The notes beneath the pieces are model-generated. The model searched no databases. It was not told where the DNA came from and saw only the letters and a list, made by a program, of their open reading frames with translations. Shown here piece after piece: positions 1 through 64,000 of a DNA stretch of 64,000 nucleotides. The stretch is from Xylocopilactobacillus apis. GTDB taxonomy: Bacteria > Bacillota > Bacilli > Lactobacillales > Lactobacillaceae. The stretch is taken from contig NZ_AP026801.1 in NCBI RefSeq assembly GCF_033095965.1, positions 186,001 through 250,000 of the forward strand. Direction: 5' to 3'. The first letter of the stretch is position 1, and every line of letters begins with the position of its first letter. Position numbers and translations under genes: made by a program.

Positions 1-763
1 TATTTTAATGGATGAACCATTTGGCGCTTTGGATCCGATCACCCGTGAAGCATTGCAGGATTTGGTTAAAGATCTTCAGCAACGTTTGGGGAAAACCTTT
101 ATTTTTGTTACTCATGATATGGATGAAGCACTAAAACTATCAAATAGAATTGTTGTTATGTCCTATGGTGATCAAGTGCAAGTCGATACACCAGATAATA
201 TTCTTCGCCATCCGGCAAATAAATTTGTAGCCGATCTAATTGGCGAGGAACGATTAATTCAAGCGAGACCGACAGTTACGACTGTTGGTCAAATTTCTAA
301 GAAGGCAATTTCAATAAAGGATAGCGCTAGTCTTCGAGAAGCCCTCAGCCTCATGCATAAAACTAGAGTTGATACACTTTTAGTTACAGACGGTAGAGGA
401 GTTCTGCAAGGATACCTTGATTTAGAAACAATTAATAGTCAATATAATAAGAAAGATCGCGTTAGCGATATCATGAATAAGAATGCTTTTTATGTTCGAA
501 AAGACTCTGTTATTTCAGATACTGTTGATCGAATCTTAAAAAGAGGTTACCGAAACGTTCCAGTTGTTGATGATGACGGCGTTTTAACGGGAATTGTTAC
601 TCGAGCATCTTTAGTAGATATGGTATATGATGCGCTTTGGAGCGGAAACGAAAATGACGAAACAAGCGATAAAACTAATACCTCCCAAATTGGGGTAACG
701 AGTCCTCACCATGATGCTAGTGCCCCTAAAGAGGCAAAAGAGGAAGCAGTGAAAAATGGTTGA
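1..763 (+). CDS. opuCA: Osmoprotectant ABC transporter ATP-binding protein OpuCA (5' end missing)
   Basis: ATPase of a glycine betaine/carnitine/choline-type importer acting at the inner face of the membrane. The window opens inside the gene: the frame is open from base 2 and the first visible residues are the Walker B segment (I-L-M-D-E-P), followed by the H-loop (VTHDMDEA). About 115 residues further on, two CBS domains occupy roughly visible residues 95-205, as in OpuCA/OpuAA-type subunits, where they sense ionic strength or nucleotide. Walker A and the signature motif lie outside the window. The last bases overlap the permease start at 756, indicating translational coupling in an opuCABCD order. 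The C-terminal 35 residues are polar and of low complexity. Confidence 0.93.
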   Translation, partial: ILMDEPFGALDPITREALQDLVKDLQQRLGKTFIFVTHDMDEALKLSNRIVVMSYGDQVQVDTPDNILRHPANKFVADLIGEERLIQARPTVTTVGQISKKAISIKDSASLREALSLMHKTRVDTLLVTDGRGVLQGYLDLETINSQYNKKDRVSDIMNKNAFYVRKDSVISDTVDRILKRGYRNVPVVDDDGVLTGIVTRASLVDMVYDALWSGNENDETSDKTNTSQIGVTSPHHDASAPKEAKEEAVKNG

Positions 764-1393
764 GTTTTTATCTGAATATGGCGGTCAGTTATTTCAAGAA
801 ATTCTGCAGCATCTTTATATTTCAGCTATTTCGTTAGGATTAGGCATCATAGTAGCGGTTCCTTTAGGAATTCTTTTGACGAGAGCTAAAAAAATTGCGG
901 GTTTAGTAATTAGTTTGACTAGTGTTTTGCAGACAATTCCGGCAATGGCGCTTTTGGCAATGATGATTCCGCTTTTTGGAATTGGAATGACCCCGGCAAT
1001 TGTTGCGTTATTTATTTATTCGTTGATGCCAATTCTTAGAAATACATACATTGGATTGACGGGAGTGGATCCGAACCTGCTTGACGTTGCTAAAGGAATG
1101 GGAATGAATAATTGGCAGTCAATTTGGAATGTCGAACTTCCCCAAGCAGCTGGGGTTATTATGTCAGGGATAAGGCTTTCAGGAACGTATGTAATTGCTT
1201 GGACTGCTTTAGCATCATATATTGGAGCCGGGGCCTTGGAGATATGATTTTTAACGGGTTAAATCTCTACCGCAGCGACTTGATTTTAGGTGGCTCAATT
1301 CCGGCAATCATTCTTGCTTTAGTAGTTGATTGGCTTTTAGGCAAAATTGAAGAAAAGGTTACTCCAAGAACTACGGAGGCAGAAAATGAATAA
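756..1393 (+). pseudogene. opuCB: Osmoprotectant ABC transporter permease OpuCB, frameshifted
   Basis: Membrane permease of the OpuC importer. The first frame (756-1247) gives a normal start and most of the BPD-type permease domain up to A-S-Y-I-G-A-G, then leaves the family pattern and stops. The conserved continuation (G-L-G-D-x-I-F-N-G-L-N-L) lies in another frame and runs to the stop at 1391-1393. Inserting one G into the run GGGG at 1230-1233 restores a single 212-residue protein, the usual size for OpuCB. Either the gene is inactivated in this strain or the assembly has lost a base in a homopolymer. The flanking opuCA, opuCC and opuCD are intact, which favours a sequencing error or a very recent mutation. 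Confidence 0.85.
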
Positions 1394-2324
1394 ACACTTT
1401 TTGAAAAAAGCTATTGTAATTGTATATAGTTTTGTTTTAGTGCTAGTTTTGACTGGTTGTTCTTGGCCTGGATTAAGCGGTACTGGAAATAATACGGTCA
1501 AAATTGGATCACAAAATACAACTGAACATCAAGTGATGGCTAACGTGATTGAACAAATGATTCAGCATTACTCTGATTATAATACGACAATTATTAATAA
1601 CTTGGGTTCAGGGAATGTTAGTTTTGAAGCTCAAAAAAGAGGAGATACGGATTTAACGGCGGTTCGTTATACTGGAACAGATTACCAGACAGTATTAAAC
1701 TTGACCGGAGAAACTAATCCAACAAAAGTCAATAATGAGGTTAAACACGACTTTAAGAAACAATACAAGATGACCTATTTTCCCACTTTGGGTTTTGCTG
1801 ATACTTATCAATTTATGGTAACTTCTAGCTACGCTAAGAAGAATAATCTCCATAACGTTTCTGATATGAAGCGTGTTGCAAGTGAAATGCGAGTAGGGAT
1901 CGATCAGATATGGGCTAATCGTCGAGGAGATGGGTATAGTGCATTTAAAAATACCTATGGTTTTGGATTTGGAAAAGTCTACCCAATGCAGATTGGATTA
2001 GTATACGATGCCCTTGAAGCCGGCAAAATGGATGCAGTATTGGGATATTCAACTGATGGACGGATCGCTAGTTATCATTTAGCTCTTTTAAATGATGATA
2101 AACATTTCTTTCCTCCTTATGCCGCAAGTGTAGTAGTTAATGATCAAGCTTTAAAAAAATATCCGAAGCTAAAATCCATTTTGAATAGATTAAATGGACA
2201 GATTAGCCTTAAGACAATGCAAAAACTTAATTATCAAGTTGATAACGATTTGTTAGAACCAGCAGTAGTGGCAAAGCAATTTTTAGAGAAACATAATTAT
2301 TTCAAGGAGGTAAGTGATAAATGA
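1386..2324 (+). CDS. opuCC: Osmoprotectant-binding lipoprotein OpuCC
   Basis: Extracellular substrate-binding protein, lipid-anchored. The start is set at the ATG at 1386 because it follows a GGAGG site (1375-1379) and opens directly on a signal peptide ([13 protein letters not shown]...). The lipobox L-T-G-C places the lipidated cysteine at residue 25. The rest (312 residues in all) matches the OpuAC/ProX-type binding fold, including N[11 protein letters not shown] near the N-terminus and a G-Y-S-T-D-G segment late. It overlaps the end of the broken opuCB by 8 bases and opuCD by 4 (ATGA), so the operon is translationally coupled. The exact ligand cannot be read from the sequence. Confidence 0.9.
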
Positions 2325-2977
2325 AAGACATGAACGTTTGGCAGCAATTAATTTATTACTTTACTCACAATGGGCAGTACATTCTTGGAGAATTTAGCCG
2401 TCATTTCTTGATTTCAATTTATGGTGTAGTTCTGGCAGCAATTGTTGGAATTCCCATTGGAATTTATATTTCTCGTCATGGAGTGCTTGGTAAGTGGGTT
2501 GTCGGAATAGCTAATGTGATTCAAACCATTCCTTCGCTTGCTTTAGTGTCTATTATGATGTTAGGCATGGGTCTCGGGGTTAATACGGTAATTGTTACGG
2601 TCTTTCTTTATTCTTTGCTACCCATCATTAAAAATACTGATACTGGCATGAGAAATGTTAATCCCGATCTTCTAGATGCAGGAAAAGGGATGGGAATGAC
2701 CAAAATGCAGCGGTTAACCATGATTGAACTGCCACTTTCGATTTCTGTTATTATGGCAGGACTGAGAAGTGCATTAGTTCTCGCAATTGGGGTCACAGCG
2801 ATTGGCTCATTCGTTGGAGCAGGGGGTCTCGGAGATATTATTATCCGCGGAACTAATGCTACGAATGGTGGGGCAATTATTCTCGCCGGAGCATTACCAA
2901 CTGCTTTAATGGCAATTATTTCCGATTTGGTTTTAGGATTTCTTGAAAAAAGATTTGCAGCCCACATCAGTCACTAA
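2321..2977 (+). CDS. opuCD: Osmoprotectant ABC transporter permease OpuCD
   Basis: Second membrane permease of the OpuC importer, 218 residues with about five or six transmembrane helices. The EAA-type loop is visible as D-A-G-K-G-M-G-M-T-K-M-Q-R, followed by the family-typical I-G-S-F-V-G-A-G-G-L-G-D that is interrupted in opuCB. A strong AAGGAGG site at 2304-2310 precedes the ATG at 2321, which overlaps the opuCC stop. The gene is the last of the operon and is followed at once by an intrinsic terminator. Because opuCB is frameshifted, OpuCD may be the only functional permease, unless the frameshift is an assembly artefact. Confidence 0.92.
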   Translation: MKDMNVWQQLIYYFTHNGQYILGEFSRHFLISIYGVVLAAIVGIPIGIYISRHGVLGKWVVGIANVIQTIPSLALVSIMMLGMGLGVNTVIVTVFLYSLLPIIKNTDTGMRNVNPDLLDAGKGMGMTKMQRLTMIELPLSISVIMAGLRSALVLAIGVTAIGSFVGAGGLGDIIIRGTNATNGGAIILAGALPTALMAIISDLVLGFLEKRFAAHISH

Positions 2978-3008
2978 AAAAAGATCCCTTACAACGGGAT
3001 CTTTTTTT
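2976..3008 (+). terminator. Intrinsic terminator of the opuC operon
   Basis: The hairpin AAAGATCCC / GGGATCTTT with a 7-base loop is flanked by A and T runs. It begins at the opuCD stop codon and has the A-stem-T form of a bidirectional terminator, so it can also end transcription of the convergent AraC gene whose stop is at 3007. Confidence 0.9.
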
Positions 3009-3975
3009 AAATAATGTTTCTATCTCCAGGTAATTTATTATAGTAGTCTTTGTATTTTTTATAAAAGAAACTTTTATTGGTAATACCAACCGTTTCCATA
3101 ATTGTATTAATTGGTAAAGTTGTTGAGGTTAATAATTCATTTGCTTTAATAATTCGTTGTTGAGTTTTTAAACTAGAGAAATTTTGCCCCGTCATTTTAG
3201 TGATCAAATTACTTAGATAGTTTTTGTTGTATCCATATTTCTTTGCTAAATTAGGGAGGGTAATTGATTTATAGTTTTGAGCAATGTCCTCTAGTAAATT
3301 AAAAGTTAATTGTTGTTTTTCGTTAGTTATGTTTTTTGTAGGCATTGGATGATGGCGGATAATCTTAATTAATAAAATGTTCAGATAAGATTCGACAACA
3401 GAATTTGAGTATGTCTTTTTTAGAAAATACTCTTCAATCATTTGGTCAATAGTGCTTTTAATGTCAGAATTATTATTTTTTGGAAAAATAATGTAATTTT
3501 GCGGTAAGGGTTGATCGAGTGAAATATTTGCTAAAAATTTAAATGAAAGACTATTGTTCATATGGATATCGTTGAGTAATTTAAAAGTAATATTTTTATT
3601 AGTAAATAAAATATTAATTAAAATATCGCACTCTTTTAAAGCATTAATTGAATGTTTAGCCCCGATATTCATTAAAAGGATATCCCCTTTTTGTAAAGTA
3701 ATATGATTATTATCGACAACTTGCTGACAAGTTCCCTCAAACATATAATTAATTTCTAAAAATTTTTGTCCGTGTAATGGGTAGGGTGCAAAACGGTTGT
3801 GTTTACTAATATAAACGGACTGTTTACCTAAGAAATGTTCTTTATTTAAAACCGGTATATCTTGTTTATCATCCCAGGCGTTCGGAGGCATATCATTAAT
3901 AAACTGATTAGTTTCTAATTGTTTAATTTCTAAATCGTTTTTGTGATTGAGTAATTCCATAATTTTTGGATTCAA
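3007..3975 (-). CDS. AraC-family transcriptional regulator (cupin sensor + HTH)
   Basis: Predicted DNA-binding activator of 322 residues. The N-terminal part (about 60-130) looks like a cupin sugar-sensing domain (F-L-E-I-N-Y-M-F-E-G then Q-K-G-D-I-L-L-M). The C-terminal 100 residues form the double helix-turn-helix of AraC/XylS proteins (LPNLAKKYGYNKNYLSNLI and INTIMETVGITNKSFFYKKY). It starts with TTG, chosen because GGAGGTGA sits 7 bases upstream. It lies downstream of the alcohol dehydrogenase gene on the same strand and next to the L-rhamnose operon. By position, and because rhamnose regulators are commonly AraC-type, I infer a RhaR/RhaS-like role. A regulator of the dehydrogenase only is the alternative. 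Confidence 0.85.
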   Translation of the reverse strand: MNPKIMELLNHKNDLEIKQLETNQFINDMPPNAWDDKQDIPVLNKEHFLGKQSVYISKHNRFAPYPLHGQKFLEINYMFEGTCQQVVDNNHITLQKGDILLMNIGAKHSINALKECDILINILFTNKNITFKLLNDIHMNNSLSFKFLANISLDQPLPQNYIIFPKNNNSDIKSTIDQMIEEYFLKKTYSNSVVESYLNILLIKIIRHHPMPTKNITNEKQQLTFNLLEDIAQNYKSITLPNLAKKYGYNKNYLSNLITKMTGQNFSSLKTQQRIIKANELLTSTTLPINTIMETVGITNKSFFYKKYKDYYNKLPGDRNII

Positions 3976-4009
3976 TGAGTGTTCACCTCCACTCCAATTA
4001 AAAAATAAA

Positions 4010-4043
4010 CCTCCTTGTTTTATTTAAAACAGGAGGATTTTTT
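4010..4043 (-). terminator. Bidirectional intrinsic terminator after the alcohol dehydrogenase
   Basis: Arms CCTCC(TT)GTTTTA and (TAAAAC)AGGAGG form a hairpin with a short AT loop, with A/T runs on both sides. On the minus strand it separates the dehydrogenase gene from the AraC gene. Readthrough or a separate promoter is therefore needed to express the regulator. Confidence 0.75.
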
Positions 4044-4051
4044 GTAATTAA

Positions 4052-5173
4052 TTATTTGGTTGGTTGATAATCTTTGTCAATAATTAATACCGGCTTAATA
4101 GTTTTTCCTGAAATTGAATCAGCATTGGCTTGGTTAATGTCTTCAAAATCATAAAACTTTTCAGTTTTATCAAAGTCAAACATTCCTAATTTATAAAATT
4201 CCAATAAACGTGGAATATCGACTTGAGGGATAGAATCTCCCATGTTTACACCAACAATCTTCTTATCGTCAACGCATAAATCATTCCAAGTAGATACTTG
4301 AATTAATTGCGGAGTTACAGCGATTGCTGCACAGGTGCCTCCTTGAGCTAGTGCTTGAATAGAATTAGTAATTACACTTGCCACACCAGTTGTATCAACT
4401 GTCCAATCTACGCCGTATCCGTTAGTTAATTCTTTGATTTTTTCTACGGGATCTACTTCTTTACTATTTATTGTATGCGTAGCACCTAATTCTTTTGCTA
4501 ATTCTAAGCGGCTAGGAACAATATCAACTGCAATAACTTTAGTACATCCTGAAATACGACCGGCCATCATTGATGCTAATCCAACGGCTCCAGTTCCAAA
4601 AACTGCAATTGTATCACCTGGTCTCGGTTTAAGAGTATTAAATACGGTTCCAGAGCCAGTTACATAACCACAGCCTAAAGGGCCTACCTTGCGTAAATCG
4701 AGATCGGGATCAATTTTTACAGCATTACGCTGATCAACAACTGTTGTTGTAGTAAATGATGATTGATTAAACATATCTGAAATATGGTTTCCGTTTTCTT
4801 GAAAATGATCTTCGCCATCTGCTCGAACACCTGATAAATTATAATCGCCATAATGACGGCATTGAGTGGGAATCCCTTTTAAACAATTGTCACATGTTCC
4901 ATCAGAGTAAAATGACAAAATTACATGATCCCCAACTTTAAAATTAGTGACTTGACTTCCAATTTTTTCAACAATTCCGGCACCTTCATGTCCGAGAATT
5001 ACAGGATATCCTAAATCAGCATCACCTTTTCTAATTGCTTCATCTGAGTGACAAATTCCACTTGCAACGATATGAATTTGTAAATCAGTAGGACCAACCT
5101 CGTGGAGATCAATATCATCTTTAATTGTAAAATCTGCACCCACTTTTTCTACAACTGCTGCTTTAATTTTCAT
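4052..5173 (-). CDS. Zinc-dependent medium-chain alcohol dehydrogenase
   Basis: NAD(P)-dependent oxidoreductase of 373 residues, closest in pattern to the aryl-/benzyl-alcohol dehydrogenase branch of the MDR family. Catalytic zinc ligands are visible at Cys41, His62 with Glu63 (G-H-E), and a late Cys near residue 167 (G-P-L-G-C-G). The Rossmann motif G-T-G-A-V-G lies near 192-197. In the structural-zinc lobe three cysteines (94, 97, 105) are present but the first ligand position, normally Cys, is Asp91. It is divergent from the rhamnose operon and shares a regulatory region with a cre-like site. Reduction of lactaldehyde to 1,2-propanediol would fit this location but is inference. The ATG is preceded by AAAAAGGAG. 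Confidence 0.85.
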   Translation of the reverse strand: MKIKAAVVEKVGADFTIKDDIDLHEVGPTDLQIHIVASGICHSDEAIRKGDADLGYPVILGHEGAGIVEKIGSQVTNFKVGDHVILSFYSDGTCDNCLKGIPTQCRHYGDYNLSGVRADGEDHFQENGNHISDMFNQSSFTTTTVVDQRNAVKIDPDLDLRKVGPLGCGYVTGSGTVFNTLKPRPGDTIAVFGTGAVGLASMMAGRISGCTKVIAVDIVPSRLELAKELGATHTINSKEVDPVEKIKELTNGYGVDWTVDTTGVASVITNSIQALAQGGTCAAIAVTPQLIQVSTWNDLCVDDKKIVGVNMGDSIPQVDIPRLLEFYKLGMFDFDKTEKFYDFEDINQANADSISGKTIKPVLIIDKDYQPTK

Positions 5174-5194
5174 AGTATTAACTCCTTTTTATCT

Positions 5195-5208
5195 TGTAAT
5201 CGTTTACA
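5195..5208. promoter_or_regulatory. cre-like catabolite control site
   Basis: TGTAATCGTTTACA matches the Gram-positive cre consensus TGNAARCGNWWWCA at all positions but one. It lies 22 bases before the dehydrogenase ATG, so bound CcpA would block its transcription. Confidence 0.65.
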
Positions 5209-5268
5209 TCTGATATTTTGCTACTTCTAGTCTGATAAATCAATATCGAAAAATAAAGTTATGTAATT

Positions 5269-5297
5269 TTGTTACTCAACAACTGGGGTTGTGTTAT
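5269..5297 (+). promoter_or_regulatory. Predicted sigma-A promoter of the rhamnose operon
   Basis: TTGTTA and TGTTAT are separated by 17 bases. The -10 box is imperfect, which fits a promoter needing an activator. A half-matching cre-like sequence, TGTAAGCGCTACCT (5298-5311), starts directly after the -10 box, over the expected transcription start. Confidence 0.5.
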
Positions 5298-5310
5298 TGT
5301 AAGCGCTACC

Positions 5311-5324
5311 TGAATCGTGATTCA
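5311..5324. promoter_or_regulatory. Perfect palindrome in the rhamnose operon leader
   Basis: TGAATCGTGATTCA has 6-base arms around GT. It lies downstream of the predicted promoter and could be a second operator or part of a leader structure. A further inverted repeat, AAAGAAA-TCGG-TTTCTTT, follows at 5337-5354 just before the ribosome binding site. Confidence 0.4.
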
Positions 5325-5381
5325 ATAATCGGGTAAAAAGAAATCGGTTTCTTTATACATTAATTCAAGGAAGTGTATTTT

Positions 5382-6638
5382 ATGGACAAAGAATCACATG
5401 CATCAACCTGGGCCGTATCTTTAACGAACTTTTTAGATTCTGGCTCAATTGTCGCTGGAGCGTCAGGTCTGACTCTTTGGCAGGAACATTTTAAATTAAG
5501 TGGTTTTCAAGTTGGACTGCTAGGAGCTTTAAGTGCAAACGCATTTGGATCAGCATTAGGAGCAATAGTTGGCGGTCATTTATCAGATAAGTATGGTAGA
5601 AAGATGATCTATACCTATGACATGCTTTTATACATGCTAGGTACGATCGTTGTAGTTTTTTCAGTCAACTTTCCGATGCTGCTGTTAGGTTTTTTAATCA
5701 CTGGAATGGCAGTGGGTGCCGGAGTGCCAGCATCATGGACATATATTGGTGAAACTTCAAGCGATGAAAACAGGGCACATGATATTGGGATTTCTCAATT
5801 TTCTTGGTCAATGGGTCCAGTAATTATCTTTATCGCTGGAACTTTGTTAGCACCAATGGGATTAACTGGAAGCAGAATATTATTTGCTATTTTGACAGTG
5901 ATTGCTTTTATAGCTTGGCTGTTACAAAGAAATTTACCAGAATCTCAAGATTGGGTCGATCAAAAGAAAAAGGAAAAAGAGACCAATTCCAAACCTCATC
6001 CATATCGAGATTTGTTCTCTAGTAAAGTTTCGATGAAAAGTTTGTTATTCCTTTGTGGGGTTTATGTATTTTGGAATTTAGTTGCTGGAGCAATGGGATT
6101 CTTCATGCCTTTTGTTTATCAAACAGTAGGTGGTTTATCGAGTTTGCAGGCCAATATGCTTCAAGCTGTTTTGTGGGGTTGTACGGCACTTTCTGGCTAC
6201 TTCGGATTTGCAATGTTAGGTGATAAAGTCAATCAAAGAATCTTCTTCTTTATTGGAGCTGCAATGGCTGTAATTTCATGGATGATATTAACTTACATTG
6301 GTTTTGGCTGGGCAGCACTATGGGCTTTCGTTGTTATTTGGGGTCTGTCAGCTGGAATTGGAGCGCAAGCTTGGTACGCTTTATGGGCAGTCGAACTATT
6401 TCCAACTAAATATCGGGCTGGAACGCAAGGAATCATGTTCTTCATTGTTCGCGGTACAGCAGGTATTTGGTCTATTATCTTTCCAATGATTTTGAGTAAA
6501 TTGGGCTTTAAAGTTGCAGGCACAGTAATGATTATTCTTTTAGTTATTTCATTGTTGATCGGTACAATTTGGACCCCTCAGACTCGTGGAAAATCTTTAG
6601 AGCAAATTATTTCAGAACGATATCGCTCTGAAAAATAG
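5382..6638 (+). CDS. MFS transporter, probable L-rhamnose permease
   Basis: Twelve-helix major facilitator of 418 residues that most likely imports L-rhamnose by proton symport. The signature loop [11 protein letters not shown] between helices 2 and 3 identifies the sugar-porter-like superfamily pattern. A second conserved motif occurs near P-T-K-Y-R-A-G-T. The start is the ATG at 5382 because AAGGA at 5367-5371 is correctly spaced for it and too close to the in-frame GTG at 5373. It is the first gene of the operon, 17 bases before rhaB. Substrate assignment rests on this position; the protein itself does not reveal the sugar. Confidence 0.85.
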
Positions 6639-6655
6639 TTAAGGAGGTTAGTTCA

Positions 6656-8119
6656 ATGTCTCAAGCTTATGTAGCTGTTGATATCGGAGCTTCTAGCGGG
6701 CGGTTGATTCTGGGTCAATTAAGTAATAACAAATTACAACTACAAGAGATGCACCGTTTTAAAAACGGTTTTGTTAAAGAAGGCCAACATGATTGCTGGC
6801 AGATAGACAATTTAATTCAAGAAATTTTCGTCGGGTTAGAAAAAATTAAACAGGCTGGTTATTCTCAAATAACTTTAGGAATTGATACTTGGGCGGTTGA
6901 TTATGTTTTGGTTGGTAAAGATGGGAAGAAATTACAAAACCCAATTTCTTATCGCGATAATCGAACTGAAAATTCAATTCATAACTTAACAATGGATTTT
7001 CCGAAGGAGTACATTTATAAAAAAACAGGTATTCAGTTTTTAGACTTTAACACTTTGTATCAATTGTATGAAGAAGACAAAGACCTATTAGCTAAAACCG
7101 ACAAAATTATGATGGTTCCTGATTATATCGGTTATGTTTTAACTGGCAAATCTGTAACAGAAGTTACCAATGCTTCAACCACTCAGATGTTAAGCTTGCG
7201 TGAGGGATTATTTGATCATGATTTATTAAAAAAGGTTAATGTTCATCAAGAACAGTTTCCAAAACTTACTGATGCAGGGACAGTTTTGGGCAACTTGTTA
7301 GATCAATGGTATCAAGAGTTTGATTTGCCTCAGACGGAAGTTGTTACAGTTGCGACTCACGATACTGCTTCTGCAGTTATCGGGACTCCAGGAATTGGTC
7401 AGCATTGGGCTTATCTAAGTTCAGGAACTTGGTCATTGCTGGGGACCGAATTAAACGTACCCGAGAATGGGGAGAAAGCGTATCAGCAAAATTATACAAA
7501 CGAATGGGGAGCTTATGGAACTTACCGCTTTTTGAAAAATATTATGGGACTTTGGATTATTCAAAGTGTTCAAAAAGAGCTACCCCAAGATTTCACTTTT
7601 GCTGAATTAGCAAGTTTAGCTGAAAAAGAAAAACCATTTCAACAGTTTATTAACGTTAATGATCCGCGTTTCAAAAATCCAGCTGATGGGATGATAAATG
7701 AGCTAAAACTTTATTGTAGTGAAACACATCAAAAGGTTCCGCAGAGTCCTGGTGAAATAGCAATGGCTGTATATAGTAATTTGTCCCTTTACTATGCTAA
7801 TGAACTAGAAATTTTAGGTGATATTTTAGGATATCGCTTGGATTCTTTAAATATTGTTGGCGGTGGATCAAATGTTAAATTGATGAATCAATTGACAGCA
7901 TCTTTGGCTCAAGTTGATGTATATGCAGGTCCAAGTGAAGCAACAGCAATTGGTAATTTAATTGTTCAAATGATTACCAAAGGCGATATTTTAAATGTTT
8001 ATCTTGCTCGAAGATTAATAAAAGATTCATTTGAAATTAAAAAGTTTGAACCTCAAACAGGTGATTTTCATAAATATCTTTTAAATTATCAAGAATTTTT
8101 ACAGGAGGAAAAGAAATGA
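6656..8119 (+). CDS. rhaB: Rhamnulokinase
   Basis: ATP-dependent kinase of the FGGY family that phosphorylates L-rhamnulose to L-rhamnulose-1-phosphate, the second cytoplasmic step of the pathway. The N-terminal ATPase fold opens with [10 protein letters not shown]. The sugar-binding segment (T-W-A-V-D-Y) lies near residue 80 and the second phosphate motif (N-I-V-G-G-G-S-N-V) near residue 400. At 487 residues it has the usual family length. AAGGAGG precedes the ATG, and the stop overlaps rhaM by 4 bases. Confidence 0.95.
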
Positions 8120-8433
8120 CAGTTAGAGTGGGTCAATTAATGCACGTTTATTCAGATCAATATGATGAATATGAACGGCGCCATAATAATCTGTTTCCAG
8201 AAATGAAAAAAGCATTAAAGGAAGCAGGTGCTCATAATTATTCGATCTATTTAGATAAAAAGACTGGCAATTTGTTTGCCTATTTAGAAGTTGATGATGT
8301 AGAGAAATATGATCAAATTTCTAGTACACCAGCTTGTAAAAAATGGTGGGAATATATGGAACCTTTGATGGATACAAATCCAGATAAAAGCCCAGTAACT
8401 ATAGATTTAAAAGAAGTATTTCATTTAGATTAA
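8116..8433 (+). CDS. rhaM: L-rhamnose mutarotase
   Basis: Interconverts the alpha and beta anomers of L-rhamnose to feed the isomerase. The 105-residue length and the RhaM/RhaU pattern are clear: Y[11 protein letters not shown] near residues 18-30, N-Y-S-I-Y-L-D near 42-48, and [12 protein letters not shown] near 75-86. The ATG lies in ATGA shared with the rhaB stop, with AGGAGGAAAAG just upstream, so the two genes are translationally coupled. Confidence 0.95.
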
Positions 8434-8443
8434 GGAGATAAAA

Positions 8444-9709
8444 ATGACAACAGAAAAAAATATTGAAGAAGCTTATCAATTAGCAAAAGAACGTTATGCA
8501 GAGATTGGTGTTGATACAGATGCAGCAATGGATGCATTAAAAAATATTAAATTATCCATTCATTCATGGGAAGGTGACGATATTCATGGATTTGTTAACC
8601 CTGATCAAGAATTAACTGGAGGAATTGGTGTTAGCGGAAATTATCCTGGTATTGCTCGGACTCCTGATGAACTTACATCAGATTTACATGAGGCCCTTTC
8701 TTTAATTCCTGGATCACATAAAGTGCAGTTACACACTCTTTATGCAGTATCAGATAGAAAGAAAGATTTTAATGAAATTGGTCCTGAAGATTTTCAGTAC
8801 TGGGTTGATTGGGCAAAACAGGAACATATTGGGTTGGATATGAATCCAACATTCTTCTCTCACCCAATGGTTAAGGAGAACTTTACTCTAGCTAGTCCAG
8901 AAAAATCAGTGCGTGATTACTGGATTGAAGTTGGTAAAAAGTCACGTGAAATTTCTAATTTCTTTGGGAAAGAATTAGGACAAAAGTCTGTCAATAACTT
9001 CTGGATTCCTGATGGATTTAAAGACAATCCAATTGATAAAGCAACACCACGCTTACGCCTAATTGATTCATTAGATGAAATTTTTGCTGAAAAATATGAT
9101 GAAAATAATACAATTGAGGCTGTTGAAGGTAAGTTATTCGGAACGGGTATTGAGTCTTATACTGTAGGTTCACATTTATTTTATAATAATTATGCTATTA
9201 GCCGTGGTAAGTTGTGGACAATTGACGCAGGTCATTGGCATCCAACTGAAGATGTTTCAGATAAGTTTTCAGCATTCTTACCATTTGGTAAGGGCTTAAT
9301 GCTGCACGTTTCTCGTCCAGTACGTTGGGATAGTGATCACGTAGTAATTCTAGACGATGCTTTAGTTCGGATCACTCGTTCTTTGGTTCGTGATAATGAG
9401 TTAGACAAAACTAATATTGGATTAGACTTCTTTGATGCTACGATTAATAGGGTTAGTGCTTGGGTTATTGGATCTCGTGCCACTCAGAAAGCTTTATTAC
9501 AAGCTTTATTAGCTCCTATTTCTGATTTGAAGAAGGCAGAATTGAATTATGATTATACTACTCGTTTAGCAGTAACTGAAGAATTAAAATCTTATCCTTT
9601 TGGTGCCGTTTGGGATGAATTCTGTCTGCAAAATAACGTTCCAGTTGGTACAGATTGGTTAAATAATATCCATCAATATGAAAAAGATGTACAGTTTAAA
9701 CGTAATTAA
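8444..9709 (+). CDS. rhaA: L-rhamnose isomerase
   Basis: Cytoplasmic Mn/Zn-dependent aldose-ketose isomerase converting L-rhamnose to L-rhamnulose. The 421-residue protein shows the family opening (K-L-S-I-H-S-W-E-G-D-D-I-H-G-F) and the metal-site region I-D-A-G-H-W-H-P-T-E-D-V-S-D-K. The substrate region H-V-S-R-P-V-R-W-D-S-D-H-V follows. The ATG follows AAGGAGATAAAA 10 bases after rhaM. The order kinase-mutarotase-isomerase-aldolase is a common arrangement in lactic acid bacteria. Confidence 0.96.
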   Translation: MTTEKNIEEAYQLAKERYAEIGVDTDAAMDALKNIKLSIHSWEGDDIHGFVNPDQELTGGIGVSGNYPGIARTPDELTSDLHEALSLIPGSHKVQLHTLYAVSDRKKDFNEIGPEDFQYWVDWAKQEHIGLDMNPTFFSHPMVKENFTLASPEKSVRDYWIEVGKKSREISNFFGKELGQKSVNNFWIPDGFKDNPIDKATPRLRLIDSLDEIFAEKYDENNTIEAVEGKLFGTGIESYTVGSHLFYNNYAISRGKLWTIDAGHWHPTEDVSDKFSAFLPFGKGLMLHVSRPVRWDSDHVVILDDALVRITRSLVRDNELDKTNIGLDFFDATINRVSAWVIGSRATQKALLQALLAPISDLKKAELNYDYTTRLAVTEELKSYPFGAVWDEFCLQNNVPVGTDWLNNIHQYEKDVQFKRN

Positions 9710-9729
9710 TTAAAGGAGTTTATATAATA

Positions 9730-10545
9730 TTGAGTTATTTTATTGATTCAAAACACGTCAAAAAAATTTGTTCGATCACTAATGCTTCATATCAGCACGG
9801 TTGGGATGAAAGAAACGGCGGTAATGTTTCTTTGCGCTTAACAAGCAAAAACTTAGAAGAATTTAGTGATGTAAGTGAAGTTCAAGGAGTTGTAAAACTT
9901 GGTTTTAATGCAGAGAAGTTGGCAGGTCAATATTTCTTAGTTACTGGTACTGGTCGTTATTTTAGAAATGTGATTGAACAACCAAAACTTGATTTAGGAT
10001 TAGTTAGAATTTCTAAAGACGGACAAAAAGGTGAGATAATGTGGGGATTTGAAGATGGAGGTAAGCCAACATCGGAATTTCCGAGTCATTTAATGTCACA
10101 CATTGCGCGATTAAAGTTTGATTCCAGTCAAAGAGTTGTAATGCACTGTCATCCAACCAATGTTATTGCATTGTCATTTACTCAGGATTTAGATGAACGT
10201 CATTGGTCACGCTTGTTATGGAAAATGCAAGCAGAATCGTTGGTCGTTTTTCCAGAGGGCGTAGGTTTGATTCCATATATGACTCCAGGAACTAATGAAA
10301 TTGGTATTGAAACTTCAAAAAAGATGCAAGATTTTAAGACTGTTATTTGGCCTCATCACGGAATATTTGGAGTAGGATCAAGTTTAGATGAAGCTTTTGG
10401 CTTGATTGAAACGGTCGAAAAAGCAGCAAATATTTATTCCCAGATATGTGCCCAGGGTGGGGAAATTAAGCAAGAAATAACAGATGAGCAATTAAGAAAC
10501 TTGGCCAAGGCATTTGGTGTTACACCGAATCCAGAGTTTCTGTAA
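9730..10545 (+). CDS. rhaD: Rhamnulose-1-phosphate aldolase
   Basis: Class II zinc aldolase that cleaves L-rhamnulose-1-phosphate to dihydroxyacetone phosphate and L-lactaldehyde. Residues corresponding to the catalytic and zinc site of the E. coli enzyme are all in place: Glu116, His139, His141 (M-H-C-H-P) and His210 (P-H-H-G). The protein has 271 residues, the family length. It starts at TTG, with AAGGAG 11 bases upstream and no better-placed ATG. It is the last gene of the rha operon and is followed by an intrinsic terminator. Confidence 0.94.
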   Translation: MSYFIDSKHVKKICSITNASYQHGWDERNGGNVSLRLTSKNLEEFSDVSEVQGVVKLGFNAEKLAGQYFLVTGTGRYFRNVIEQPKLDLGLVRISKDGQKGEIMWGFEDGGKPTSEFPSHLMSHIARLKFDSSQRVVMHCHPTNVIALSFTQDLDERHWSRLLWKMQAESLVVFPEGVGLIPYMTPGTNEIGIETSKKMQDFKTVIWPHHGIFGVGSSLDEAFGLIETVEKAANIYSQICAQGGEIKQEITDEQLRNLAKAFGVTPNPEFL

Positions 10546-10573
10546 GACAAGTAATTATTAGAAAATATTTATG

Positions 10574-10605
10574 TCGTAAAATCATTTTGATTTTACGATT
10601 TTTTT
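10574..10605 (+). terminator. Intrinsic terminator of the rhamnose operon
   Basis: TCGTAAAATCA and TGATTTTACGA form an 11-bp perfect stem with a 3-base loop, followed by seven T. Confidence 0.9.
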
Positions 10606-10660
10606 GTTTAAATAAAAAAGCTCTTTTAAATAATATATTTAGGTGAGCTTTTAAAAGTTA

Positions 10661-10879
10661 TTAATTTTTTCTTTGAAGACGGGCACTTTTTAAAATGGCA
10701 CGTCGTTTTTGAGGATCAAACATTTGATCAATTTTTAATAAGCGGTAAAGGGCAAAAAGAATCACAACCACTTGTAAGATTAATGTATAGATATTCTTGA
10801 CATAAGTGGCAAGAATACTAACGAGAATTACCATGATGCCCCAGAAAATATAAGTATTGCGCCGTTTTGTATTATCCAT
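10661..10879 (-). CDS. Small membrane protein of unknown function
   Basis: A 72-residue protein with two hydrophobic helices (about residues 11-27 and 31-47) and a basic C-terminal tail (D-P-Q-K-R-R-A-I-L-K). I do not recognise a family. The ATG is preceded by AAAGAGGTAC, and a weak A/T-flanked hairpin (GAGCTTTTTT side near 10616) may end it on the minus strand. It is transcribed away from the XRE regulator at 11009. Confidence 0.6.
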   Translation of the reverse strand: MDNTKRRNTYIFWGIMVILVSILATYVKNIYTLILQVVVILFALYRLLKIDQMFDPQKRRAILKSARLQRKN

Positions 10880-10943
10880 AAGTACCTCTTTATGCCATTA
10901 TTATACTCGCAACGGCAAATTTTAACCATAACAGAAAATGAGT

Positions 10944-10990
10944 AGTTGACTTCTCGTTGTGATTTTGAAATAATCAATGAGAAGTTAACT
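10944..10990 (+). promoter_or_regulatory. Promoter with overlapping inverted-repeat operator (XRE gene)
   Basis: TTGACT (10946-10951), a 17-base spacer and AATAAT (10969-10974) form a good sigma-A promoter. Two 16-base arms (10944-10959 and 10975-10990) are inverted copies with 14 of 16 positions matching. One arm covers the -35 box and the other the transcription start. The layout indicates repression, probably autoregulation by the XRE protein encoded directly downstream. Confidence 0.7.
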
Positions 10991-11008
10991 TCCCAAAAAA
11001 GGATCAAT

Positions 11009-11212
11009 ATGCAAGTTATTAATGAAGTTCAAAAATGGAGAAAAAAAAGAGGCCTCACCCAAGAGGAATTGGCAGAAAGAGTTGATGTTTCTAGAAAAAC
11101 AATTGGCTCTTTAGAGAAGGGAAATTACACTCCTTCGCTGCTGTTAGGACTAAGAATTGCTGAAGAGCTAGATGTAGATATTAATGAAATTTTTCAGTTA
11201 AGAGAGGATTGA
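11009..11212 (+). CDS. Small XRE-family transcriptional regulator
   Basis: A 67-residue Cro/CI-type helix-turn-helix protein that is nearly all DNA-binding domain (W-R-K-K-R-G-L-T-Q-E-E-L-A then V-S-R-K-T-I-G-S-L-E-K-G). The start is the ATG at 11009, preceded by AAAAAAGGA. An in-frame start at 10946 would lie inside the promoter. Regulators of this size are regularly paired with a small membrane protein gene, as here, where the next gene starts 1 base after the stop. It probably represses its own promoter through the inverted repeat at 10944-10990. Confidence 0.88.
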   Translation: MQVINEVQKWRKKRGLTQEELAERVDVSRKTIGSLEKGNYTPSLLLGLRIAEELDVDINEIFQLRED

Positions 11213-11213
11213 A

Positions 11214-11672
11214 ATGAAAAAAATTATCTTTGAACAAATCGGAAATATTATTTTAGTTATTTTGCTGATAGCAGCACTTGTTCAAACCGTCATCTTGTCA
11301 AAAATCCAAACTAATGAATATTTGTTTAATATAAAGTTTGGATTCTTATGGCTGATATTTATAGTGGCTGCTTTGCTTTTCTCTTTCGTGAGAGTATTTT
11401 TTTCAAAACACTGGAAGGGCTATGATCTTAAAAAGGGTGAATTTAGTACTGACGATGAAAGAGAGCAACTAATTAGTTATCAGGCAACCATTTCTGCATA
11501 CAAATCCGTGGTCATAGCTTTAGTTGTTTCGCTGATTTTATTTTTTTGGTTTAGTACAGTTAGCAATAATATTTTATTAATGAAGATTACAGGAATAATT
11601 CTTTTTGGTAGTTCAATAATTGTTGGTTTTTGCACATATTTGATTAATTGGCTGGTTTTAGATCAACGATAA
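11214..11672 (+). CDS. DUF2178-like membrane protein
   Basis: Integral membrane protein of 152 residues with four predicted helices in two pairs (about 10-28, 42-62 and 96-115, 122-145). The loop between the pairs carries the polar segment F-S-T-D-D-E-R-E-Q-L-I-S-Y-Q-A, which resembles the D-E-R-E pattern of DUF2178 proteins. It is co-transcribed with the XRE regulator. Function is unknown; families of this kind are often the output of small XRE repressors. The family call is tentative. Confidence 0.7.
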   Translation: MKKIIFEQIGNIILVILLIAALVQTVILSKIQTNEYLFNIKFGFLWLIFIVAALLFSFVRVFFSKHWKGYDLKKGEFSTDDEREQLISYQATISAYKSVVIALVVSLILFFWFSTVSNNILLMKITGIILFGSSIIVGFCTYLINWLVLDQR

Positions 11673-11774
11673 AATTAAGTCGGTTTCTTTTAAAATTATT
11701 GTAGATGATTAGTATTTTTAAATATTTGAAAATATAAAAATAAAAGTTATAATCTATTAAAGGATGTGAAAAAT

Positions 11775-12062
11775 ATGGATAAAGAAGACGAAGTTAGAGT
11801 AAAAATATTTAAAGCTCTCTCCGATGAAATGAGATTAGGTATAGTCAGAACTCTTTATTTGAATGAAAAAGAAATGGCATGTTCTGAAATAAGATCTGGA
11901 ATGACTATAAGCGATTCGACTATTTCATATCATTTGAAAATCCTCAGAGAAGCAGATTTAGCTTTTACTAGAAAAGATGCTCAGAACAGATTAACAACTT
12001 TGAAGGTAGAAACATTTAATAAGTATTTACCCGGATTTTTAGAAACACTATCTAAAGAATGA
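11775..12062 (+). CDS. ArsR-family winged-helix regulator
   Basis: A 95-residue DNA-binding protein with the ArsR/SmtB layout: K-A-L-S-D-E-M-R-L-G-I-V-R near the N-terminus, then the recognition helix S-D-S-T-I-S-Y-H-L-K-I-L-R-E-A-D-L. No CXC metal-binding motif is visible in the recognition helix region, so metal sensing is not supported. The ATG at 11775 is correctly spaced from AAAGGA, and the in-frame GTG at 11766 is too close. It lies 82 bases before an MFS exporter gene that it probably controls. Confidence 0.85.
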   Translation: MDKEDEVRVKIFKALSDEMRLGIVRTLYLNEKEMACSEIRSGMTISDSTISYHLKILREADLAFTRKDAQNRLTTLKVETFNKYLPGFLETLSKE

Positions 12063-12144
12063 GAACACTTAATTAGCTTTGAGTGTTATTATTTTTTGTT
12101 TTATTTCGATTATTTTAAAAATACAAAATAAGAGGTACTAATCG

Positions 12145-13335
12145 TTGAATCAAAAATTAAGTTTATCAAAGAAATTAACAGTTACTGTTCTTTTCGTTGC
12201 CGTATTTATTGTTGGTTTGGATTCGTTTATTATTTCGCCCTTACTGCCAACAATTGCGAAATCTTTTAATTCTGATGTTTCCCATGTAGGGGTGGGGATT
12301 ACGATGTATACACTTTTTTATGCATTTGGAGCGGCGTTAGTTGCACCTTTTTTAGAAAAAGTTTCGCAAAAGGTGATCATTACTATTGGATTTTCGCTAT
12401 TTACGCTTGCAAATTTTTTGGGTGGAACGGCTTTTAATCTAACTACATTTTTTATTTACCAATCGTTGGCTGGATTTGGAGCTGGTTTGGTTGTTCCTAA
12501 TGTATATGCTTATGTTGGGCGCAATTTTTCACAAGAACATGTTGGGAAAATTATTGGGATAGTAATGTCTGCTCTTTCACTATCTATTGCCGTTGGAGCT
12601 CTGATAGGTTCTTTTGCTGCCAAATTTCAAAATTGGAATTGGATATTTTATTGCTATGCATTTTTTTCGGTTATTACATTGATCTTAATTATCAGGTTTA
12701 CTGAAAAAGATGAAGCAGCAAAAATTCAAACTTCTAATTATCTTAGCCATTATGCTAATATTTTCACGAATCCGCTGCCCATGTATGGATTGATCGTAGT
12801 GTTATTTAGCATTTACGGATTTTATACGACTTATACTTATCTAGGAAATTATATTGAAAAATCACTTAATATACCCGTTGGTTCAACTGTTTTCGTTGTA
12901 TACGGATTAAGCAACTTTGTTAGTAGTTTTATAGGAGGATGGATTGGAAAGAAGTTGGGAAGTAAGAAAACAATTTTAATAGCTGGAATTGTAAGTTGCT
13001 TATCTTATTTCTCTATCGGGTTAACTGGCAATACCTTAGGTACTTTTGTAATTGGATTAGCAGTTTTAGGTTTTTCACGAGGACTGAGTGCACTCCAGCT
13101 AACAGCTTATAATTCAACGATCATACCTGAAAGTAGAGTCACGATGATGTCTTTGAATAATACTTTTATCTATTTAGGTACAACTTTGGGATCGACGATC
13201 GGAGGAATATTGTATGATAAATGTTCGTTTTCTTCTTTAACCGTCATTTCGATTGGATTTACTATTGCGGCTTTTGTTTTAGCTGAAATAGCAATTGTAC
13301 AAAAAGAGAGAAAGCTTGAAAGTCAAAGTAATTAA
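12145..13335 (+). CDS. MFS drug-efflux-type transporter
   Basis: Major facilitator of 396 residues with twelve predicted helices. The N-terminal pattern F-I-V-G-L-D-S-F-I-I-S-P-L-L-P-T-I-A is that of the DHA1/AraJ-type drug and metabolite exporters. A motif-C-like G-A-L-I-G-S-F-A-A lies near residue 150. TTG is used as start, 9 bases after AAGAGG. Its partner is the ArsR gene just upstream. The substrate is unknown. Confidence 0.85.
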   Translation: MNQKLSLSKKLTVTVLFVAVFIVGLDSFIISPLLPTIAKSFNSDVSHVGVGITMYTLFYAFGAALVAPFLEKVSQKVIITIGFSLFTLANFLGGTAFNLTTFFIYQSLAGFGAGLVVPNVYAYVGRNFSQEHVGKIIGIVMSALSLSIAVGALIGSFAAKFQNWNWIFYCYAFFSVITLILIIRFTEKDEAAKIQTSNYLSHYANIFTNPLPMYGLIVVLFSIYGFYTTYTYLGNYIEKSLNIPVGSTVFVVYGLSNFVSSFIGGWIGKKLGSKKTILIAGIVSCLSYFSIGLTGNTLGTFVIGLAVLGFSRGLSALQLTAYNSTIIPESRVTMMSLNNTFIYLGTTLGSTIGGILYDKCSFSSLTVISIGFTIAAFVLAEIAIVQKERKLESQSN

Positions 13336-13479
13336 TTTAATTAACAATCGTTCAATAACTGAAAAATTTTGCAGAATGATCGCCTAAAGAGATAAAGCAC
13401 GTCAATAGTATGAGTTTTCTCATCTTATTACTGAAAAAATTTACACTAGGTAAACTTAAATAGAAAGATCAAGCTCTAG

Positions 13480-13505
13480 TCAACAAGAATTGTTGAAGGA
13501 TTTTT
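13480..13505 (+). terminator. Possible weak terminator after the MFS gene
   Basis: TCAACAA-GAA-TTGTTGA is a perfect 7-bp hairpin followed by AGGATTTTTG. The T-run is short and offset, so termination would be weak. The rest of the 246-base gap between the convergent genes shows no reading frame of note. Confidence 0.35.
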
Positions 13506-13581
13506 GTTATCAAAACAAGTGCGGGTAGCTAATATTATCAACGACTTAAAATTTTACAAATTATTTCAGTAAATATGGGAA

Positions 13582-14505
13582 TTATTCGAGAATTCCAAAT
13601 TGATATCCTCTAGTTTTATAGTATTTAATTAATTCAGGTAAAGTGGCTACGGTGACATCTTTATCATCTGAATCGTGCATTAAAACAACTTCAACATTTG
13701 ATTGAGGATAAACTGTGATAGACATTGCATGATAACTCATGGCATCCTGTACACTTTTAGGAGCTCTTAACCCCATTCCGTCACCATCAGCAGCGTTCCA
13801 ATCCATCCAGTTGAAACCATTTTTTTGTAATAAATTTTCACTTACGGCTAAGTTTTTCCATGACATTGTTCCGCCGGGATAGCGCCATACGCCAGTGTTA
13901 AAATTTGGTCCTAAGACAGATTTCAATAAAGTACGAGTTTGAAGAGCTTCATTTAAAATTGTTTGGGCATTAGGAACATTATTCGGATAAAGAATCTTGT
14001 AATCATGTGTAAAACTATGGATCCCAATGCCATTACCGTTTTGATATGCTTGCTTTACTAGATTTTGAGATTGAGCAGTAATCCGATTTCCTACTAAAAA
14101 GAAAGTGGCGTGGACATTATTTTGGGCCAAGATTTTGAGAACTTTAGGGGTGTTATTAGTACTTGGACCATCATCAAAAGTTAAAAATACAATCTTCGGT
14201 TTATTAGGATTAAGGGGACCTTTCATTTTTTGTCTAATATCGATAGTTTTAAAAGCATAACTATCGGCCGTTTGAATATGATTGGTTGGTTCTCGAATAA
14301 TCGTTTTGGTTAAGATAGGTTTGGCGTGTTTTGGTTTAACCTTTTTCAAAACTTTAGCTTTGACTTTTTTTACTGGAATGTATTTGGTCATCAAAGAGTC
14401 ATGCCAGATTATCCACCCAGAAATTGAGGCGCCAAGGATTAGACAAAGGGTAAAAAGTAAAATAACAAGTTTTTTTGTTCGACGAGATTTTTTTATTTTT
14501 TTCAT
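13582..14505 (-). CDS. Membrane-anchored polysaccharide deacetylase (NodB domain)
   Basis: Predicted extracellular metal-dependent de-N-acetylase (carbohydrate esterase family 4), likely acting on peptidoglycan or another wall glycan. A basic start and one hydrophobic helix (about residues 11-33) anchor it. The NodB domain covers about 105-307 with all CE4 motifs: T-F-D-D-G-P-S, H-S-F-T-H, R-Y-P-G-G, the D-W-N-A-A-D segment and L-M-H-D. It is a single gene with its own promoter. The substrate (GlcNAc or MurNAc) cannot be told from the sequence. Confidence 0.9.
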   Translation of the reverse strand: MKKIKKSRRTKKLVILLFTLCLILGASISGWIIWHDSLMTKYIPVKKVKAKVLKKVKPKHAKPILTKTIIREPTNHIQTADSYAFKTIDIRQKMKGPLNPNKPKIVFLTFDDGPSTNNTPKVLKILAQNNVHATFFLVGNRITAQSQNLVKQAYQNGNGIGIHSFTHDYKILYPNNVPNAQTILNEALQTRTLLKSVLGPNFNTGVWRYPGGTMSWKNLAVSENLLQKNGFNWMDWNAADGDGMGLRAPKSVQDAMSYHAMSITVYPQSNVEVVLMHDSDDKDVTVATLPELIKYYKTRGYQFGILE

Positions 14506-14535
14506 TAAGGAGACCTTTGTTAAAGTGTTCTATTA

Positions 14536-14564
14536 ATTATACTAAATGATTTTAAATACGTTAA
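14536..14564 (-). promoter_or_regulatory. Promoter of the polysaccharide deacetylase gene
   Basis: On the minus strand TTAACG, a 17-base spacer and a perfect TATAAT precede the gene by about 30 bases. Confidence 0.6.
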
Positions 14565-14600
14565 ATTCAGAAAAAGTCAAAAAAGTTTATAGAGTGTGTA

Positions 14601-14643
14601 AAAAGCCGTTGAAGATTATATTTTTTTCTTCAATGGTTTTTTT
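14601..14643. terminator. Terminator-like hairpin between divergent promoters
   Basis: AAAAGCCGTTGAAGA and TCTTCAATGGTTTTTTT pair around an AT-rich loop and end in seven T on the plus strand. It lies between the divergent deacetylase and padR promoters, not at the end of any gene. Confidence 0.5.
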
Positions 14644-14657
14644 GCTTATTAAATATA

Positions 14658-14688
14658 TTGACGTATAATATTATATCCCATATAATAT
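14658..14688 (+). promoter_or_regulatory. padR operon promoter with palindromic operator
   Basis: TTGACG (14658-14663), a 17-base spacer and a consensus TATAAT (14681-14686). A perfect inverted repeat, ATATTATAT-CCC-ATATAATAT (14668-14688), covers the spacer and the -10 box, the usual place for a PadR operator. Autorepression is the likely mode. Confidence 0.75.
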
Positions 14689-14723
14689 ACAAAATCACAT
14701 AATATAGAGAGCGGTGATAAAAA

Positions 14724-15035
14724 TTGGCAATTCAGATTTCATCGGAGCTGCTGGAAGGTTCAATTCTGGCGCTTTTAAAAGAACAAGATCTATATGGTTA
14801 TGCTTTAACCAAAAAAGTTCAGGCGGTTCTTGATGTGTCAGAGTCGACGGTTTATCCGGTCCTGCGGCGTTTAACGAAGGATGATTACTTGAAGACTTAT
14901 GACGAGCCATTTCAAGGACGAAATCGTCGATATTATCAAATAACTGAGGCGGGGAAATTTCGCTTAGCGATTATTCAGGATGAATGGAAGGACTATCGAG
15001 AAAAAATAGACGGAGTGTTGGGAGATCATGATTGA
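14724..15035 (+). CDS. PadR-family transcriptional regulator
   Basis: A 103-residue winged-helix repressor of the short PadR class (S-S-E-L-L-E-G-S-I-L-A-L-L near the start, then E-S-T-V-Y-P-V-L-R-R-L in the recognition region and R-N-R-R-Y-Y-Q-I-T-E-A-G in the wing). TTG start; the upstream GCGGTGAT is a modest ribosome binding site. It heads a module of at least eight genes running in the same direction. PadR plus DUF1700 plus an exporter is a common arrangement for envelope-stress or antimicrobial response operons. Confidence 0.88.
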   Translation: MAIQISSELLEGSILALLKEQDLYGYALTKKVQAVLDVSESTVYPVLRRLTKDDYLKTYDEPFQGRNRRYYQITEAGKFRLAIIQDEWKDYREKIDGVLGDHD

Positions 15036-15648
15036 ACAGTATATAGATGAATTAAAATCTTACTTAAGAGTGCTTGATATCGGGGAACAAGACGAAGCAA
15101 TTGAGTTTTATGAAGAATATTTACTAGATGCAAATGTTCAAAGTCGAGAAGAAATTGAAAGAGAGTTAGGGACACCTAAGCAATTAGCCCGCAAAATTTT
15201 AACCGAATATTCTTTAACAGATGATAAAGAACTGACCGATAATTTGTTTAATGAACGATCAAAGACTAAACATGATTTACGATCAATTTGGTGGATTCTT
15301 ATCGGAATCGCTGCAATTCCAATCGGGATCCCGCTTGTTGCAATTCTTTTTGCCTGCTTAGTAGTTATTTTTGCCATCATGTTTGTAGTAGTTGTTGTAT
15401 CGCTTGCGCTTCTAGTTGGCGGAATTGGGGCTGTCATTTTGGCAATTCAGATGATCTTTAGTTCAAATTGGCCCGTAGCATTATTTTACGGCGGATCCGG
15501 CTTGATGCTGATTACTTTGATCTTGATGTTAGAACCGCTAGACTTTAAGATTTTTCGTTGGTTGATTTCTACACTTGCGAATTTAATTCGTAAAATTGGG
15601 AAGAAATTCTTTAACAGAAGAGACTATCACAAGGGGGCAAGTAAATGA
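15028..15648 (+). CDS. DUF1700 (HAAS-type) membrane protein
   Basis: A 206-residue protein. The N-terminal 60 residues are soluble and helical (Y-L-R-V-L-D-I-G-E-Q-D-E-A-I-E-F-Y-E-E-Y), the HAAS/DUF1700 pattern that accompanies PadR regulators. Three or four hydrophobic helices follow (about 90-175). It overlaps padR by 8 bases. In related systems such proteins interact with the regulator at the membrane; that role here is inference. Confidence 0.8.
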   Translation: MIEQYIDELKSYLRVLDIGEQDEAIEFYEEYLLDANVQSREEIERELGTPKQLARKILTEYSLTDDKELTDNLFNERSKTKHDLRSIWWILIGIAAIPIGIPLVAILFACLVVIFAIMFVVVVVSLALLVGGIGAVILAIQMIFSSNWPVALFYGGSGLMLITLILMLEPLDFKIFRWLISTLANLIRKIGKKFFNRRDYHKGASK

Positions 15649-16643
15649 AAAAGTATTATATAGCTAATGGAATTATCTTTGTAATCGGAGCGGCTGCGTG
15701 TTTTGTCGGTTTTCTTAATGAAGGATTTCGCTCGATTGCATTTGATGGTCCGACTAAAGTTATCGTTCAAAGACCAGAGAGCAGTTATCAGCATTTTAAA
15801 ACGTATACCACAGCTAAACCATTTAAGAATGCTGAAATAGACGTCAACGAAACCAAAATTTACATTCAAAAAGGAAATAAATATCAAGTTGAATACAGGA
15901 CCAATCAGGAGATTAAAGATTTTAAAATTAAAAATCAAACACTGAAGATTACTGGTGAAGACAGCCGATTTGGCTATTTTGGTAATGATAAATCAGAATT
16001 AACAATTGTTGTCCCAAATTTAAATGCATTACGAGATTTAAAGATTAAAACCGGAAGTGATGAAAATCTTAAACTAGAAGATTTGAGTTTAGAAAAATTA
16101 AAAATTAATAATCGTTATCAAAAGGTAACTTTAAATAACGTTTCTGTTTCAAAAGAGACCAAACTAAAAACTGAGAATTTTGACATCGAAGATTGTAATT
16201 TAAATAATTTTGATATTGATTCTGAATTGATTTACGAAGCAGTTATTACTAATTCGACAATTTCTAATTTTAAGTTTAAGTCTCGTGAAGGCATAAAAAT
16301 AAAAGCGATGAATAGTAAATTTTTAGGAAAAAATAAATTTGATATGAATTACGATGTTTCAGTAAACATGCAAAACTCAGAAATACATAATTTAGAATGC
16401 AGATCAGAAGACATCATGGCTAGTTTCTTTAAGTGTCATTTCTATGGCGATAATCGATTCGATAGTGATAGCGGGAAGTTAGAGTTTAAAGAGATTAACA
16501 GAGATCTAACCTACCAATTCTTCGCCGATTCTAAAAATATCGATTTATATGGTAAGAAGATCAAAGATGATTTTGATCAGGAAAATTCAAAAAATAATTC
16601 ACTACAGCTTAAAGGAGATAGCGTTAAAGCTGTCTTTAAATAG
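15645..16643 (+). CDS. DUF4097-like exported beta-helical protein
   Basis: A 332-residue protein with an N-terminal membrane anchor (about 5-25) and a long beta-rich, repeat-like extracellular part (I-D-V-N-E-T-K-I-Y-I-Q-K-G and later L-K-I-K-T-G-S-D-E-N strands). This resembles the DUF4097 adhesin-like domains encoded next to DUF1700 genes. The start codon overlaps the DUF1700 stop (ATGA). Function is unknown. It shows no catalytic motif. Confidence 0.7.
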   Translation: MKKYYIANGIIFVIGAAACFVGFLNEGFRSIAFDGPTKVIVQRPESSYQHFKTYTTAKPFKNAEIDVNETKIYIQKGNKYQVEYRTNQEIKDFKIKNQTLKITGEDSRFGYFGNDKSELTIVVPNLNALRDLKIKTGSDENLKLEDLSLEKLKINNRYQKVTLNNVSVSKETKLKTENFDIEDCNLNNFDIDSELIYEAVITNSTISNFKFKSREGIKIKAMNSKFLGKNKFDMNYDVSVNMQNSEIHNLECRSEDIMASFFKCHFYGDNRFDSDSGKLEFKEINRDLTYQFFADSKNIDLYGKKIKDDFDQENSKNNSLQLKGDSVKAVFK

Positions 16644-16664
16644 AACTACCTAAAGGGGAAAATA

Positions 16665-17702
16665 ATGAAGAAGCACAAAAAATTATTAATTGTTATTGCA
16701 GGACTGATCGTTGCTTTTGTAGTTGGAACGATCATTGTTAATAATCAGAATAAAGAGCGCAATAAAATTCGAGCAATCAAGCCAGAATATGAATTATATA
16801 CAGTAAATGATGTTCCGCCGCTTTCGATGACGGGAAAAATTATCGCAGATAGAACTCAAGCTCTTAATTCTCCTGCAGGTAAGTTGGATCAGCTGAATGT
16901 AAAAGATGGGCAAACGGTTAAAAGCGGCGATGTTCTTTTAACTGTGACCGACACTGCTACGCAAGAAGCAATTAGTAATCAAAAAGATGTGATTAGTAAG
17001 GCTAATAAAGCACTAAATTCAGCTAATAGCGCATTGCGCAGTGCTCAACAAAGTTACAATCAAGCTGACAGCGAGGCTAAAGCTGGGATGAAAGAAGAAG
17101 TTAATAAGGCGCAGGAAGAAGTTAATGATGCTAATAGTAACTTACAAGATGAAAATAATAAGCTTACTGACTTGCAGAATAAACTTCATGTTAATTTAAC
17201 AGCTCCATTTGACGGCATTATTTCAATTGACAGCAGTTCAAAAGACGGAGCCCCAGCTTTAACGATTAATTCTACTAAGAAAGTTCTGCAAGCAAGTGTT
17301 TCAGAATATGATTACGCTAAAATTCAACCGGGTTATGAAGTGACGGTAACAGGAATTGACGGAACGCCAAATCAAAAAGTAAAAATTACTAAAGTCAATC
17401 AAGTTCCAAGTAATCAGGGAAAAGGAATCGCATATTATTCTTTTGCCGCTGATGTCAGCAATGACTTTTTATATGGTCAAAGCGTGAAATTAAAAGTCGC
17501 TCAAAAAGGGCTCAAAATTCCTGAAGGTGCTGTGTATAAAGGCAATATTTATAAGGTAATAAACGGCAAGGTTCGCGTAACTAAGGCAGATGTTACTCGA
17601 AAAGGCGATATCTACATCGTAAATTACGGCGTAGCTAAAGGCGAAAAAATTATTTTAAATCCAGATTCCAAGTTAAAAGATGGCGGAACCTTTCATGATT
17701 GA
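16665..17702 (+). CDS. Membrane-fusion (HlyD/MacA-like) subunit of an ABC exporter
   Basis: Adaptor subunit, 345 residues, anchored by an N-terminal helix (about 6-25). A lipoyl-like hairpin (L-D-Q-L-N-V-K-D-G-Q-T-V-K-S-G-D) is followed by an alpha-helical coiled coil rich in Ala, Asn and Glu (about 100-170), a second lipoyl half (L-T-A-P-F-D-G-I-I-S) and a beta-barrel domain. This is the MacA/YknX architecture. It overlaps the ATPase gene by 8 bases and forms a tripartite exporter with the next two genes. Confidence 0.88.
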   Translation: MKKHKKLLIVIAGLIVAFVVGTIIVNNQNKERNKIRAIKPEYELYTVNDVPPLSMTGKIIADRTQALNSPAGKLDQLNVKDGQTVKSGDVLLTVTDTATQEAISNQKDVISKANKALNSANSALRSAQQSYNQADSEAKAGMKEEVNKAQEEVNDANSNLQDENNKLTDLQNKLHVNLTAPFDGIISIDSSSKDGAPALTINSTKKVLQASVSEYDYAKIQPGYEVTVTGIDGTPNQKVKITKVNQVPSNQGKGIAYYSFAADVSNDFLYGQSVKLKVAQKGLKIPEGAVYKGNIYKVINGKVRVTKADVTRKGDIYIVNYGVAKGEKIILNPDSKLKDGGTFHD

Positions 17703-18384
17703 TTTATCAGAAGTTAACAAAAGTTATAAACAAGGTAAAGAGGATTACCAAGTTTTATATGATATAAACCTAAAGATTAATGAAGGCGAGTTCGTTGCAA
17801 TCATGGGGCCATCCGGCTCAGGTAAATCGACGCTTATTGATATCATTGGTTTTTTGGATCAAAAATTTAAAGGTGAATACGTTTTTGATGATGTGAAGGT
17901 CAATAAGTTAAGCCGCAAAGAGCATGCCAAATTAAGGAATAAGTCAGTAGGTTTTATTTTTCAAAACTTTAAATTGATTAATAATCAAAATGTCGGTGAA
18001 AATATTGCGCTTCCTTTACTTTATGCGGGTTCTAAGCGAAAAGAAATCTTAAAGCGGGTTAATGAGGTCTTAGATCAAGTGGGACTTAAAGGCAGTTATC
18101 ATAAAATGCCCAAGAATCTCTCCGGTGGTCAGCAGCAGCGAGTGGCAATTGCGCGGGCAATTGTCGGTAAACCCAATTTTTTGGTAGCTGATGAACCAAC
18201 AGGAGCTTTAGATTCAGCCACTTCCAAAGAAATTATTGAGCTTTTTAAAGCTTTAAACGAAAACGGGACCACAATTATTATGGTTACTCATGATGAGAAA
18301 GTTGCTAATCAAGCTCATCGGCTGGTTAACATTTTAGATGGTCGGATCCAAAGCGACGAGGAGGTTCAAATTGCGAATACGTGA
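17695..18384 (+). CDS. MacB/YknY-like ABC transporter ATPase
   Basis: A 229-residue ATPase with Walker A G-P-S-G-S-G-K-S, the MacB-type Q-loop region F-I-F-Q-N-F-K-L-I, signature L-S-G-G-Q-Q-Q-R, Walker B L-V-A-D-E-P and H-loop V-T-H-D. The start is placed at the ATG at 17695, which gives the family N-terminus M-I-D-L-S-E-V-N-K-S-Y; an in-frame ATG at 17680 would add five residues. It is one of the LolD/MacB group that moves peptides or lipoproteins. Confidence 0.92.
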   Translation: MIDLSEVNKSYKQGKEDYQVLYDINLKINEGEFVAIMGPSGSGKSTLIDIIGFLDQKFKGEYVFDDVKVNKLSRKEHAKLRNKSVGFIFQNFKLINNQNVGENIALPLLYAGSKRKEILKRVNEVLDQVGLKGSYHKMPKNLSGGQQQRVAIARAIVGKPNFLVADEPTGALDSATSKEIIELFKALNENGTTIIMVTHDEKVANQAHRLVNILDGRIQSDEEVQIANT

Positions 18385-19546
18385 ATTATTTACCAGTGCC
18401 TTGCGCTCTCTTTGGTCCAATAAACGACGCAGTATTTTGACAATGCTTGGAATTATTATCGGAATTGCGGCAGTCATCACGATTTTATCTTTAGGTGACG
18501 GACTTCGAATTGATACTTTGAAAAACTTACAAGCTGATAGCGACGGTAAGCAGTCATCTCAAATTCAATTTGGCTCAATGACAGACGATCAGAGTATTTC
18601 TGGTTTTAATGAAAATGATGTCAATAAAGTTCAAGAAAATGGGAAAGTCGCCAAAGTTAAAATTCAATCAGATGATAAAGGAATGGTGTTCGGCGAAGGA
18701 ACGATTAATGGACAGAAGACCAATTCTGATCTTTATTTAGTTTCAAAGCCTAACCGTAAATTTCTTGTTCAAGGACGAGGGATTACCAAAGAAGACCTCC
18801 TTGCCGAAAATCCAGTCGCATTAGTGAATGAAAGCACCGCAAAAAAGGGCTATAAAACGGTCAAAAATGCACTTAATGCAAGTATTGAGCTAGGTGGAAT
18901 CAATTATACGATTGTGGGAGTTATCTCAAACGACGCTCGTAAAGAAGAGTACAACACTTATCAAATTGTGGTACCTCGTAAGTTGTATAGTGCTAACGTG
19001 CCGAAGAATACAATGAAATTAACGTTTGTGATGGGAGCTGATGTCGCAAAAGAGACTGACAAAATTACCGAACAGCTTAACAAAACGGGATCTCAACATA
19101 ATTTAGGACGATATAACTATAATAATGAATCGGAATTTCTCAAGCAAGCGAGTGATTCAATTAAGGCAATTACTTATTTTGTAGTTGCAATTGCGGGAAT
19201 TTCACTTTTTATCGCTGGAATTGGCGTTATGAACATGATGTATATTTCAGTTAGCGAGCGAACCCAAGAAATTGGAATCCGGATGGCAGTGGGAGCCACT
19301 CAAAGGCAAATTCTATGGCAGTTTTTAATTGAAGCGGTGACCTTAACCTTAATTGGTGGAATGGTGGGCTACTTATCGGGGCTGGGAATTGCCCGTGCTG
19401 TTTCAAATTTCATGCCTTTTAAAGCCAGCGTAACTTTTTCGACGTTCTTGTTAGCGTTTGGCACTTCGACAATCATTGGAATAGTTTTTGGAATTTTGCC
19501 AGCAAAAACCGCCAGCAACAAAAATTTGATTGAAATTTTACGGTAA
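18371..19546 (+). CDS. MacB/YknZ-like ABC transporter permease
   Basis: A 391-residue permease with the MacB/FtsX layout: one N-terminal helix (R-S-I-L-T-M-L-G-I-I-I-G-I-A-A-V), a large extracellular domain (about 55-260), then three C-terminal helices with the conserved I-G-V-M-N-M-M-Y-I-S-V-S-E-R-T-Q-E-I-G segment. TTG start at 18371, 7 bases after GAGGAGG, overlapping the ATPase gene by 14 bases. Only this permease is present, so the complex would use a dimer, as in MacB. Confidence 0.9.
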   Translation: MRIRELFTSALRSLWSNKRRSILTMLGIIIGIAAVITILSLGDGLRIDTLKNLQADSDGKQSSQIQFGSMTDDQSISGFNENDVNKVQENGKVAKVKIQSDDKGMVFGEGTINGQKTNSDLYLVSKPNRKFLVQGRGITKEDLLAENPVALVNESTAKKGYKTVKNALNASIELGGINYTIVGVISNDARKEEYNTYQIVVPRKLYSANVPKNTMKLTFVMGADVAKETDKITEQLNKTGSQHNLGRYNYNNESEFLKQASDSIKAITYFVVAIAGISLFIAGIGVMNMMYISVSERTQEIGIRMAVGATQRQILWQFLIEAVTLTLIGGMVGYLSGLGIARAVSNFMPFKASVTFSTFLLAFGTSTIIGIVFGILPAKTASNKNLIEILR

Positions 19547-19611
19547 AAATATTTAATCAATTTATAAGACGTTGTCGCAATAAATTGAGATTTATTAATC
19601 AAGGAGATCTT

Positions 19612-21603
19612 ATGAAAAAAGCTTTTGTTTTACTCTCAACTTTAATTGCGGCAATGTTCTTTATTTGGGAACTCGTTCAGCGATCAGATGAATTTTTGTT
19701 TGATATGACGAACAATGTCATTCTTGAAGAAGGTTCGAAGTCCATCACAAAAGAAAAGTTTGACCAATCACTAAATAATTTGGCGTTAAAGCATCATAGT
19801 TTAGTTGTCAATCGAATCGTAGTTCCTAAGAAAAACAATCAATCGTTTGTTTATCAGAAGTTTGGTAATGGAGAGCTGACGAAGGGATTCAAAGAAGCAA
19901 CTGAAGCTGAACAAAAAGCAACTTCAGTAATTTCTCAATACCGAATTATTTCAGGAGGTCTTACCGATGCACAATTGGCAGACCATTTTACAAAGTTAGG
20001 TTATAAGGCAAAAATTTTACCAAAGCGAGGAATGTTTCTAACTGCAGCAAGTTTTTTGTTTAGTAATTCCCTATTATTGTCACTACTAGTATTTATATTA
20101 ACCTTTGCTGCTTTGACGATCATTTTACGAATTAAAGATCTTCGATCAGCAGGAATTCGTCTAATTTCCGGTGAGAGTATTTGGTCAATTATGTCTGCAG
20201 ATGTTAAATCTGATGCTCTATTCATTACGGCATCTTTTCTAATTGGTAATGGGCTTGGTTTGATTGTGTTTCTCATGAAAGGATTATTACACTTGCCAAT
20301 CTGGCGCATCTTGTTAGGTGCTCTGATGATCTATGATGGGATGTTGTTACTAATCTCGTTTTTACTTAGTTTTATTTACTTGGTGGGGTTGCGTAAGAAA
20401 GATTTGATAAGCATTATCAAAGGAAAATTACCGGTCGGACGATTAATTGGAATGATGCTGTTTTGTCAGCTTTTGGCAGTAATAATTGTTGGTTATGGAG
20501 TAAGCATGGTTCCAGTTTATTACTCAGAGATGCAGGAAATGAAACGAGCTGCTGATGAATGGGATAGATTAGATTCACGAGTTAACTTGATGACAGGTCT
20601 TGCTTCTGGCAGTCACGAGCAAAAAACAATGGAAAATGATGTTGAAAAATGGTATCAGCTTTTAGATGATGCGATTAATAATCATGATGCAATTGTGGTT
20701 GAAAACAATTTTCAAATTTATGTGGGACACTTTGAGCACCCAAGAGGGATTACAATTGATTCTTATGATCCTGAAGGAAATACTTTATATGTGACGCCAA
20801 ATTATTTAAAGTTTGCAAATATTAAACTTGATTCGCAAACTCAAAATAAAATTAATCATTTAAAGTTAGGCGAATTTGGTTTAGTTCTACCTGAAAAATT
20901 AAAGAGCGATACTAGAAAATATCAACAAATGTATGAGAAAAATTTTGCCTCAATGACTGATAAGACAGTCAAATCATCGTCAATTATCTCTTATGTCGAT
21001 AATCAAAAAGAAAGGTTCATTTTTAATAATATAGGTATTAAACCGCAACAATTTCTTAAAGATCCAATCATTGTGGTCGTCACCCCGAGGTCAACTGGTA
21101 ATAATTTTAATTCAAAAATTTTCTGGCGTAATTTATCAGCTTCTTATACCTTTTTTAAAGGATATGATCAGACCAAAAATCTGTTAAAGAAGTATCATTT
21201 GTATGATCAAATTGCAGAAATAACGAACAGTCAGCAGAGTTATGAACGCCAAATTCAATTTTTCCGTAATCAGACGATCACATTTTTCGTAAATTCGATT
21301 CTTGCAATTATCACTTCCGCAATTCTTTTCAATTCGATGAACCTTCTTTATTTTGAAGAATTTAGAAAAGATATCTTCATTAAACGAATTTCTGGTATGA
21401 AGTTCTTTGAATTGCATCGGAATTATCTAATAATTCAGTTCGTAATTTTGATTATTGGGTTAGGGATTAGTTTATTTGGAACCCAAAATATCGTGACGAA
21501 CGTATTAACCCTCGCAATTTTTGGCGCAAATTTATTTATCAGTTTAACTAATCAAATAAAGAAAGAAGATGAATTTTCAGTCACCGTCTTGAAAGGAATG
21601 TAA
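19612..21603 (+). CDS. Bacteriocin-associated integral membrane protein (DUF1430-type)
   Basis: Large membrane protein of 663 residues. It has one N-terminal helix, then a cluster of hydrophobic segments at about 145-300, a large extracellular domain at about 310-540 and three C-terminal helices ending near residue 655. This is the FtsX-like layout of the bacteriocin-associated, putative immunity membrane family (DUF1430) that occurs with a dedicated ATPase. The start is the ATG at 19612, behind AAGGAGAT. It is followed after 2 bases by that ATPase gene, which is broken. It probably forms an export or self-protection complex; the target is unknown. Confidence 0.75.
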   Translation: MKKAFVLLSTLIAAMFFIWELVQRSDEFLFDMTNNVILEEGSKSITKEKFDQSLNNLALKHHSLVVNRIVVPKKNNQSFVYQKFGNGELTKGFKEATEAEQKATSVISQYRIISGGLTDAQLADHFTKLGYKAKILPKRGMFLTAASFLFSNSLLLSLLVFILTFAALTIILRIKDLRSAGIRLISGESIWSIMSADVKSDALFITASFLIGNGLGLIVFLMKGLLHLPIWRILLGALMIYDGMLLLISFLLSFIYLVGLRKKDLISIIKGKLPVGRLIGMMLFCQLLAVIIVGYGVSMVPVYYSEMQEMKRAADEWDRLDSRVNLMTGLASGSHEQKTMENDVEKWYQLLDDAINNHDAIVVENNFQIYVGHFEHPRGITIDSYDPEGNTLYVTPNYLKFANIKLDSQTQNKINHLKLGEFGLVLPEKLKSDTRKYQQMYEKNFASMTDKTVKSSSIISYVDNQKERFIFNNIGIKPQQFLKDPIIVVVTPRSTGNNFNSKIFWRNLSASYTFFKGYDQTKNLLKKYHLYDQIAEITNSQQSYERQIQFFRNQTITFFVNSILAIITSAILFNSMNLLYFEEFRKDIFIKRISGMKFFELHRNYLIIQFVILIIGLGISLFGTQNIVTNVLTLAIFGANLFISLTNQIKKEDEFSVTVLKGM

Positions 21604-21605
21604 CA

Positions 21606-22263
21606 ATGATTAAAATTAAAAATCTTACTAAAACATTTGAAGATCGCAAGGTTTTAAATAAAACGAATTTAACTTTTGAAAATGGAAAAGTCTATGCCAT
21701 TATCGGTCCAAGCGGCAGCGGTAAAACAACCTTATTAAATATTATTGAATATTATTGATAAATTAGAAAAATTTAATTCTGGCACTGTGATTTATAATGA
21801 GCAGCCTTTAAATAAGATTAAGGCTCAACAATTCTTTAGAGATGATCTGGGATATTTGTTTCAAAATTTTGGCCTTTTAGAGAGCAATACAATTGCGGAA
21901 AATCTAGATTTGGGATTGATCGGTCGAAAATTAAAGAAGGAAGATAAGATTTCATTAGAGGAGAAAGCGCTAGAAAAAGTCGGCTTAGAATATCTTGATC
22001 TGAAACAAAAAATATTTGCTTTATCAGGTGGTGAAGCTCAGCGAGTTGCAATTGCTAAAGTAATTCTTAAAGATCCGCCTTTGATTTTAGCAGATGAACC
22101 AACGGCAGCGCTTGATCCCCAAACTTCTGAAGAAATTATGTCAATTATTTTATCTTTAAGAAACCAAAAACGCATCATCATTTTGGCGACGCATAATCCA
22201 CTTATTTGGAATCAGGCTAATGAAGTGATTGATATAAGAGATATCTCGAACGTTGAGAAATAG
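21606..22263 (+). pseudogene. ABC transporter ATPase broken by a 10-bp tandem duplication
   Basis: ATPase partner of the upstream DUF1430-type protein. Translation from the ATG at 21606 gives a normal N-terminus with Walker A (G-P-S-G-S-G-K-T), then hits TGA at 21756-21758. The rest of the domain, including L-F-Q-N-F-G, signature [13 protein letters not shown] and the H-loop A-T-H-N, continues in the next frame to 22263. AATATTATTG occurs twice in direct tandem (21738-21747 and 21748-21757). Removing one copy restores one 215-residue protein reading [16 protein letters not shown] at 21745 could start the second part, but that product would lack Walker A. Confidence 0.88.
21738..21757 (+). repeat. 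Exact 10-bp tandem duplication inside the ATPase gene
   Basis: Two adjacent copies of AATATTATTG, directly after the Walker A coding region. The 10-base gain shifts the frame. Slipped-strand loss of one copy would restore the gene. Confidence 0.95.
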
Positions 22264-22289
22264 CTGGCGTGTAAACACCAGCTACTGAT

Positions 22290-22316
22290 AAGCTATCCCA
22301 CGTAGGATGGCTTTTT
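22290..22316 (+). terminator. Intrinsic terminator of the PadR/ABC module
   Basis: AAGCTATCC and GGATGGCTT form a stem with one G-T pair around CACGTA, followed by five T. An additional hairpin, TAGCTGG...CCAGCTA (22261-22284), overlaps the stop codon of the ATPase gene. Confidence 0.75.
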
Positions 22317-22340
22317 ACTTGAAAAACAATGTTTCCAAAA

Positions 22341-23198
22341 TTATCGATCTAAACAGCTATTTATAAATCCTAACATGTTTTGATAAGCATCATCGAGATT
22401 ATATTTTTTGAAAATCTTGAGATCAGAAATAAGTTTGTTGTAACCTTCATTATTGAATTTGATCATTAGCTTTTGAAGCTGGCAGTAAATTGAATAATAA
22501 ATACGATCAGTTAGAAATGCGGGATTATCGTTTAAAAAATCTTTATAGGAATTTAAATAAAAATCTAAATCTGTTAAATTTTTCCTTTCAAAAGCCAGTA
22601 CGATTGTGTTGTTGGTGTAAGTAACTATATAAATATGTTTTTGATTACCCCCGAGTGGTAATGTTTCTAAAGAATTTAGAACAGTTTTATGATGCGCTTT
22701 AATAAAATCATTACTAAAAATAAACAATAAATCCGAATACAAAGATATATCGTTAAGAAACCAAGAATCAAATTTAAGCAGATATTTCGTTATTTCTTTA
22801 GCAATTTCTTTGGAATTTTCGAGGGGAAGATCATGTATTTTGTGATATATCGCTTTAACTCGCATTGAATTGATTTTGTGTTTTTTCAGACCGGTTTGTT
22901 TATAAAGGGTTATTTCTTCATTAACCAGTTCATTCATCTTTTCTTTGTTATAACATGTTTCGTTCATTTTGTTTAGAAACGACTGTGACTCTAAGACCTG
23001 ATTTTCAGCAGCAAGTGTGAAAAACTCAACTGGGTGAATATCTAATCGATCCAAGAAACTTAGCAATAAATAAGATGGAATATTTCCTGATTGTTCCATT
23101 CTGGATAGAGCTGCTTGGGAGGAAATCCCTTCAGCTAGTTGTTTTTGAGTAATTCCTCTGCTAGTTCTTAGCTTTTTTAATAGTTTTCCGTGATTCAT
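22341..23198 (-). CDS. Rgg/GadR/MutR-type transcriptional regulator
   Basis: A 285-residue protein with an N-terminal Cro/CI helix-turn-helix (L-R-T-S-R-G-I-T-Q-K-Q-L-A-E then Q-A-A-L-S-R-M-E-Q) and a long all-helical C-terminal part typical of Rgg-type, peptide-responsive regulators. The highly conserved S-R-M-E-x-S-G-x-I-P is present. It is divergent from a five-gene ABC exporter that it probably controls. I looked for a short hydrophobic pheromone gene in the 150-base divergent region and saw none with a usable start. Confidence 0.85.
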   Translation of the reverse strand: MNHGKLLKKLRTSRGITQKQLAEGISSQAALSRMEQSGNIPSYLLLSFLDRLDIHPVEFFTLAAENQVLESQSFLNKMNETCYNKEKMNELVNEEITLYKQTGLKKHKINSMRVKAIYHKIHDLPLENSKEIAKEITKYLLKFDSWFLNDISLYSDLLFIFSNDFIKAHHKTVLNSLETLPLGGNQKHIYIVTYTNNTIVLAFERKNLTDLDFYLNSYKDFLNDNPAFLTDRIYYSIYCQLQKLMIKFNNEGYNKLISDLKIFKKYNLDDAYQNMLGFINSCLDR

Positions 23199-23350
23199 AG
23201 ACTTTTTAACTTTCTGTAATATGTGATAAAAATCCGATATCGAATAAAAAAAGAAAAATACATAAGTATTATATATAATAATATTAAACTATTTATGCTG
23301 ATAATTATTGATTATTTTTTTAGTAATTGTTTGCTGCTGTGGGAGTAACT

Positions 23351-24148
23351 ATGAAGTTTATTCGTTTACGATTTTTTCATCAAAGATATCAACTCGGTCT
23401 GTTGTTGGGACTAATAATAATAGTTATTCACATCTGTTTGGGGCAAATACCAGATACTGAATATTTAAATGGGGTTCGAATTAACCACGTGGCAATATTT
23501 GAATGGATTGGTTTTGATCTTAATATGGTTTTTCCAAACTTTTTTTATTTAGTTTTACCGATTTTGTGTTCATTAGGGCCGTCTCTCGCCATAACTGAGG
23601 ACTTAAAAAGTGGTTTTGCCAGTCGAATGACCCAATTTTCATTTAGAAGATACTTAATAGGTAATTTAGGAATTTCGTTTTTGTGGGGTGCTTTTACGGT
23701 AATAATTCCCCTTTTAATTGATTGCTTAACCGCTCTATGGTTGTTTCCAAATGTTACCCCTAATTTAATAGCCAGTTATGGATTAGAAATTGTTCCGGGG
23801 CTTACTTATGGGGCAAAGCTTTTTTATCAGCAGCCGTTTTTACTTGTTTTGGGATATATAATTCTTGGTGGAATTACCGGAGGAATTTATGCGCTGATAA
23901 GTGTACTTAGTGGGATAATTTCTCGTAATCTTTATTTAGCTGCAAGCACTCCTTTAATTTTAGTTACGATTGTGACGCTTATATCCAATGTTTTCCCGAA
24001 GTTTATTTATTCTCCTACTTATATCATGATGCCCTCCAGCCAAAAAAGTATCCCGCCACTAAACATTGTGTGTGTTATTTATTCATTAATTATCGTCGGA
24101 TTAATTGGGGGAATTTGGAATGAGTTCAAACACAAAATTGTTATTTAA
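23351..24148 (+). CDS. ABC-2-type membrane permease subunit (first of three)
   Basis: A 265-residue integral membrane protein with about six helices and no recognised catalytic motif. It opens an ABC operon. The start is the ATG at 23351 because GGGAG lies 7 bases upstream; the in-frame TTG at 23327 has no such site. The long extracellular N-terminal loop and later helix pairs resemble ABC-2 permeases of peptide exporters. It overlaps the next gene by 29 bases. Confidence 0.65.
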   Translation: MKFIRLRFFHQRYQLGLLLGLIIIVIHICLGQIPDTEYLNGVRINHVAIFEWIGFDLNMVFPNFFYLVLPILCSLGPSLAITEDLKSGFASRMTQFSFRRYLIGNLGISFLWGAFTVIIPLLIDCLTALWLFPNVTPNLIASYGLEIVPGLTYGAKLFYQQPFLLVLGYIILGGITGGIYALISVLSGIISRNLYLAASTPLILVTIVTLISNVFPKFIYSPTYIMMPSSQKSIPPLNIVCVIYSLIIVGLIGGIWNEFKHKIVI

Positions 24149-24812
24149 AATTGGAAAGAAAAAAATTGCGCTTATTGTTGTTTTTAATTTCTTAATCTTA
24201 ACGTTTCAGTTTATTGATTATCTTAAGGCTGAAAAAGTAGTTATGGGAGTTTTTAATTTATTAGTCTTTGGCTCAGTCCAAAAACCTTTTTTGTCATACG
24301 TGTTTTTTCCTTTAATCTGTTTGGAAACTTTACTGATGTTTTCGAAATTTTCTTTATATCAACTACAGAATCAAAGCAAGATAACAAACTTGATGAAAGA
24401 AATTGCTAAAAGATCGTTACTATTAGTAATGACAATTATGGCGAGCGGAATTCCAGCTTCGATCTTAGTAACTTTAATTTCTAAATCAGAGATTAATATA
24501 TTAAATGAATTGGTTAGTATAGCTCTTTATATCTTGATGCAAGCTTGGATTTTTGTAATCGGATATTTGGTGGTGTTGATTAAACAAGTTAATAAGAAGA
24601 ATTTAACGGCAATTGCCTTAGTTATGCTGATGATTGCAATCAATATTTATTTGGTAATTTTCGGACAATTTAGCTTTGGATTGGGCGGATTGATTTATTT
24701 TAAAATGTCGATAAAATTTTTAGATTTATTTTTTCAAATAATCGAATTAATTTTATTTACTGTGATAGTTACGGAGTTGAGCAAATGGATTTTAGAAGCA
24801 GCCGATTATTAA
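24120..24812 (+). CDS. Membrane protein of the Rgg-linked ABC exporter (second)
   Basis: A 230-residue protein with six predicted helices (first near 15-33, last near 205-225). No family was recognised directly. The ATG at 24120 follows GGGGGAATTTGGA. Overlap with both neighbours (29 bases upstream, 28 downstream) shows tight translational coupling. It is probably a permease half or partner of the ATPase at 25438. Confidence 0.6.
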   Translation: MSSNTKLLFKIGKKKIALIVVFNFLILTFQFIDYLKAEKVVMGVFNLLVFGSVQKPFLSYVFFPLICLETLLMFSKFSLYQLQNQSKITNLMKEIAKRSLLLVMTIMASGIPASILVTLISKSEINILNELVSIALYILMQAWIFVIGYLVVLIKQVNKKNLTAIALVMLMIAINIYLVIFGQFSFGLGGLIYFKMSIKFLDLFFQIIELILFTVIVTELSKWILEAADY

Positions 24813-25426
24813 ATTCTCACTGGCGAATGTTTTTGTATTTTTTATATCGAAGTCGCTTTAGAATTGCTCTTCTTCTAGTCTTTGAAATAATAATCGGGAT
24901 AGTCTATAAAGGTGATTGGTTACTGTGGGGGATAGAAACGGATAATAATTTTAAAATTGTTCCGATTACCTGGCTTTTTATGATTATGAATTCGCAATTT
25001 ATGGTTGGTGACAGCTGTCGTCAAATGGTAAAGAAATTTTACCCGACCCATATCCGTTTTAGTTTATTTCAGTTAATGATTTCAGTATTTGTTACAAGCA
25101 CTTTTACAACTGTGATTGCTGAATTCATAATTTTGTTAAAAATTCAAAGCAGTTTCTATCTCTATACTTTTTTGGTGATCTGGGCTCTAACGATTTCATT
25201 TGGCTTACTCAGCATTTTTATTAAACCGATTCTGCTTCATTTCATTTCAATCTTATTATTGGTAGTTACAACATATCTTAACTGGCCTCATTTTATGAGT
25301 TCCACAATGTTAGTTCGTTATCAAGAAACACAATTTTTAGCTGATAGCCTCGTTCTGGGAGCTTTCTTAGTAGCTGTGTTAGTAATTACTAATCTAAAAA
25401 TGAAAAAGCTCGATTACACTTTATAA
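24785..25426 (+). CDS. Membrane protein of the Rgg-linked ABC exporter (third)
   Basis: A 213-residue, six-helix membrane protein with a basic N-terminus (F-L-Y-R-S-R-F-R-I-A-L). It has the general look of an ABC-2 permease but no decisive motif. The ATG follows GGAG by 7 bases and lies inside the preceding gene. It ends 11 bases before the ATPase gene. Confidence 0.6.
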   Translation: MDFRSSRLLNSHWRMFLYFLYRSRFRIALLLVFEIIIGIVYKGDWLLWGIETDNNFKIVPITWLFMIMNSQFMVGDSCRQMVKKFYPTHIRFSLFQLMISVFVTSTFTTVIAEFIILLKIQSSFYLYTFLVIWALTISFGLLSIFIKPILLHFISILLLVVTTYLNWPHFMSSTMLVRYQETQFLADSLVLGAFLVAVLVITNLKMKKLDYTL

Positions 25427-25437
25427 AGGAAGAAATA

Positions 25438-26073
25438 ATGTCAATAATTAAGTTAGATCACATAAATAAAACAATTGGTCAGAAGATGATTCTAAATGAT
25501 ATTTCTTTAGAATTAGATGAGCAGTTAGTTTATGGTTTTGCAGGTCCCAATGGTTCAGGAAAGACGATGTTATTAAAAAGCATCATTGGATTTGTTCACC
25601 CAACTTCGGGTCAGGTTGAAGTGATGGGACAAAAAATCCGCAAAGATGTTTTATTTGCACCAACTATTGGATTCTCTTTTGGGACAGAAGGATTATTACC
25701 CATTTTTGATGGCAAAACAAACCTTCAATTAATTTTGAGTGCCGATCCAAAGTCCAACAAATATCATCAAATTGAAGAAATTCTTCGATTAGTAGGATTA
25801 GATCCAAACGATCGGAGAACTGTTAAAAATTATTCTCTTGGAATGCAGCAGCGTCTTAGTATTGGCTGTGCATTAATTAATGATCTACCAATCATTATTT
25901 TAGATGAACCGACAAACGGCTTAGATAAGAAAGGGCAGGAATTTTTGGTTCAATTAATTGGAAAATTAAAGTCGCAGCGTAAAACCGTTCTTTTAACTAG
26001 TCATGATGAGGCATTTTTAACTAAAGTCAGTGATCAGGTATTTAATATAAGCGAAGGACAAATCGTTGAATAA
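25438..26073 (+). CDS. ABC exporter ATPase of the Rgg-linked operon
   Basis: A 211-residue ATPase, shorter than most ABC-2 ATPases. Walker A G-P-N-G-S-G-K-T, variant signature Y-S-L-G-M-Q-Q-R, Walker B I-I-L-D-E-P-T-N-G-L-D and switch T-S-H-D are all present. This is the pattern of BcrA/MutF-type drug and lantibiotic exporters. AAAGGAAG precedes the ATG. The last codons overlap the start of the next gene by 8 bases. Confidence 0.9.
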   Translation: MSIIKLDHINKTIGQKMILNDISLELDEQLVYGFAGPNGSGKTMLLKSIIGFVHPTSGQVEVMGQKIRKDVLFAPTIGFSFGTEGLLPIFDGKTNLQLILSADPKSNKYHQIEEILRLVGLDPNDRRTVKNYSLGMQQRLSIGCALINDLPIIILDEPTNGLDKKGQEFLVQLIGKLKSQRKTVLLTSHDEAFLTKVSDQVFNISEGQIVE

Positions 26074-26578
26074 AAAAAATATCCTTGAATATATTAAGCA
26101 CAACTTTATTAAACTTTCATTTTTTTTGGTGATTGCTGTAATTGTTTTTGTTTTTGGTTTGGGATTTACTCAAAGAAGTAGAGTTAATGCTTATAACGAT
26201 TTAAAGATCACAAGCTTAACTACTCATAAACCGTTAAGCGCAAATGGACTCACAATTTCAGTATTAAAGCGTAAAGTTGATCGAAAGAAAGAAATAATTA
26301 CATACGAGTTGAAAGTTGATGCACCAAAGGACACAGCATTTCCAACTTTTAATTTTTATGTTGCCGATTTTAATATGTCTGCTGGATGTAATTCTTCAGT
26401 TAATATGTTTTCTGAAGCTAAGATTAATGGTAAATTAATCAAAAATGTTCCTAAAGGCACCAGTATTGTGACGATCTCAGCAGAGATTTGGCCTGAAACG
26501 AAGTCTAAGGATTTTAATTTGGTCTTTTCACGGTACGAATCAACCAAGCGACGCTATGCAGTATATGTTTTGGATTAA
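26066..26578 (+). CDS. Membrane-anchored extracellular accessory protein of the ABC operon
   Basis: A 170-residue protein: one N-terminal helix (about 17-33), then a beta-rich extracellular domain with one cysteine (S-A-G-C-N-S-S). No family was recognised. TTG start, preceded by GAAGGA inside the ATPase gene. Its place as the last gene of the exporter operon suggests an accessory or immunity-type part; this is inference. Confidence 0.6.
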   Translation: MNKKNILEYIKHNFIKLSFFLVIAVIVFVFGLGFTQRSRVNAYNDLKITSLTTHKPLSANGLTISVLKRKVDRKKEIITYELKVDAPKDTAFPTFNFYVADFNMSAGCNSSVNMFSEAKINGKLIKNVPKGTSIVTISAEIWPETKSKDFNLVFSRYESTKRRYAVYVLD

Positions 26579-26581
26579 TAG

Positions 26582-26618
26582 AAAAAAGGATTGCCAATTT
26601 CTTAAGCAGTCCTTTTTT
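26582..26618. terminator. Bidirectional terminator between exporter operon and minus-strand genes
   Basis: AAAAAAGGATTGC and GCAGTCCTTTTTT pair across an 11-base loop, with A and T runs on both sides. It ends the plus-strand ABC operon at 26578. On the minus strand it ends the small gene whose stop is at 26623. Confidence 0.85.
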
Positions 26619-26622
26619 GTAG

Positions 26623-26778
26623 CTATAATGAATCAATTCGTTTTGTCCTGAGATAAACAAGGAACCCCAAAGACAAAATAGTAATTGTTTTTGCGCTGGA
26701 AGTCAGATTTAAAATTAAAAATATCAAAATCAATAGGTCAATCATGATTTCGATTGGATCAATTTTAGTTTTGTTCAT
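26623..26778 (-). CDS. Putative 51-residue membrane protein
   Basis: A short reading frame on the minus strand from ATG (26776-26778) to TAG (26623-26625). The protein begins M-N-K-T-K-I-D-P-I-E-I, contains a hydrophobic stretch D-L-L-I-L-I-F-L-I-L-N-L and a second T-I-T-I-L-S-L-G-F-L-V-Y-L, and ends with a basic tail. It overlaps the end of the HAD phosphatase gene by 14 bases, consistent with coupling, and a bidirectional terminator starts 5 bases after its stop. There is no clear separate ribosome binding site, so the call is tentative. Confidence 0.5.
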   Translation of the reverse strand: MNKTKIDPIEIMIDLLILIFLILNLTSSAKTITILSLGFLVYLRTKRIDSL

Positions 26779-27574
26779 TTTCAGTTAACAGCTGATCGAT
26801 TGTTTTCAAAACTGCTTCGTCATTATTATTTCCGATGACATTTCTTGCAATTCCTTTAATTTCATCGGTTGCATTTCCCATCGCAAAACTATATTTTGCA
26901 TGGTTCAACATCTCTTTATCGTTTCCATTATCACCAAAAGCTGCTACTTCGTCATCTGCGATTCCTAGCTGTTCCTGCACCTTTTTAATGCCAGTGGCTT
27001 TATGAACCTTTGGCAAAATTAAATCAATTCCGCCGCCGCCCGTTGGAACTAAAACCAATTCGTTATTTAATTCTTCGTTTATTTGATCTCTGATAGGTGA
27101 GGTTTTGGCAGCTGCAAAATCAAGTGAGTATTTGATAATGTCATCTTCAATGTCTTCAAGAGCGTGAACTTTCTGGATTTGAGGGAAGAAAAATGAAGCC
27201 ATTTTATACTCTTCGTCAGTTAGTCCATCAAGCGCATAGGCGCTTTTGAATCCACAGGCAACAATAAAGTCCGGTTTGTAATGACTTAGAGTTTGTGCCA
27301 CCTTTGCATTAACGTTTTTGGGTACTTTGGCGTGATAGATTGGTTCATTATGCAAATAAATGTTGCCGCCGTTCTCAGCCACAAAAGTGATTTCTTCTTT
27401 ATAAGGAGCAAAGAATTCTGATAATTGATAATATTGATTGCCGCTTGCGACAACAAACTCAACATGCTGCTGTTTCATTTTTCGATAGAGCTGATCGAAA
27501 TATTCGTGGTTATATTGTTTTTGATCATCTAAAAAAGTTCCATCCATATCAACGGCAATTAATTTTACACTCAT
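26765..27574 (-). CDS. Cof-type HAD-superfamily phosphatase
   Basis: A 269-residue cytoplasmic phosphatase of the Cof/HAD-IIB group, usually acting on sugar phosphates or flavin intermediates. Motif I is D-M-D-G-T-F at residues 9-14, motif II lies near V-A-S-G-N, and motif III/IV is A-F-G-D-N-G-N-D-K-E-M. The C2B-type cap lies between them. The ATG follows CAAGGAG. It is the second gene after the TetR regulator on this strand, with a 36-base gap. Confidence 0.92.
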   Translation of the reverse strand: MSVKLIAVDMDGTFLDDQKQYNHEYFDQLYRKMKQQHVEFVVASGNQYYQLSEFFAPYKEEITFVAENGGNIYLHNEPIYHAKVPKNVNAKVAQTLSHYKPDFIVACGFKSAYALDGLTDEEYKMASFFFPQIQKVHALEDIEDDIIKYSLDFAAAKTSPIRDQINEELNNELVLVPTGGGGIDLILPKVHKATGIKKVQEQLGIADDEVAAFGDNGNDKEMLNHAKYSFAMGNATDEIKGIARNVIGNNNDEAVLKTIDQLLTENEQN

Positions 27575-27610
27575 TGAAAACTCCTTGTTTTTAAGTTCAG
27601 TATATCAATT

Positions 27611-28249
27611 TTAAGGTTCGGGTGTTAGACCTTTTACTGTAAAATTGATGATTCGGGTCATTTCACTAAGGTCATCCCAATCTGATTCGCAGATTAGAAA
27701 ATAATGCTGAGCAACATAGCCGATCATTTCAGTCAACAAGAAACGTAAAATGTCAGGATTAGGCCAATTAACCAACTGATCATTTTCTTTTAGTAAATTA
27801 AAAACCTTATTTAAAGCATTAATTTTTTGAGCAGGAATCCAAGAAATAAAAATATCGGAAATTTCTTGATTATAGATGATTTCCTTAATTAGAATTTGGA
27901 CGGGTAAAATATTTCGTTCAATAAAACGCACTTGACTGTTAATAAATGAGAAAACAAAATCTTTTAGTTTAATTTTCTTAGGATCCAGAAAATCGTTGGG
28001 ATTATCAGGCAGAAATTCTAAAGCAAGCGGCCGGATGATGGCAATTAATAATTCCCGCTTGTTGCCAAACTTCTTAAATAGGGTACCTTCTGAGACTTTA
28101 GCTTCGTTTGCGATTTGTTGAGTGCTAGTTGAAGCAAAACCATTTTGGGCAAAAAGTTGGAGGGCAGCTTTAAAAATTAGTTTTTGTTTGGGACTGAGAC
28201 TGTTGAGTTCTTTCACATGTAAGTAAACGGTTGGTAAATCGCTATTCAT
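27611..28249 (-). CDS. TetR-family transcriptional regulator
   Basis: A 212-residue repressor. The helix-turn-helix lies at about 20-60 (Q-N-G-F-A-S-T-S-T-Q-Q-I-A then K-V-S-E-G-T-L-F-K-K-F-G-N-K). The C-terminal ligand domain is not assignable. The start is the ATG at 28247-28249, six bases after GGAGGTG; the upstream in-frame ATG at 28264 would overlap that site. It is divergent from the DUF308 gene, and two inverted repeats lie in the shared region. Confidence 0.88.
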   Translation of the reverse strand: MNSDLPTVYLHVKELNSLSPKQKLIFKAALQLFAQNGFASTSTQQIANEAKVSEGTLFKKFGNKRELLIAIIRPLALEFLPDNPNDFLDPKKIKLKDFVFSFINSQVRFIERNILPVQILIKEIIYNQEISDIFISWIPAQKINALNKVFNLLKENDQLVNWPNPDILRFLLTEMIGYVAQHYFLICESDWDDLSEMTRIINFTVKGLTPEP

Positions 28250-28278
28250 TTCTAACACCTCCATGTTAAATTCAGTGA

Positions 28279-28295
28279 ATACTTACCATAAGTAT
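28279..28295. promoter_or_regulatory. Putative TetR operator
   Basis: ATACTTA-CCA-TAAGTAT, a perfect inverted repeat with 7-base arms, lies 30 bases before the TetR gene start. Confidence 0.55.
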
Positions 28296-28344
28296 AATGG
28301 AATTTATGTAAAAAATCTAATACAAACAACAGATTTTAGTGCTG

Positions 28345-28373
28345 TTGACTTTGATAAAACAACATTCTATAAT
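28345..28373 (+). promoter_or_regulatory. Near-consensus promoter of the DUF308/DUF1269 genes
   Basis: TTGACT, a 17-base spacer and a perfect TATAAT. A second inverted repeat, AAGAAAGT-N8-ACTTTCTT (28387-28410), lies in the leader just before the GGAGG site. It may bind a repressor or form a hairpin next to the ribosome binding site. Confidence 0.75.
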
Positions 28374-28424
28374 AAGGAAAATAAACAAGAAAGTAAGTAA
28401 TCACTTTCTTTGGAGGCAGTGTTT

Positions 28425-28949
28425 ATGTTAAATGATCAGTATGAAGGTACAAGAAAGAAATTCCGCTGGGTTAGTTTAATTTTTGGCATCATCATGGCAG
28501 TGTTGGGCTTAGTAGTTTTTATGCACCCGGCCAAGTTTGCTTTAACTGTAACCTGGTTATTCTCAATTGCGATTTTAATTAATGGAATATTGAGTTTCAT
28601 TTTTTGGTATGATATCGGAAGAGACGGTTATCCCAAACCGGGAGTTCTATTAATAGATGCAATTCTTGATGTGATTTTAGCAGTAATAATAATGGCATCT
28701 CCAGGTGTTGATAAGTTTGTAATGCTTGGTTATATGTTTGCCTTTTGGTTTATCTTTGATTCAGCAACCTCTCTTTCAATGGCGTCTTTATCATTTCATC
28801 CCGGATTTAATATGATTCTAGGTATATTGGGTTTGATCTTGGGTGTTATCATGTTGTTCACTCCAATGATTGGGGCTGTTACGGTTGCATATATTGCAGG
28901 AGCTTATATGATAATTTTCGGAATTATGTTAATTAGTCGAGCATTCTAG
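28425..28949 (+). CDS. DUF308 (HdeD-like) membrane protein
   Basis: A 174-residue protein with six hydrophobic helices in three similar pairs, the layout of HdeD/DUF308 proteins (G-I-I-M-A-V-L-G-L-V-V-F near the start, G-I-L-G-L-I-L-G-V-I-M-L-F later). The family is linked to acid resistance in enterobacteria; its role here is unknown. The start is the ATG at 28425, behind GGAGG (28412-28416). It is co-transcribed with the DUF1269 gene, 15 bases downstream. Confidence 0.85.
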   Translation: MLNDQYEGTRKKFRWVSLIFGIIMAVLGLVVFMHPAKFALTVTWLFSIAILINGILSFIFWYDIGRDGYPKPGVLLIDAILDVILAVIIMASPGVDKFVMLGYMFAFWFIFDSATSLSMASLSFHPGFNMILGILGLILGVIMLFTPMIGAVTVAYIAGAYMIIFGIMLISRAF

Positions 28950-28964
28950 CTCGCAGGAGGAATC

Positions 28965-29579
28965 ATGGAAAATGTAATTTCTGTCTCATTCAATGATGAT
29001 GCAAAAGCTTATCAGGCGTTATCGGATTTAAAAAATAGTGTCTCTTCATTTACAATTTTAAGTGCCCGTTTAATTGAAAAAGTTGGCAATACTTATGTTC
29101 AAAAAGACGGCTTTGACGCAGATGCTTATGGTGAAAATTTTGCTGAGGGCGGATTAATCGGCGCCTTAATTGGGATTTTAGGCGGTCCACTTGGAGTCAT
29201 CTTAGGCGGCAGTATTGGAATGCTGATCGGCAGTGCCGGAGATGTCAGTGCAGCTAATAACGAACAAGATACAATGATGGAAATCGTTCAAGGCTCTAAG
29301 AGCGGTTTGGTCTTAGTATTGATTGCGCAAGAAGAAAATTCTGACGATTTAAATACGTTTTTGCAAAAGTATGACGTTAAAGAAATTGTGCGAGAAGACT
29401 TCTCAGAAGTACATCGTAAGATTTTGGCAGCTGAAAAGGCTCAAAAGAAATTAGAAAAAGATGCACATGATGAAGTTGTTCTGCAAAAGAAAAAAGCTTT
29501 CAAGAAGAAAGTTGCTGCGACTCGCAATGAGATTAAAGCTCGTTTTGCAAAAATTACTGAAGGTAAAGATCATAGCTAG
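28965..29579 (+). CDS. DUF1269-type membrane-associated protein
   Basis: A 204-residue protein. An N-terminal ferredoxin-like half (V-I-S-V-S-F-N-D-D-A-K-A-Y-Q-A-L) is followed by a glycine-rich hydrophobic hairpin (about 60-92), a second soluble half and a strongly basic, helical C-terminus rich in Lys and Ala. This fits DUF1269/DUF6325-like proteins. The ATG follows GCAGGAGGAATC. Function is unknown. Confidence 0.75.
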   Translation: MENVISVSFNDDAKAYQALSDLKNSVSSFTILSARLIEKVGNTYVQKDGFDADAYGENFAEGGLIGALIGILGGPLGVILGGSIGMLIGSAGDVSAANNEQDTMMEIVQGSKSGLVLVLIAQEENSDDLNTFLQKYDVKEIVREDFSEVHRKILAAEKAQKKLEKDAHDEVVLQKKKAFKKKVAATRNEIKARFAKITEGKDHS

Positions 29580-29587
29580 AATTTAGG

Positions 29588-29609
29588 AGTTGCGAAAGCA
29601 ACTTTTTTT
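29588..29609 (+). terminator. Intrinsic terminator after the DUF1269 gene
   Basis: AGTTGC-GAAA-GCAACT, a 6-bp stem closed by a GAAA tetraloop, followed by T7. It also overlaps the 3' end of the convergent PAP2 gene. Confidence 0.88.
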
Positions 29610-30261
29610 ACTGCCAAAAACGGTACTTAGCTGCAAAATAACTGCAAAGATACCACCAAAAACTAGCGTAAAAAATTCCGCCTAGAATATCGGTTGGAAA
29701 ATGAACAAATAAATAAACTCGGCTAAAAATTATAAATAGGAAAAATATTGTCATTGTGATTTGGATTAAGGGTTTAAGTTTATTAAAATAAGGCACTATT
29801 AAATAGAAAAACGTAAATAATAAAAGCAGGCTGCCAAAGGTATGCCCACTAGGAAAGCTGTAGGTTCCCTCTGGTACCATTCTTTCAAAGGGCCTTTGAC
29901 GAGCAATTACTTGTTTAATAATTGATAAAAGGATTCCGCCACCACTGAAAATGACGATTACGCCGATTCCGTTACGGATTTTTCTTTGATAAAGGAAAAA
30001 AATAAAGATCAAAAAGACCCAAACAACGGTAACTTTGGGGCTTGCTAATTTAGTCAATTCGCTAATCACCTGCGTTTTGGCAGGAGAGATAAAAGGTCTG
30101 ACAAAATTTTGAATTGCTTGATCCAAGGAATTAGTGACCTTTAGTTTAATCAAGATTGCTAGTATGATTAAAGCACTGAGATTTAAAAGTGAAAGAATTT
30201 TATAACGATGTAATTTTTGAATTTTGGGTTCCTCGCATGATATAAAAGTGACTGAACTCAT
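29608..30261 (-). CDS. PAP2-family phosphatase
   Basis: Integral membrane phosphatase of 217 residues with about five or six helices. All three catalytic motifs are visible: K-Q-V-I-A-R-Q-R-P, P-S-G-H-T, and S-R-V-Y-L-F-V-H-F-P-T-D. It probably dephosphorylates undecaprenyl pyrophosphate or a lipid phosphate at the outer face. The start is uncertain because no clear ribosome binding site precedes the ATG at 30261. It is convergent with the DUF1269 gene. Confidence 0.9.
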   Translation of the reverse strand: MSSVTFISCEEPKIQKLHRYKILSLLNLSALIILAILIKLKVTNSLDQAIQNFVRPFISPAKTQVISELTKLASPKVTVVWVFLIFIFFLYQRKIRNGIGVIVIFSGGGILLSIIKQVIARQRPFERMVPEGTYSFPSGHTFGSLLLLFTFFYLIVPYFNKLKPLIQITMTIFFLFIIFSRVYLFVHFPTDILGGIFYASFWWYLCSYFAAKYRFWQ

Positions 30262-30309
30262 TTTTCTAGTTATAATTTAAGAAAGATGTTTATTCAGGAG
30301 TTTCATTAA

Positions 30310-31107
30310 TTGATTAAAAAAATTATCAAACTCAGTCAAAAAACTGACAATGTTAAATACGGGATTATTGCAGCTTATCTATTATACATGATCCCAGTTT
30401 GTGTCTCGATGTCACTAGCGCATGCGGGTTCGATTTATAATGGAGTTTTTCAGGTTATTAACTTCATTACCATGTTTGCCTTTTGGCTTTTTGCCGTTGT
30501 TTTAGGGCGGTTGTCAGGAGTTTCGCAAGGATATAGCGGTTATTTTGTGATTCTTAGTGTCTGGGTCTATCAGAAATTTTCTTTTCTAACTGGTCATCAA
30601 GTCCTTTTTATTACATTATTTGTGATTGGGACTTTCTGGCTGATTTATGAACTTTTAAGAGCATTTCTATATTCTTCGACGCTAGCACGCATCGATCCAA
30701 AAGCATTAACCTACAACATTAGCGGTAATTTGCTTTTCTTTTTGGTTAGTTATTTTATGAGCTTAGCACCTTCAGCAAGTTTAACTTATCAAACGGGCAA
30801 TGGTGCTGAATCGCTCTTAATTTTCATTTACTACTTTCTGCATGTATTAGGGATTGCAGCTGTTGGATTTAGTATTTGGTTCTATCTCTATAATTTGAGA
30901 AAAAGAGCCAATCGTTCAACGATTTGGGGAAATTCATTTTTAATCGTGTCGAGTGTGTTATTTACTTTTCTATTCTTTTTATTCACTAATTTAGTGTGGT
31001 CAGCTTTATTCTATTATGTGGTGGCTTTGATGCCGCTTGGATGTGTGTTAATTATTCCAATTAACATTAATAAGGATTCGCTAAAGAACCATGATCTAGC
31101 GATCTAA
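30310..31107 (+). CDS. Multi-spanning membrane protein of unknown function
   Basis: A 265-residue protein with about seven or eight hydrophobic helices and short basic loops. I recognise no family. TTG start, with AGGAG 9 bases upstream. It is divergent from the PAP2 gene (48-base gap), and its 3' end overlaps that of the response regulator gene by 12 bases tail to tail, so antisense transcription is possible there. Confidence 0.65.
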   Translation: MIKKIIKLSQKTDNVKYGIIAAYLLYMIPVCVSMSLAHAGSIYNGVFQVINFITMFAFWLFAVVLGRLSGVSQGYSGYFVILSVWVYQKFSFLTGHQVLFITLFVIGTFWLIYELLRAFLYSSTLARIDPKALTYNISGNLLFFLVSYFMSLAPSASLTYQTGNGAESLLIFIYYFLHVLGIAAVGFSIWFYLYNLRKRANRSTIWGNSFLIVSSVLFTFLFFLFTNLVWSALFYYVVALMPLGCVLIIPININKDSLKNHDLAI

Positions 31108-31800
31108 TAGAGCCTTGAGTTTTCTTCTGGAAACTAAGGCTTTTTCTTCGTTTGCAAAATGAACAGTCAAATTCTTCTTGTCTACTTCAATGACGTTATC
31201 CAGATTAATCAAGAAAGACTTATGGCAGCGATATAATCGATCATCTAACTTTTCCAAATCAGATAATTTACCCATAAATTCAGTTCTTCTTTTTTTGGAA
31301 ATTAAAATTACCTGATGAGGTTTATTAGAGGTTTCAAAGTACAAAATATCCGAAAAAGGAATTTTAATTTTGCGGGCTTTGTTTTCAAAGATAAAAGGGT
31401 CATCAAGTTCTTGATCATTTTGTTTTGAACGAACATATTCAAGGCTCTCTTTGATTCTGGTTTCAAATTGCGGATCGGTCTTTGAAATAAAATCCAGAGC
31501 ACTGACTTTATAAGAATAGGTGAGAGTTGCAAATTCTAAATGGCTTGTAACAAAAACAATTGCACCCACCTCATCTTTTTCACGAATTGCTTTGGCTACA
31601 TCGAGTCCTTTTTTAGGCTCGTTTTTGATATCGACGTCTAGAAAATAAAGATTACAGGGATCCTGACTTTCAATACAGTCGATCAGATTATTTGGCTTGC
31701 CGGTCGCAAATAAATGGTCGATCTTGAAGTTAAAATTATTAATAATGTTTTCAAGTGACTTTCTTTGGAATAAGTCGTCTTCTAAGATAAAAATGTTCAT
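31096..31800 (-). CDS. LytTR-type response regulator
   Basis: A 234-residue regulator of the AgrA/ComE/BlpR class. The receiver domain (1-120) has acidic pocket residues Asp8-Asp9 and phosphoacceptor Asp55 (Y-F-L-D-V-D). The LytTR DNA-binding domain covers about 135-234 (Y-F-E-T-S-N-K-P-H-Q-V, then H-K-S-F-L-I-N-L-D-N-V). Such proteins bind pairs of direct repeats spaced 21 bp, and a pair of that spacing lies upstream of the small-protein genes at 34406-34434. It overlaps the kinase stop by 4 bases. Confidence 0.93.
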   Translation of the reverse strand: MNIFILEDDLFQRKSLENIINNFNFKIDHLFATGKPNNLIDCIESQDPCNLYFLDVDIKNEPKKGLDVAKAIREKDEVGAIVFVTSHLEFATLTYSYKVSALDFISKTDPQFETRIKESLEYVRSKQNDQELDDPFIFENKARKIKIPFSDILYFETSNKPHQVILISKKRRTEFMGKLSDLEKLDDRLYRCHKSFLINLDNVIEVDKKNLTVHFANEEKALVSRRKLKALLDR

Positions 31801-33086
31801 AGCTGTTCTTCGTTAATTGAGATAATTTGCGTAAAAGAGTTATTGCTAACCTCGGTATCAAGTTCGACAAAATCATAGGAATCAACGATTTTCTTAAGGT
31901 TATAAAGACCAATCCCTTGATGATTCTTCTTGGTAGAAAAGTTAGCATTGAATATTTTACCAAGCGGAATATTTGTTTCGTTAGTATTGTTTTGGATAAC
32001 TAACATCAAAGTTTCGTCTTTTTTAAATAAAGCAAGTTTGAGCATTGGTTCAGCGGTCTTTTTTGCTTCTTCTGTGGCGTTATCGATTAAGATGGAAATC
32101 ATGCGGACGAGATCAATCAAGTCGACTTCTAAATCATCGATTACTTCTTCAATTTCTAGTTCAACTTGAATGTGATCTTTTTTGGCTTCTGTTAATTTCC
32201 AATAAAGGACGCTTTTAAGGGCTGAATTTTTGACGTTAGAAAGGTCACTAAAATCAACGGCAGTCGTTAAATCCATGGAAGACGAATTTTCCATTTCACC
32301 ATATATTTGACGGATTTCTGTTATGTCACCAGCTTTAATACTAGATTTAAGTGTTAGAAAAATATTTAAATAATCGTGACGAAATCCACGTAAAGTTTGA
32401 TACATCGCTTCGATTTCTGAGGTATAAGAACCCAGCTGCTGAATCTGTTTGTCTTTAATTTCTTGTAGTTCGTGTTGGAAATATCGATCAATTTTCTGAC
32501 TGATAAAAGTTTCGATTCCAAAGAAAATAAAAATTAAAAAGAAGACAAGATAGCGGCTGGAATCAATATCTTGGCGGTTATAGTAAAACTCGTAGAAATA
32601 AACGCCTAAGAAAATTATAAAAATTAAAGAAATGATGATGTTTAAAGGACTAATAATTTTCTTTTGAATGTATTCATTATTTCTATTAAGTAAACGCCAG
32701 TCAATACGATAGATTTTGGTGACAATGTAATGAAGAAAGATTGGTAAGATTAAAGAGATAATCGTAAAAATATCATTATATTCTTTGAAAACTTGGTCGG
32801 ACACGAAAATCATAAAGGTCTGTTCAACGAAGTTAGTAAGAATTAATGCAACAGAAGCTGAATACACAGAGAGAAATATTGATTGACTGATTGAAAACTT
32901 TTTGAGTAAAGAATAGACGAAGAAGAATGGGATAATCATGAATACAGATAAGCGAGTCAAGAACGCAAAGCATGCGAAAAAGTAAAGGACAGAATAAGCA
33001 AAACCAAATAAACTGATTTTTCGAGCTACTGAATAATAGATTCCCCAAAGCAATAAAACTTGGGTAAAAGCAATAACTAGGTGCAT
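31797..33086 (-). CDS. AgrC/ComD-type (HPK10-like) sensor histidine kinase
   Basis: A 429-residue membrane sensor. Six to seven hydrophobic helices fill residues 1-195. The phosphoacceptor His237 lies in F-R-H-D-Y-L-N. The ATP-binding domain has N-box L-I-D-N-A-T-E-E-A and G-box G-I-G-L-Y-N-L-K. Kinases of this class usually detect secreted peptides. The start is the ATG at 33086, preceded by GACGGAGAAAAT; an in-frame ATG at 33122 would overlap the preceding small gene. That gene, P1, ends only 16 bases upstream, so signal candidate and sensor appear co-transcribed. Confidence 0.93.
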   Translation of the reverse strand: MHLVIAFTQVLLLWGIYYSVARKISLFGFAYSVLYFFACFAFLTRLSVFMIIPFFFVYSLLKKFSISQSIFLSVYSASVALILTNFVEQTFMIFVSDQVFKEYNDIFTIISLILPIFLHYIVTKIYRIDWRLLNRNNEYIQKKIISPLNIIISLIFIIFLGVYFYEFYYNRQDIDSSRYLVFFLIFIFFGIETFISQKIDRYFQHELQEIKDKQIQQLGSYTSEIEAMYQTLRGFRHDYLNIFLTLKSSIKAGDITEIRQIYGEMENSSSMDLTTAVDFSDLSNVKNSALKSVLYWKLTEAKKDHIQVELEIEEVIDDLEVDLIDLVRMISILIDNATEEAKKTAEPMLKLALFKKDETLMLVIQNNTNETNIPLGKIFNANFSTKKNHQGIGLYNLKKIVDSYDFVELDTEVSNNSFTQIISINEEQL

Positions 33087-33102
33087 ATTTTCTCCGTCAA
33101 AA

Positions 33103-33372
33103 TTATTTTTTAAATACTTCAATTGGGTGTCGATATTTGTTGCTGTGTTCTACTGCATATCGGGCAACTTCATTGTAGCTTTCGTGTTTTTTACTGTGGT
33201 AGCCGCAATTTTTATCAAGGCATTTCCAATAGTAATATTTAGCGGGTTTAACCATACTGAAGCGAAAATCATTTCCATAAATTAAATTGGAAGACATCTG
33301 AGGTTCTGCTTCATAAAATAAGAATAGTAATAACAAAATTTTTAAAATGATTTTTATTAATTTTTTTGACAT
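33103..33372 (-). CDS. Small secreted or membrane-anchored C2H3-motif protein P1
   Basis: An 89-residue protein of no family known to me. It begins with a basic residue cluster and a strongly hydrophobic segment (about 5-19), followed by a short polar linker. Residues 49-88 form a conserved module: W-K-C-L-D-K-N-C-G-Y, K-K-H-E-S-Y, A-R-Y-A-V-E-H-S and Y-R-H. Cys51, Cys56, His63, His76 and His82 keep exactly the spacing seen in the three paralogues. No double-glycine leader and no clear signal peptidase site. It sits just before the kinase gene. Confidence 0.75.
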   Translation of the reverse strand: MSKKLIKIILKILLLLFLFYEAEPQMSSNLIYGNDFRFSMVKPAKYYYWKCLDKNCGYHSKKHESYNEVARYAVEHSNKYRHPIEVFKK

Positions 33373-33380
33373 ACAACCCT

Positions 33381-33668
33381 TTATTTTTTGAATACTTCAA
33401 CTGGATGTATATATTTGTAGCTGTGATCTAGTGCGTATCGAGAAGACTCTAGGTAACCTTCGTGTTTTTTGCTACGGTAACCGCAATTTTTATCACGGCA
33501 TTTCCAATAGTAATATTTAGCAGGTTTAACCATACTGAAGCGAAAATCATTTCCATCAATTAAATTAGAAGACATATCAGGTTCTACTTCGTAAACTAAG
33601 AATAGTAATAACGAAATTTTAAAAATGATTTTTATTATTTTTTTGACATTTAAAATTAAATTTAACAC
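33381..33668 (-). CDS. Small C2H3-motif protein P2, damaged start region
   Basis: Closest paralogue of P1, from a recent tandem duplication: much of the coding region is nearly identical at the DNA level. Cys57, Cys62, His69, His82 and His88 (numbering from the TTG at 33668) conserve the module. The original start corresponds to ATGTCAAAAAAA. Here one T is missing after the A run (plus-strand position 33637/33638), so that ATG now meets a stop after M-S-K-K. The remaining frame is open up to a TTG without a ribosome binding site. It may be poorly expressed or decaying, although the mature part is intact. Confidence 0.6.
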   Translation of the reverse strand: MLNLILNVKKIIKIIFKISLLLFLVYEVEPDMSSNLIDGNDFRFSMVKPAKYYYWKCRDKNCGYRSKKHEGYLESSRYALDHSYKYIHPVEVFKK

Positions 33669-33684
33669 AACAATTTATTAAGAT

Positions 33685-33720
33685 CAAAAAAATCACCATC
33701 TAATCGAGGTGATTTTAAAA
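33685..33720 (-). terminator. Terminator or attenuator between P3 and P2
   Basis: On the minus strand AAAATCACC and GGTGATTTTTTT form a stem with a 10-base loop and a T run. It splits P4-P3 from P2-P1-kinase-regulator, so the second group depends on readthrough or on its own promoter, which I could not identify. Confidence 0.8.
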
Positions 33721-33762
33721 CTGTATAAATTTTATTTTATCGTAAAAGTACAGACACAGTGC

Positions 33763-34056
33763 CTATAATTTACCTTTGAGCAGCTTTATCTTATAAACAT
33801 GGACACCGTGCTCATAGTTTGTGCTATGAGCTAATGCGTATCTTGAAGCAGATATGTAAGAATCGTGAATATTACTCACGTATTCACAGCCTTTAGTAAG
33901 GCATTCCCACTGCCAGTAAGTTTGTTCATTTACGTCAACTTGTTTTTGAGAAACTTCTAGCTTAGGTATTTCAAAAGGATTTGTCTCGACGGGAGTTAGT
34001 GCAGCCGAATTTAAAGTACTAACTGACGATATAAAAAACATAATTTTTGTAAACAT
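33763..34056 (-). CDS. Small secreted C2H3-motif protein P3
   Basis: A 97-residue protein with a short signal-peptide-like N-terminus (M-F-T-K-I-M-F-F-I-S-S-V then S-A-A-L-T), a polar linker (about 22-45) and the conserved module: W-E-C-L-T-K-G-C-E-Y, N-I-H-D-S-Y, S-R-Y-A-L-A-H-S, Y-E-H. The metal or disulfide candidates are Cys52, Cys57, His64, His77 and His83. AAGGAGAGAGATTC precedes the ATG, a strong site. It is 17 bases after P4 in the same transcript. Confidence 0.78.
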   Translation of the reverse strand: MFTKIMFFISSVSTLNSAALTPVETNPFEIPKLEVSQKQVDVNEQTYWQWECLTKGCEYVSNIHDSYISASRYALAHSTNYEHGVHVYKIKLLKGKL

Positions 34057-34073
34057 GAATCTCTCTCCTTAAA

Positions 34074-34343
34074 CTAGGGTAATTTGACGACCTTAATGGC
34101 ATGTCGATAATTTTGACTATGAGCCACCGCATATCTACAAGCAGAAGTGTAAGAATCATGAATGTTACTTACGTATTCACAGCCTTTAGTTATACAGCTC
34201 CATTGCCATTGAGGTTCTTTTTCTGAAACAACGATTTGTGAAGCGCCAAAAGGAGTAGTTTGAGGGGACTCAATCTGGGTATGTAATTGGGTTGTACCAA
34301 ATACTCCAATTGAAGATAGGCAAAACATAAAATTTCTAAACAT
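34074..34343 (-). CDS. Small secreted C2H3-motif protein P4
   Basis: An 89-residue paralogue of P3, first gene of the cluster. The N-terminus is signal-peptide-like (M-F-R-N-F-M-F-C-L-S-S-I-G-V-F-G). The module runs from Trp48 with Cys50, Cys55, His62, His75 and His81, the same spacing as in P1-P3; an extra Cys69 occurs in S-A-C-R-Y-A. AAGGAAGG lies upstream of the ATG. The promoter region carries a 21-bp-spaced direct repeat, pointing to control by the linked LytTR regulator. Confidence 0.78.
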   Translation of the reverse strand: MFRNFMFCLSSIGVFGTTQLHTQIESPQTTPFGASQIVVSEKEPQWQWSCITKGCEYVSNIHDSYTSACRYAVAHSQNYRHAIKVVKLP

Positions 34344-34375
34344 CTAATTAACCTTCCTTTGATTCTGATACTAAA

Positions 34376-34434
34376 AATATAAGGTTAATTTCTGGATTTG
34401 GACATCAATAGTCCTAAACGGTCGAATAATTGTC
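34376..34434 (-). promoter_or_regulatory. LytTR-type direct repeats and promoter of P4-P3
   Basis: On the minus strand GACAATTA (34434-34427) and GACTATTG (34413-34406) begin exactly 21 bp apart, two helical turns. Further matches outside this core give 10 of 15 positions. A -10-like TATATT lies at 34381-34376, with only a poor -35 (GTCCAA), as expected for an activator-dependent promoter. Confidence 0.5.
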
Positions 34435-34443
34435 TCAAAAGGT

Positions 34444-34481
34444 AAAAAAAAAGAGCTGACGTTTTAACATCAACTCTTTTT
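34444..34481 (-). terminator. Intrinsic terminator after the glucosaminidase gene
   Basis: On the minus strand AAAAAGAGTTGATGTT pairs with AACGTCAGCTCTTTTT (two wobble pairs), followed by a T run. It isolates the lytic enzyme gene from the small-protein cluster. Confidence 0.8.
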
Positions 34482-34487
34482 ATTAAT

Positions 34488-35525
34488 TTAAGCTGGTAAG
34501 GCGTAAGTTCCATCAATCCATTGATTGGCTCCGACCTTGTACCAAGTTGTACCGTTTATATAATATTTGGCTGAATACTTCCAAGAAGTTCCATGCTTTA
34601 ATTTCTGACCGGTAAAAGCTTTGCCAGCAGTAGCTTTGTTCCAAACTGCGATGCTGTAACCAGGGACGTACTTTACTTTTACGACTCCGCGTTCAGCCAC
34701 TTCGCCAACTGAATCTTTTAAGACAGCGTATTGAGCTGGAATCCACTTGTTAGTTCCAATGTTGTAAAATGATGTACCATCATGAAGAGTAATTTTCTTC
34801 TTTGCAACAATTGGTGCTCCATCGCCTAAGCGTTCGCCAGTTTCTTTTCTGATACCAGCAAATGAGTCGTACACTTTAATGCTGTATCCCGGATAATATT
34901 TAACAGTCCCACTAACATTTAAGTTTTCTACTTTCGGATCGTATTGATCTAAACTGTAAGTTTTAATTGCATTAATTAATGTATTAGCGTACGTTGGACT
35001 TGTTGCATAGCGTCCTTGCAGCCATTTAGCAGAATCCTGATAAGTAGTAGTGTTTTCAAGCCAAGTTCCGGAGTAATAATTCTTATCCCAAGTTAGTCCA
35101 TAACGAAGTTTTTGAGCGTTATCAGAAAAACTATCAGAATAGTCGTTATAAACTCTGAATTTGGCATTTATTGTTACATATTTATTACTTGCTTTGTCCC
35201 ATTCCTGAGTAGGATAAGTAACAGTTTTACCGGTCCAGCCGGTTCCTGCCTTAATTCCGAAAAGATTATAGTTAGGAGCACTTCCTAATTTGGAAGTTCC
35301 CCAATTACTTTCGATGATTGCTTGTGCCATCATGATTGAAGTCCAAAGGCCGTACTGGTCAGACATTTTAATTGCATGTGGTTTAGCTGAATTCATAAAG
35401 TTTTGTTGAGCAGGTGTTATCGCAGCATGCACAATTTGTGTCTGGGAAGCTGCAGTTACTGCTGGAACTATCGGCATTGAAACTAGTGCCAAGGCAGCAG
35501 CGCATAATTTTGTCTTTTTAAACAA
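34488..35525 (-). CDS. Secreted N-acetylglucosaminidase with two SLAP-like wall-binding repeats
   Basis: Peptidoglycan hydrolase of 345 residues. A signal peptide ends near A-S-Q-T-Q-I-V-H-A-A. The GH73-type glucosaminidase domain (about 35-190) contains the catalytic region M-M-A-Q-A-I-I-E-S-N-W-G and N-L-F-G-I-K. Two C-terminal repeats of about 65 residues each contain P-G-Y-S-I-x-V and end W-Y-K-V-G-A-N-Q-W-I-x-G-T-Y-A or a close variant, the pattern of lactobacillar SLAP domains that bind wall polymers. TTG start at 35525, five bases after GGAGG. Confidence 0.88.
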   Translation of the reverse strand: MFKKTKLCAAALALVSMPIVPAVTAASQTQIVHAAITPAQQNFMNSAKPHAIKMSDQYGLWTSIMMAQAIIESNWGTSKLGSAPNYNLFGIKAGTGWTGKTVTYPTQEWDKASNKYVTINAKFRVYNDYSDSFSDNAQKLRYGLTWDKNYYSGTWLENTTTYQDSAKWLQGRYATSPTYANTLINAIKTYSLDQYDPKVENLNVSGTVKYYPGYSIKVYDSFAGIRKETGERLGDGAPIVAKKKITLHDGTSFYNIGTNKWIPAQYAVLKDSVGEVAERGVVKVKYVPGYSIAVWNKATAGKAFTGQKLKHGTSWKYSAKYYINGTTWYKVGANQWIDGTYALPA

Positions 35526-35590
35526 GGTTTCCTCCAAAAAATTAACTCAGGTAAGGATAACATATTTTTGGTTGATCGAAAGATTTGTAT

Positions 35591-36355
35591 TTAATTTGAT
35601 AACGAAATGTCTTTTTTGTTGAAGAAAGTATCAGCAATTAAATAGAAAATGCAGATGTAAACAAGATTTGCAGCTAGGGTAATTGCAAAGTCACTGTTAA
35701 ACTTCGTCAGATCAGTTAAATACTTGTAAGAGTAAAAAGGTGATAATCTAAAACCCCAACTATCAATTTTAATTTTTAATAACATTGCGATAACAGTCCA
35801 AATACCAGGAATAACATAATAGTAGACAATTGAAATTGCAGTTGCCATTGAGGAACTGTTAATCACTGTTGAGATCATTAAAGCAAAAGATGAGAAGAAC
35901 ACAGTTTCAAACAAGACAGTTAAAATTGCAATCCCACCTTTATTAAATACCACGTCCATTCCTGGAGCCTGTCCGAAAAATATTAATACAAAAATATAAT
36001 TAAGAATTATTGACACTAAAGTGAAAGCAGACATTAAAATAGCAATTGAAGCAAATTTAGCCATTAAAATTTTGTGCCGATCATATGGACGTGTTAAGAG
36101 AAATTTAATCGTTCCGCTAGACATTTCACGAGTAATCGTTGTCGAAGCAAAAAGAATTCCTAACAAAATAAGAAAAGAAATTGAGATTTGCATCGATGTC
36201 TCAAAAAAACTATTAATATCCCAATCATGGGATTTCGATGAGAACCGAATTATTGCAAAAAATGCTAACGTAGTGATTAACTGTAGTGTTGGAAAAGGAA
36301 TTGAAATTCCCTTGCGGCGGAAAAATTTGCGCCATTCATTTATTAGTAATTTCAT
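35591..36355 (-). CDS. ABC-2-type permease
   Basis: A 254-residue permease with six helices and the ABC-2 pattern (T-T-I-T-R-E-M-S-S-G-T-I-K-F-L-L-T-R-P before helix 3). It pairs with the ATPase encoded just upstream, whose stop it overlaps by 4 bases (ATGA). The pair resembles BcrA/BcrB-type exporters of bacitracin or lantibiotics; no regulator sits next to it, so the substrate is open. Confidence 0.85.
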   Translation of the reverse strand: MKLLINEWRKFFRRKGISIPFPTLQLITTLAFFAIIRFSSKSHDWDINSFFETSMQISISFLILLGILFASTTITREMSSGTIKFLLTRPYDRHKILMAKFASIAILMSAFTLVSIILNYIFVLIFFGQAPGMDVVFNKGGIAILTVLFETVFFSSFALMISTVINSSSMATAISIVYYYVIPGIWTVIAMLLKIKIDSWGFRLSPFYSYKYLTDLTKFNSDFAITLAANLVYICIFYLIADTFFNKKDISLSN

Positions 36356-37308
36356 TCGTTAGTTCCTTTCTGTTGATTATCCGCTGTAATGGTATTAAGG
36401 AATGAATCTTCAAGCGAACTGTGTGAAAGCTGCAGCCCTAAAAGAGGAACGTCGTTAGTAACTAAGATACGGGCAATTTCAGCTCTTTGATCGCCGTCTT
36501 CTTCATTAATAGAAACTTCAAGTCGATTAAGTTTATTAGTTACATGGTATCCTTTATCAATTAACAACGCTTCAGCGTGCTGGACGTCACTGCCGACTTC
36601 AACGTAAATAACAGAATCAGTTCGACTAAGAAAGTCGCTCATCTTACCTTCATAAATTTTTTGACCTTTATTTATAATGAAAAGATCATTAACTACATCT
36701 TGAATTTCTGAAAGAATATGACTTGAAATAATGATACTGTTGCCCTGTTGGACAAAGTTTTTCATTAAATCTCGGAAGTCTTTCATTCCCTGAGGATCAA
36801 GTCCGTTCATTGGTTCATCTAAAAGTAAAACTTTTGGATTATGCATTGTTGCATTAGCAACACCCAATCGCTGGCGCATTCCAAGTGAATAGCCTTTAAC
36901 TTTCTTCTTTTCTGCCCCTTTAAGACCAGTATTAGCAAGATCCTGCATTAATTCTTCATTAGAAATATCCTTGCGGCTCATGTCGGCAAAAATCCGCAGA
37001 TTTTGTAATCCCGTCATATAGTTATAAAATTCAGGACTTTCAATGATGGTTCCAATATTAAAAGCGGCTTTTTCAAAATTCTTCTTAGTATCATGACCGC
37101 AAACTTGAACCGATCCACTGGTTTGGTGCATTAAACCAGTAATGATTCTTAAAAGCGTTGTTTTACCAGCACCGTTAGGTCCTAAAAAGCCTAAAATTCG
37201 GCCTGGTGCAACTTTAAAAGAAATATCGTTAAGAATTTGATTATTATGAATCTTCTTAGACACATTATTTACTTCAACAAGGTAGTTGGTATTTTCCAAT
37301 TTTCCCAC
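36352..37308 (-). CDS. BcrA-like ABC exporter ATPase
   Basis: A 318-residue ATPase with Walker A G-P-N-G-A-G-K-T, signature Y-S-L-G-M-R-Q-R, Walker B L-L-L-D-E-P-M-N-G-L-D-P and switch S-S-H. A C-terminal extension of about 90 residues is typical of drug-export ATPases. It starts with GTG at 37308; a TTG three codons later is an equally weak alternative, as no strong ribosome binding site is visible. It lies 3 bases after queT. Confidence 0.9.
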   Translation of the reverse strand: MGKLENTNYLVEVNNVSKKIHNNQILNDISFKVAPGRILGFLGPNGAGKTTLLRIITGLMHQTSGSVQVCGHDTKKNFEKAAFNIGTIIESPEFYNYMTGLQNLRIFADMSRKDISNEELMQDLANTGLKGAEKKKVKGYSLGMRQRLGVANATMHNPKVLLLDEPMNGLDPQGMKDFRDLMKNFVQQGNSIIISSHILSEIQDVVNDLFIINKGQKIYEGKMSDFLSRTDSVIYVEVGSDVQHAEALLIDKGYHVTNKLNRLEVSINEEDGDQRAEIARILVTNDVPLLGLQLSHSSLEDSFLNTITADNQQKGTNE

Positions 37309-37311
37309 TTT

Positions 37312-37806
37312 CTAATCTAAATAAAGATTAATTAATTTCTTTTCCTGAATCAGATACATAACGATTCCAGAGATTGTAAGAATAACGGCTTCTGATAATA
37401 CTAATCCTAAATATGTTGGGAAAAGGACTGATTTTTTAACAATTCCATCAAGCCACATTTCCCAAGCAATGATAAACATGGAAAGTGAAAAAATTACATC
37501 AAGAGTGACGTATTTTGCAATCACGTTTTTCATATTTTTAGTAATCAAGTAGATTAAAGCCAAAACGAGAACGGTTTGAGCAGTACCGATTAAAACATCT
37601 AATTTTATTGGAGACCCCAAAAAGTTTGCAACTGCGCATCCTACTCCAAGGGAATAAATATATCGGTAGTTATAAAAGATCAGAAAATTCAATGCTTCGG
37701 AAATTCTAAACTGAACTGGTCCAAACTCTACTCCCGGAATAATATTAGTTAAAACAACATATAAAGCGGCAACGACGGCCAGCTTTGCAATATTTTTGAT
37801 CGACAA
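37312..37806 (-). CDS. queT: QueT-family transporter
   Basis: A 164-residue membrane protein of the QueT/COG4708 family, the substrate-specific part of an ECF-type importer for queuosine precursors. The family opening A-A-L-Y-V-V-L-T, P-G-V-E-F-G-P-V-Q-F-R-I-S-E-A-L and the G-C-A-V-A-N segment are clear. TTG start behind GGAGGAAAA. The energising ECF genes are not in the window. The leader is too short for the preQ1 riboswitch often found before queT. Confidence 0.88.
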   Translation of the reverse strand: MSIKNIAKLAVVAALYVVLTNIIPGVEFGPVQFRISEALNFLIFYNYRYIYSLGVGCAVANFLGSPIKLDVLIGTAQTVLVLALIYLITKNMKNVIAKYVTLDVIFSLSMFIIAWEMWLDGIVKKSVLFPTYLGLVLSEAVILTISGIVMYLIQEKKLINLYLD

Positions 37807-37836
37807 AGATATTTTCCTCCATAAATAACAATATCT

Positions 37837-37865
37837 AATTTAGGTTAAAGGCGCACGGTTGTCAA
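37837..37865 (-). promoter_or_regulatory. Promoter of the queT-ABC exporter genes
   Basis: On the minus strand a perfect TTGACA, a 17-base spacer and TAAATT. The transcription start would leave a leader of about 25-30 bases. Confidence 0.7.
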
Positions 37866-37926
37866 ACTAGTGACTGATTAGTTAGACTTGTTACTGTGTT
37901 ATACTTTGATAATTGAGGATATATTT

Positions 37927-38787
37927 ATGAATGAACAAGTTCAATCAAAGAATAAATTAGATTTTTTTAAGCGATTTTACAATCCAAAAGAGATGTTTTA
38001 CAAACGAAAGTATAAATGGTGGCAAAATACCATTTTTCTAATACTTTTTGCGGTCATTGGAACGGTGGGGGCATATATTTATTTGGCTAATCCTAATTAT
38101 TACCGTAAAGCCATTACTTCGAGTTTGACTTATTATACTGACAAAACCAAGGATCCGGAATTTCAAAAATCAGTTGCTTCTGCGGAATTTGAAGATGGTA
38201 AGCTTATTTATCACGGGACAAAAAGGATCCGAAAAAATCAAAAATTTGATTTGGGGATTAATTTAACCCAAAAGGAAATGGAAAAAGAAAAACCACGGGC
38301 AGGAATAGTCTTTAATCGAAAACATATTGTTCTTTATGCCAGAAATGCGGAATCAAAGAAATATACCTTGGGTCGGGTAGATTTTCCTTATAGTTCTAAT
38401 TTTAATAACAAAAATTCTAATTTGAAAAAAGAAATTGAGAAATCTTGGTTTGCTGCCAATACTAAAGCTTATTTGCAGTCAATTTGGGTTACGTGGATTT
38501 TTGGTTTTATTTTTAGAATTCTCTTAGTATGGATGATTTTTATTCTAGTGCTTAGATCAATAATAACTGGCGTTAATAAGAAAGAAGAATCGATGGTTAA
38601 TCTCTTTGGATTTTTATCGAATGCAACTTTAATTCCAATTTTAATCATGGCAATCTTTAGTTCATTTGCGTTTAATTCCTTGACGTCAATAGCAGTATTC
38701 GTTGTCGCGTTACTAGTAATTGTAATAATCACTTGGGTACAGACAAGATTTTCTGATGAACCAGTTAAAATAAAAGGAAAAAAATGA
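37927..38787 (+). CDS. DUF1189-like membrane protein
   Basis: A 286-residue protein. One helix near residue 40-60 is followed by an extracellular segment of about 120 residues and then three closely spaced helices (about 185-275). The N-terminal F-F-K-R-F-Y-N-P-K-E resembles DUF1189 proteins of Firmicutes. The start is the ATG at 37927, after TGAGGAT. It overlaps the VTT-domain gene by 4 bases. Function is unknown. Confidence 0.6.
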   Translation: MNEQVQSKNKLDFFKRFYNPKEMFYKRKYKWWQNTIFLILFAVIGTVGAYIYLANPNYYRKAITSSLTYYTDKTKDPEFQKSVASAEFEDGKLIYHGTKRIRKNQKFDLGINLTQKEMEKEKPRAGIVFNRKHIVLYARNAESKKYTLGRVDFPYSSNFNNKNSNLKKEIEKSWFAANTKAYLQSIWVTWIFGFIFRILLVWMIFILVLRSIITGVNKKEESMVNLFGFLSNATLIPILIMAIFSSFAFNSLTSIAVFVVALLVIVIITWVQTRFSDEPVKIKGKK

Positions 38788-39398
38788 AGTTAAAACCGGA
38801 GACTAGTCGTAAATTTATTAGTATTTTTTCTATTGTTGCGATTGTTGTGACGGTAATTTTAACTATCTGGGCATTGCAAACTGGTATTTTTACTGATCGT
38901 AAGAAAATGATTGCTCTTCTTGGACGTAATGAAGTTATCAAAGTTGCAATTTTTATTTTTCTACAGATTTTTCAAGTTGTAGTACCAATCATTCCAGGAG
39001 GAATCACTTTAGGGGTCGGAGTTATTGTATTTGGTCCATTTTGGGGCTTCATTTATAATTACCTAAGTATTTGTCTCGGCTCGTTGATTAATTTTTATTT
39101 AGCTCGTCGGTACGGTAAAAAATTTATTCAATACGTTGCGAAGCCTGAAACCTACGAGAAATATGAAAAAATGGCTAGTAAAAATAATCGCTTTCTTTGG
39201 CTTTTCGCAATTATGATTGCCGCACCTTTTGCACCTGATGATATTTTATGTTTGGTGGCGGGATTAACTGAGATGACATATCGCCAATTTATTTGTATTA
39301 TTTTAATATGCAAGATTCCAACAATTCTGTCTTATAGTTTTGTTTTGGTTTATGGCGGAGACTTCTTAAGTAAACTAATTCGTAGTTGGCAGCACTAA
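38784..39398 (+). CDS. VTT-domain (TVP38/TMEM64-like) membrane protein
   Basis: A 204-residue membrane protein of the DedA/TVP38 superfamily. The conserved core is G-G-I-T-L-G-V-G-V-I-V-F-G-P-x-W-G-F, N-F-Y-L-A-R-R-Y-G and A-A-P-F-A-P-D-D-I-L-C-L-V-A-G. Relatives act in lipid scrambling or membrane-potential maintenance. It follows the DUF1189-like gene in one transcript and is closed by a terminator. Confidence 0.88.
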   Translation: MKLKPETSRKFISIFSIVAIVVTVILTIWALQTGIFTDRKKMIALLGRNEVIKVAIFIFLQIFQVVVPIIPGGITLGVGVIVFGPFWGFIYNYLSICLGSLINFYLARRYGKKFIQYVAKPETYEKYEKMASKNNRFLWLFAIMIAAPFAPDDILCLVAGLTEMTYRQFICIILICKIPTILSYSFVLVYGGDFLSKLIRSWQH

Positions 39399-39421
39399 TT
39401 TTTTTACAAAGTTCAATATTT

Positions 39422-39453
39422 AAAAAAAAATTGCATGAGAATGCAACTTTTTA
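39422..39453 (+). terminator. Intrinsic terminator after the VTT-domain gene
   Basis: TTGCAT-GAGA-ATGCAA hairpin flanked by a long A run and TTT-TT. Confidence 0.82.
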
Positions 39454-39480
39454 AGGATTTTTTCCCTTATACTGAATATA

Positions 39481-39499
39481 TTGACAGATGAGATGTCAA
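39481..39499. promoter_or_regulatory. Inverted repeat upstream of the 92-residue gene
   Basis: TTGACA-N7-TGTCAA lies 25 bases before the start codon. It may be an operator; it follows a possible -10 box TATACT at 39469-39474. Confidence 0.4.
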
Positions 39500-39524
39500 G
39501 TTCAGTTGTAAGGGAGTAATAGTA

Positions 39525-39803
39525 TTGAAAGGGGAGCAGGATAATATTAGGCGAGCTAAGCACTTGTTTTCTATTTACGAGATTTTACAAAAGTCTATTA
39601 AACAGATCCAAGATAAAATACCTGAATCTACGATAGAATGTATTGCACCTGACTTGCTCTTAATGCAAAAGGAAATCGTAAAAGAATACGATGAGTTATA
39701 CTTGCTTTTAAAAATCAGATATTTAATAGATCGAAAAGATTTTAACGAACTTAATTTAAAATATATTGATTTTGAAGATGGTGCTGCCTTAAAAGATGAA
39801 TAA
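39525..39803 (+). CDS. Small helical protein of unknown function
   Basis: A 92-residue, charged, largely helical cytoplasmic protein (H-L-F-S-I-Y-E-I-L-Q-K-S-I-K-Q-I-Q then Y-L-L-L-K-I-R-Y-L-I-D). Not recognised. TTG start, 8 bases after AAGGGAG, which supports translation. It stands alone between two terminators. Confidence 0.6.
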   Translation: MKGEQDNIRRAKHLFSIYEILQKSIKQIQDKIPESTIECIAPDLLLMQKEIVKEYDELYLLLKIRYLIDRKDFNELNLKYIDFEDGAALKDE

Positions 39804-39825
39804 TATTAAGGTAGCTTTTTATTTA

Positions 39826-39860
39826 AAAAAAAAACAGGATTTTTCAGTCCTGTTTTTTTT
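39826..39860. terminator. Bidirectional terminator at the end of oppF
   Basis: AAACAGGA and TCCTGTTT pair across 8 bases with long A and T runs outside. It includes the oppF stop codon (39844-39846) and also closes the small gene on the plus strand. Confidence 0.85.
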
Positions 39861-40734
39861 GAAGAACAAAGTGATTGGGTTCGATTTCTACTAATTTGCC
39901 AGGCAGAGGATTGATTTTTAGTTGATTATTAGAAGAGACTTGTTGGCGATTGCGTTCATAATCAGGATCAGGGACAGGAACAGATGCTAAAAGATTTTGT
40001 GTATAAGGGTGTATTGGATGACGATAAATTTTTTCAGCCGGTGCTAGTTCAACAATTTGTCCCTGATTCATCACAGCGATTCGATCAGAAATATATTTAA
40101 CCATTGAAAGATCGTGCGCAATAAATAAATATGTTAATTGATATTTTTGCTGTAAGTCTGCCAGAAGATTTACGATTTGTGCTTGAATGGAAACATCAAG
40201 TGAAGCAATCGGTTCGTCGGCAATAATTACTTTGGGTTCAACTGCTAAAGTTCTAGCAATGCTAACTCTTTGCCGCTGACCGCCAGAAAATTCAAATGGA
40301 TACTGATCAGCAGATCTTTGATCTAACCCAACCATTGTTAGAAGTTCAGCGATTTTTTGATCACGTTGATCTTTTGAAGGGATCAACTTAAATGTATCAA
40401 TTCCTTCAGCAATAATATCTTTTACCTTCATTCTAGGATCTAAAGAAGACAAAGGATCTTGAAAAATCATTTGAACGTCTTTATGAAATGATTTTAGTTG
40501 ATCTCTTTTAAATGTATTAATATCTTCTCCCGCATACAGAATCTGGCCCGAGGAGGGTTTTAACAGATGAATTAAAGTTTTTCCGATAGTTGACTTGCCG
40601 GAACCAGTTTCTCCAACGAGTCCTAATGTTTCACCTTTTTTAATGCTAAATGAAACATTGTCGATTGCTTTTATTTCATTTTTTTTTCCACGATTAAAAG
40701 TTTTGGTTAAATTTTTAATTTCATATAGGTTCAT
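39844..40734 (-). CDS. oppF: Oligopeptide ABC importer ATPase OppF
   Basis: A 296-residue ATPase of the Opp/Dpp importer. Walker A is G-E-T-G-S-G-K-S, Q-loop M-I-F-Q-D-P-L-S-S-L-D-P, signature F-S-G-G-Q-R-Q-R and Walker B I-I-A-D-E-P. The C-terminal oligopeptide extension with H-P-Y-T-Q-N-L-L is present, but the usual zinc/FeS-type cysteines are absent. It overlaps oppD by 14 bases and is the last gene of the operon. Confidence 0.93.
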   Translation of the reverse strand: MNLYEIKNLTKTFNRGKKNEIKAIDNVSFSIKKGETLGLVGETGSGKSTIGKTLIHLLKPSSGQILYAGEDINTFKRDQLKSFHKDVQMIFQDPLSSLDPRMKVKDIIAEGIDTFKLIPSKDQRDQKIAELLTMVGLDQRSADQYPFEFSGGQRQRVSIARTLAVEPKVIIADEPIASLDVSIQAQIVNLLADLQQKYQLTYLFIAHDLSMVKYISDRIAVMNQGQIVELAPAEKIYRHPIHPYTQNLLASVPVPDPDYERNRQQVSSNNQLKINPLPGKLVEIEPNHFVLQKKQD

Positions 40735-41764
40735 CAGATTTTTCCTTTAGCAGCTCTTGGTAATATTTATGACGATCTGAAATCTCTTTGGGCAATAAAA
40801 TCTTAGGTGCATCAGGATGTAAAAGCCAAGTGGCTGCATAATGAGTGGGGCTGACCTTAAAAAATGGGGGCTGTTTTTTAAAATCAATTTTTAAAGCATA
40901 AGGATTTCTTGGTGCAAAGGCATCACCAATTGGTGGATTAATCAAGCTCGGCGGCGTTCCTTCAATTGTTTTTAGCCGCGTTCTTTTATCAAGCTGAAGA
41001 TCTGGCATTGAATTTAAAAGTCCCCAGGTGTAAGGGTGACGGGGATCGTAAAAAATTTCGTCAACCAAACCGATTTCAACAATTTTTCCAGCATACATCA
41101 CGGCAATTCGGTCAGCAATTCCAGCGACCGTTCCAAGATCGTGAGTGATAAAAATCATTGTCTGCTGCAGTTTTTTAATTAGGTTAATGATTTGAGCCTG
41201 TACGGTAACGTCCAGAGCTGTGGTTGGTTCGTCAGCAATTAAAATTTCAGGATTATTAATTAAAGCGCTGGCAATAACAATTCTCTGTCGTTGCCCGCCG
41301 GAAAACTGATGAGGATAATCATTAAACCTTTGTTCTGCATTTTGAATTCCGACAAGTTTTAAAAGTTCAGTTGCTTTAGATTTACTTTTTTTTCGATCAT
41401 GATGATGAATTTCAAAACTTTCCGCAATTTGATAACCGATCTTCATTGTGGGATCCAATGATGTTAAAGGATCTTGCATGATGATTGAAATATTGTTGCC
41501 GCGAATTTTTTCCAATTCACGTTCTTTAAGCTTTAAAAGGTCTTGATCCTGAAATATAATTTTTCCATCGATTATTTCTTCATTATTAGTAAGCAGTTTC
41601 AAAATTGTACGAACAGTAACAGATTTTCCAGACCCTGATTCACCAACAATCGCTAAAGTTTCATTAGGCAAGAGGTCAAAACTTAGATTACGAACCGCCT
41701 GGACCGTGCCGGCATGAGTATGAAATTTAACAGAGAGATTTTTAACACTAAGAATATTATCCAT
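40721..41764 (-). CDS. oppD: Oligopeptide ABC importer ATPase OppD
   Basis: A 347-residue ATPase partner of OppF. Walker A is G-E-S-G-S-G-K-S, Q-loop M-Q-D-P-L-T-S-L-D-P, signature F-S-G-G-Q-R-Q-R, Walker B L-I-A-D-E-P and switch T-H-D. The C-terminal domain carries H-P-Y-T-W-G-L-L and a degenerate cysteine-free tail. It lies 2 bases after oppC. Confidence 0.93.
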   Translation of the reverse strand: MDNILSVKNLSVKFHTHAGTVQAVRNLSFDLLPNETLAIVGESGSGKSVTVRTILKLLTNNEEIIDGKIIFQDQDLLKLKERELEKIRGNNISIIMQDPLTSLDPTMKIGYQIAESFEIHHHDRKKSKSKATELLKLVGIQNAEQRFNDYPHQFSGGQRQRIVIASALINNPEILIADEPTTALDVTVQAQIINLIKKLQQTMIFITHDLGTVAGIADRIAVMYAGKIVEIGLVDEIFYDPRHPYTWGLLNSMPDLQLDKRTRLKTIEGTPPSLINPPIGDAFAPRNPYALKIDFKKQPPFFKVSPTHYAATWLLHPDAPKILLPKEISDRHKYYQELLKEKSDEPI

Positions 41765-41766
41765 AT

Positions 41767-42768
41767 TTATTCCTCGATTTCGGGATCAAGTGCATCTCTT
41801 AATCCATCGCCTAAAAGATTGAAAGAAATCATAATGATGCAGATCATTAAAGCAGGGAAAAATAATTGGTATGGCAGATAGTGAAAAGCCTGCTGCCCAT
41901 CAGAAAGCAACGTTCCAAGACTTGCGTTTGGAGCAGGAATTCCAATTCCAATGTAGCTTAAAAATGCTTCAAAGAAAATAGCAGAAGGAATTGTAAACAT
42001 AGTCTGAATTATAATGGTTGAAGAAATGTTTGGCAGAATATGTTTAAAAGCAATTCTTACCTTACTAACTCCTAAATTTTTAGCTGCCAAGATAAAGTCT
42101 TGATTTTTAATTTTTAAAGTTGCAGCTCTTGTCAAACGAGCCATTGTAAACCAGCTGCTATAGGCAATCGCAATAATAATTGATATTAAGCCCGGCTTGA
42201 AAACAAGCAGCATTAAGATCACAACGACTAGACTGGGAATTGAAGAGATAATTTCTATTAATCTCTGCATAATTAGGTCAGCTTTGCCTCCGAGATAACC
42301 TGAGATAACTCCATAGCTTACGCCAATTAATAAATCCACTGCTGTTGAAATTAATGCAATAAGTAAAGAAAGTCTGGTCCCAGCTAAGATTCGAGAGAAT
42401 AAATCTCTTCCCAAGTAATCTGTTCCCATCACAAAATATGTTGATTTTGGAACGTGGGAAAGAGCGTATAGATCACTACTCCCGACTTTACCTGTAAATC
42501 CAGGAATTTTACCTGAACCAATTTTGGGTGGAAGATAAGCATAAGATACATTCTGGTGGTTAGGATTAGTCGGATTAAGCCAGATAGAAACAAATGAAAC
42601 CACCGTAATAAAAATAATAACCACTAAGGAAGCTATTGCGACCTTATTTTTTTTGAAGCGCCTAAGAACGTCCTGATTGTATGAAAGATTTGTTTTGTTG
42701 GAAGAAAAGGTCTGTATAAAGCTTTTTTTGCCTGATGCAAAGTCAAAGTCGCTTTTAGATAGTTTCAT
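41767..42768 (-). CDS. oppC: Oligopeptide ABC importer permease OppC
   Basis: A 333-residue permease with the OppC N-terminal extension (one helix near 45-65, then an extracellular loop ending G-T-D-Y-L-G-R-D-L-F-S-R) and five further helices. The EAA loop is A-A-K-N-L-G-V-S-K-V-R-I. It overlaps oppB by 14 bases. Confidence 0.93.
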   Translation of the reverse strand: MKLSKSDFDFASGKKSFIQTFSSNKTNLSYNQDVLRRFKKNKVAIASLVVIIFITVVSFVSIWLNPTNPNHQNVSYAYLPPKIGSGKIPGFTGKVGSSDLYALSHVPKSTYFVMGTDYLGRDLFSRILAGTRLSLLIALISTAVDLLIGVSYGVISGYLGGKADLIMQRLIEIISSIPSLVVVILMLLVFKPGLISIIIAIAYSSWFTMARLTRAATLKIKNQDFILAAKNLGVSKVRIAFKHILPNISSTIIIQTMFTIPSAIFFEAFLSYIGIGIPAPNASLGTLLSDGQQAFHYLPYQLFFPALMICIIMISFNLLGDGLRDALDPEIEE

Positions 42769-43696
42769 AGTTTTCTCCCGTTTCTAAAGAAATTCGAGGA
42801 TCGATAAACACATACAATATATCAATAATAAAGGTGACAAATATAAGAATCGAAGAATAAAGAATCGTTAATCCCATAATCGTGGGGTAGTCATTAGTAG
42901 TAATTGATTTGACAAATTGTTCGCCGATTCCTGGAACTGAAAAAATATTTTCAACAACCATTGATCCGGTCATTAAATCAACAATCATCGGACCTGTAAC
43001 GGTAATAATTGGCACCATCGAATTACGCAAGGCATGATTTTTAATAAGTTCCCATGAACTGTCGCCTTTGGCTTTTGCGAGCTCAATGTAGTCACTGTGG
43101 AGAATTTCAACCATTTCGGATCGCATAAAGCGGGCAGTATTTGCAAGAGGTGCCATTGCTAGAGCCAAAGTAGGCAGGATGCTGTAACTAAAACCATTCC
43201 ACAAAGCAGCCGGTAAAAGATGCCATTTGTCGGCAAGAAAAAATTGAAGAATAACGGCAAATACAAAGTTTGGAACTGAACGACCAAGGATTGCAAAAAA
43301 AGTTGCAGTTGTATCAATCCAAGTCTTGCGATGAATTGCTGAAATTGTACCTAAAATAATGCCAATAAATGTTCCGATAATTAAAGCTTGAAAGGTCAAC
43401 TGCATCGTTGGCCCCAATCTAGAGAATATTAATTGAGAAACCGGCTGATCACTAAATTGAAAGCTGGTACCGAAATTTCCGTGAAAGACATTAACCAGAT
43501 ATTTAAAATATTGAAGCCAAATCGGGTCATTTAGACCAAATTGCTGGTTAAGGATGTGCACTTGACTTGCTGTTAACTTGTCTGCATTGGCATAAGGAGA
43601 GCCGGGCATTAATTTTAGTAAAAAGAAAGTAATCGTAATAATGATATACATTGTGATAATCATATATCCGATTCTTTTAAAAATATACTTAACCAT
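42755..43696 (-). CDS. oppB: Oligopeptide ABC importer permease OppB
   Basis: A 313-residue permease with six helices and the OppB opening (F-K-R-I-G-Y-M-I-I-T, L-M-P-G-S-P). The EAA loop is A-K-A-K-G-D-S-S-W-E-L, and V-E-N-I-F-S-V-P-G-I-G follows. The ATG follows ACAGGAGGGAGGA. It is the first gene of the operon. No oppA/dppA-type binding protein is encoded on either side, so the importer must use a receptor from elsewhere. Confidence 0.93.
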   Translation of the reverse strand: MVKYIFKRIGYMIITMYIIITITFFLLKLMPGSPYANADKLTASQVHILNQQFGLNDPIWLQYFKYLVNVFHGNFGTSFQFSDQPVSQLIFSRLGPTMQLTFQALIIGTFIGIILGTISAIHRKTWIDTTATFFAILGRSVPNFVFAVILQFFLADKWHLLPAALWNGFSYSILPTLALAMAPLANTARFMRSEMVEILHSDYIELAKAKGDSSWELIKNHALRNSMVPIITVTGPMIVDLMTGSMVVENIFSVPGIGEQFVKSITTNDYPTIMGLTILYSSILIFVTFIIDILYVFIDPRISLETGENYETI

Positions 43697-43845
43697 ATTC
43701 CTCCCTCCTGTAACCGTTTATTTTACTATACCGCAAAATTGTAAAATTATTTGAAAAAAATGAAAATATCCTTTTGTTACAAGTACTTTTATACAGCTTT
43801 TTGATTAATTATTATGATAATCGTAATCTTTTTTTATAATTATTA

Positions 43846-43874
43846 TTGACGTGCATGTAACCTTTCCGTAGAAT
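43846..43874 (+). promoter_or_regulatory. Promoter of the first livJ
   Basis: TTGACG, 17 bases, TAGAAT. The last nine spacer bases (AACCTTTCC) and the -10 box recur in the promoter of the second livJ. Confidence 0.75.
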
Positions 43875-43910
43875 AAAGCCTAACATTTTATTTAAGACGG
43901 GAGAAAAGTT

Positions 43911-45095
43911 ATGAAAAAAATGAAACAAATTTCCGTTCTAGTTATGTTACTTTCTTTATCTATCTTTTTTTTAGTTGGTTGTGCTGCAAAGCCTCAAACA
44001 ATTGGTAATGAGCCTAAAGGTTCTGAAATATCAATTGGTGTAAATCTGGAACTTAGTGGAAATGCTGCTGCCTATGGGCAAGCAGCGCTTAAGGGAATTA
44101 ATTATGCAAGTGATCAAATTAATCACGATGGAGGCATTAAAATTAAGGGAAAAAGAATGAAAATTAAACTAGTTACGAAAGATAACACTAGTAATAATTA
44201 TCAAACAGCAATGGCAAATTCAAATCTTGCCTCTAGCGTGAAGGTATCTGCAATTATTGGACCGTGTGTTTCTGCTAATGTGGCAGCAGGTCTTCCTAAA
44301 GCAACTGAATCAGCAGTTCCAGTGTTAACTTCACAAGGAACTTCTGATAAATTAACCCTTCAAAGAAACGGTGAAGTTCAGCCAGATGCTTTTCGAGCTT
44401 GTTACACAGATAGTTATCAAGGAGTAATTCTTGCTCACTATGCTGATAATGTTTTAAAAGCTAACACAGTTGCAATATTAGGAGATAAAACTTCTGATTA
44501 TTCAGTTGGACTAATAAAAGCATTTAAGAGTGCATATAAAGGAAAGATTGTTGATACTCAGTATTATCAGGCAGGAGATAAGGATTTTAATGCAACGATT
44601 ACAAAGTTAAAAGGTGAGAAGTTTAAAGCCCTTTTTGTTCCTGGTTATTATAATGAAGCCGGGTTAATTATTAAACAAGCACGTCAAGCCGGAATTAAAG
44701 CTGCGATCCTTGGACCAGACGGCTTTTCTGATGATACATTGTTTAAATTAGCTGGTAAGGAAAATTCAACAAATATTTACTATACAAATCATTTTGATCC
44801 AATGGTACCTAATGATCGGGTAAAACCTTTCATTAAAGATTATAAGAAGAAATTTAAAGAAGAGCCATCAGGCTTTACAGCTCTTGGATATGATGCTGTT
44901 TATATGATTAAAACTGCGATTGAAAATGAACAGTCAGCTAATTCCAAGAAAGTAGCCCTTGGTCTTGCTAATCTTAAGGATTTTAAAGGTGTGACGGGAA
45001 CAATGACGATGGATAAAAATCATAATCCAAAAAAAGATGTAATCGTTGTTAAATTTAACCACGGAGTCAAAGTTTCAGCGACGGCGGTTAAGTAA
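43911..45095 (+). CDS. Branched-chain amino acid ABC transporter binding lipoprotein (copy 1)
   Basis: A 394-residue LivJ/LivK-type receptor. The signal peptide ends at a lipobox L-V-G-C (Cys24). The periplasmic-binding fold type I is evident from I-G-V-N-L-E-L-S-G near residue 42, K-L-V-T-K-D-N-T-S, A-I-I-G-P-C-V-S and F-V-P-G-Y-Y-N-E-A. It shares long identical stretches with the next gene (for example G-Y-D-A-V-Y-M-I-K). It has its own promoter and precedes the permease and ATPase genes. Ligand preference (Leu, Ile, Val or another) is open. Confidence 0.93.
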   Translation: MKKMKQISVLVMLLSLSIFFLVGCAAKPQTIGNEPKGSEISIGVNLELSGNAAAYGQAALKGINYASDQINHDGGIKIKGKRMKIKLVTKDNTSNNYQTAMANSNLASSVKVSAIIGPCVSANVAAGLPKATESAVPVLTSQGTSDKLTLQRNGEVQPDAFRACYTDSYQGVILAHYADNVLKANTVAILGDKTSDYSVGLIKAFKSAYKGKIVDTQYYQAGDKDFNATITKLKGEKFKALFVPGYYNEAGLIIKQARQAGIKAAILGPDGFSDDTLFKLAGKENSTNIYYTNHFDPMVPNDRVKPFIKDYKKKFKEEPSGFTALGYDAVYMIKTAIENEQSANSKKVALGLANLKDFKGVTGTMTMDKNHNPKKDVIVVKFNHGVKVSATAVK

Positions 45096-45173
45096 ATGAT
45101 TATGACAAATCTTACTTTATACATATAAATCGTTAAACATTCATTTATAGCTATTTTTTCTAATAATTATCAT

Positions 45174-45202
45174 TTGACATGTATAAAACCTTTCCGTAGA
45201 AT
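45174..45202 (+). promoter_or_regulatory. Promoter of the second livJ
   Basis: A perfect TTGACA, 17 bases, TAGAAT. The sequence from the spacer through CGGGAGAAAA is a duplicate of the upstream copy's leader. Confidence 0.78.
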
Positions 45203-45236
45203 AAAATCTAATAATCTTTAGGGCGGGAGAAAAATA

Positions 45237-46424
45237 TTGAAAAAAGAAAAACAAATATTAAGTCTACTTTGTTTGGCTTCATTATTAACCCTTTTTTTAA
45301 CCGGGTGTGCCTCGAAAGCTAAGGCAACAGGAAACGAGCCGAAGGGTTCGGAAGTACTAATTGGAGTAAATATTGAGCTTAGTGGAACGGCGGCATCATA
45401 TGGTCAGGCGACTTTGAAAGGGATTAACTATGCTGTTGAAAAAATTAATGAGAGTGGTGGAGTAAAGCTTAATGGTGATAAAAAGAAAATCAAACTTATT
45501 ACCAAAGATGACACCAGTAATAATTATCAAACGGCAATGGCAGCTTCAAATCTTGCTTCTAGTGCTAAAGTTTCAGCAATTGTTGGTCCTTGTGTTTCTG
45601 CCAGCTTTGCAGCGGCGCTGCCGAAAGCTACAGAAGCAGCGGTTCCAACGGTAGCACCAGCTGGGACAGCGGATACCCTAACGCTTAAAAAAGACGGAAG
45701 TGTTCAGCCGGATGCGTATAGAGCTTGTTATACTGATAGTTATCAAGGAGTAATTCTTGCGCACTATGCATATCAGAATTTGAAGGCTGACACGGTTGCA
45801 ATTTTGGGAGATAAAACTTCTGATTACTCAGCTGGATTAATTAAGGCTTTCAAAGGTGCATATAAAGGTAAAATTGTTGATACACAATACTATCAAGCGG
45901 GGGATAAAGATTTCAATGCAACGATTACTAAGTTGAAAAGTGAAAACTTTAAAGCATTATTTGTCCCAGGATATTACAACGAAGCAGGTTTAATTATTAA
46001 ACAAGCCCGTCAAGCAGGAATTAAGGCCGCAATTTTAGGGCCGGATGGTTTTTCAGATGATACCTTATTTAAGTTAGCTGGAAAAGAAAACGTGACTGAC
46101 GTTTATTATACAAATCATTTCGATGCCATGGCGCCGGCAAATGACCGCGTAAAACCTTTTATTAATTCATATAAAAAGAAATTTGGCGAAGAACCATCTG
46201 GTTTTACAGCACTTGGATATGATGCTGTTTATATGATTAAAGCAGCAATGGAAAAAGAACAGTCAGTCAATTCTATTAAGGTAGCAAAAGGATTGGCCAG
46301 CTTAACTAATTTTGAAGGGGTCACCGGAACGATGACCATGGATAAAAATCATAATCCAAAAAAGGATGTGATTGTTGTTAAATTTAATCATGGAGTTAAA
46401 GTATCTGCTGCCGCAGTACGATAG
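45237..46424 (+). CDS. livJ: Branched-chain amino acid ABC transporter binding lipoprotein (copy 2)
   Basis: A 395-residue paralogue of the preceding receptor, highly similar along its length. The lipobox is L-T-G-C (Cys24). TTG start behind GGGCGGGAGAAA. Differences concentrate around the binding-cleft regions (A-P-A-G-T-A-D instead of T-S-Q-G-T-S-D), which may change ligand range. It is 17 bases before livH and so belongs to the transporter operon. Confidence 0.93.
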   Translation: MKKEKQILSLLCLASLLTLFLTGCASKAKATGNEPKGSEVLIGVNIELSGTAASYGQATLKGINYAVEKINESGGVKLNGDKKKIKLITKDDTSNNYQTAMAASNLASSAKVSAIVGPCVSASFAAALPKATEAAVPTVAPAGTADTLTLKKDGSVQPDAYRACYTDSYQGVILAHYAYQNLKADTVAILGDKTSDYSAGLIKAFKGAYKGKIVDTQYYQAGDKDFNATITKLKSENFKALFVPGYYNEAGLIIKQARQAGIKAAILGPDGFSDDTLFKLAGKENVTDVYYTNHFDAMAPANDRVKPFINSYKKKFGEEPSGFTALGYDAVYMIKAAMEKEQSVNSIKVAKGLASLTNFEGVTGTMTMDKNHNPKKDVIVVKFNHGVKVSAAAVR

Positions 46425-46441
46425 TAGATGGGGAGAAAAAT

Positions 46442-47326
46442 ATGCAGGTAATTACACAACAAATATTTAATGGAATCTTTTTGGGTAGTATTTATGCCCT
46501 CTTAGCTCTAGGTTACACGATGGTTTATGGAATCATTGGTTTAATCAATTTCGCTCATGGTGATGTTTATATGATTGGTGCTTTTATTGGTTATTTTATG
46601 ATTACTAATTTGCACCTAAATTTTTGGATCACTTTAGTCTTTACAATGGCAGCATGTGCCTTAATCGGGATGCTAATTGAATTTTTAGCATATCGTCCCT
46701 TAAGACACCACGGTGCACCTAAAATTACTGCTTTAATTACAGCGATCGGGGTCTCTTTTCTATTAGAAAATGGAATGACTTTTCTCTTTGGAGGAGATTC
46801 ACGTTCTTTTCCCCAAGCAATTAAATTAGTGACGTATCAAATTGGATTTTTAAGAGTTACTAATATTCAAATTCTGATTTTTGTCGTTGCGGTTGTCTTA
46901 ATGATTGCATTACAATTTATTGTTCAAAAGACAAAAATGGGACGCGCAATGCGAGCAGTATCAGTTGATACGGATGCAGCTAGTATTGTAGGAATTAAGG
47001 TAGATCAAACGATCTCATTTACTTTTGCAATTGGTTCAGCATTAGCTGGAGCAGCAGGTGTATTAATTGGTCTTTACTATAATTCAATTGATCCTTTAAT
47101 GGGAATGACTCCCGGAATTAAAGCCTTTATCGCAGCAGTTGTCGGAGGAATCGGAGTAATTCCAGGAGCTGCAATTGGCGGTTGGCTGATTGGTTTGATT
47201 GAAACATTAACTTATTCAATTGGAATTTCTTCATGGAAAGATGCAGTAGTATATGTAGCTTTAATTCTAGTTCTGTTAGTTCGTCCAACAGGATTGTTTG
47301 GTAAAAAAGAAGGGGAGAAAGTTTAA
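46442..47326 (+). CDS. livH: Branched-chain amino acid ABC transporter permease LivH
   Basis: A 294-residue permease with about eight helices. The family start G-S-I-Y-A-L-L-A-L-G-Y-T-M-V-Y-G-I-I-G and I-N-F-A-H-G-D are unmistakable. The late segment A-A-V-V-G-G-I-G-V-I-P-G-A-A-I-G-G is also typical. The ATG follows GGGGAGAAA, and the stop overlaps livM by 1 base. Confidence 0.95.
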   Translation: MQVITQQIFNGIFLGSIYALLALGYTMVYGIIGLINFAHGDVYMIGAFIGYFMITNLHLNFWITLVFTMAACALIGMLIEFLAYRPLRHHGAPKITALITAIGVSFLLENGMTFLFGGDSRSFPQAIKLVTYQIGFLRVTNIQILIFVVAVVLMIALQFIVQKTKMGRAMRAVSVDTDAASIVGIKVDQTISFTFAIGSALAGAAGVLIGLYYNSIDPLMGMTPGIKAFIAAVVGGIGVIPGAAIGGWLIGLIETLTYSIGISSWKDAVVYVALILVLLVRPTGLFGKKEGEKV

Positions 47327-48285
47327 TGAAGAGAAATGTAAGAGATCAGCTTATATGGTTAGCAATTGCAGTTGGTGGCTGGCTATTAATTGATTTACTG
47401 ACTTTAGTCGGAATCATTAATCCCTTTATCCTAACGATTATTACAATGATTGAAATTAACGTTATTTTAGCCGTTAGTTTAAATTTAATTTTAGGTATTT
47501 CAGGACAATTTTCTTTGGGTCATGCTGGATTTATGGCGATCGGGGCCTATTCTTCAGCGATCATCGCAGAAAAAGTTGATAATTTTGGTGGCTTCTTAAT
47601 CGGAATTTTGATTGGAATTGCCATTTCTGGTTTAATCGCGTTAATCGAAGGAATTCCGACGTTGCGATTAAGAGGTGATTACTTAGCAATTGCAACGCTT
47701 GGAGTTTCTGAAATCATCCGAATAACCATCAACAATTTAGAAATTACAAATGGACCAAAAGGAATTTTTAATATTCCTCAACAATCAAACTGGTCGATTG
47801 TTTATATCTTTGCAGCAGCTATAACAATTATTATTGTTAATATTGTTCATAGTAAAACTGGTCGGGCAATTCTATCTGTACGGGACAATGAAATTGCAGC
47901 AGAATCAATTGGATTAAATACAACTAAATATAAAGTTATCGCCTTTGTTATTGGAGCCGCAGCTGCCAGTGTGGCAGGGAGCCTTTATGCAACATACCTT
48001 CAAAGCATCACTCCTGGTAACTTCTCGTTTATGCAGTCAATTTCAACTTTAATTATGGTTGTTCTTGGAGGAGTCGGAAGTATTACGGGTTCAATTTTGG
48101 CAGCAGTGGTTTTAGGATTTGTTGATGTTATTCTTCAAAATTATGGAGCGCTAAGAATGGTTCTGTACTCATTGTTGTTAATAATTTTTATGCTGTTTCG
48201 TCCTTCGGGATTTCTTGGAAGTTGGGAATTCTCAGTTAAACGTCTTTTTTCCGCTAAAGATAAATCGCAAAAGGAGACCAAATAA
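47326..48285 (+). CDS. livM: Branched-chain amino acid ABC transporter permease LivM
   Basis: A 319-residue permease. The core L-N-L-I-L-G-I-S-G-Q-F-S-L-G-H-A-G-F is the LivM signature. A-I-A-T-L-G-V-S-E-I-I-R and G-P-K-G-I follow, and V-V-L-G-G-V-G-S-I-T-G is near the end. Stop and start codons overlap with both neighbours, giving strict coupling in the livHMGF series. Confidence 0.95.
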   Translation: MKRNVRDQLIWLAIAVGGWLLIDLLTLVGIINPFILTIITMIEINVILAVSLNLILGISGQFSLGHAGFMAIGAYSSAIIAEKVDNFGGFLIGILIGIAISGLIALIEGIPTLRLRGDYLAIATLGVSEIIRITINNLEITNGPKGIFNIPQQSNWSIVYIFAAAITIIIVNIVHSKTGRAILSVRDNEIAAESIGLNTTKYKVIAFVIGAAAASVAGSLYATYLQSITPGNFSFMQSISTLIMVVLGGVGSITGSILAAVVLGFVDVILQNYGALRMVLYSLLLIIFMLFRPSGFLGSWEFSVKRLFSAKDKSQKETK

Positions 48286-49073
48286 TGGAATTATTACAAG
48301 TTGAGCATTTGACGAAAAACTTTGGTGGATTAACAGCAGTTAGTGATGTATCTCTAAAAGTAGATGATAATGAATTAATTGCTTTAATTGGACCAAACGG
48401 CGCAGGGAAAACCACAATCTTTAATTTATTAACCGGCGTAAGCGTTCCAACCAGTGGAACCGTAAAATTAAAGGTGAATGACAATCTTGAGTCATTAAAT
48501 GGTAAACCTGTTCATACAATAGCAGATCTTGGAATGGCCAGAACTTTTCAGAATATTAGACTTTTTAATAATCTAACAGTTTTGGATAACGTGATGGTTG
48601 GAATGACCAGTAAAACAAAGGAAAATATGTTGAGTGAAGTTTTCCGTACACCTAGCTTTTATCAAACAGAAGATTCAATGTATGAAGCAGCGATGAAATT
48701 ATTAAAGCTATTTAAAATGGAAGATAGTGCTGATCAGCTGGCAAGCAATTTAGCTTATGGGGAGCAAAGGCGTTTGGAAATAGCACGCGCATTAGCCACA
48801 AAACCCAAATTACTGTTTTTAGATGAACCAGCAGCCGGAATGAATCCAAACGAAACAGCAGATTTAACCAATACTATTAAAATGATTCAAGAAGAGTTTA
48901 AAATTGCAATTGTTTTAATCGAACATGATATGAGCTTAGTAATGGGATTAGCAAAAAGAATTTATGTCTTGGAATACGGAAAGTTAATTGCTGAAGGGAC
49001 TCCGAGTGAAATTCAAAATAATGAAGAAGTAATTCGCGCTTATCTAGGAGGTGACGATAATGACCTTGCTTGA
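48285..49073 (+). CDS. livG: Branched-chain amino acid ABC transporter ATPase LivG
   Basis: A 262-residue ATPase with Walker A G-P-N-G-A-G-K-T, the LivG-type A-R-T-F-Q-N-I-R-L-F Q-loop, signature variant L-A-Y-G-E-Q-R-R, Walker B L-F-L-D-E-P-A-A-G-M-N and switch E-H-D-M. AAGGAGACCAAATA precedes the ATG. It overlaps livF by 14 bases. Confidence 0.95.
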   Translation: MELLQVEHLTKNFGGLTAVSDVSLKVDDNELIALIGPNGAGKTTIFNLLTGVSVPTSGTVKLKVNDNLESLNGKPVHTIADLGMARTFQNIRLFNNLTVLDNVMVGMTSKTKENMLSEVFRTPSFYQTEDSMYEAAMKLLKLFKMEDSADQLASNLAYGEQRRLEIARALATKPKLLFLDEPAAGMNPNETADLTNTIKMIQEEFKIAIVLIEHDMSLVMGLAKRIYVLEYGKLIAEGTPSEIQNNEEVIRAYLGGDDNDLA

Positions 49074-49767
49074 TGTTTCAGATTTAAATGTTTCTTATGG
49101 AGCAATTAAGGCCGTTACGGGAATTAGTTTTCACGTTGATGAAGGTGAAATTGTAAGTTTAATCGGCGCAAACGGTGCTGGAAAATCTACGACTTTATTG
49201 ACAATTTCCGGCCTAATTAAACCAGAGTCAGGAACAATAAGTTTCTCCGGCGAGCAATTACCCAGAGATCCTTCGAAAATTGTATCTGCTGGAATTTCTC
49301 AAGTCCCTGAAGGCAGGCATATTTTTCCAGGCTTAACGGTGCTTGAAAATCTTCAGATGGGTGCATTTCTTCGCCATGATCGTGATGAAATTCGATCTGA
49401 TTATGACAGAGTTTTTGACCATTTTCCGGTTTTAAAACAACGTCGAAATCAAGATGCAGCAACATTATCAGGTGGGGAACAGCAAATGTTGGCAATGGGA
49501 AGAGCAATGATGGCTCGTCCAAAATTAATGCTTCTCGATGAACCTTCAATGGGTTTAGCACCACTTTTTATCAAAGAAATCTTTCGGATTATTAAGCAAA
49601 TAAAAGAAGAAGGCACGACAGTTTTATTAATTGAACAAAATGCTCGTACTGCTTTAGCAATTGCCGATCGAGGATATGTTTTAGAAACAGGAAATATCAC
49701 GATGTCTGGTACAGGAAAAGAATTACTGAATGATCCAGCAGTTAAAAAGGCGTATTTAGGAGGATAA
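49060..49767 (+). CDS. livF: Branched-chain amino acid ABC transporter ATPase LivF
   Basis: A 235-residue ATPase with Walker A G-A-N-G-A-G-K-S, V-P-E-G-R-H-I-F-P, signature L-S-G-G-E-Q-Q-M, Walker B M-L-L-D-E-P-S-M-G-L-A-P and I-E-Q-N. The start is the ATG at 49060, spaced correctly from AGGAGGTG (49046-49053). A GTG at 49051 in the same frame lies inside that site. Confidence 0.95.
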   Translation: MTLLDVSDLNVSYGAIKAVTGISFHVDEGEIVSLIGANGAGKSTTLLTISGLIKPESGTISFSGEQLPRDPSKIVSAGISQVPEGRHIFPGLTVLENLQMGAFLRHDRDEIRSDYDRVFDHFPVLKQRRNQDAATLSGGEQQMLAMGRAMMARPKLMLLDEPSMGLAPLFIKEIFRIIKQIKEEGTTVLLIEQNARTALAIADRGYVLETGNITMSGTGKELLNDPAVKKAYLGG

Positions 49768-49768
49768 A

Positions 49769-50395
49769 ATGGCTGTTATTGATTACATGACTAAGGATTT
49801 GATTACGGTTTCTTTAGATGAACATATAAATGAAGCTTTAGATATGATGAAAAGTAATCACATCAATCAAATTCCAGTACTTAAAGATGGTAAATTAGCG
49901 GGATTGATTACAAGAGAAGATATTGCAGCTGCCTTGCCTTCATCGTCTACTAGTCTTAGTGTTTATGAAATAAATTATTTAATTAGCAAAGCAATGATCT
50001 CAGATGTCATGGAAAAAGATGTAGCAACTATTTCTTCAGATGCTCAATTAGAAGATGCTGTTAAAATTATGCTCGATCGTAACATTAATGTCGTTGTAGT
50101 AGAAGATAATAATGAAGTAAAAGGAATTGTGACAAAAAATGATGTATTTGATGCTTTCCTTCAAATTGCCGGTTATGATTTGAAGAATAGCTCTTTTATT
50201 CGAGTGAAAGTTGCAGAAGATGCCAAGGGAGTTATCGCAAAGATTGGCGAAATTTTGGCTAATAATGGTTTTACAATTCTAAATTTGGTTGTGATTAGGC
50301 ATTCTGTCGATCGGGTTATTGAGCTTCATGTCGAAGGAAAAGATCTTTTAAAACTTAATAAAGATTTGACTGAAGCAGGTTTTGATCTTGAATAA
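49769..50395 (+). CDS. CBS-CBS-ACT domain protein of the liv operon
   Basis: A 208-residue soluble protein: two CBS domains (about 1-60 and 72-130) and a C-terminal ACT-like domain (about 140-208: F-I-R-V-K-V-A-E-D-A-K-G-V-I-A-K-I). This is the AcuB-like architecture. ACT domains commonly bind amino acids and CBS pairs bind adenine nucleotides. Placed 1 base after livF, behind AGGAGG, it is a good candidate for a sensor that tunes uptake or a metabolic step to branched-chain amino acid level. That role is inference. Confidence 0.85.
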   Translation: MAVIDYMTKDLITVSLDEHINEALDMMKSNHINQIPVLKDGKLAGLITREDIAAALPSSSTSLSVYEINYLISKAMISDVMEKDVATISSDAQLEDAVKIMLDRNINVVVVEDNNEVKGIVTKNDVFDAFLQIAGYDLKNSSFIRVKVAEDAKGVIAKIGEILANNGFTILNLVVIRHSVDRVIELHVEGKDLLKLNKDLTEAGFDLE

Positions 50396-50420
50396 GTTAA
50401 ATCAATTAGTTAATATGTAG

Positions 50421-50445
50421 GTCAGCTGATAAAGCTGGCTTTTTT
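50421..50445 (+). terminator. Intrinsic terminator of the liv operon
   Basis: GTCAGCT and AGCTGGC form a stem (one G-T pair) around GATAA, followed by T6. Confidence 0.85.
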
Positions 50446-50548
50446 AGTCAAGTGCGATTTTTAGAGCAGTTTTTTTTTAATTGTGAAAATGAAAGTGTTA
50501 TAAAATAGATATAATAATTATAGACATTTTTGATTGGAGAGGAGTATC

Positions 50549-52315
50549 TTGAAAAAGGTTAAAAGTTTTCCTCTATTTTTAATAATAGCGTTAGTCTTTG
50601 TAGTTAACTTTAGCTCAGTAAATGCTGACATTACTAATGTATCAGTAACACCACAAATTGATTCTGGTGATACAGATAAATTTGAAATGGTTGTAAAACC
50701 GGGTGAGAAACGAACCCTGACAATTGCATTTACAAATTTTGGGTCAGCTGTTGAGAGATTGACGATTCAGCCTACTAACGCGCAAACAGACGCAACGGGT
50801 AATTTTGTCTATAATGAGGTTATAAAAAAGGGGACTGATGGTCTTCAGGCAGCATTTGCTGATATGACATCAAAAAAGACAATAACATTACAGCCGCAAC
50901 AGTCAAAGACTGAGACTTTAACAGTAAGTACTCCTAATGATCGTTTTGATGGAGTCATTTATGGCGGCCTAAATATTTATAGTGTTAATGCTGACGGAGG
51001 ACATTTAAACGGGGAAAGTACGCCGATTCCAGTTATTATTACCCAAACGAATGAAAATGTTCCAGGTAACGGTAAAGTTACAGGAATTGAGGCACAGGCA
51101 ATCTCATATCAGCCCAATATTGTTATTAATTTAGTTAATAATAAACCTGGTGAGGCTCGAAATGTTTCTTATAATTTGATGATCCAGCGAAAAGGGATGT
51201 TCAGCTTTCTAGGGTTTAATGGAAGAAAAGTACCTGTTTATCAGTCCGATTTAACCATCGCTCCTAATTCGACACTACCAATTCCGGTTAATTTTAAGCA
51301 GCAGCCGTTAAAAGCAGGAGAATATATGGTAACGGGCAGTTTTACCGTTAATGGTAAAACTCATAAAGTTAATGAGACGTATAAACTTAGTAAATCTGAT
51401 GTTGAAAAAGTTAATAAGCAGTCTAAAGGCTTGATTTATGATAAAACTTGGATTTTTGTACTTGTTATTATTGGCTTAATTATTTTAATTGGAATTGTAA
51501 TTTTCTTAATTGTTAGACAAATTCGTTATAATAGAAGAGAAGAAAATAATCGCTTGGTTGCTGAATCTGATAAGATTTTGAAATCTGAACAAACTCAAGA
51601 GTCAAAAAGCAGTTCTAAATCTACACCTCCTCAATACGGACAGAGTAATGTTCAAAACAATCAGCGGGGGACTAATCAAAATCCTTATCAAGGACAGGCA
51701 CCAAATTCATATCAGAATTCGGGACAAATGCCATACAATCAGCCATTAAATTATCAAAATCCTTATCCGAATAATGGGAATTTTCAACAAAATAATTCAA
51801 TGGCTCCAAATCAAAGGCAAAATCAACCAATTAATAATCAGTCAATTCCAAATTATAATAATCCGTCTCCTTCAATGGGTCAAAACGCTAATCAAGGACA
51901 ATTTTCTAATGGTCGTCCGCAACAGGTTAATCCAAATTATGGCAACCCGCAAAATCAAGGACAGCCTCCGGTTTACGGATCTTATCCAAATCAGCAGGCA
52001 GGAATGGTTCAGCCTAATACTTCACAAAATAATTTTAGACCTAATCAAAGTGGACCAAATAATTTTGTTCAGCCGGTTAATGGGAACAATGTAAATCCAT
52101 TGCCAAATCAATATTATGGTCAAACGCCTAATAATCTAAATTCTCAACAGATGAATAATAATAGTTTAAATGGACAAGGGCCTGGTTTAACACAAAATCA
52201 AAACTTTGGGAATCAACCGAAGCCCAATTCAACAAATAATAGTGAAGAGTCTAGTAATCAGCAAGATTCTGACTGGGATCAAATTTCATTGGATGATCTT
52301 ATGAAAAAGCACTAA
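50549..52315 (+). CDS. DUF916/DUF3324 WxL-binding protein with long N/Q/P-rich tail
   Basis: A 588-residue protein. Signal peptide (1-26), DUF916 domain (about 30-150), DUF3324 domain (about 160-290), one transmembrane helix (about 301-325), then R-Q-I-R-Y-N-R-R-E-E and a 262-residue tail. The tail is rich in Asn, Gln, Pro, Gly and Tyr (repeats such as N-Q-N-P-Y-Q-G-Q) and ends with an acidic segment D-W-D-Q-I-S-L-D-D-L. DUF916/DUF3324 proteins anchor WxL proteins to the wall and normally stop soon after the helix, so the tail is unusual. TTG start behind GAGAGGAG. Confidence 0.88.
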   Translation: MKKVKSFPLFLIIALVFVVNFSSVNADITNVSVTPQIDSGDTDKFEMVVKPGEKRTLTIAFTNFGSAVERLTIQPTNAQTDATGNFVYNEVIKKGTDGLQAAFADMTSKKTITLQPQQSKTETLTVSTPNDRFDGVIYGGLNIYSVNADGGHLNGESTPIPVIITQTNENVPGNGKVTGIEAQAISYQPNIVINLVNNKPGEARNVSYNLMIQRKGMFSFLGFNGRKVPVYQSDLTIAPNSTLPIPVNFKQQPLKAGEYMVTGSFTVNGKTHKVNETYKLSKSDVEKVNKQSKGLIYDKTWIFVLVIIGLIILIGIVIFLIVRQIRYNRREENNRLVAESDKILKSEQTQESKSSSKSTPPQYGQSNVQNNQRGTNQNPYQGQAPNSYQNSGQMPYNQPLNYQNPYPNNGNFQQNNSMAPNQRQNQPINNQSIPNYNNPSPSMGQNANQGQFSNGRPQQVNPNYGNPQNQGQPPVYGSYPNQQAGMVQPNTSQNNFRPNQSGPNNFVQPVNGNNVNPLPNQYYGQTPNNLNSQQMNNNSLNGQGPGLTQNQNFGNQPKPNSTNNSEESSNQQDSDWDQISLDDLMKKH

Positions 52316-52324
52316 GCCGACACC

Positions 52325-52350
52325 AAAAAGGTGCTAATTAGTGCTTTTTT
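52325..52350 (+). terminator. Probable intrinsic terminator
   Basis: AAAAAGGTGCT and AGTGCTTTTTT pair with three G-T wobbles around AATT, ending in T6. It lies between the first and second DUF916 genes. Confidence 0.5.
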
Positions 52351-52440
52351 ATGAATAAAATAACGGATAAAATGGTATAAGACGTTTACTTTTAGTAAGA
52401 TTAGTGAATGGATAATTAAAGTAATAAAAGGAGTTATATC

Positions 52441-53547
52441 TTGAAAAAGATACCCAAGTTTATTTATGTTTGTGGATTGTTATTTTTTTCTTTAATAATA
52501 TCAAATACATTAATTGTAAAAGCTGCGGATGATAACAATTTACAAGCTGTGATGCCAGAAATTTCCGTAATTACTGACGAAGAAGGATTCACTAAGAGCA
52601 ATAATAATGGTTTTTATGATATTAACTTTAAACCTGGTGAAAATATTGTTTTAGGCGCACGAATTCAAAATACAGTAAATAAAAAAATCGATGTTGAAAT
52701 TACACCTGGAACCGTGATTACTAATCAAGGGCATATAGTTTATGGGGATCAGTCAAATCAAATGATTGATAAAAGTAATAAATATCCTTTTTCAAAAATG
52801 GTAAAGAAGCAAACTGTTTCAATTGAACCAAAAGGATCTTTAGAAGTTAAAATTCCTGTCAATGTTCCAAAAGAAAAATTTAATGGGACAATTTTAGGAA
52901 ATATAGCATTTACAGTGTTAGGACAAGATGAACAGACAAAAAGCCGTAAAAGTTTAGCAACAATTACTAATGTTGTACGTCAAGCTTTAGTTGTACGTCT
53001 TCGTCAGGGATTTCAGCCAGATCCTGATTTTGAAATTGGAAATCCTTCAACTGGCGGAAGTCTAAAAGGCCCTACTTTTACGATTCCCATTCGAAACGTA
53101 GCAGCAACTTATTTTAAGGAAAATGCCGGTACAAGAGTTCATTATGTTGTGACAAAAGAAAATGATAAAAATGTTACATACACAAGTACTGATAAAAATA
53201 TTTCAATGGCTCCAAACTCTTTTTACAATGGAGTTATATCCACTAAAGGAAGAGCAATCGAGCCTGGTCAGTATAATATGAAAATCTCAATTAAATATAA
53301 AGGGAAAACTACGAGATTTTCAAAGAATTTTGTTGTAACCAAAGCACGAACAAAAAATATTAATAAAGGTTCTACACTTAAATCTAAAGAATCAAAGTCA
53401 GGGTTTAATTTTTTAATCGTAGCAATAATATTTGTTATTATTTTAATCATGCTATTTGCTCTTTACGCTGGAATGCATCGAGCACAGACAAAATCTAAAA
53501 CAAATGATCAGGGTGACCGAAGAGTAAGAAGTCGAAGTAAAAAGTGA
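52441..53547 (+). CDS. DUF916/DUF3324 cell-surface protein
   Basis: A 368-residue protein with signal peptide (1-28), DUF916 (about 35-165), DUF3324 (about 170-300), one C-terminal helix (about 320-343) and a short basic tail (R-R-V-R-S-R-S-K-K). The family hallmarks F-K-P-G-E-N and V-P-K-E-K-F-N-G-T-I-L-G are visible. TTG start, preceded by AAAGGAGTTATATC. It is likely to bind a WxL partner at the membrane-wall interface. Confidence 0.9.
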   Translation: MKKIPKFIYVCGLLFFSLIISNTLIVKAADDNNLQAVMPEISVITDEEGFTKSNNNGFYDINFKPGENIVLGARIQNTVNKKIDVEITPGTVITNQGHIVYGDQSNQMIDKSNKYPFSKMVKKQTVSIEPKGSLEVKIPVNVPKEKFNGTILGNIAFTVLGQDEQTKSRKSLATITNVVRQALVVRLRQGFQPDPDFEIGNPSTGGSLKGPTFTIPIRNVAATYFKENAGTRVHYVVTKENDKNVTYTSTDKNISMAPNSFYNGVISTKGRAIEPGQYNMKISIKYKGKTTRFSKNFVVTKARTKNINKGSTLKSKESKSGFNFLIVAIIFVIILIMLFALYAGMHRAQTKSKTNDQGDRRVRSRSKK

Positions 53548-54103
53548 TATCTTCAAAAAGAAGAAAATGATTTATAAAGAAATGAACATTTAAAACACTT
53601 GTTTAAGTTATAATAATACTAGTTGATTTCTAGATCAAAATTAAGATGAATTGCAGTCGTGGCATCTTGCAAGATGACTAAGTGGGACATTCTCGATCTG
53701 ACACAACGCATATTTTTGAATTATTCTGATGAGGATTAATTTAAAACCAATAGCTAATAGTTAGACCGGATGATGTTAACAGTCTAACATTCAATTGGAA
53801 AATTTGATGCTAGGTGATATTTGTTCTAAACAAACTGCAGGTTTAGAATCTTACTACGAAAATAGATTTTTGTATTAAGAACTGGGGAATAATGTTTATT
53901 GGAAACTGAATGCTGGGACTTCACTTGAATTCAGTGACATAATGCTGTAATAGAACAATTAAATAGTCGGAATTTGGGAATTGTTTTTAGCCATAACAAT
54001 CTTATAATCCAAAAACCAAAAAATAATTTATTAAGAACGGATCGATTAATTCTTAGACTTTAGTTATACTATTAATAGGTAAACTTTGGGTGGAAATATA
54101 ATA
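53548..54103. other. 556-base intergenic region without a convincing gene
   Basis: The longest gene-free stretch of the window. I see no reading frame with a ribosome binding site and no protein remnant. It contains a perfect 14-base palindrome, CATCTTGCAAGATG (53663-53676), and a hairpin with 7-bp arms GTTAGAC / GTCTAAC (53760-53788). Some of it reads as less AT-rich than other spacers. It may hold a long leader, an RNA or the remains of a deleted gene. A possible -10 box TATACT lies near 54065, before the WxL gene. Confidence 0.5.
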
Positions 54104-55228
54104 ATGAAAGAAAAAAGGAAAAATTTAAAATCATCTCTATCTTGTGCAGCAGTTTTAGCACTGTTTTCTCCGATGATGCTTCAAAAACCTGAATCGGTAC
54201 AGGCTCTTCCGGTGGCTTCAGCTGCGACAAATGTTGGAATTACTTTTAATGATGGTGTCCTAACATTGGTTTCTGTTCCGAATTTTGACTTTGGAGCGAA
54301 TAAGTTAGACGATACTACAAAGTTTGTTCCTTTATATGCATCTGCATCAAGTACAGTTGGTGATCCGGTGAACGGGGCATTTATGGATCAGACTAGTTCA
54401 GCATCTCCTACAAGAACTTTAAGAGATTCTACTAAATATCGATCTTTAATTGTGTCAGACAGCAGGCTTCCGATTAATAGTTCAGGAACTTATAATGGTT
54501 GGACTGTTTCAGCACACATGACTGTTGGTTCAGCTGCTTCTCTTGGATCAACTAATATTAACAGTCATGTTAGCGCTGGGGATCCAAACCCTGATGCAGG
54601 GGTAATTGGAGGAGTTGCGCAAAAGTTTGCGGCAGCAATTGAATTCGGCAACGGATTTGGTAATAGTTTAGCGATTTCATCATTAACTGGCGGTCAAGCA
54701 GGTAATTCGACTCCAGTTTCTCATCCGGCAACTTATTATAATTCTGATCCTAATATGGAGGGAAAATCTTATACTTCATCAGGAGCGCCAATAAATACTG
54801 TTTCAAGATGGACTCGGGTTGATACGGACACAACTGATGTACCAGCTACGGATAATTCAGTAAGTGGTGTTTTTGCTGGACTTTTCTTTCCGCGACTCGC
54901 AAAAACCCCAATTGCTAATAATGCAGCTCAGATAACGGCCGTTGCGAGCAGTGATCCAAATAATAATAATGTTGCTAATAATTCTCAAATCACAACAATA
55001 CCGATGGGTAATACAGATAATTATTTGTGGGGGTATCTTGGTACTCAACAGACTGCTGCTGCATCTAGTCGGCCTGATAGTGTATCAAATGGTGCATGGG
55101 CATTAGATTTTCACGATAAAGGATCGGCTATTATGTCGATGCCAAAAGCAGTCGCTTTGAATCGTCACGGTACGTATGTTTATAATATTTATTGGACTTT
55201 AACATCAGGATTTCATCAGAATCCTTGA
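54104..55228 (+). CDS. WxL-domain cell-surface protein
   Basis: A 374-residue secreted protein. The signal peptide ends near A-L-P-V-A-S-A-A. The WxL domain spans most of the rest. The first motif is G-W-T-V-S-A-H-M, a W-x-V variant of W-x-L, and the second is Y-W-T-L-T-S near the C-terminus, as in the family. A long Ser/Thr/Asn-rich centre suggests a surface-exposed region. WxL proteins bind peptidoglycan non-covalently and work with DUF916 proteins, which flank it here. ATG at 54104, 11 bases after GGGTGG; an in-frame TTG at 54086 has no site. Confidence 0.88.
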   Translation: MKEKRKNLKSSLSCAAVLALFSPMMLQKPESVQALPVASAATNVGITFNDGVLTLVSVPNFDFGANKLDDTTKFVPLYASASSTVGDPVNGAFMDQTSSASPTRTLRDSTKYRSLIVSDSRLPINSSGTYNGWTVSAHMTVGSAASLGSTNINSHVSAGDPNPDAGVIGGVAQKFAAAIEFGNGFGNSLAISSLTGGQAGNSTPVSHPATYYNSDPNMEGKSYTSSGAPINTVSRWTRVDTDTTDVPATDNSVSGVFAGLFFPRLAKTPIANNAAQITAVASSDPNNNNVANNSQITTIPMGNTDNYLWGYLGTQQTAAASSRPDSVSNGAWALDFHDKGSAIMSMPKAVALNRHGTYVYNIYWTLTSGFHQNP

Positions 55229-55255
55229 TAAAAATTATTCGATAAGTTTATAATT

Positions 55256-55287
55256 AAAATCTCCATTAGGAGGTTTTATTTTTTTTT
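55256..55287 (+). terminator. Intrinsic terminator after the WxL gene
   Basis: AAAATCTCC-ATTA-GGAGGTTTT (one G-T pair), followed by a nine-T run. Confidence 0.85.
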
Positions 55288-55343
55288 ATGATTATTTTAT
55301 GTAAATAAAATTTTGATTAGTGTTTTTAAGATACAATGGGGTT

Positions 55344-56513
55344 ATGGTAACAAAAAAAAGAAAAGATGTTTGGCTTTTAATTTTAATAATATTATCTTTT
55401 TTCTTGATAAATGACCGTGTTTCAGCTGAAACAGGGATATTTAGTGTTAAACCAATTTTTCCGGATAATCAAATTAGTCAGCAAAATGCGTATTATTTAT
55501 TAGTAAAACCAGGAGATAAACAGAATATTTCTTTTTACGTTACGAATTTGAGGAATTACACTCAGACTTTTGAAATAATGCCTGGAATGTATGTTAATAA
55601 TTCTCAAGGAGATATGGCACTTACAACAGACAAAAAAGATTTGGATCCTAGTTTGCCGGTAAATATGATGGATATGGGTGTAAAGCCCACATATCTTACA
55701 GTTCCAGCAAATCAAACAGTTAAAGTTAGTCAGGTGTACAAAATCCCTTCTGAGAAATTCAAGGGCTTAATTTATGGTGGAATTCGGGTCATTTCAGGAC
55801 TTCAAAATTCTTCAGAAATGAAAAATAGTAAAAAGTCTCGGGCTTTGATTAATACATATGCTCAAATGGATACAGGAGTTATTATGACGATGGATAAAAA
55901 TTACCCTAAAGGGAAGCTGATCGTTAAAAATGTAACCCCAAGTGCTGCTGTACCTAGACCCGTTTTTAATATTAAAATTCAAAATCCAGAAGGGACAATT
56001 ATTGATAGTCTTAATTTAAAGGCTAAAATAAAAAAAGAGGGTTTTAACGTTCCTAATACTAAAGTGTCAAAGGTGGAATTATCTAATGATTATTACGGCT
56101 ATACAGTTGCTCCTTATTCGAAGTTAAACCTAGTAATGAATATTGGCAAGACTCGGCTGCAGCCGGGTAAATATACACTCAAACTAACTGGTAAATCTCA
56201 TGGCCATAAGTTTAATCAAAAATATAATTTTATGGTATCTCAAAATATTGCAAATAAAATAAATAAAGATAATTCTCAAATTAGTGCAGATTATACATGG
56301 CTTTACTTCATCATAATTATCGGAATTATTTTAATTCTAATCGCATTTGTAATCTTTATGTATTTCTTCGGAATGAAAAAAGTTTTGCACCTGCCAGAAA
56401 CTAATAATAAAGTGCAAAGTCCAAGGTCAAGATCGACCAATGAAGTTAAAAATACAACAGAAGTTAAGCGAAATCGTTACGGGACTTCTAATGTTCCAAA
56501 ACGAAAACGATAA
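55344..56513 (+). CDS. DUF916/DUF3324 cell-surface protein (third copy)
   Basis: A 389-residue protein with signal peptide (1-28), DUF916 and DUF3324 domains (about 30-160 and 165-300), a helix at about 318-342 and a basic tail (K-R-N-R-Y-G-T-S-N-V-P-K-R-K-R). V-K-P-G-D-K and I-P-S-E-K-F-K-G-L-I-Y-G-G-I are the family marks. No properly spaced ribosome binding site precedes the ATG at 55344. A -10-like TACAAT at 55332-55337 would place the transcript start on or next to this ATG. Confidence 0.86.
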   Translation: MVTKKRKDVWLLILIILSFFLINDRVSAETGIFSVKPIFPDNQISQQNAYYLLVKPGDKQNISFYVTNLRNYTQTFEIMPGMYVNNSQGDMALTTDKKDLDPSLPVNMMDMGVKPTYLTVPANQTVKVSQVYKIPSEKFKGLIYGGIRVISGLQNSSEMKNSKKSRALINTYAQMDTGVIMTMDKNYPKGKLIVKNVTPSAAVPRPVFNIKIQNPEGTIIDSLNLKAKIKKEGFNVPNTKVSKVELSNDYYGYTVAPYSKLNLVMNIGKTRLQPGKYTLKLTGKSHGHKFNQKYNFMVSQNIANKINKDNSQISADYTWLYFIIIIGIILILIAFVIFMYFFGMKKVLHLPETNNKVQSPRSRSTNEVKNTTEVKRNRYGTSNVPKRKR

Positions 56514-56525
56514 TTAGGTTAAGAA

Positions 56526-57086
56526 ATGAAACGAAAAATATTAGACATTTTATTTATATTTTTAACTTTTTTGGGGATAAGCTCAACGGCCAATGCAGCT
56601 GTTCAAAATGTTACCCCTTATACCGGATATTTAGCTTACGTTCGAAATTATGGAATTCGTCTTTATAAAAATAGTGGAGTACCTAGTAACACTTATTTAC
56701 TGCATGGGACCGCTTGGAAAATTTCAGCAAAGAATGTTGATACATTGGGGAGAACATGGTGTCGGGTTGGTAATGACCAGTGGGTTCCTCAAAGTAATAT
56801 TACTTTGAAAAATCCTAATTACTCGACAGTGCTGACTATTAGTGCTCATGGTAAGAAAACTAAAAGCTATACTTTATATCACTCACCAAGCCGTTTATCA
56901 CCAATAAAAAACGGGTTAGTCAACAAAAAAGTTGCGGTGGGCTCTTCATGGAAGGTGACCCAATCAGCGACCAACGGTGCTGAAATTTGGTATAACTTAG
57001 GGGGGAACCAGTGGATTAGTGGGATGTATACAACAATGCCGGCAACCGCAGGACCTTCAAATGCACCGACGATAACTTTTAAGTAA
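56526..57086 (+). CDS. Secreted protein with two SLAP-like repeats
   Basis: A 186-residue protein: signal peptide (1-24, ending T-A-N-A-A), then two repeats of about 70 residues each containing Y-x-x-R/Y and ending W-C-R-V-G-N-D-Q-W-V or W-Y-N-L-G-G-N-Q-W-I. The same repeat type forms the wall-binding end of the glucosaminidase at 34488. No catalytic domain, so it is probably a wall-attached surface protein. It lies 12 bases after the DUF916 gene. Confidence 0.75.
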   Translation: MKRKILDILFIFLTFLGISSTANAAVQNVTPYTGYLAYVRNYGIRLYKNSGVPSNTYLLHGTAWKISAKNVDTLGRTWCRVGNDQWVPQSNITLKNPNYSTVLTISAHGKKTKSYTLYHSPSRLSPIKNGLVNKKVAVGSSWKVTQSATNGAEIWYNLGGNQWISGMYTTMPATAGPSNAPTITFK

Positions 57087-57134
57087 AGGAGACGATGTCT
57101 TATTTTTTAATGAAAATTAGTAAAATTGATATTA

Positions 57135-58724
57135 TTAAATGGTTTGAATGTTACCAATATTTTTAAATTGATTTGGTTGCCAACTATGTGAGATCACAAT
57201 GACAGTTTGATCTTTAAGATTCATAACCACTTGCTTAATTTTTTCTGCTGTTTGGGGGTCTTGTCCGCTATCTGGTTCATCAAGAATAATAATTGCTGGT
57301 TTGATTGTAAGAGCACGAGCAAGCGAGATTCTAACTTTTTCACCGCCAGAGATCTCGTTTCCGTTATAGGTTACATGACGATCAAGTAATTTTGTAAGTC
57401 CCAACTCGTTTAACTCATCTGTAATTTTTTTGATTGAATTTGTGTTAAAAAGAGTGATATTGTCCGCTACGGTTCCATTAAATAATGTAGGATTTTGATC
57501 AACATAAATCATATTTTTTTTAAATTCATGTGGATCTATTTTTGTAATATCGACATTTCCGATTTTGATGTTTCCTTTTGCAGGAGTAAGTGCTCCTGTT
57601 AAGATTTTCATTAGAGTTGTTTTTCCAGCACCGCTTTTACCGACAACGAGAGTAAATTTATTTTGTGGAAAAGCTGTCGAAAAGTCCTTAAAAATGAGTT
57701 TATCTTTTGTATAAGCAAAGTCAATTTCATTAATTTGAAGATCACCATTTACGAATTTAAGAGTTTTTCTCTTTGTTGAATCATTTGTTTTAAAAATATT
57801 TTTAAGCTCTTTTCTCAAAGGTTCTGTTGCAGATGCTTTTAAATGATATGAGTTAAAGGCATTAATTGCTGGAAAGATGTAATTTAACAACTGAGTGGTA
57901 ATTGTTAAATCTCCAACTGTAATTTTTCCATATAGAATAAAAAGGGCAGCAACTAACATACAAATAATTTGTGAACTCATTCCGATTAAAGTTGAAAGTT
58001 CGACGATTCTAGTATCCCAGACTCCCGAACTTTTCTTCTGTTCTTCAAAGGAATTTTCCAAAGCAGCTAACTTGTTTTTAAATGCCTTCCCAGCCGAAAA
58101 AGTTCGGATCGTATCAAGACCATTTAAAAAACCATTAACCATCGTTAGTTGTTCTTCAGATTTTAGGTTTAAATCTTTTTTATACATTCCGAATTTTTTT
58201 CTAATTTTAGGATTTATAAACATGGGAATTGAAGAGACTAAAAAACAAATCAAAAATATTTTCACGTTAACAAATATTAAAGCAATTGAACAAAGAAAGA
58301 TCTGGATTAGATAAGTAAAATTAGATAGCAAACTTAGTAAATAATCTTGACCAATAGTTGGAATAGTATTTTCGAGAACATTTAGTTGAGCATCTTTAGA
58401 TAATTTAATAAATTGGCTTTCTTGATCACTTAAAAGATTATTATAAGCCGTTTGTTTTAACTCAATGGTTGAGATTTTTACTAAGTCTAGTTCGATTTGT
58501 TTACTAGAGACAGTTAAAATATAAATCATTACCAGAGAAGTCAGCGATCCAAGTCCGCATAAGGTAACCAGAGTTATTTGTTTTCCAATTGCGTAATTAA
58601 TAAACCAGCCCATTGTATACGATAGACTTATTTTGCTGATGGTATTTAATAAAGAAAGAATGATCAAAATTATTAGCTTCTTCTTCTGTTTAGTTATAAT
58701 TAAATCCCAAAATAATGACTTCAT
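57135..58724 (-). CDS. ABC transporter with fused membrane and ATPase domains
   Basis: A 529-residue half-transporter: six helices (about 15-290), then an ATPase with Walker A G-K-S-G-A-G-K-T, signature I-S-G-G-E-K-V-R, Walker B I-I-L-D-E-P-D-S-G-Q-D-P and switch I-S-H-S. It belongs to the exporter (MsbA/LmrA-like) superfamily and would work as a homodimer. It is somewhat shorter than the usual 570-600 residues. A single gene, convergent with the surface-protein cluster. The substrate is unknown. Confidence 0.88.
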   Translation of the reverse strand: MKSLFWDLIITKQKKKLIILIILSLLNTISKISLSYTMGWFINYAIGKQITLVTLCGLGSLTSLVMIYILTVSSKQIELDLVKISTIELKQTAYNNLLSDQESQFIKLSKDAQLNVLENTIPTIGQDYLLSLLSNFTYLIQIFLCSIALIFVNVKIFLICFLVSSIPMFINPKIRKKFGMYKKDLNLKSEEQLTMVNGFLNGLDTIRTFSAGKAFKNKLAALENSFEEQKKSSGVWDTRIVELSTLIGMSSQIICMLVAALFILYGKITVGDLTITTQLLNYIFPAINAFNSYHLKASATEPLRKELKNIFKTNDSTKRKTLKFVNGDLQINEIDFAYTKDKLIFKDFSTAFPQNKFTLVVGKSGAGKTTLMKILTGALTPAKGNIKIGNVDITKIDPHEFKKNMIYVDQNPTLFNGTVADNITLFNTNSIKKITDELNELGLTKLLDRHVTYNGNEISGGEKVRISLARALTIKPAIIILDEPDSGQDPQTAEKIKQVVMNLKDQTVIVISHSWQPNQFKNIGNIQTI

Positions 58725-58802
58725 CCTCTGCCCCCTGATAATAAAAATGATTTATTTTATTATAGGAACAGCAATAATCTTAAATCAATAAATATAAAGT
58801 TT

Positions 58803-58824
58803 AAAAAAAAAGCCCGAAGGCTTT
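58803..58824 (-). terminator. Intrinsic terminator after the FMN reductase gene
   Basis: On the minus strand AAAGCC-TTCG-GGCTTT with a stable UUCG tetraloop, followed by a T run. Confidence 0.9.
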
Positions 58825-58831
58825 GAATTTA

Positions 58832-59386
58832 TTACTTTTGATAACGTCCAATTAAATCAACGAAAGCGTCCATAATTGATTGAAGATATTTGATCGTCCC
58901 ATCATTAGTAATTTTGAGATTGTCATCTAAAAAGCTTGTAACGTTTCCAATGTAAGCTTCAGGCTGCTGAACGGTTGGCATATTTAGAAATACAAGTGAT
59001 TGTCTAATTTGGTGATTTGCCCCAAATCCGCCCATTGCTCCGGGGGTATCTGAGATAATCACTGCTGGTTTTTGATCCCACAAATTCTTGCCGTAAGGAC
59101 GAGATCCAACATCAATTGCATTCTTTAATGCTGCGGGAAGTCCTCGATTATACTCAGGGGTTGCAAAAATAATTGCATCAACATCACTTAATTCTTGGCG
59201 AAATCTTGACCACTGTTCAGGGACATTTCCCTCATCATCAAAGTCTTGATTATAAAGAGGAAGATCTCCAATCGCTAAGTCCGTTACCTCAAAATCTTTT
59301 GGTAATAATTCTGCGGCTTGAGTTGCAATGGCCCGAGTATATGAACCTTTTCTTAAACTACCAATAATTAAACCAACTTTTGTCAT
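58832..59386 (-). CDS. NADPH-dependent FMN reductase family protein
   Basis: A 184-residue flavodoxin-fold oxidoreductase. The FMN phosphate loop G-S-L-R-K-G-S-Y-T-R lies at 8-17. P-E-Y-N-R-G-L-P-A-A-L-K-N-A-I-D near residue 78 is the family hallmark. It likely reduces quinones, azo compounds or chromate at the expense of NADPH, protecting against redox stress. AAGGAGCAATATAGAA precedes the ATG. It stands alone. Confidence 0.92.
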   Translation of the reverse strand: MTKVGLIIGSLRKGSYTRAIATQAAELLPKDFEVTDLAIGDLPLYNQDFDDEGNVPEQWSRFRQELSDVDAIIFATPEYNRGLPAALKNAIDVGSRPYGKNLWDQKPAVIISDTPGAMGGFGANHQIRQSLVFLNMPTVQQPEAYIGNVTSFLDDNLKITNDGTIKYLQSIMDAFVDLIGRYQK

Positions 59387-59459
59387 TTCTATATTGCTCC
59401 TTTACTTACAAATAATAAGTAATATTATATTACATGTTAAAATAATTACAATAGTTAAT

Positions 59460-59810
59460 TTAAAATTCTAAAAAGTCATTGATTTCGAGATCACTTTCCA
59501 TCAGCATTGTTTTTAAGGTTTCCAAATCCTTCCCAACAAGAGTTGAAATTAATTTTAAAGAAGGATTCTCGACTTCGATTTTCTTGGCAAAATTTGATAA
59601 TCGATCTAATAGCTCTGCTCTTTGATTATTTTCTTTAACAATGTGTGGAGGTAAGACGGGGAAATTGATTTCGTCGTTTGGAACTTTTTCAATTGTATCA
59701 ACAGTTGGCACCATTGATGCCAGATAAATGGTTTCATCTTGATACGAGAAAATTTTTTTAAAAGCATCATTCCAATCATGATCAGGGTTTAAATAAATAA
59801 GGACAGCCAT
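59460..59810 (-). CDS. Hypothetical protein coupled to the ATP-grasp gene
   Basis: A 116-residue acidic soluble protein (V-L-I-Y-L-N-P-D-H-D-W-N-D-A-F-K then a helical C-terminal half). I do not recognise it. Its ATG overlaps the stop of the ATP-grasp gene by one base (TAATG type), so the two are translated together and probably act in one pathway. Confidence 0.7.
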   Translation of the reverse strand: MAVLIYLNPDHDWNDAFKKIFSYQDETIYLASMVPTVDTIEKVPNDEINFPVLPPHIVKENNQRAELLDRLSNFAKKIEVENPSLKLISTLVGKDLETLKTMLMESDLEINDFLEF

Positions 59811-61063
59811 TATTCGCTGCCCTCTTTTTTATTTTTATAATACTGTTTAAAACCTTTACGATAATAGGATTTAAAATGCCAAATCATTAATTTACGTTTG
59901 AAACTAAGATCTTGATCGTAAGTTAAAGTATCGCCAAAGGAGCCGCGGTTAATTAATTCAGTCGCTTCCAGAAAGAAAGGATCGTGCTTGATATAGTTTT
60001 TAAACACATCATCAGGTACGGCAGTCCACAGAACGTGTTTTGATTTGTCGTCATTACAGTAAAGAGTAGATTGGTCTTTTAAAGTATCTGAAAAATAATC
60101 ATCAATTAAAAGCTGCGCAAAAGATGCGCCGTTTAAATTGACATAAAATGACGATCTTCCGAAACGAAGATTAATCTCAAAAAATTTGTACTGCTGATCT
60201 CTTGGATCCAATTTTACGTCAAAATTAGCGAATCCTGTGTAATTAATTGCTTCAAGGAATGATTTAACCTTTTGGTAGAGTTCATGGTCATATTCGGGTA
60301 AAATCACGAGATAATTACCAATTGCGCTCGCCATTGGGTCTTCGAGCAGTGGGTGACCAAGGCTCATCATTTTAACATGGTGGTATTGGTCAACGTAACA
60401 ATTCAATACGCGATCGGTACTTGCTCCTCCAGGAATGTATTCTTGTAAAATAAAATTTCCGTTATATCCAGCGTTAAATGAAGCTTCTAGAACTGCGTCA
60501 ACCTCAGACTTAGAATCTAAAATAAAAGCCTTTTTTCGACCAGGGAACTTAACATCTAGCCATTTGACACTATCAACTGCTTTTAAAGCAACTGGAAATT
60601 GGCTCCCCAGCTGATCGTATTCAATTTTGTGATAATTATCTGGAGTAACGATTAGTGACTTAGGGTGATCTAAACCAAATTCATCAGCAATTTGAATAAA
60701 ACTTTCTTTGTCGGTTAGTTTGTCAGTTAATTGATAACTGTTAAAAGGAAAAGTAAAGTAGTTCTTGAGAATATCACTATTTCTAGCTAATAGTCCAACA
60801 TATGTGTCGCCACATGGAAAAGGGAAGAGCATGACATTCTTTCCATCAAATTCATGGTAAAGATCAATCATGTGCTTCACAAATTGTTGGTCATCAAGCA
60901 AATCAGGAAAAATTTTTAAATTAATAATTTTGGAATATTTTGTAGCAGAAAGCTGACTTTGAGCAACAACATCTACTTTTTCGTTTGTAATTTGATGAAT
61001 TGCCCGCACTTGTCCATAGGCATTTTGATCACTGCCTAACACGATAAAACGATATTTATTCAC
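59810..61063 (-). CDS. ATP-grasp carboxylate-amine ligase, candidate D-aspartate ligase
   Basis: A 417-residue ATP-grasp enzyme. The N-terminal part resembles a pre-ATP-grasp fold (V-L-G-S-D-Q-N-A-Y-G-Q-V-R), the central part holds the ATP lid (P-V-A-L-K-A-V, then Q-E-Y-I-P-G-G) and the Mg site is F-F-E-I-N-L-R-F-G-R. Length, and position next to an asparagine-synthetase-like gene, match the Asl-type ligase that adds D-Asp to the peptidoglycan stem in enterococci and lactobacilli, followed by amidation by AsnH. This assignment is inference from family and context. GTG start; the ribosome binding site is weak. Confidence 0.65.
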   Translation of the reverse strand: MNKYRFIVLGSDQNAYGQVRAIHQITNEKVDVVAQSQLSATKYSKIINLKIFPDLLDDQQFVKHMIDLYHEFDGKNVMLFPFPCGDTYVGLLARNSDILKNYFTFPFNSYQLTDKLTDKESFIQIADEFGLDHPKSLIVTPDNYHKIEYDQLGSQFPVALKAVDSVKWLDVKFPGRKKAFILDSKSEVDAVLEASFNAGYNGNFILQEYIPGGASTDRVLNCYVDQYHHVKMMSLGHPLLEDPMASAIGNYLVILPEYDHELYQKVKSFLEAINYTGFANFDVKLDPRDQQYKFFEINLRFGRSSFYVNLNGASFAQLLIDDYFSDTLKDQSTLYCNDDKSKHVLWTAVPDDVFKNYIKHDPFFLEATELINRGSFGDTLTYDQDLSFKRKLMIWHFKSYYRKGFKQYYKNKKEGSE

Positions 61064-61087
61064 TTGCGGTGTCTTCTTTCATTATTT

Positions 61088-62971
61088 TTATTTACTAGTT
61101 ACGTAAGTTGGAATCTTTTCGTCAATGAAATAAACTTTGTACCAAACTAAGAAGGTATAGATGGTCCATACTTTCCGACGATCTTCGGCATCTCCATTAT
61201 GAACACGGTCAATTAAGTCTAAAATCATTGGCACATCGAAAAATTCTTTGACAAAATCTTGTTCAAATAAATTACGAATTTGAGTATAAAAATCATCATT
61301 TTCTAACCACGCTTTTACGGGAACGGGGAAGCCCAATTTTTCACGCTGAACCCACTCTTCGGGTAAATGTTTTTCAGCAGCGACTCTTAGAGCATACTTA
61401 CTGTTTTTTGGAGTCAATAAGTAACGAGTAGGAACTTTGCTGGCAACTTTTGCTACCTCTTTATCGAGAAATGGGACTCTTAATTCCATTGAGTTAGCCA
61501 TTGACATTTTATCGGCTTTTAAAAGAATATCTTTAGCCATGAATAAGTGAATATCAAGATACTGCATTTTTTTAACTTCGTCAGTGTAGTTAGTAACTTT
61601 ATCGTAAGATTTAGAAACAATTTCTTTAACTGATTCAGAAATTTTATATGGTTCTTTTAAATAACTATCAGCTTCCTTTTCTCCGAAGATTTTAGCTTCT
61701 CCAATAAAGAAATCTTCGGCTCTAGCAGTACTTTCATAAAGATGGAGCCGTCCGTGAAAATTAGGCATATTTTTTAATCTGTTAGCTAAACGGTAACGAG
61801 TTTTAGGTTTCAACTTACGCAAATGAGACCCGATTGTTTTAATTACTCGCGAATGAGAGTGATATCCATAGTCCACATAGCCAGCAAATAATTCATCAGC
61901 TCCTTCGCCGGATAAAATGACAGTTACATATTTGCTGGCGAGTTTAGTCAAAAAGTAAAGAGGGACACAGCTAGGGTTAGCATCTGGCTCATCCATATAG
62001 TACTGAATGAGCGGAAAATTATTGAATGCTTCTTCACTGGTAACAACTTCTGATTCGTTGTTAAGTCCCAAAAGTTGAGCAAGTTCTTTTGCTTGAATTG
62101 CTTCATTATACTTTTTGTCATCAAAACCAACTGAAAATGTATGCTCAGGTTGTGAGAGACTGGTAATATAACTGGAATCAATGCCAGAAGAAAGAAGCGA
62201 ACCAACAGGCACATCACTGATTTTATGTGCTTCGACGCTATCATTCATGATGTTTTCAATATCTTTGACCGTCTGATCAAAACTCTCTCCTGCATCTTCA
62301 AATTTCATGTCCCAGTATTGTTTAACATCTAGTTTTCCATTCTGGAAGGTAAAATAATGTCCGCCAGGAATACTGAAAACATTTTTAAAGAAAGTCTCTT
62401 CAAGAGCAGAATATTGAAAAGTTAAGTATGGCTTTAAGGCTTTTTTATTAAGTTCTTTTTTAAAATAAGGATGATAAAGGAAAGATTTAATTTCAGAACC
62501 AACTAAAAAGCGATCACCGTCCTGATAATAATACATTGGTTTAATCCCAAAGAAATCACGAGCACCATATAGTTTCTTTTCTTTATTGTCCCAAATTATA
62601 AAAGCAAACATGCCGCGAATTTTTTTGAGCAGTCCTTCCATGCCCCATTCTTCAAATCCGTGAAGGAGCACTTCAGTGTCAGTTTTTGTAGTAAAAGTAT
62701 GACCAGCAGTAATTAAATCCTTTCGGAGTGGTTTAAAATTATAAATTTCTCCGTTAAAAATTATTGCTTTTTCTCCGTCTTCGTTAAAAATAGGCTGACT
62801 TCCGCCGCGTAAATCAATAATTGAAAGACGTCTAAAGCCCAGAGCTACATCATCATTAATATATTGTCCAGAGCTGTTTGGTCCACGATGTTTAATCGCA
62901 TTCATCATGTTGGTCAAGACTTCTTCCTTGTTTTCTAAAGCCCGATCACAAAATGCAATAATTCCACACAT
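61088..62971 (-). CDS. asnB: Asparagine synthetase (glutamine-hydrolysing), AsnB/AsnH type
   Basis: A 627-residue class II amidotransferase. The N-terminal glutaminase has the nucleophile Cys2 (M-C-G-I-I-A-F) and R-L-S-I-I-D-L. The synthetase PP-loop is L-L-S-S-G-I-D-S-S-Y near residue 260, with G-E-G-A-D-E-L-F-A-G-Y later. It either makes free asparagine or, as AsnH/AsnB1-type enzymes in lactobacilli, amidates D-Asp or diaminopimelate in peptidoglycan. The adjacent ATP-grasp ligase 24 bases downstream favours the wall role. The ATG follows AAGGAAG. Confidence 0.92.
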   Translation of the reverse strand: MCGIIAFCDRALENKEEVLTNMMNAIKHRGPNSSGQYINDDVALGFRRLSIIDLRGGSQPIFNEDGEKAIIFNGEIYNFKPLRKDLITAGHTFTTKTDTEVLLHGFEEWGMEGLLKKIRGMFAFIIWDNKEKKLYGARDFFGIKPMYYYQDGDRFLVGSEIKSFLYHPYFKKELNKKALKPYLTFQYSALEETFFKNVFSIPGGHYFTFQNGKLDVKQYWDMKFEDAGESFDQTVKDIENIMNDSVEAHKISDVPVGSLLSSGIDSSYITSLSQPEHTFSVGFDDKKYNEAIQAKELAQLLGLNNESEVVTSEEAFNNFPLIQYYMDEPDANPSCVPLYFLTKLASKYVTVILSGEGADELFAGYVDYGYHSHSRVIKTIGSHLRKLKPKTRYRLANRLKNMPNFHGRLHLYESTARAEDFFIGEAKIFGEKEADSYLKEPYKISESVKEIVSKSYDKVTNYTDEVKKMQYLDIHLFMAKDILLKADKMSMANSMELRVPFLDKEVAKVASKVPTRYLLTPKNSKYALRVAAEKHLPEEWVQREKLGFPVPVKAWLENDDFYTQIRNLFEQDFVKEFFDVPMILDLIDRVHNGDAEDRRKVWTIYTFLVWYKVYFIDEKIPTYVTSK

Positions 62972-63016
62972 AAAATAACTTCCTTAGATTTTTTAATGTA
63001 CTTTCTATTTTACAAT

Positions 63017-63046
63017 AAAAAAAAGCCAATAATATTAGCTTTTTTA
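63017..63046. terminator. Bidirectional terminator between asnB and the ABC genes
   Basis: AAAAAAAGCCAATA and TATTAGCTTTTTT form a hairpin with A and T runs at both ends. On the minus strand it ends the ABC gene whose stop is at 63044. Confidence 0.8.
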
Positions 63047-63640
63047 TAAAGATATAACTTTTGCCGAATCCATAATGTCTTTTTTATCTTTGGCAGTTAT
63101 AATAATAGTTTTCTTGACGGCAAGATTCTTTAAAAAGTTTTGAGAAATAATTTTTGAATCTTCGTCAATATCACTAAAAGGTTCATCAAGTAAAATTAAC
63201 GGTTTATCATCAACAGATGATAGAGCTAAATCAAATCGAGTTTGAATTCCTTTCGGATATGTTTTAACCGGTCGATCAATATAATTAATCATTTTTAGAG
63301 CATTTGAAGTATCAAAAACTTCCTGAATGGAAGTTTTTTGGCTTTTAGCAAGAAGTTTGAGATGTTCAAAGCCGGTCATCCAAGGGTAGAAATATTTAGA
63401 ACTGTTCCAAAATGATACTAAGTTTTGGTAGACGTCCCAGTTTGGCCGAAAATTTCCAATTAAAGTTACGCCGGAACTGGTTGGAATCATTCCAGATAAT
63501 CCTTTTAGTAGGGTGGTTTTACCACAACCAGTAGACCCGACAATGGTATAAATTCCATTTTCTTTAATCTGTAAATTAAAATTAGAAATAATTTCTTGCT
63601 GTCCGTAGCTAAAACTAGCGTCAATTAGGATAATTCGCAT
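63044..63640 (-). CDS. Short ABC transporter ATPase with degenerate signature
   Basis: A 198-residue ATPase with Walker A G-S-T-G-C-G-K-T, Walker B L-I-L-L-D-E-P-F-S-D-I-D and a truncated end. In place of the L-S-G-G-Q signature it has Y-P-K-G-I-Q-T-R, similar to ABC-2-type ATPases but less conserved, and no clear switch histidine follows (I-I-T-A-K-D). It overlaps the membrane gene upstream by 20 bases, with which it should form an exporter. Confidence 0.8.
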   Translation of the reverse strand: MRIILIDASFSYGQQEIISNFNLQIKENGIYTIVGSTGCGKTTLLKGLSGMIPTSSGVTLIGNFRPNWDVYQNLVSFWNSSKYFYPWMTGFEHLKLLAKSQKTSIQEVFDTSNALKMINYIDRPVKTYPKGIQTRFDLALSSVDDKPLILLDEPFSDIDEDSKIISQNFLKNLAVKKTIIITAKDKKDIMDSAKVISL

Positions 63641-64000
63641 AATTGATCCTTTTGAAAAAAGAATTATTAATTAATTGTAAACTGTTAATAAAACAAATGA
63701 TTATCCCAGCGAGCACGATCAAAAGATTAAACAAAGGTTTTGACCATGGATTTAAAGGATGGATTAGATTTAAATAATAAAGGGTATCATAGAACAAAAT
63801 TGCAATTACTAAATTCAATACCAAACTAACTGGAAATGATTTCATTTTAAGATCAATGGTGATCACTACCCCGTATACGAGTGGAATAAAAAGCAAAAAA
63901 TAAGAATAAGATAATAAATGTCCTAAAGAAATCGGATAATTATTCCACTTGCTGAAAATGACTGTCGCAAGGAGTTTTGAAAAGAAAAAGTAAATTGCAC
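63621..64000 (-). CDS. ABC transporter membrane protein (5' end beyond the window)
   Basis: The frame is open without stop from the window edge to 63621, so the gene begins outside. The visible 125 residues hold at least four hydrophobic helices (F-F-F-S-K-L-L-A-T-V at the edge, L-L-F-I-P-L-V-Y-G-V-V-I-T, V-S-L-V-L-N-L-V-I-A-I-L-F, L-F-N-L-L-I-V-L-A-G-I-I-I). A TTG at 63896 is not the true start, since coding sequence continues upstream of it. It is the likely permease of the ATPase encoded at 63044. Confidence 0.65.
   Translation of the reverse strand, partial: AIYFFFSKLLATVIFSKWNNYPISLGHLLSYSYFLLFIPLVYGVVITIDLKMKSFPVSLVLNLVIAILFYDTLYYLNLIHPLNPWSKPLFNLLIVLAGIIICFINSLQLINNSFFKRINYANYPN

Follow-up and report, generated by a model that had tools for sequence, protein, structure and literature searches.

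The window, a stretch of 64,000 nucleotides, carries at 31096..34447 on its minus strand a cassette that is fairly probably, judged from sequence comparison, a self-regulated bacteriocin-type locus, whose zinc-finger-like proteins would be exported without an ABC transporter and controlled by a LytTR switch of their own. It comprises six ORFs (P4, P3, P2, P1, a kinase and a regulator), all on the minus strand and at the positions of the original prediction, which had left ligand, inhibitor, effector and antimicrobial roles side by side; a bacteriocin-like effector is clearly favoured by the relatives of the P proteins. The most likely role of these proteins, which form an undescribed family, is in attacking other bacteria, since their streptococcal relatives sit in bacteriocin gene clusters.

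The limits of the cassette were drawn by tblastn of flanking and cassette genes against three congeners (G001, G002 and G003). The flanks are syntenic and the cassette genes missing in all three, so that P4 to P1, kinase and regulator are read as a single inserted cassette, found in just one species among four in the genus. The host is a carpenter-bee gut lactobacillus. The proposed link between the P proteins and the LytTR pair holds, as both belong to the same insertion and regulator-type repeats precede P4. A terminator-like hairpin with a T run lies between P3 and P2 (33689..33716, minus strand; RNA fold -11.1 kcal/mol, z -2.66), and for this reason the cassette is probably transcribed as two units. 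No immunity gene was recognisable in the window, neither as a tiny TM partner nor as a dedicated ABC pair next to the cassette. ABC genes do lie at 35591-37308, but they were ruled out for this role, being conserved in the genus and found also in congeners lacking the cassette; the muramidase upstream was discarded as an effector gene, being likewise present in those congeners.

The core of the four P proteins is a C-terminal module with the spacing C-x4-C-x6-H-x12-H-x5-H plus W-x-C, Y-A and H-S, exact in 4/4 as originally described and defining a single family; its DNA pattern has 4 matches in the window and 0 in 100 shuffles. That the family is undescribed also stands: no match above cut-off to P1-P4 was obtained in Pfam, NCBIfam, PHROG or PDB. 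The profile of the four whole proteins found nothing beyond chance in 398 Lactobacillaceae genomes, being dominated by the hydrophobic N-terminus and hence misleading at first, and a module-only profile gave no convincing match in 399 genomes of the class. Automatic pattern scans with the window proteins had no match in viral and genome contigs, and none was found in the plasmids searched for the module. Two 'Listeria phage' records, the sole phage matches, are actually Enterococcus DNA. A hand-made degenerate DNA pattern matched, in 257 Gb scanned, only two termite-gut Enterococcaceae, from which later profiles were made. Profile search then identified the module in 9 of 105 Enterococcaceae and 11 of 247 Streptococcus genomes, and it is therefore not an orphan.

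In the Enterococcaceae members the signal peptide is clear, and behind most of them comes an ORF of 35-62 aa with a single TM segment. The streptococcal members are precursors of 56-79 aa with the module directly behind a Gly-Gly leader, e.g. MKKLQKDEMMQVHGG|AGWFWRCGKCKYKSAWH..., and their neighbours are an ABC ATPase and an ABC-2 permease, a pair typical of bacteriocin self-protection. Peptidase-C39 ABC exporters, confirmed with Pfam, were identified near L132, L133, L162 and L168, and further Gly-Gly peptides near L166, L169 and L170. Double-glycine leaders and a dedicated exporter, both noted as absent in the original prediction, are lacking in the window but present in these relatives. The precursor context in both groups suggests that the module corresponds to the mature peptide of bacteriocin-like precursors, released by processing. 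An HMM built from Enterococcaceae only gave P1-P4 scores of 26-32 bits, against 15.0 for the highest among 20,000 shuffled decoys, and one from streptococci only, with G862, scored P1, P3 and P4 at 20-22 bits and P2 at 14.2 (best decoy 10.2); with a window-only HMM most streptococcal members stayed below 24 bits. By these scores the streptococcal and window modules are homologous, their kinship being only distant.

The kinase (31797..33086, minus strand) is a membrane histidine kinase of the AgrC/ComD/BlpH type (GHKL; PF14501, E 4.8e-16), with 156 bits against the AgrC model NF046015, under its 500-bit cut-off. It starts with an ATG preceded by a GGAG ribosome site, 16 nt past the P1 stop; a longer form starting at TTG (33122) is possible. 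The regulator (31096..31800, minus strand) is a LytTR response regulator of the AgrA/ComE/BlpR type (PF04397, E 3.2e-21; 159 bits against NF046049 AgrA, under the 400-bit cut-off) and overlaps the kinase by 4 nt, both junctions being as first described. The closest kinases (L079-L083; 29-35% identity) have no module gene nearby; the association of kinase and module is thus not a general one. Before P4 (34403..34443, minus strand) pattern matches located the direct repeats ACCTTTTGAG/ACAATTATTCG/ACCGTTTAGG/ACTATTGATG, two interleaved pairs spaced 21 bp start to start. The pattern ACCNTT-N15-ACCNTT, chosen after the site was seen, has 2 matches in the window against 0.10 expected, one of them before P4, where a looser pattern gives two overlapping matches. 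A like element precedes the streptococcal homologues L165, L167 and L170, and the element ACCATTCAG at -90 of blpA resembles the P4 repeats (PMC4739721). These repeats look ComE/BlpR-type and are a candidate target of the regulator.

The same genes could be read otherwise. If the P proteins were pheromones, that is, exported ligands reporting cell density to the adjacent kinase while other genes are the real outputs, it would be natural that the cassette holds an AgrC/BlpH-type kinase and no other peptide gene, AgrB or exporter, and the repeats at P4 would allow positive feedback. However, four divergent paralogues with a folded domain of 45 residues are unlike known short pheromones, and the streptococcal homologues adjoin immunity-type ABC pairs and exporters. 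Most homologues also lack a LytTR kinase nearby; among the loci checked, a LytTR gene is found at 4 of 12 in Streptococcus (regulators near L165, L167, L168 and L169) and at 0 in Enterococcaceae, and the originally proposed dedicated C2H3-LytTR signalling system is not upheld. The pheromone reading is thus rather improbable, while an inducer role on top of killing is conceivable.

Among the P genes, P4 (34074..34343, minus strand; 89 aa) is a candidate exported zinc-finger-like bacteriocin, defined by its ORF, the module alignment, AlphaFold and the Enterococcaceae-only HMM (26.3 bits, E 7e-6). Its paralogue P3 (33763..34056, minus strand; 97 aa; ORF, module alignment and HMM, 29.0 bits, E 1e-6) has a signal peptide with a plausible cut NSAA|LT. 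P1 (33103..33372, minus strand; 89 aa; ORF, structure prediction and HMM, 31.7 bits, E 1.5e-7) has a strongly hydrophobic N-terminal helix, predicted at 3-20, and a module predicted as E47-51 H66-80 E84-88. P2 (33381..33668, minus strand; 95 aa from GTG), recognised by its ORF, is 87% identical to P1 in DNA; relative to P1, one base is missing just after the ATG (33649), which is thereby out of frame, and the sole possible start is the GTG (33668), lacking a recognisable ribosome site. P2 appears the weakest gene, of doubtful expression, and may be degraded. All four products had been called secreted, which is plausible for P3 and P4; for P1 and P2 secretion appears uncertain, because a plausible cleavage site behind the hydrophobic segment is seen only in the other two. 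In P1 and P2 a good signal-peptidase site is missing, which is odd for secreted bacteriocins, and the two resemble uncleaved membrane anchors.

Such anchors are what would be expected if the P proteins, above all P1 and P2, were kinase inhibitors, co-sensors or membrane-anchored self-protection that tune the cassette and do not attack other cells. Both genes immediately precede the kinase and share its strand, and bacteriocin loci need protection, none being otherwise recognisable here. Nevertheless the module of the presumed effectors is found in P1 and P2 too, the tiny TM partners in Enterococcaceae are separate genes without it, and translation of P2 is doubtful, all of which makes this role unlikely.

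The AlphaFold prediction of the P4 module is beta-beta-alpha-beta with a pLDDT of about 92, the Cys pair lying in the hairpin and the His pair at the helix end as in a C2H2 zinc finger, and the model suggests a small domain of this kind of about 45 residues. In PDB no clear relative was identified by sequence and fold (no E < 0.6, Z < 5), and rows such as photosystem I PsaD and Erh1 were judged to be probable chance matches. Among viral structures a similar arrangement is seen in many small, uncharacterised proteins of phages, but no match was significant. In 7 of 7 streptococcal variants Cys2 and the last His are jointly lost and a C-terminal Cys is gained (Fisher p 0.0004 for Cys2 against the C-terminal Cys, in a test that ignores the kinship of the sequences); the zinc site has apparently been swapped for a disulfide in these seven. 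Metal binding by P1-P4, raised as a possibility in the original prediction, is probable from the model and the ligand covariation, with zinc as the likely metal. The metal is probably structural, because the seven members without the site keep the remaining module. A conserved Cys2His2 site with covariation, together with export signals, would also suit surface or secreted zinc scavengers or carriers for nutrient uptake, but this is very unlikely given those seven members, the C39 exporters and immunity-type ABC pairs associated with homologues, and loci at which no zinc transporter gene was noticed among those examined.

Purifying selection on the P1-P4 modules is indicated by dN 0.14 against dS 0.64 for P1/P2 and dN 0.21 with saturated dS for P3/P4. 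A recently acquired, decaying relic of degenerating tandem copies with no present function, to which the frame lesion near the P2 start and the restriction to one species would point, is scarcely credible beside dN/dS well below 1, an intact kinase and regulator, and the repeats before P4.

Under the preferred bacteriocin reading, P4, P3 and probably P1 would be precursors of the C-terminal module, P2 being perhaps broken, and the N-terminal hydrophobic segment would lead them into general export, with no ABC exporter of their own. Once outside the cell (P3, P4) or displayed on the membrane (P1, P2), the module would act on competing bacteria, presumably by killing. The kinase would sense an extracellular cue, possibly a P protein, and phosphorylate the regulator, which would bind the repeats before P4 and turn on P4-P3. 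The producer would be expected to protect itself, although no immunity gene was recognised in the cassette.

An apparent orphan family is now tied to an undescribed bacteriocin-like family across Lactobacillaceae, Enterococcaceae and Streptococcaceae. We know of no bacteriocin with a zinc-finger-like fold and of no killing by any member; neither the module sequences nor a zinc-binding bacteriocin was found in the literature. With its two routes of export and its apparent replacement of zinc by a disulfide, the family offers a natural experiment on the evolution of such peptides, and its small streptococcal forms lend themselves to direct tests. Tentatively, the family may be a new bacteriocin class with a zinc-finger-like fold, a metal site exchangeable for a disulfide and a leader that can be of the signal-peptide or the double-glycine type, the window members also inducing their own LytTR system. 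One bee-symbiont species would thus have acquired a compact self-regulated competition cassette.

Compared with known systems, the module resembles the classical C2H2 zinc finger and the rubredoxin-type knuckle in placing two Cys within a beta hairpin (C-x4-C or C-x2-C then G-Y) and a His pair at the end of a helix. It differs in the longer Cys-to-His spacing, the extra C-terminal beta strand and its predicted export in place of nucleic acid binding, and no solved relative was found. Repeated matches, each covering one and the same Cys/His stretch, came from just two families, DUF7848 (PF25232) and phrog_10944, both of uncharacterised small Cys/His proteins. The best member is copy 2 of Enterococcus termitis (DUF7848, E 6.3e-5, 23.5 bits, cut-off 24.5); P1-P4 reach only E 0.005-0.2 against the two families, and with at most 14.9 bits their module was not assigned to DUF7848, for which we know of no export signal or bacteriocin context.

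From the Agr system (AgrBDCA), the AgrC and AgrA models give the best scores for kinase and regulator, but these are far under the cut-offs, AgrB (PF04647) has no match in the whole genome and the cassette has no AgrD-type peptide. Sec-dependent class II bacteriocins, such as enterocin P and bacteriocin 31, have small signal-peptide precursors and no ABC exporter, in which they resemble the putative precursors here, and they share with the Enterococcaceae members of the module family a small adjacent membrane protein gene. There is however no sequence match; fold and Cys/His pattern are not pediocin-like, a YGNGV box is absent from P1-P4 by reading, no Pfam or NCBIfam bacteriocin model matched them, and the lactococcin 972 family gave no match there up to E 1. 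The link of class II bacteriocins to exporter and immunity genes is seen at many streptococcal loci and is absent from the window cassette.

There is a likeness in layout with the Blp (pneumocin) and Com loci, LytTR-regulated class II bacteriocins of streptococci (PMC5295010, PMC4739721). The window proteins depart from them in having no Gly-Gly leader, C39/ABC exporter, BlpC-like pheromone gene or known Blp immunity protein, and reading of the ORFs revealed no double-glycine pheromone or C39 exporter in cassette or flanks. Shared are the HPK10-type kinase with a LytTR regulator (BlpRH, ComDE) and a promoter element of direct repeats lying some 90-100 nt ahead of the start codon (PMC5295010, PMC4739721), which is present before P4 with a spacing of about 21 bp and to which the regulator would bind. 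Clusters of this very type house the streptococcal module homologues, which have Gly-Gly leaders and lie near C39 exporters and further Gly-Gly peptides.

The unit under study comprises six genes on the minus strand, all of them present as originally predicted: P4 (34074-34343), P3 (33763-34056), P2 (33381-33668), P1 (33103-33372), an AgrC/ComD/BlpH-type histidine kinase (31797-33086) and a LytTR response regulator (31096-31800). The core of the four paralogous small proteins is a C-terminal module of ~45 residues, C-x4-C-x6-H-x12-H-x5-H, whose predicted spacing is exact in P1, P2, P3 and P4. As a DNA pattern it gives four matches in the window against none in shuffles, and codon comparison indicates purifying selection on it. 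The expected secretion held in part: a plausible signal-peptidase site was identified only in P3 and P4, whereas P1 and P2 appear membrane-anchored. Relative to P1, P2 lacks one base after its ATG and thus depends on a GTG start for which no ribosome site is visible; a sequencing error is conceivable.

The source genome is a single contig of 2,271,855 bases and its genus is represented by four genomes in the collection; Xylocopilactobacillus apis KimC2 (2.27 Mbp) and X. apicola XA3 (2.31 Mbp) are carpenter bee strains (PMC10433979). The left flank (HdeD, DUF1269, PAP2 and gene 30310) and the right flank (muramidase, ABC permease and ABC ATPase) keep the same order in three congeners, with 39-86% identity to the window. 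QueT comes next on the right only in congener G001; the other two carry it at another position of the fetched stretch. No match at E 1e-3 to P1, P3, P4, kinase or regulator occurs in the fetched stretches of these congeners, and searches of their three genomes gave no match for the P family. The site is a gap of merely ~170-180 bp in two of them; in G001 it holds ~860 bp of unrelated sequence including a broken coding remnant (5346-6204 of fetched locus L177), which suggests an insertion hot spot. Since the flanks are conserved and the genes missing, P4-P3-P2-P1-kinase-regulator form one inserted cassette of ~3.3 kb, or else this was lost from the other three congeners. The adjoining ABC transporter and muramidase were ruled out as cassette parts, being conserved in congeners without it.

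Standard searches with the window proteins recovered no relatives. A degenerate pattern built on the invariant residues had exactly two matches in the 257-Gb genome collection, in Pilibacter termitis and Enterococcus termitis, both signal-peptide proteins of 107-113 aa with the module at the end. WxL-like genes flank the E. termitis module gene, and a run of DUF916/WxL-like surface protein genes, recognized by reading and not by profile, lies at 50534-57086 of the window. The profile search foreseen in the original prediction, run with the termite-gut proteins added, recovered members beyond the window: in 13 of 395 Lactobacillales (own genome counted), 9 of 105 Enterococcaceae and 11 of 247 Streptococcus genomes. 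The Streptococcus and Enterococcaceae labels (groups f3 g42 and f4) were assigned from gene content, the recurring L102 genome and Listeria-labelled records. Two records titled 'Listeria phage LM 4-11-1 / LM 4-14-1' (OR846889.1 and OR848932.1) carry topoisomerase, cold-shock and helicase genes, resemble chromosomal DNA of Enterococcaceae and are near-identical to genome G1031. Homology was checked non-circularly, with HMMs built from one group, scored on the window proteins and compared with 20,000 shuffled decoys. The Enterococcaceae-only HMM gave 26-32 bits (best decoy 15.0) and the streptococcal-only HMM, with member G862 included, 20-22 bits for three of the four proteins (best decoy 10.2). 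The two termite-gut proteins, at 57-60 bits under a window-only HMM, are by a wide margin the nearest relatives.

The models of P4 and P1 agree (module pLDDT ~90): the Cys pair lies in a beta hairpin, followed by a single helix with a His near its end and, beyond the final His, a closing strand. No solved structure of a relative was found. Among 22 modules the Cys spacing varies from C-x4-C to C-x2-C. Seven streptococcal variants lack Cys2; in every one of them the last His is missing as well and the last strand has acquired a Cys. The last His is kept in 14/14 members having Cys2. Exceptions are G862, lacking Cys2 yet keeping the His, and Ec823, with an extra tail Cys. From this we infer a metal site C1-C2-H2-H3 in the window form and a disulfide between strands 1 and 3 in the Cys2-less one. 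Because both forms retain the first His (C-x6-H) without exception, a functional or structural role is likelier for it than that of ligand. The proposed C2H3 arrangement probably amounts to C2H2 with one further conserved His that stands apart.

The streptococcal members are short precursors, their module starting directly after a Gly-Gly leader. Their surroundings are a bacteriocin context: C39-peptidase ABC exporters (Pfam) adjoin them, an ABC ATPase and ABC-2 permease lie directly downstream in most loci, further Gly-Gly peptides form arrays at L166, L169 and L170, and LytTR regulators were identified at four loci, with a kinase at two. The Enterococcaceae module gene usually has a tiny single-TM ORF after it (MSKKEKLISLIVLVCLVLLVTVIGY... 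in L125, related forms in L126 and L131; MEQKMNETWLSRNKKEVIRFSLAVFLGFVLSFIVFTLL in L127, related forms in L128 and L129; another in L137 and L136), by analogy a putative immunity-like partner. The window has neither such an ORF nor space for one. One Enterococcaceae genome (L129, 4794-5259) combines a module gene interrupted by a premature stop with an intact partner, as expected if toxin loss were tolerated and the protection gene retained.

Four AC-N2-TT half-sites precede P4 with 10-11 bp phasing, so that two pairs, each with 21-bp spacing, interleave (34403-34443). Pairs of this type also occur 118-126 nt ahead of the streptococcal genes at L165, L167 and L170, with a chance of 0.6-2.6% per gene by shuffling. 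These repeats resemble the BlpR/ComE direct-repeat element (PMC4739721; PMC5295010), which is ACCATTCAG at -90 of blpA (PMC4739721). The most likely wiring is from kinase to LytTR regulator to P4-P3. Between P3 and P2 lies a terminator-like hairpin, and no direct repeats precede P2, so P2-P1-kinase-regulator may be separately expressed. A perfect 10-bp inverted repeat (AATTAACCTT/AAGGTTAATT, 25 nt apart, 34346-34390) spans the P4 promoter and ribosome site and may be a second regulatory site. A second LytTR region of the same genome (L078, C1:1733000-1748000; 7086-7274 and 5703-10809) comprises two HPK10-type kinases, a LytTR-type regulator, CAAX-protease-like membrane proteins and a Gly-Gly peptide (MLKKLTEQQLEEIKGGKTFTQLTWFRDRKSGKYWWWF), with no C2H module gene. 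At L075 (10273-11001) and L082 (16758-19001), short ORFs overlap and encode repeated ITPADAGNT/SPPRMRGT-type peptides, a hallmark of CRISPR arrays translated as if they were protein-coding.

The cassette is probably a self-regulated bacteriocin-type unit, with putative killing activity, zinc and kinase ligand. That the P proteins are pheromones is less likely, even with no other candidate ligand in the cassette and with bacteriocins able to serve as inducers too. Agr membership was rejected for lack of AgrB, and the P proteins are not members of the pediocin-like or Lcn972 families. Membership of the Blp type fails as well, its Gly-Gly leader and exporter being absent from the window; by analogy, the P proteins would work like LytTR-regulated class II bacteriocins.

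Follow-up and report, generated by a model that had tools for sequence, protein, structure and literature searches.

The closest described systems to the genes reported here are the class II bacteriocins (PF10439, blp loci) and the quorum-sensing cassettes of the Pln/Blp/Agr kind, in which small exported peptide genes lie directly upstream of a sensor kinase and a matching LytTR regulator. Genes for inducing peptides of the plnA/comC type usually lie just upstream of the kinase gene, and the known ligands of AgrC/BlpH-type kinases are short peptides. Lactococcin 972-type bacteriocins (PF09683) are small exported proteins of Gram-positive bacteria. Cysteines of exported proteins are usually oxidised. 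The locus described here resembles the Pln/Blp/Agr cassettes in its kinase, its regulator and the position of its small exported genes, but differs from them in that the upstream genes, which we call P4, P3, P2 and P1, encode folded domains of ~45 residues, and in that it has neither AgrB/AgrD nor a GG inducer. By the window we mean the whole stretch of 64,000 nucleotides of Xylocopilactobacillus apis DNA that was analysed. The host strain is probably X. apis KimC2. This strain and X. apicola XA3 are strict anaerobes from the carpenter-bee gut, with genomes of 2.27 and 2.31 Mbp, respectively (PMC10433979).

The cassette, in the order P4-P3-P2-P1-HK-RR, spans 3.2 kb of the minus strand (31096..34343), and all four small ORFs are present on that strand in the ORF list of the window. 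P4 (34074..34343, 89 aa) was identified as a mini-protein, predicted to be exported, from its ORF, its Shine-Dalgarno sequence GGAAGG and alignments, the last of which place its core at residues 39-89, with C50, C55, H62, H75 and H81. Its paralogue P3 (33763..34056, 97 aa) has the same core and is preceded by the Shine-Dalgarno sequence AAGGAGAGAG. P1 (33103..33372, 89 aa), with a strongly hydrophobic N-terminus, sits ~17 bp upstream of the start of a sensor histidine kinase gene of the AgrC/BlpH type (31797..33086), which begins at ATG 33086 behind the Shine-Dalgarno sequence GGAGA; with a start at TTG 33122 the kinase would overlap P1. The LytTR response regulator gene (31096..31800, Pfam LytTR and Response_reg) follows. 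P2 (33381..33668), the paralogue of P1, can be read in frame only if translation starts at the GTG at 33668. The ATG that matches the start of P1 is out of frame and falls within a poly-A run (33640-33668), and no clear Shine-Dalgarno sequence stands upstream of the GTG; the start region, as read from these features, suggests decay or slippage control. On the same strand, a terminator-like hairpin 3' of the upstream glucosaminidase gene (34448..34481) was detected by a consensus scan and is the predicted 5' limit of the cassette transcript. A second hairpin, followed by seven T residues, was seen by eye between P3 and P2 (33690..33718, minus strand); it was not returned by the terminator consensus scan, and is a possible terminator separating P4-P3 from P2-P1-HK-RR.

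In both pairs of paralogues nonsynonymous differences are far below synonymous ones (pN/pS of 0.105/0.344 for P1 versus P2, and of 0.17/0.80 for P3 versus P4), a mark of purifying selection, and consequently P1-P4 are real, maintained proteins. The cassette is missing at the same site in all three congeneric genomes compared (L369, L370, L371), where the orthologues of its flanking genes, a transporter (30310-31107) and the glucosaminidase (34488-35537), adjoin directly; in genome G001 the site between the flanks holds one unrelated 107-aa ORF. The six genes therefore form one unit that was either acquired or repeatedly lost. This unit contains solely P1-P4, the kinase and the regulator, with no dedicated exporter and no recognisable immunity gene, and the gaps within it are too small for a separate GG-leader inducer gene, so that P1-P4 are its only candidate exported products. 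An ABC pair at 35591-37308, which resembles the pair found beside a streptococcal relative (locus L355), was considered as dedicated immunity and rejected: all three congeners have the pair without the cassette, and it belongs to the genus backbone, outside the cassette. Elsewhere in the window, at 50534-57086, lies a cluster of genes for DUF916-like/WxL-type surface proteins; a relative of P1-P4 in another family (L036, in locus L349) also adjoins DUF916-like proteins.

The kinase matched Pfam HATPase_c_5 at 4.8e-16 and reached 156 bits with the AgrC model, under its cut-off of 500, while the regulator reached 159 bits with the AgrA model, under a cut-off of 400. The two proteins are 31% and 42% identical, respectively, to the kinase and the regulator of a streptococcal locus (L357) that holds a relative of P1-P4, and the window thus has a GHKL (HPK10-type) kinase and a LytTR regulator beside peptide genes. 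No AgrB-like ORF was found within the cassette, and a search for LytTR boxes ahead of P4 and P2 gave no clear 9-mer direct repeat spaced by 20-23 bp. Both complete genomes of the genus contain repeated modules in which AgrCA-type two-component genes are accompanied by MacAB-like ABC genes and by small ORFs resembling lipoproteins (L026, L027, L369). Genome G000 has six further matches to AgrC-like kinases, and at ~1.740 Mb it encodes a 37-aa double-glycine peptide, MLKKLTEQQLEEIKGGKTFTQLTWFRDRKSGKYWWWF (L025:7086-7199, minus strand), which adjoins an AgrC-like kinase and is a candidate plantaricin-type inducer.

Such an arrangement could mean that one or more of the four proteins, most likely P1/P2, is the pheromone of the adjacent kinase and has no killing activity, the chief alternative to a bacteriocin-like function. 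P1, ending ~17 bp before the kinase start, is placed like a pln/com inducer gene, the cassette leaves no place for another GG-leader inducer, and it contains only P1-P4 and the two-component system, which would have moved as a unit. We consider a purely signalling role rather unlikely, since four copies in two diverged pairs exceed the needs of a signal, the ligands of such kinases are known as short peptides, and in most loci of the streptococcal relatives described below an ABC ATPase/permease pair comes next, an arrangement typical of bacteriocin immunity. Pheromone and bacteriocin roles can coexist.

The preliminary description of this locus had reported two cysteines and three histidines at identical distances in P1-P4, and this was borne out: the spacing C-x4-C-x6-H-x12-H-x5-H is the same in the four proteins, within a 46-residue C-terminal core that is preceded by a hydrophobic N-terminus. 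The accompanying statement that exactly these residues had been conserved was too strong, as invariance extends to 17 of the core's 46 columns (W, K, Y, S, RYA, S and Y among others), and the enrichment of Cys and His in this set is modest (five of six C/H columns, hypergeometric P = 0.02).

Searches with profiles of the core brought in 21 additional members from other Lactobacillales, which together with P1-P4 make up the working alignment of 25 sequences. In about 400 Lactobacillales genomes the core profile matched genome G677 at 3e-15 and, more weakly, G528, G486 and G674; with an expanded profile the streptococcal members were reached, as were others from the family of G528. This family, which also holds G674 and G677, is probably Enterococcaceae, and genus g43 was taken as Streptococcus because the core sequence of its genome G1210 is the same as that of Streptococcus thoraltensis DSM 12221. 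Limiting the query to the core was decisive: full-length P1-P4 retrieved no relatives, and a full-length profile gave only weak fragments in Lactobacillaceae, most with internal stops. No member was found by a back-translated scan of named genomes or by tblastn against plasmids and phages. A hand-made DNA pattern gave mostly chance matches and one true match in S. thoraltensis, and no member on viral contigs. The A3 matches in the 6.5-7.2-Mb genomes (f12) are ~180-aa proteins and were discarded as unrelated. None of Pfam, NCBIfam, PHROGs and PADLOC has a family for the core, all matches of P1-P4 being sub-threshold, and no core sequence string was found in the literature searched; the family is undescribed. 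Some copies look damaged. In S. thoraltensis DSM 12221 (L117:2774-2944) and in L314 a member with an in-frame stop is followed by an ABC ATPase/permease pair, and in L355 (6719-6871, minus strand) a GG-leader member beside an intact C39 exporter stops at EKKIQGA, short of the final His and the final strand, and is probably a truncated copy.

The five-residue pattern, described as invariant from the four window proteins, is departed from in the 25-member alignment. Only W10, S21 and H24 (core numbering) are invariant, whereas C12 is kept in 24 of 25 members, C17 in 17, H37 in 22 and H43 in 18. More distant homologues do not keep all five residues, the outcome that the preliminary description had named as refuting its reading: six streptococcal members lack both C17 and H43 (three of these also lack H37), and three more members lack one cysteine, namely C17 in L038 and L320 and C12 in L296. 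Loss of C17 tends to go along with loss of H37 and H43, the behaviour to be expected of residues that share a site. The proposed single metal site of five residues is thus not supported, because H24 persists in members that have lost the other ligands; H24 is separate from the site and probably not an essential ligand. The idea of an exported mini-domain whose gene adjoins that of a sensor kinase did stand, as did a Cys/His arrangement that is zinc-finger-like in the predicted fold.

That fold is, with confidence, predicted to be beta-beta-alpha-beta. AlphaFold2 models of the P4 core (pLDDT 93.3) show strands at 7-12 and 45-50, a helix at 27-41 and bridges at 20 and 24, and the same elements are found in the core of the streptococcal member L316 (pLDDT 96.9). 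In the models C12 ends the first strand and C17 comes next, with H37 near the C-terminal end of the helix, in its last turns, and H43 immediately past it, a layout predicted to form a C2H2-type site. It departs from the classical C-x2-4-C-x12-H-x3-5-H motif of a beta-beta-alpha unit, which no member of P1-P4 matches: here the motif is C-x4-C-x19-H-x5-H, with a spacer of 19 instead of 12 residues between Cys and His and an additional third strand, and no zf-C2H2 Pfam match was returned for P1-P4. C17 and H43 are both kept or both lost in 22 of the 25 members, and in all six members without both, position 45 of the last strand is a Cys. For this co-occurrence the Fisher test gave P = 0.001, a value not to be taken literally, as the six look like one clade and their co-loss may reflect one evolutionary event. 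The joint loss of C17 and H43 and the gain of C45 in all six are what one exchangeable metal site would be expected to produce, and we infer that C12, C17, H37 and H43 would form a single four-ligand site, for which a C12-C45 disulfide would substitute in one streptococcal clade.

The two cysteines may instead form an extracellular disulfide or redox loop, the histidines serving as surface or stability residues with no zinc involved. Cysteines of exported proteins are normally oxidised, the streptococcal clade appears to have a disulfide in the same fold, and the members lacking only C17 (L038, L320) or C12 (L296) would fit a redox loop. Of the eight members without C17, six have lost H43 as well, which is unexpected for a C12-C17 bond; furthermore, C-x2-C, the commonest Cys spacing in the family, is customary for zinc knuckles, and the probable host is a strict anaerobe, so that reduced cysteines outside the cell are plausible. 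A disulfide loop in place of zinc is accordingly doubtful, though with an appreciable chance of being right, and zinc is held to be roughly twice as probable for the predicted site. An extracellular C2H2-like ligand set adjoining a sensor kinase could also point to zinc scavenging or sensing, with the kinase reading the metal state of the domains. We regard this as very improbable, given a kinase of the peptide-sensing AgrC/BlpH type, a cassette without a zinc transporter, and relatives with an incomplete ligand set that remain in similar loci.

Comparison with other structures places the fold among small proteins of several kinds. Searches of solved structures by sequence and by fold gave no convincing match (best Foldseek E 1.4), and the VIA-align result (Z 5.7 for 51 residues, 2.2 A) is at a level also usual for unrelated folds. 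Many small predicted viral proteins show a similar arrangement. One of them, from phage pAh6-C, has the same fold and, by length match, apparently has neither Cys nor His; the fold is hence compatible with zinc without requiring it. A closer likeness is the 43-aa CxxC motif protein ChaoS9_340 of Halobacterium phage ChaoS9 (L372:44124-44255), which shares the predicted fold (TM 0.70/0.81) and the H-x12-H-x5-H spacing, including the middle His, but has C-x2-C and no leader and is matched weakly by hhalign (probability 6.7%, P 0.005). This halovirus protein may point to a larger zinc-finger-like group, as yet without a name, that includes DUF7848 (PF25232), with which the best family member scored 23.5 bits against a cut-off of 24.5, and P1, P3 and L036 scored 13-14 bits.

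The presumably intracellular location of these phage proteins, together with the very hydrophobic N-terminus of P1/P2 and its lack of a clear cleavage site, would suit membrane-anchored or cytoplasmic regulatory mini zinc fingers, with the N-terminus as the anchor. A signal-peptidase site is not clear in any of the four N-termini, P3 perhaps excepted, and P1/P2, judged by sequence, could be membrane-anchored. An anchored or intracellular role is nonetheless quite improbable, because in several relatives the N-terminus is either a clear Sec-type signal (L036, L050) or a GG leader for which the cognate exporter is present.

It is the relatives that link the family to bacteriocins. The streptococcal members are ~56-66 aa long and have leaders that end in GG. 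In L315 the leader passed the cut-offs of PF10439 Bacteriocin_IIc (3.1e-6; 27.5 against 27.1 bits) and TIGR01847 (16.2 against 15.7 bits), and in L316 it passed that of ComC (21.8 against 20.4 bits), with Bacteriocin_IIc under cut-off at 22.1 bits; in the remaining streptococcal members the GG leader was judged by eye only. Exporters with a C39 peptidase adjoin members in four loci (L354, L355, L360, L361), a GHKL kinase and a LytTR regulator lie near members in L357 and L364 (the regulator alone in L356), and other Bacteriocin_IIc peptides are nearby in L362 and L364. In most streptococcal loci an ABC ATPase and an ABC-2-type permease come directly after the peptide or the exporter. Outside Streptococcus most members have Sec-type signal peptides and less telling surroundings, with no obvious bacteriocin locus in L349-L352; L038, in genome G486, has a GG leader and an adjoining MacB-like permease.

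GG leaders, GHKL/LytTR genes or C39 exporters, and ABC neighbours are thus shared by the streptococcal members with class II bacteriocins, from which they differ in a mature part that is predicted to fold compactly as beta-beta-alpha-beta, stapled by a C2H2 site or by a disulfide, and that is matched by no bacteriocin model. P1-P4 differ further in their hydrophobic, Sec-like N-termini, which match neither PF10439 nor related leader models and lack a GG leader, and in a cassette without exporter or immunity gene. With lactococcin 972 they share small size and export, but neither P1-P4 nor their relatives matched PF09683 in Pfam scans. We take P1-P4 to be bacteriocin-like exported mini-proteins because their streptococcal relatives have GG leaders and blp-type loci or C39 exporters; the literature search found no antimicrobial activity of any member.

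Together, these observations lead us to give an even chance to the reading that P1-P4 are exported, quorum-controlled, metal-stapled bacteriocin-like domains of an undescribed Lactobacillales family. The cassette's own quorum-sensing pair would switch on expression, and export would follow the Sec route. One Zn ion held by C12, C17, H37 and H43 would staple the knuckle of the first strand to the end of the helix, leaving the invariant W10, S21 and H24 as a probable working surface, and the released domains would be directed at bacterial competitors within the gut of the bee. A disulfide from C12 to the last strand may have taken the place of the metal staple in one clade of streptococcal members.

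Taken more broadly, the family may consist of secreted zinc-finger antimicrobials or pheromones that are exported by two unrelated routes, Sec and GG/C39, under quorum control, with a fixed Trp/Ser/His set and a zinc staple exchanged for a disulfide in one clade, a proposal we put forward tentatively and at somewhat less than an even chance. This fold type is otherwise known chiefly from inside cells. If the proposal is true, a folded, metal-stapled mini-domain would join the bacteriocin-like effectors, so far mostly linear, modified or helical peptides, and the family would offer a clear case of the exchange of a metal site for a disulfide within one fold. It would also provide a means of spotting many unannotated small genes in Lactobacillales, and would mean that a bacterium belonging to the core gut symbionts of carpenter bees has what may be a weapon against, or a signal to, other bacteria.
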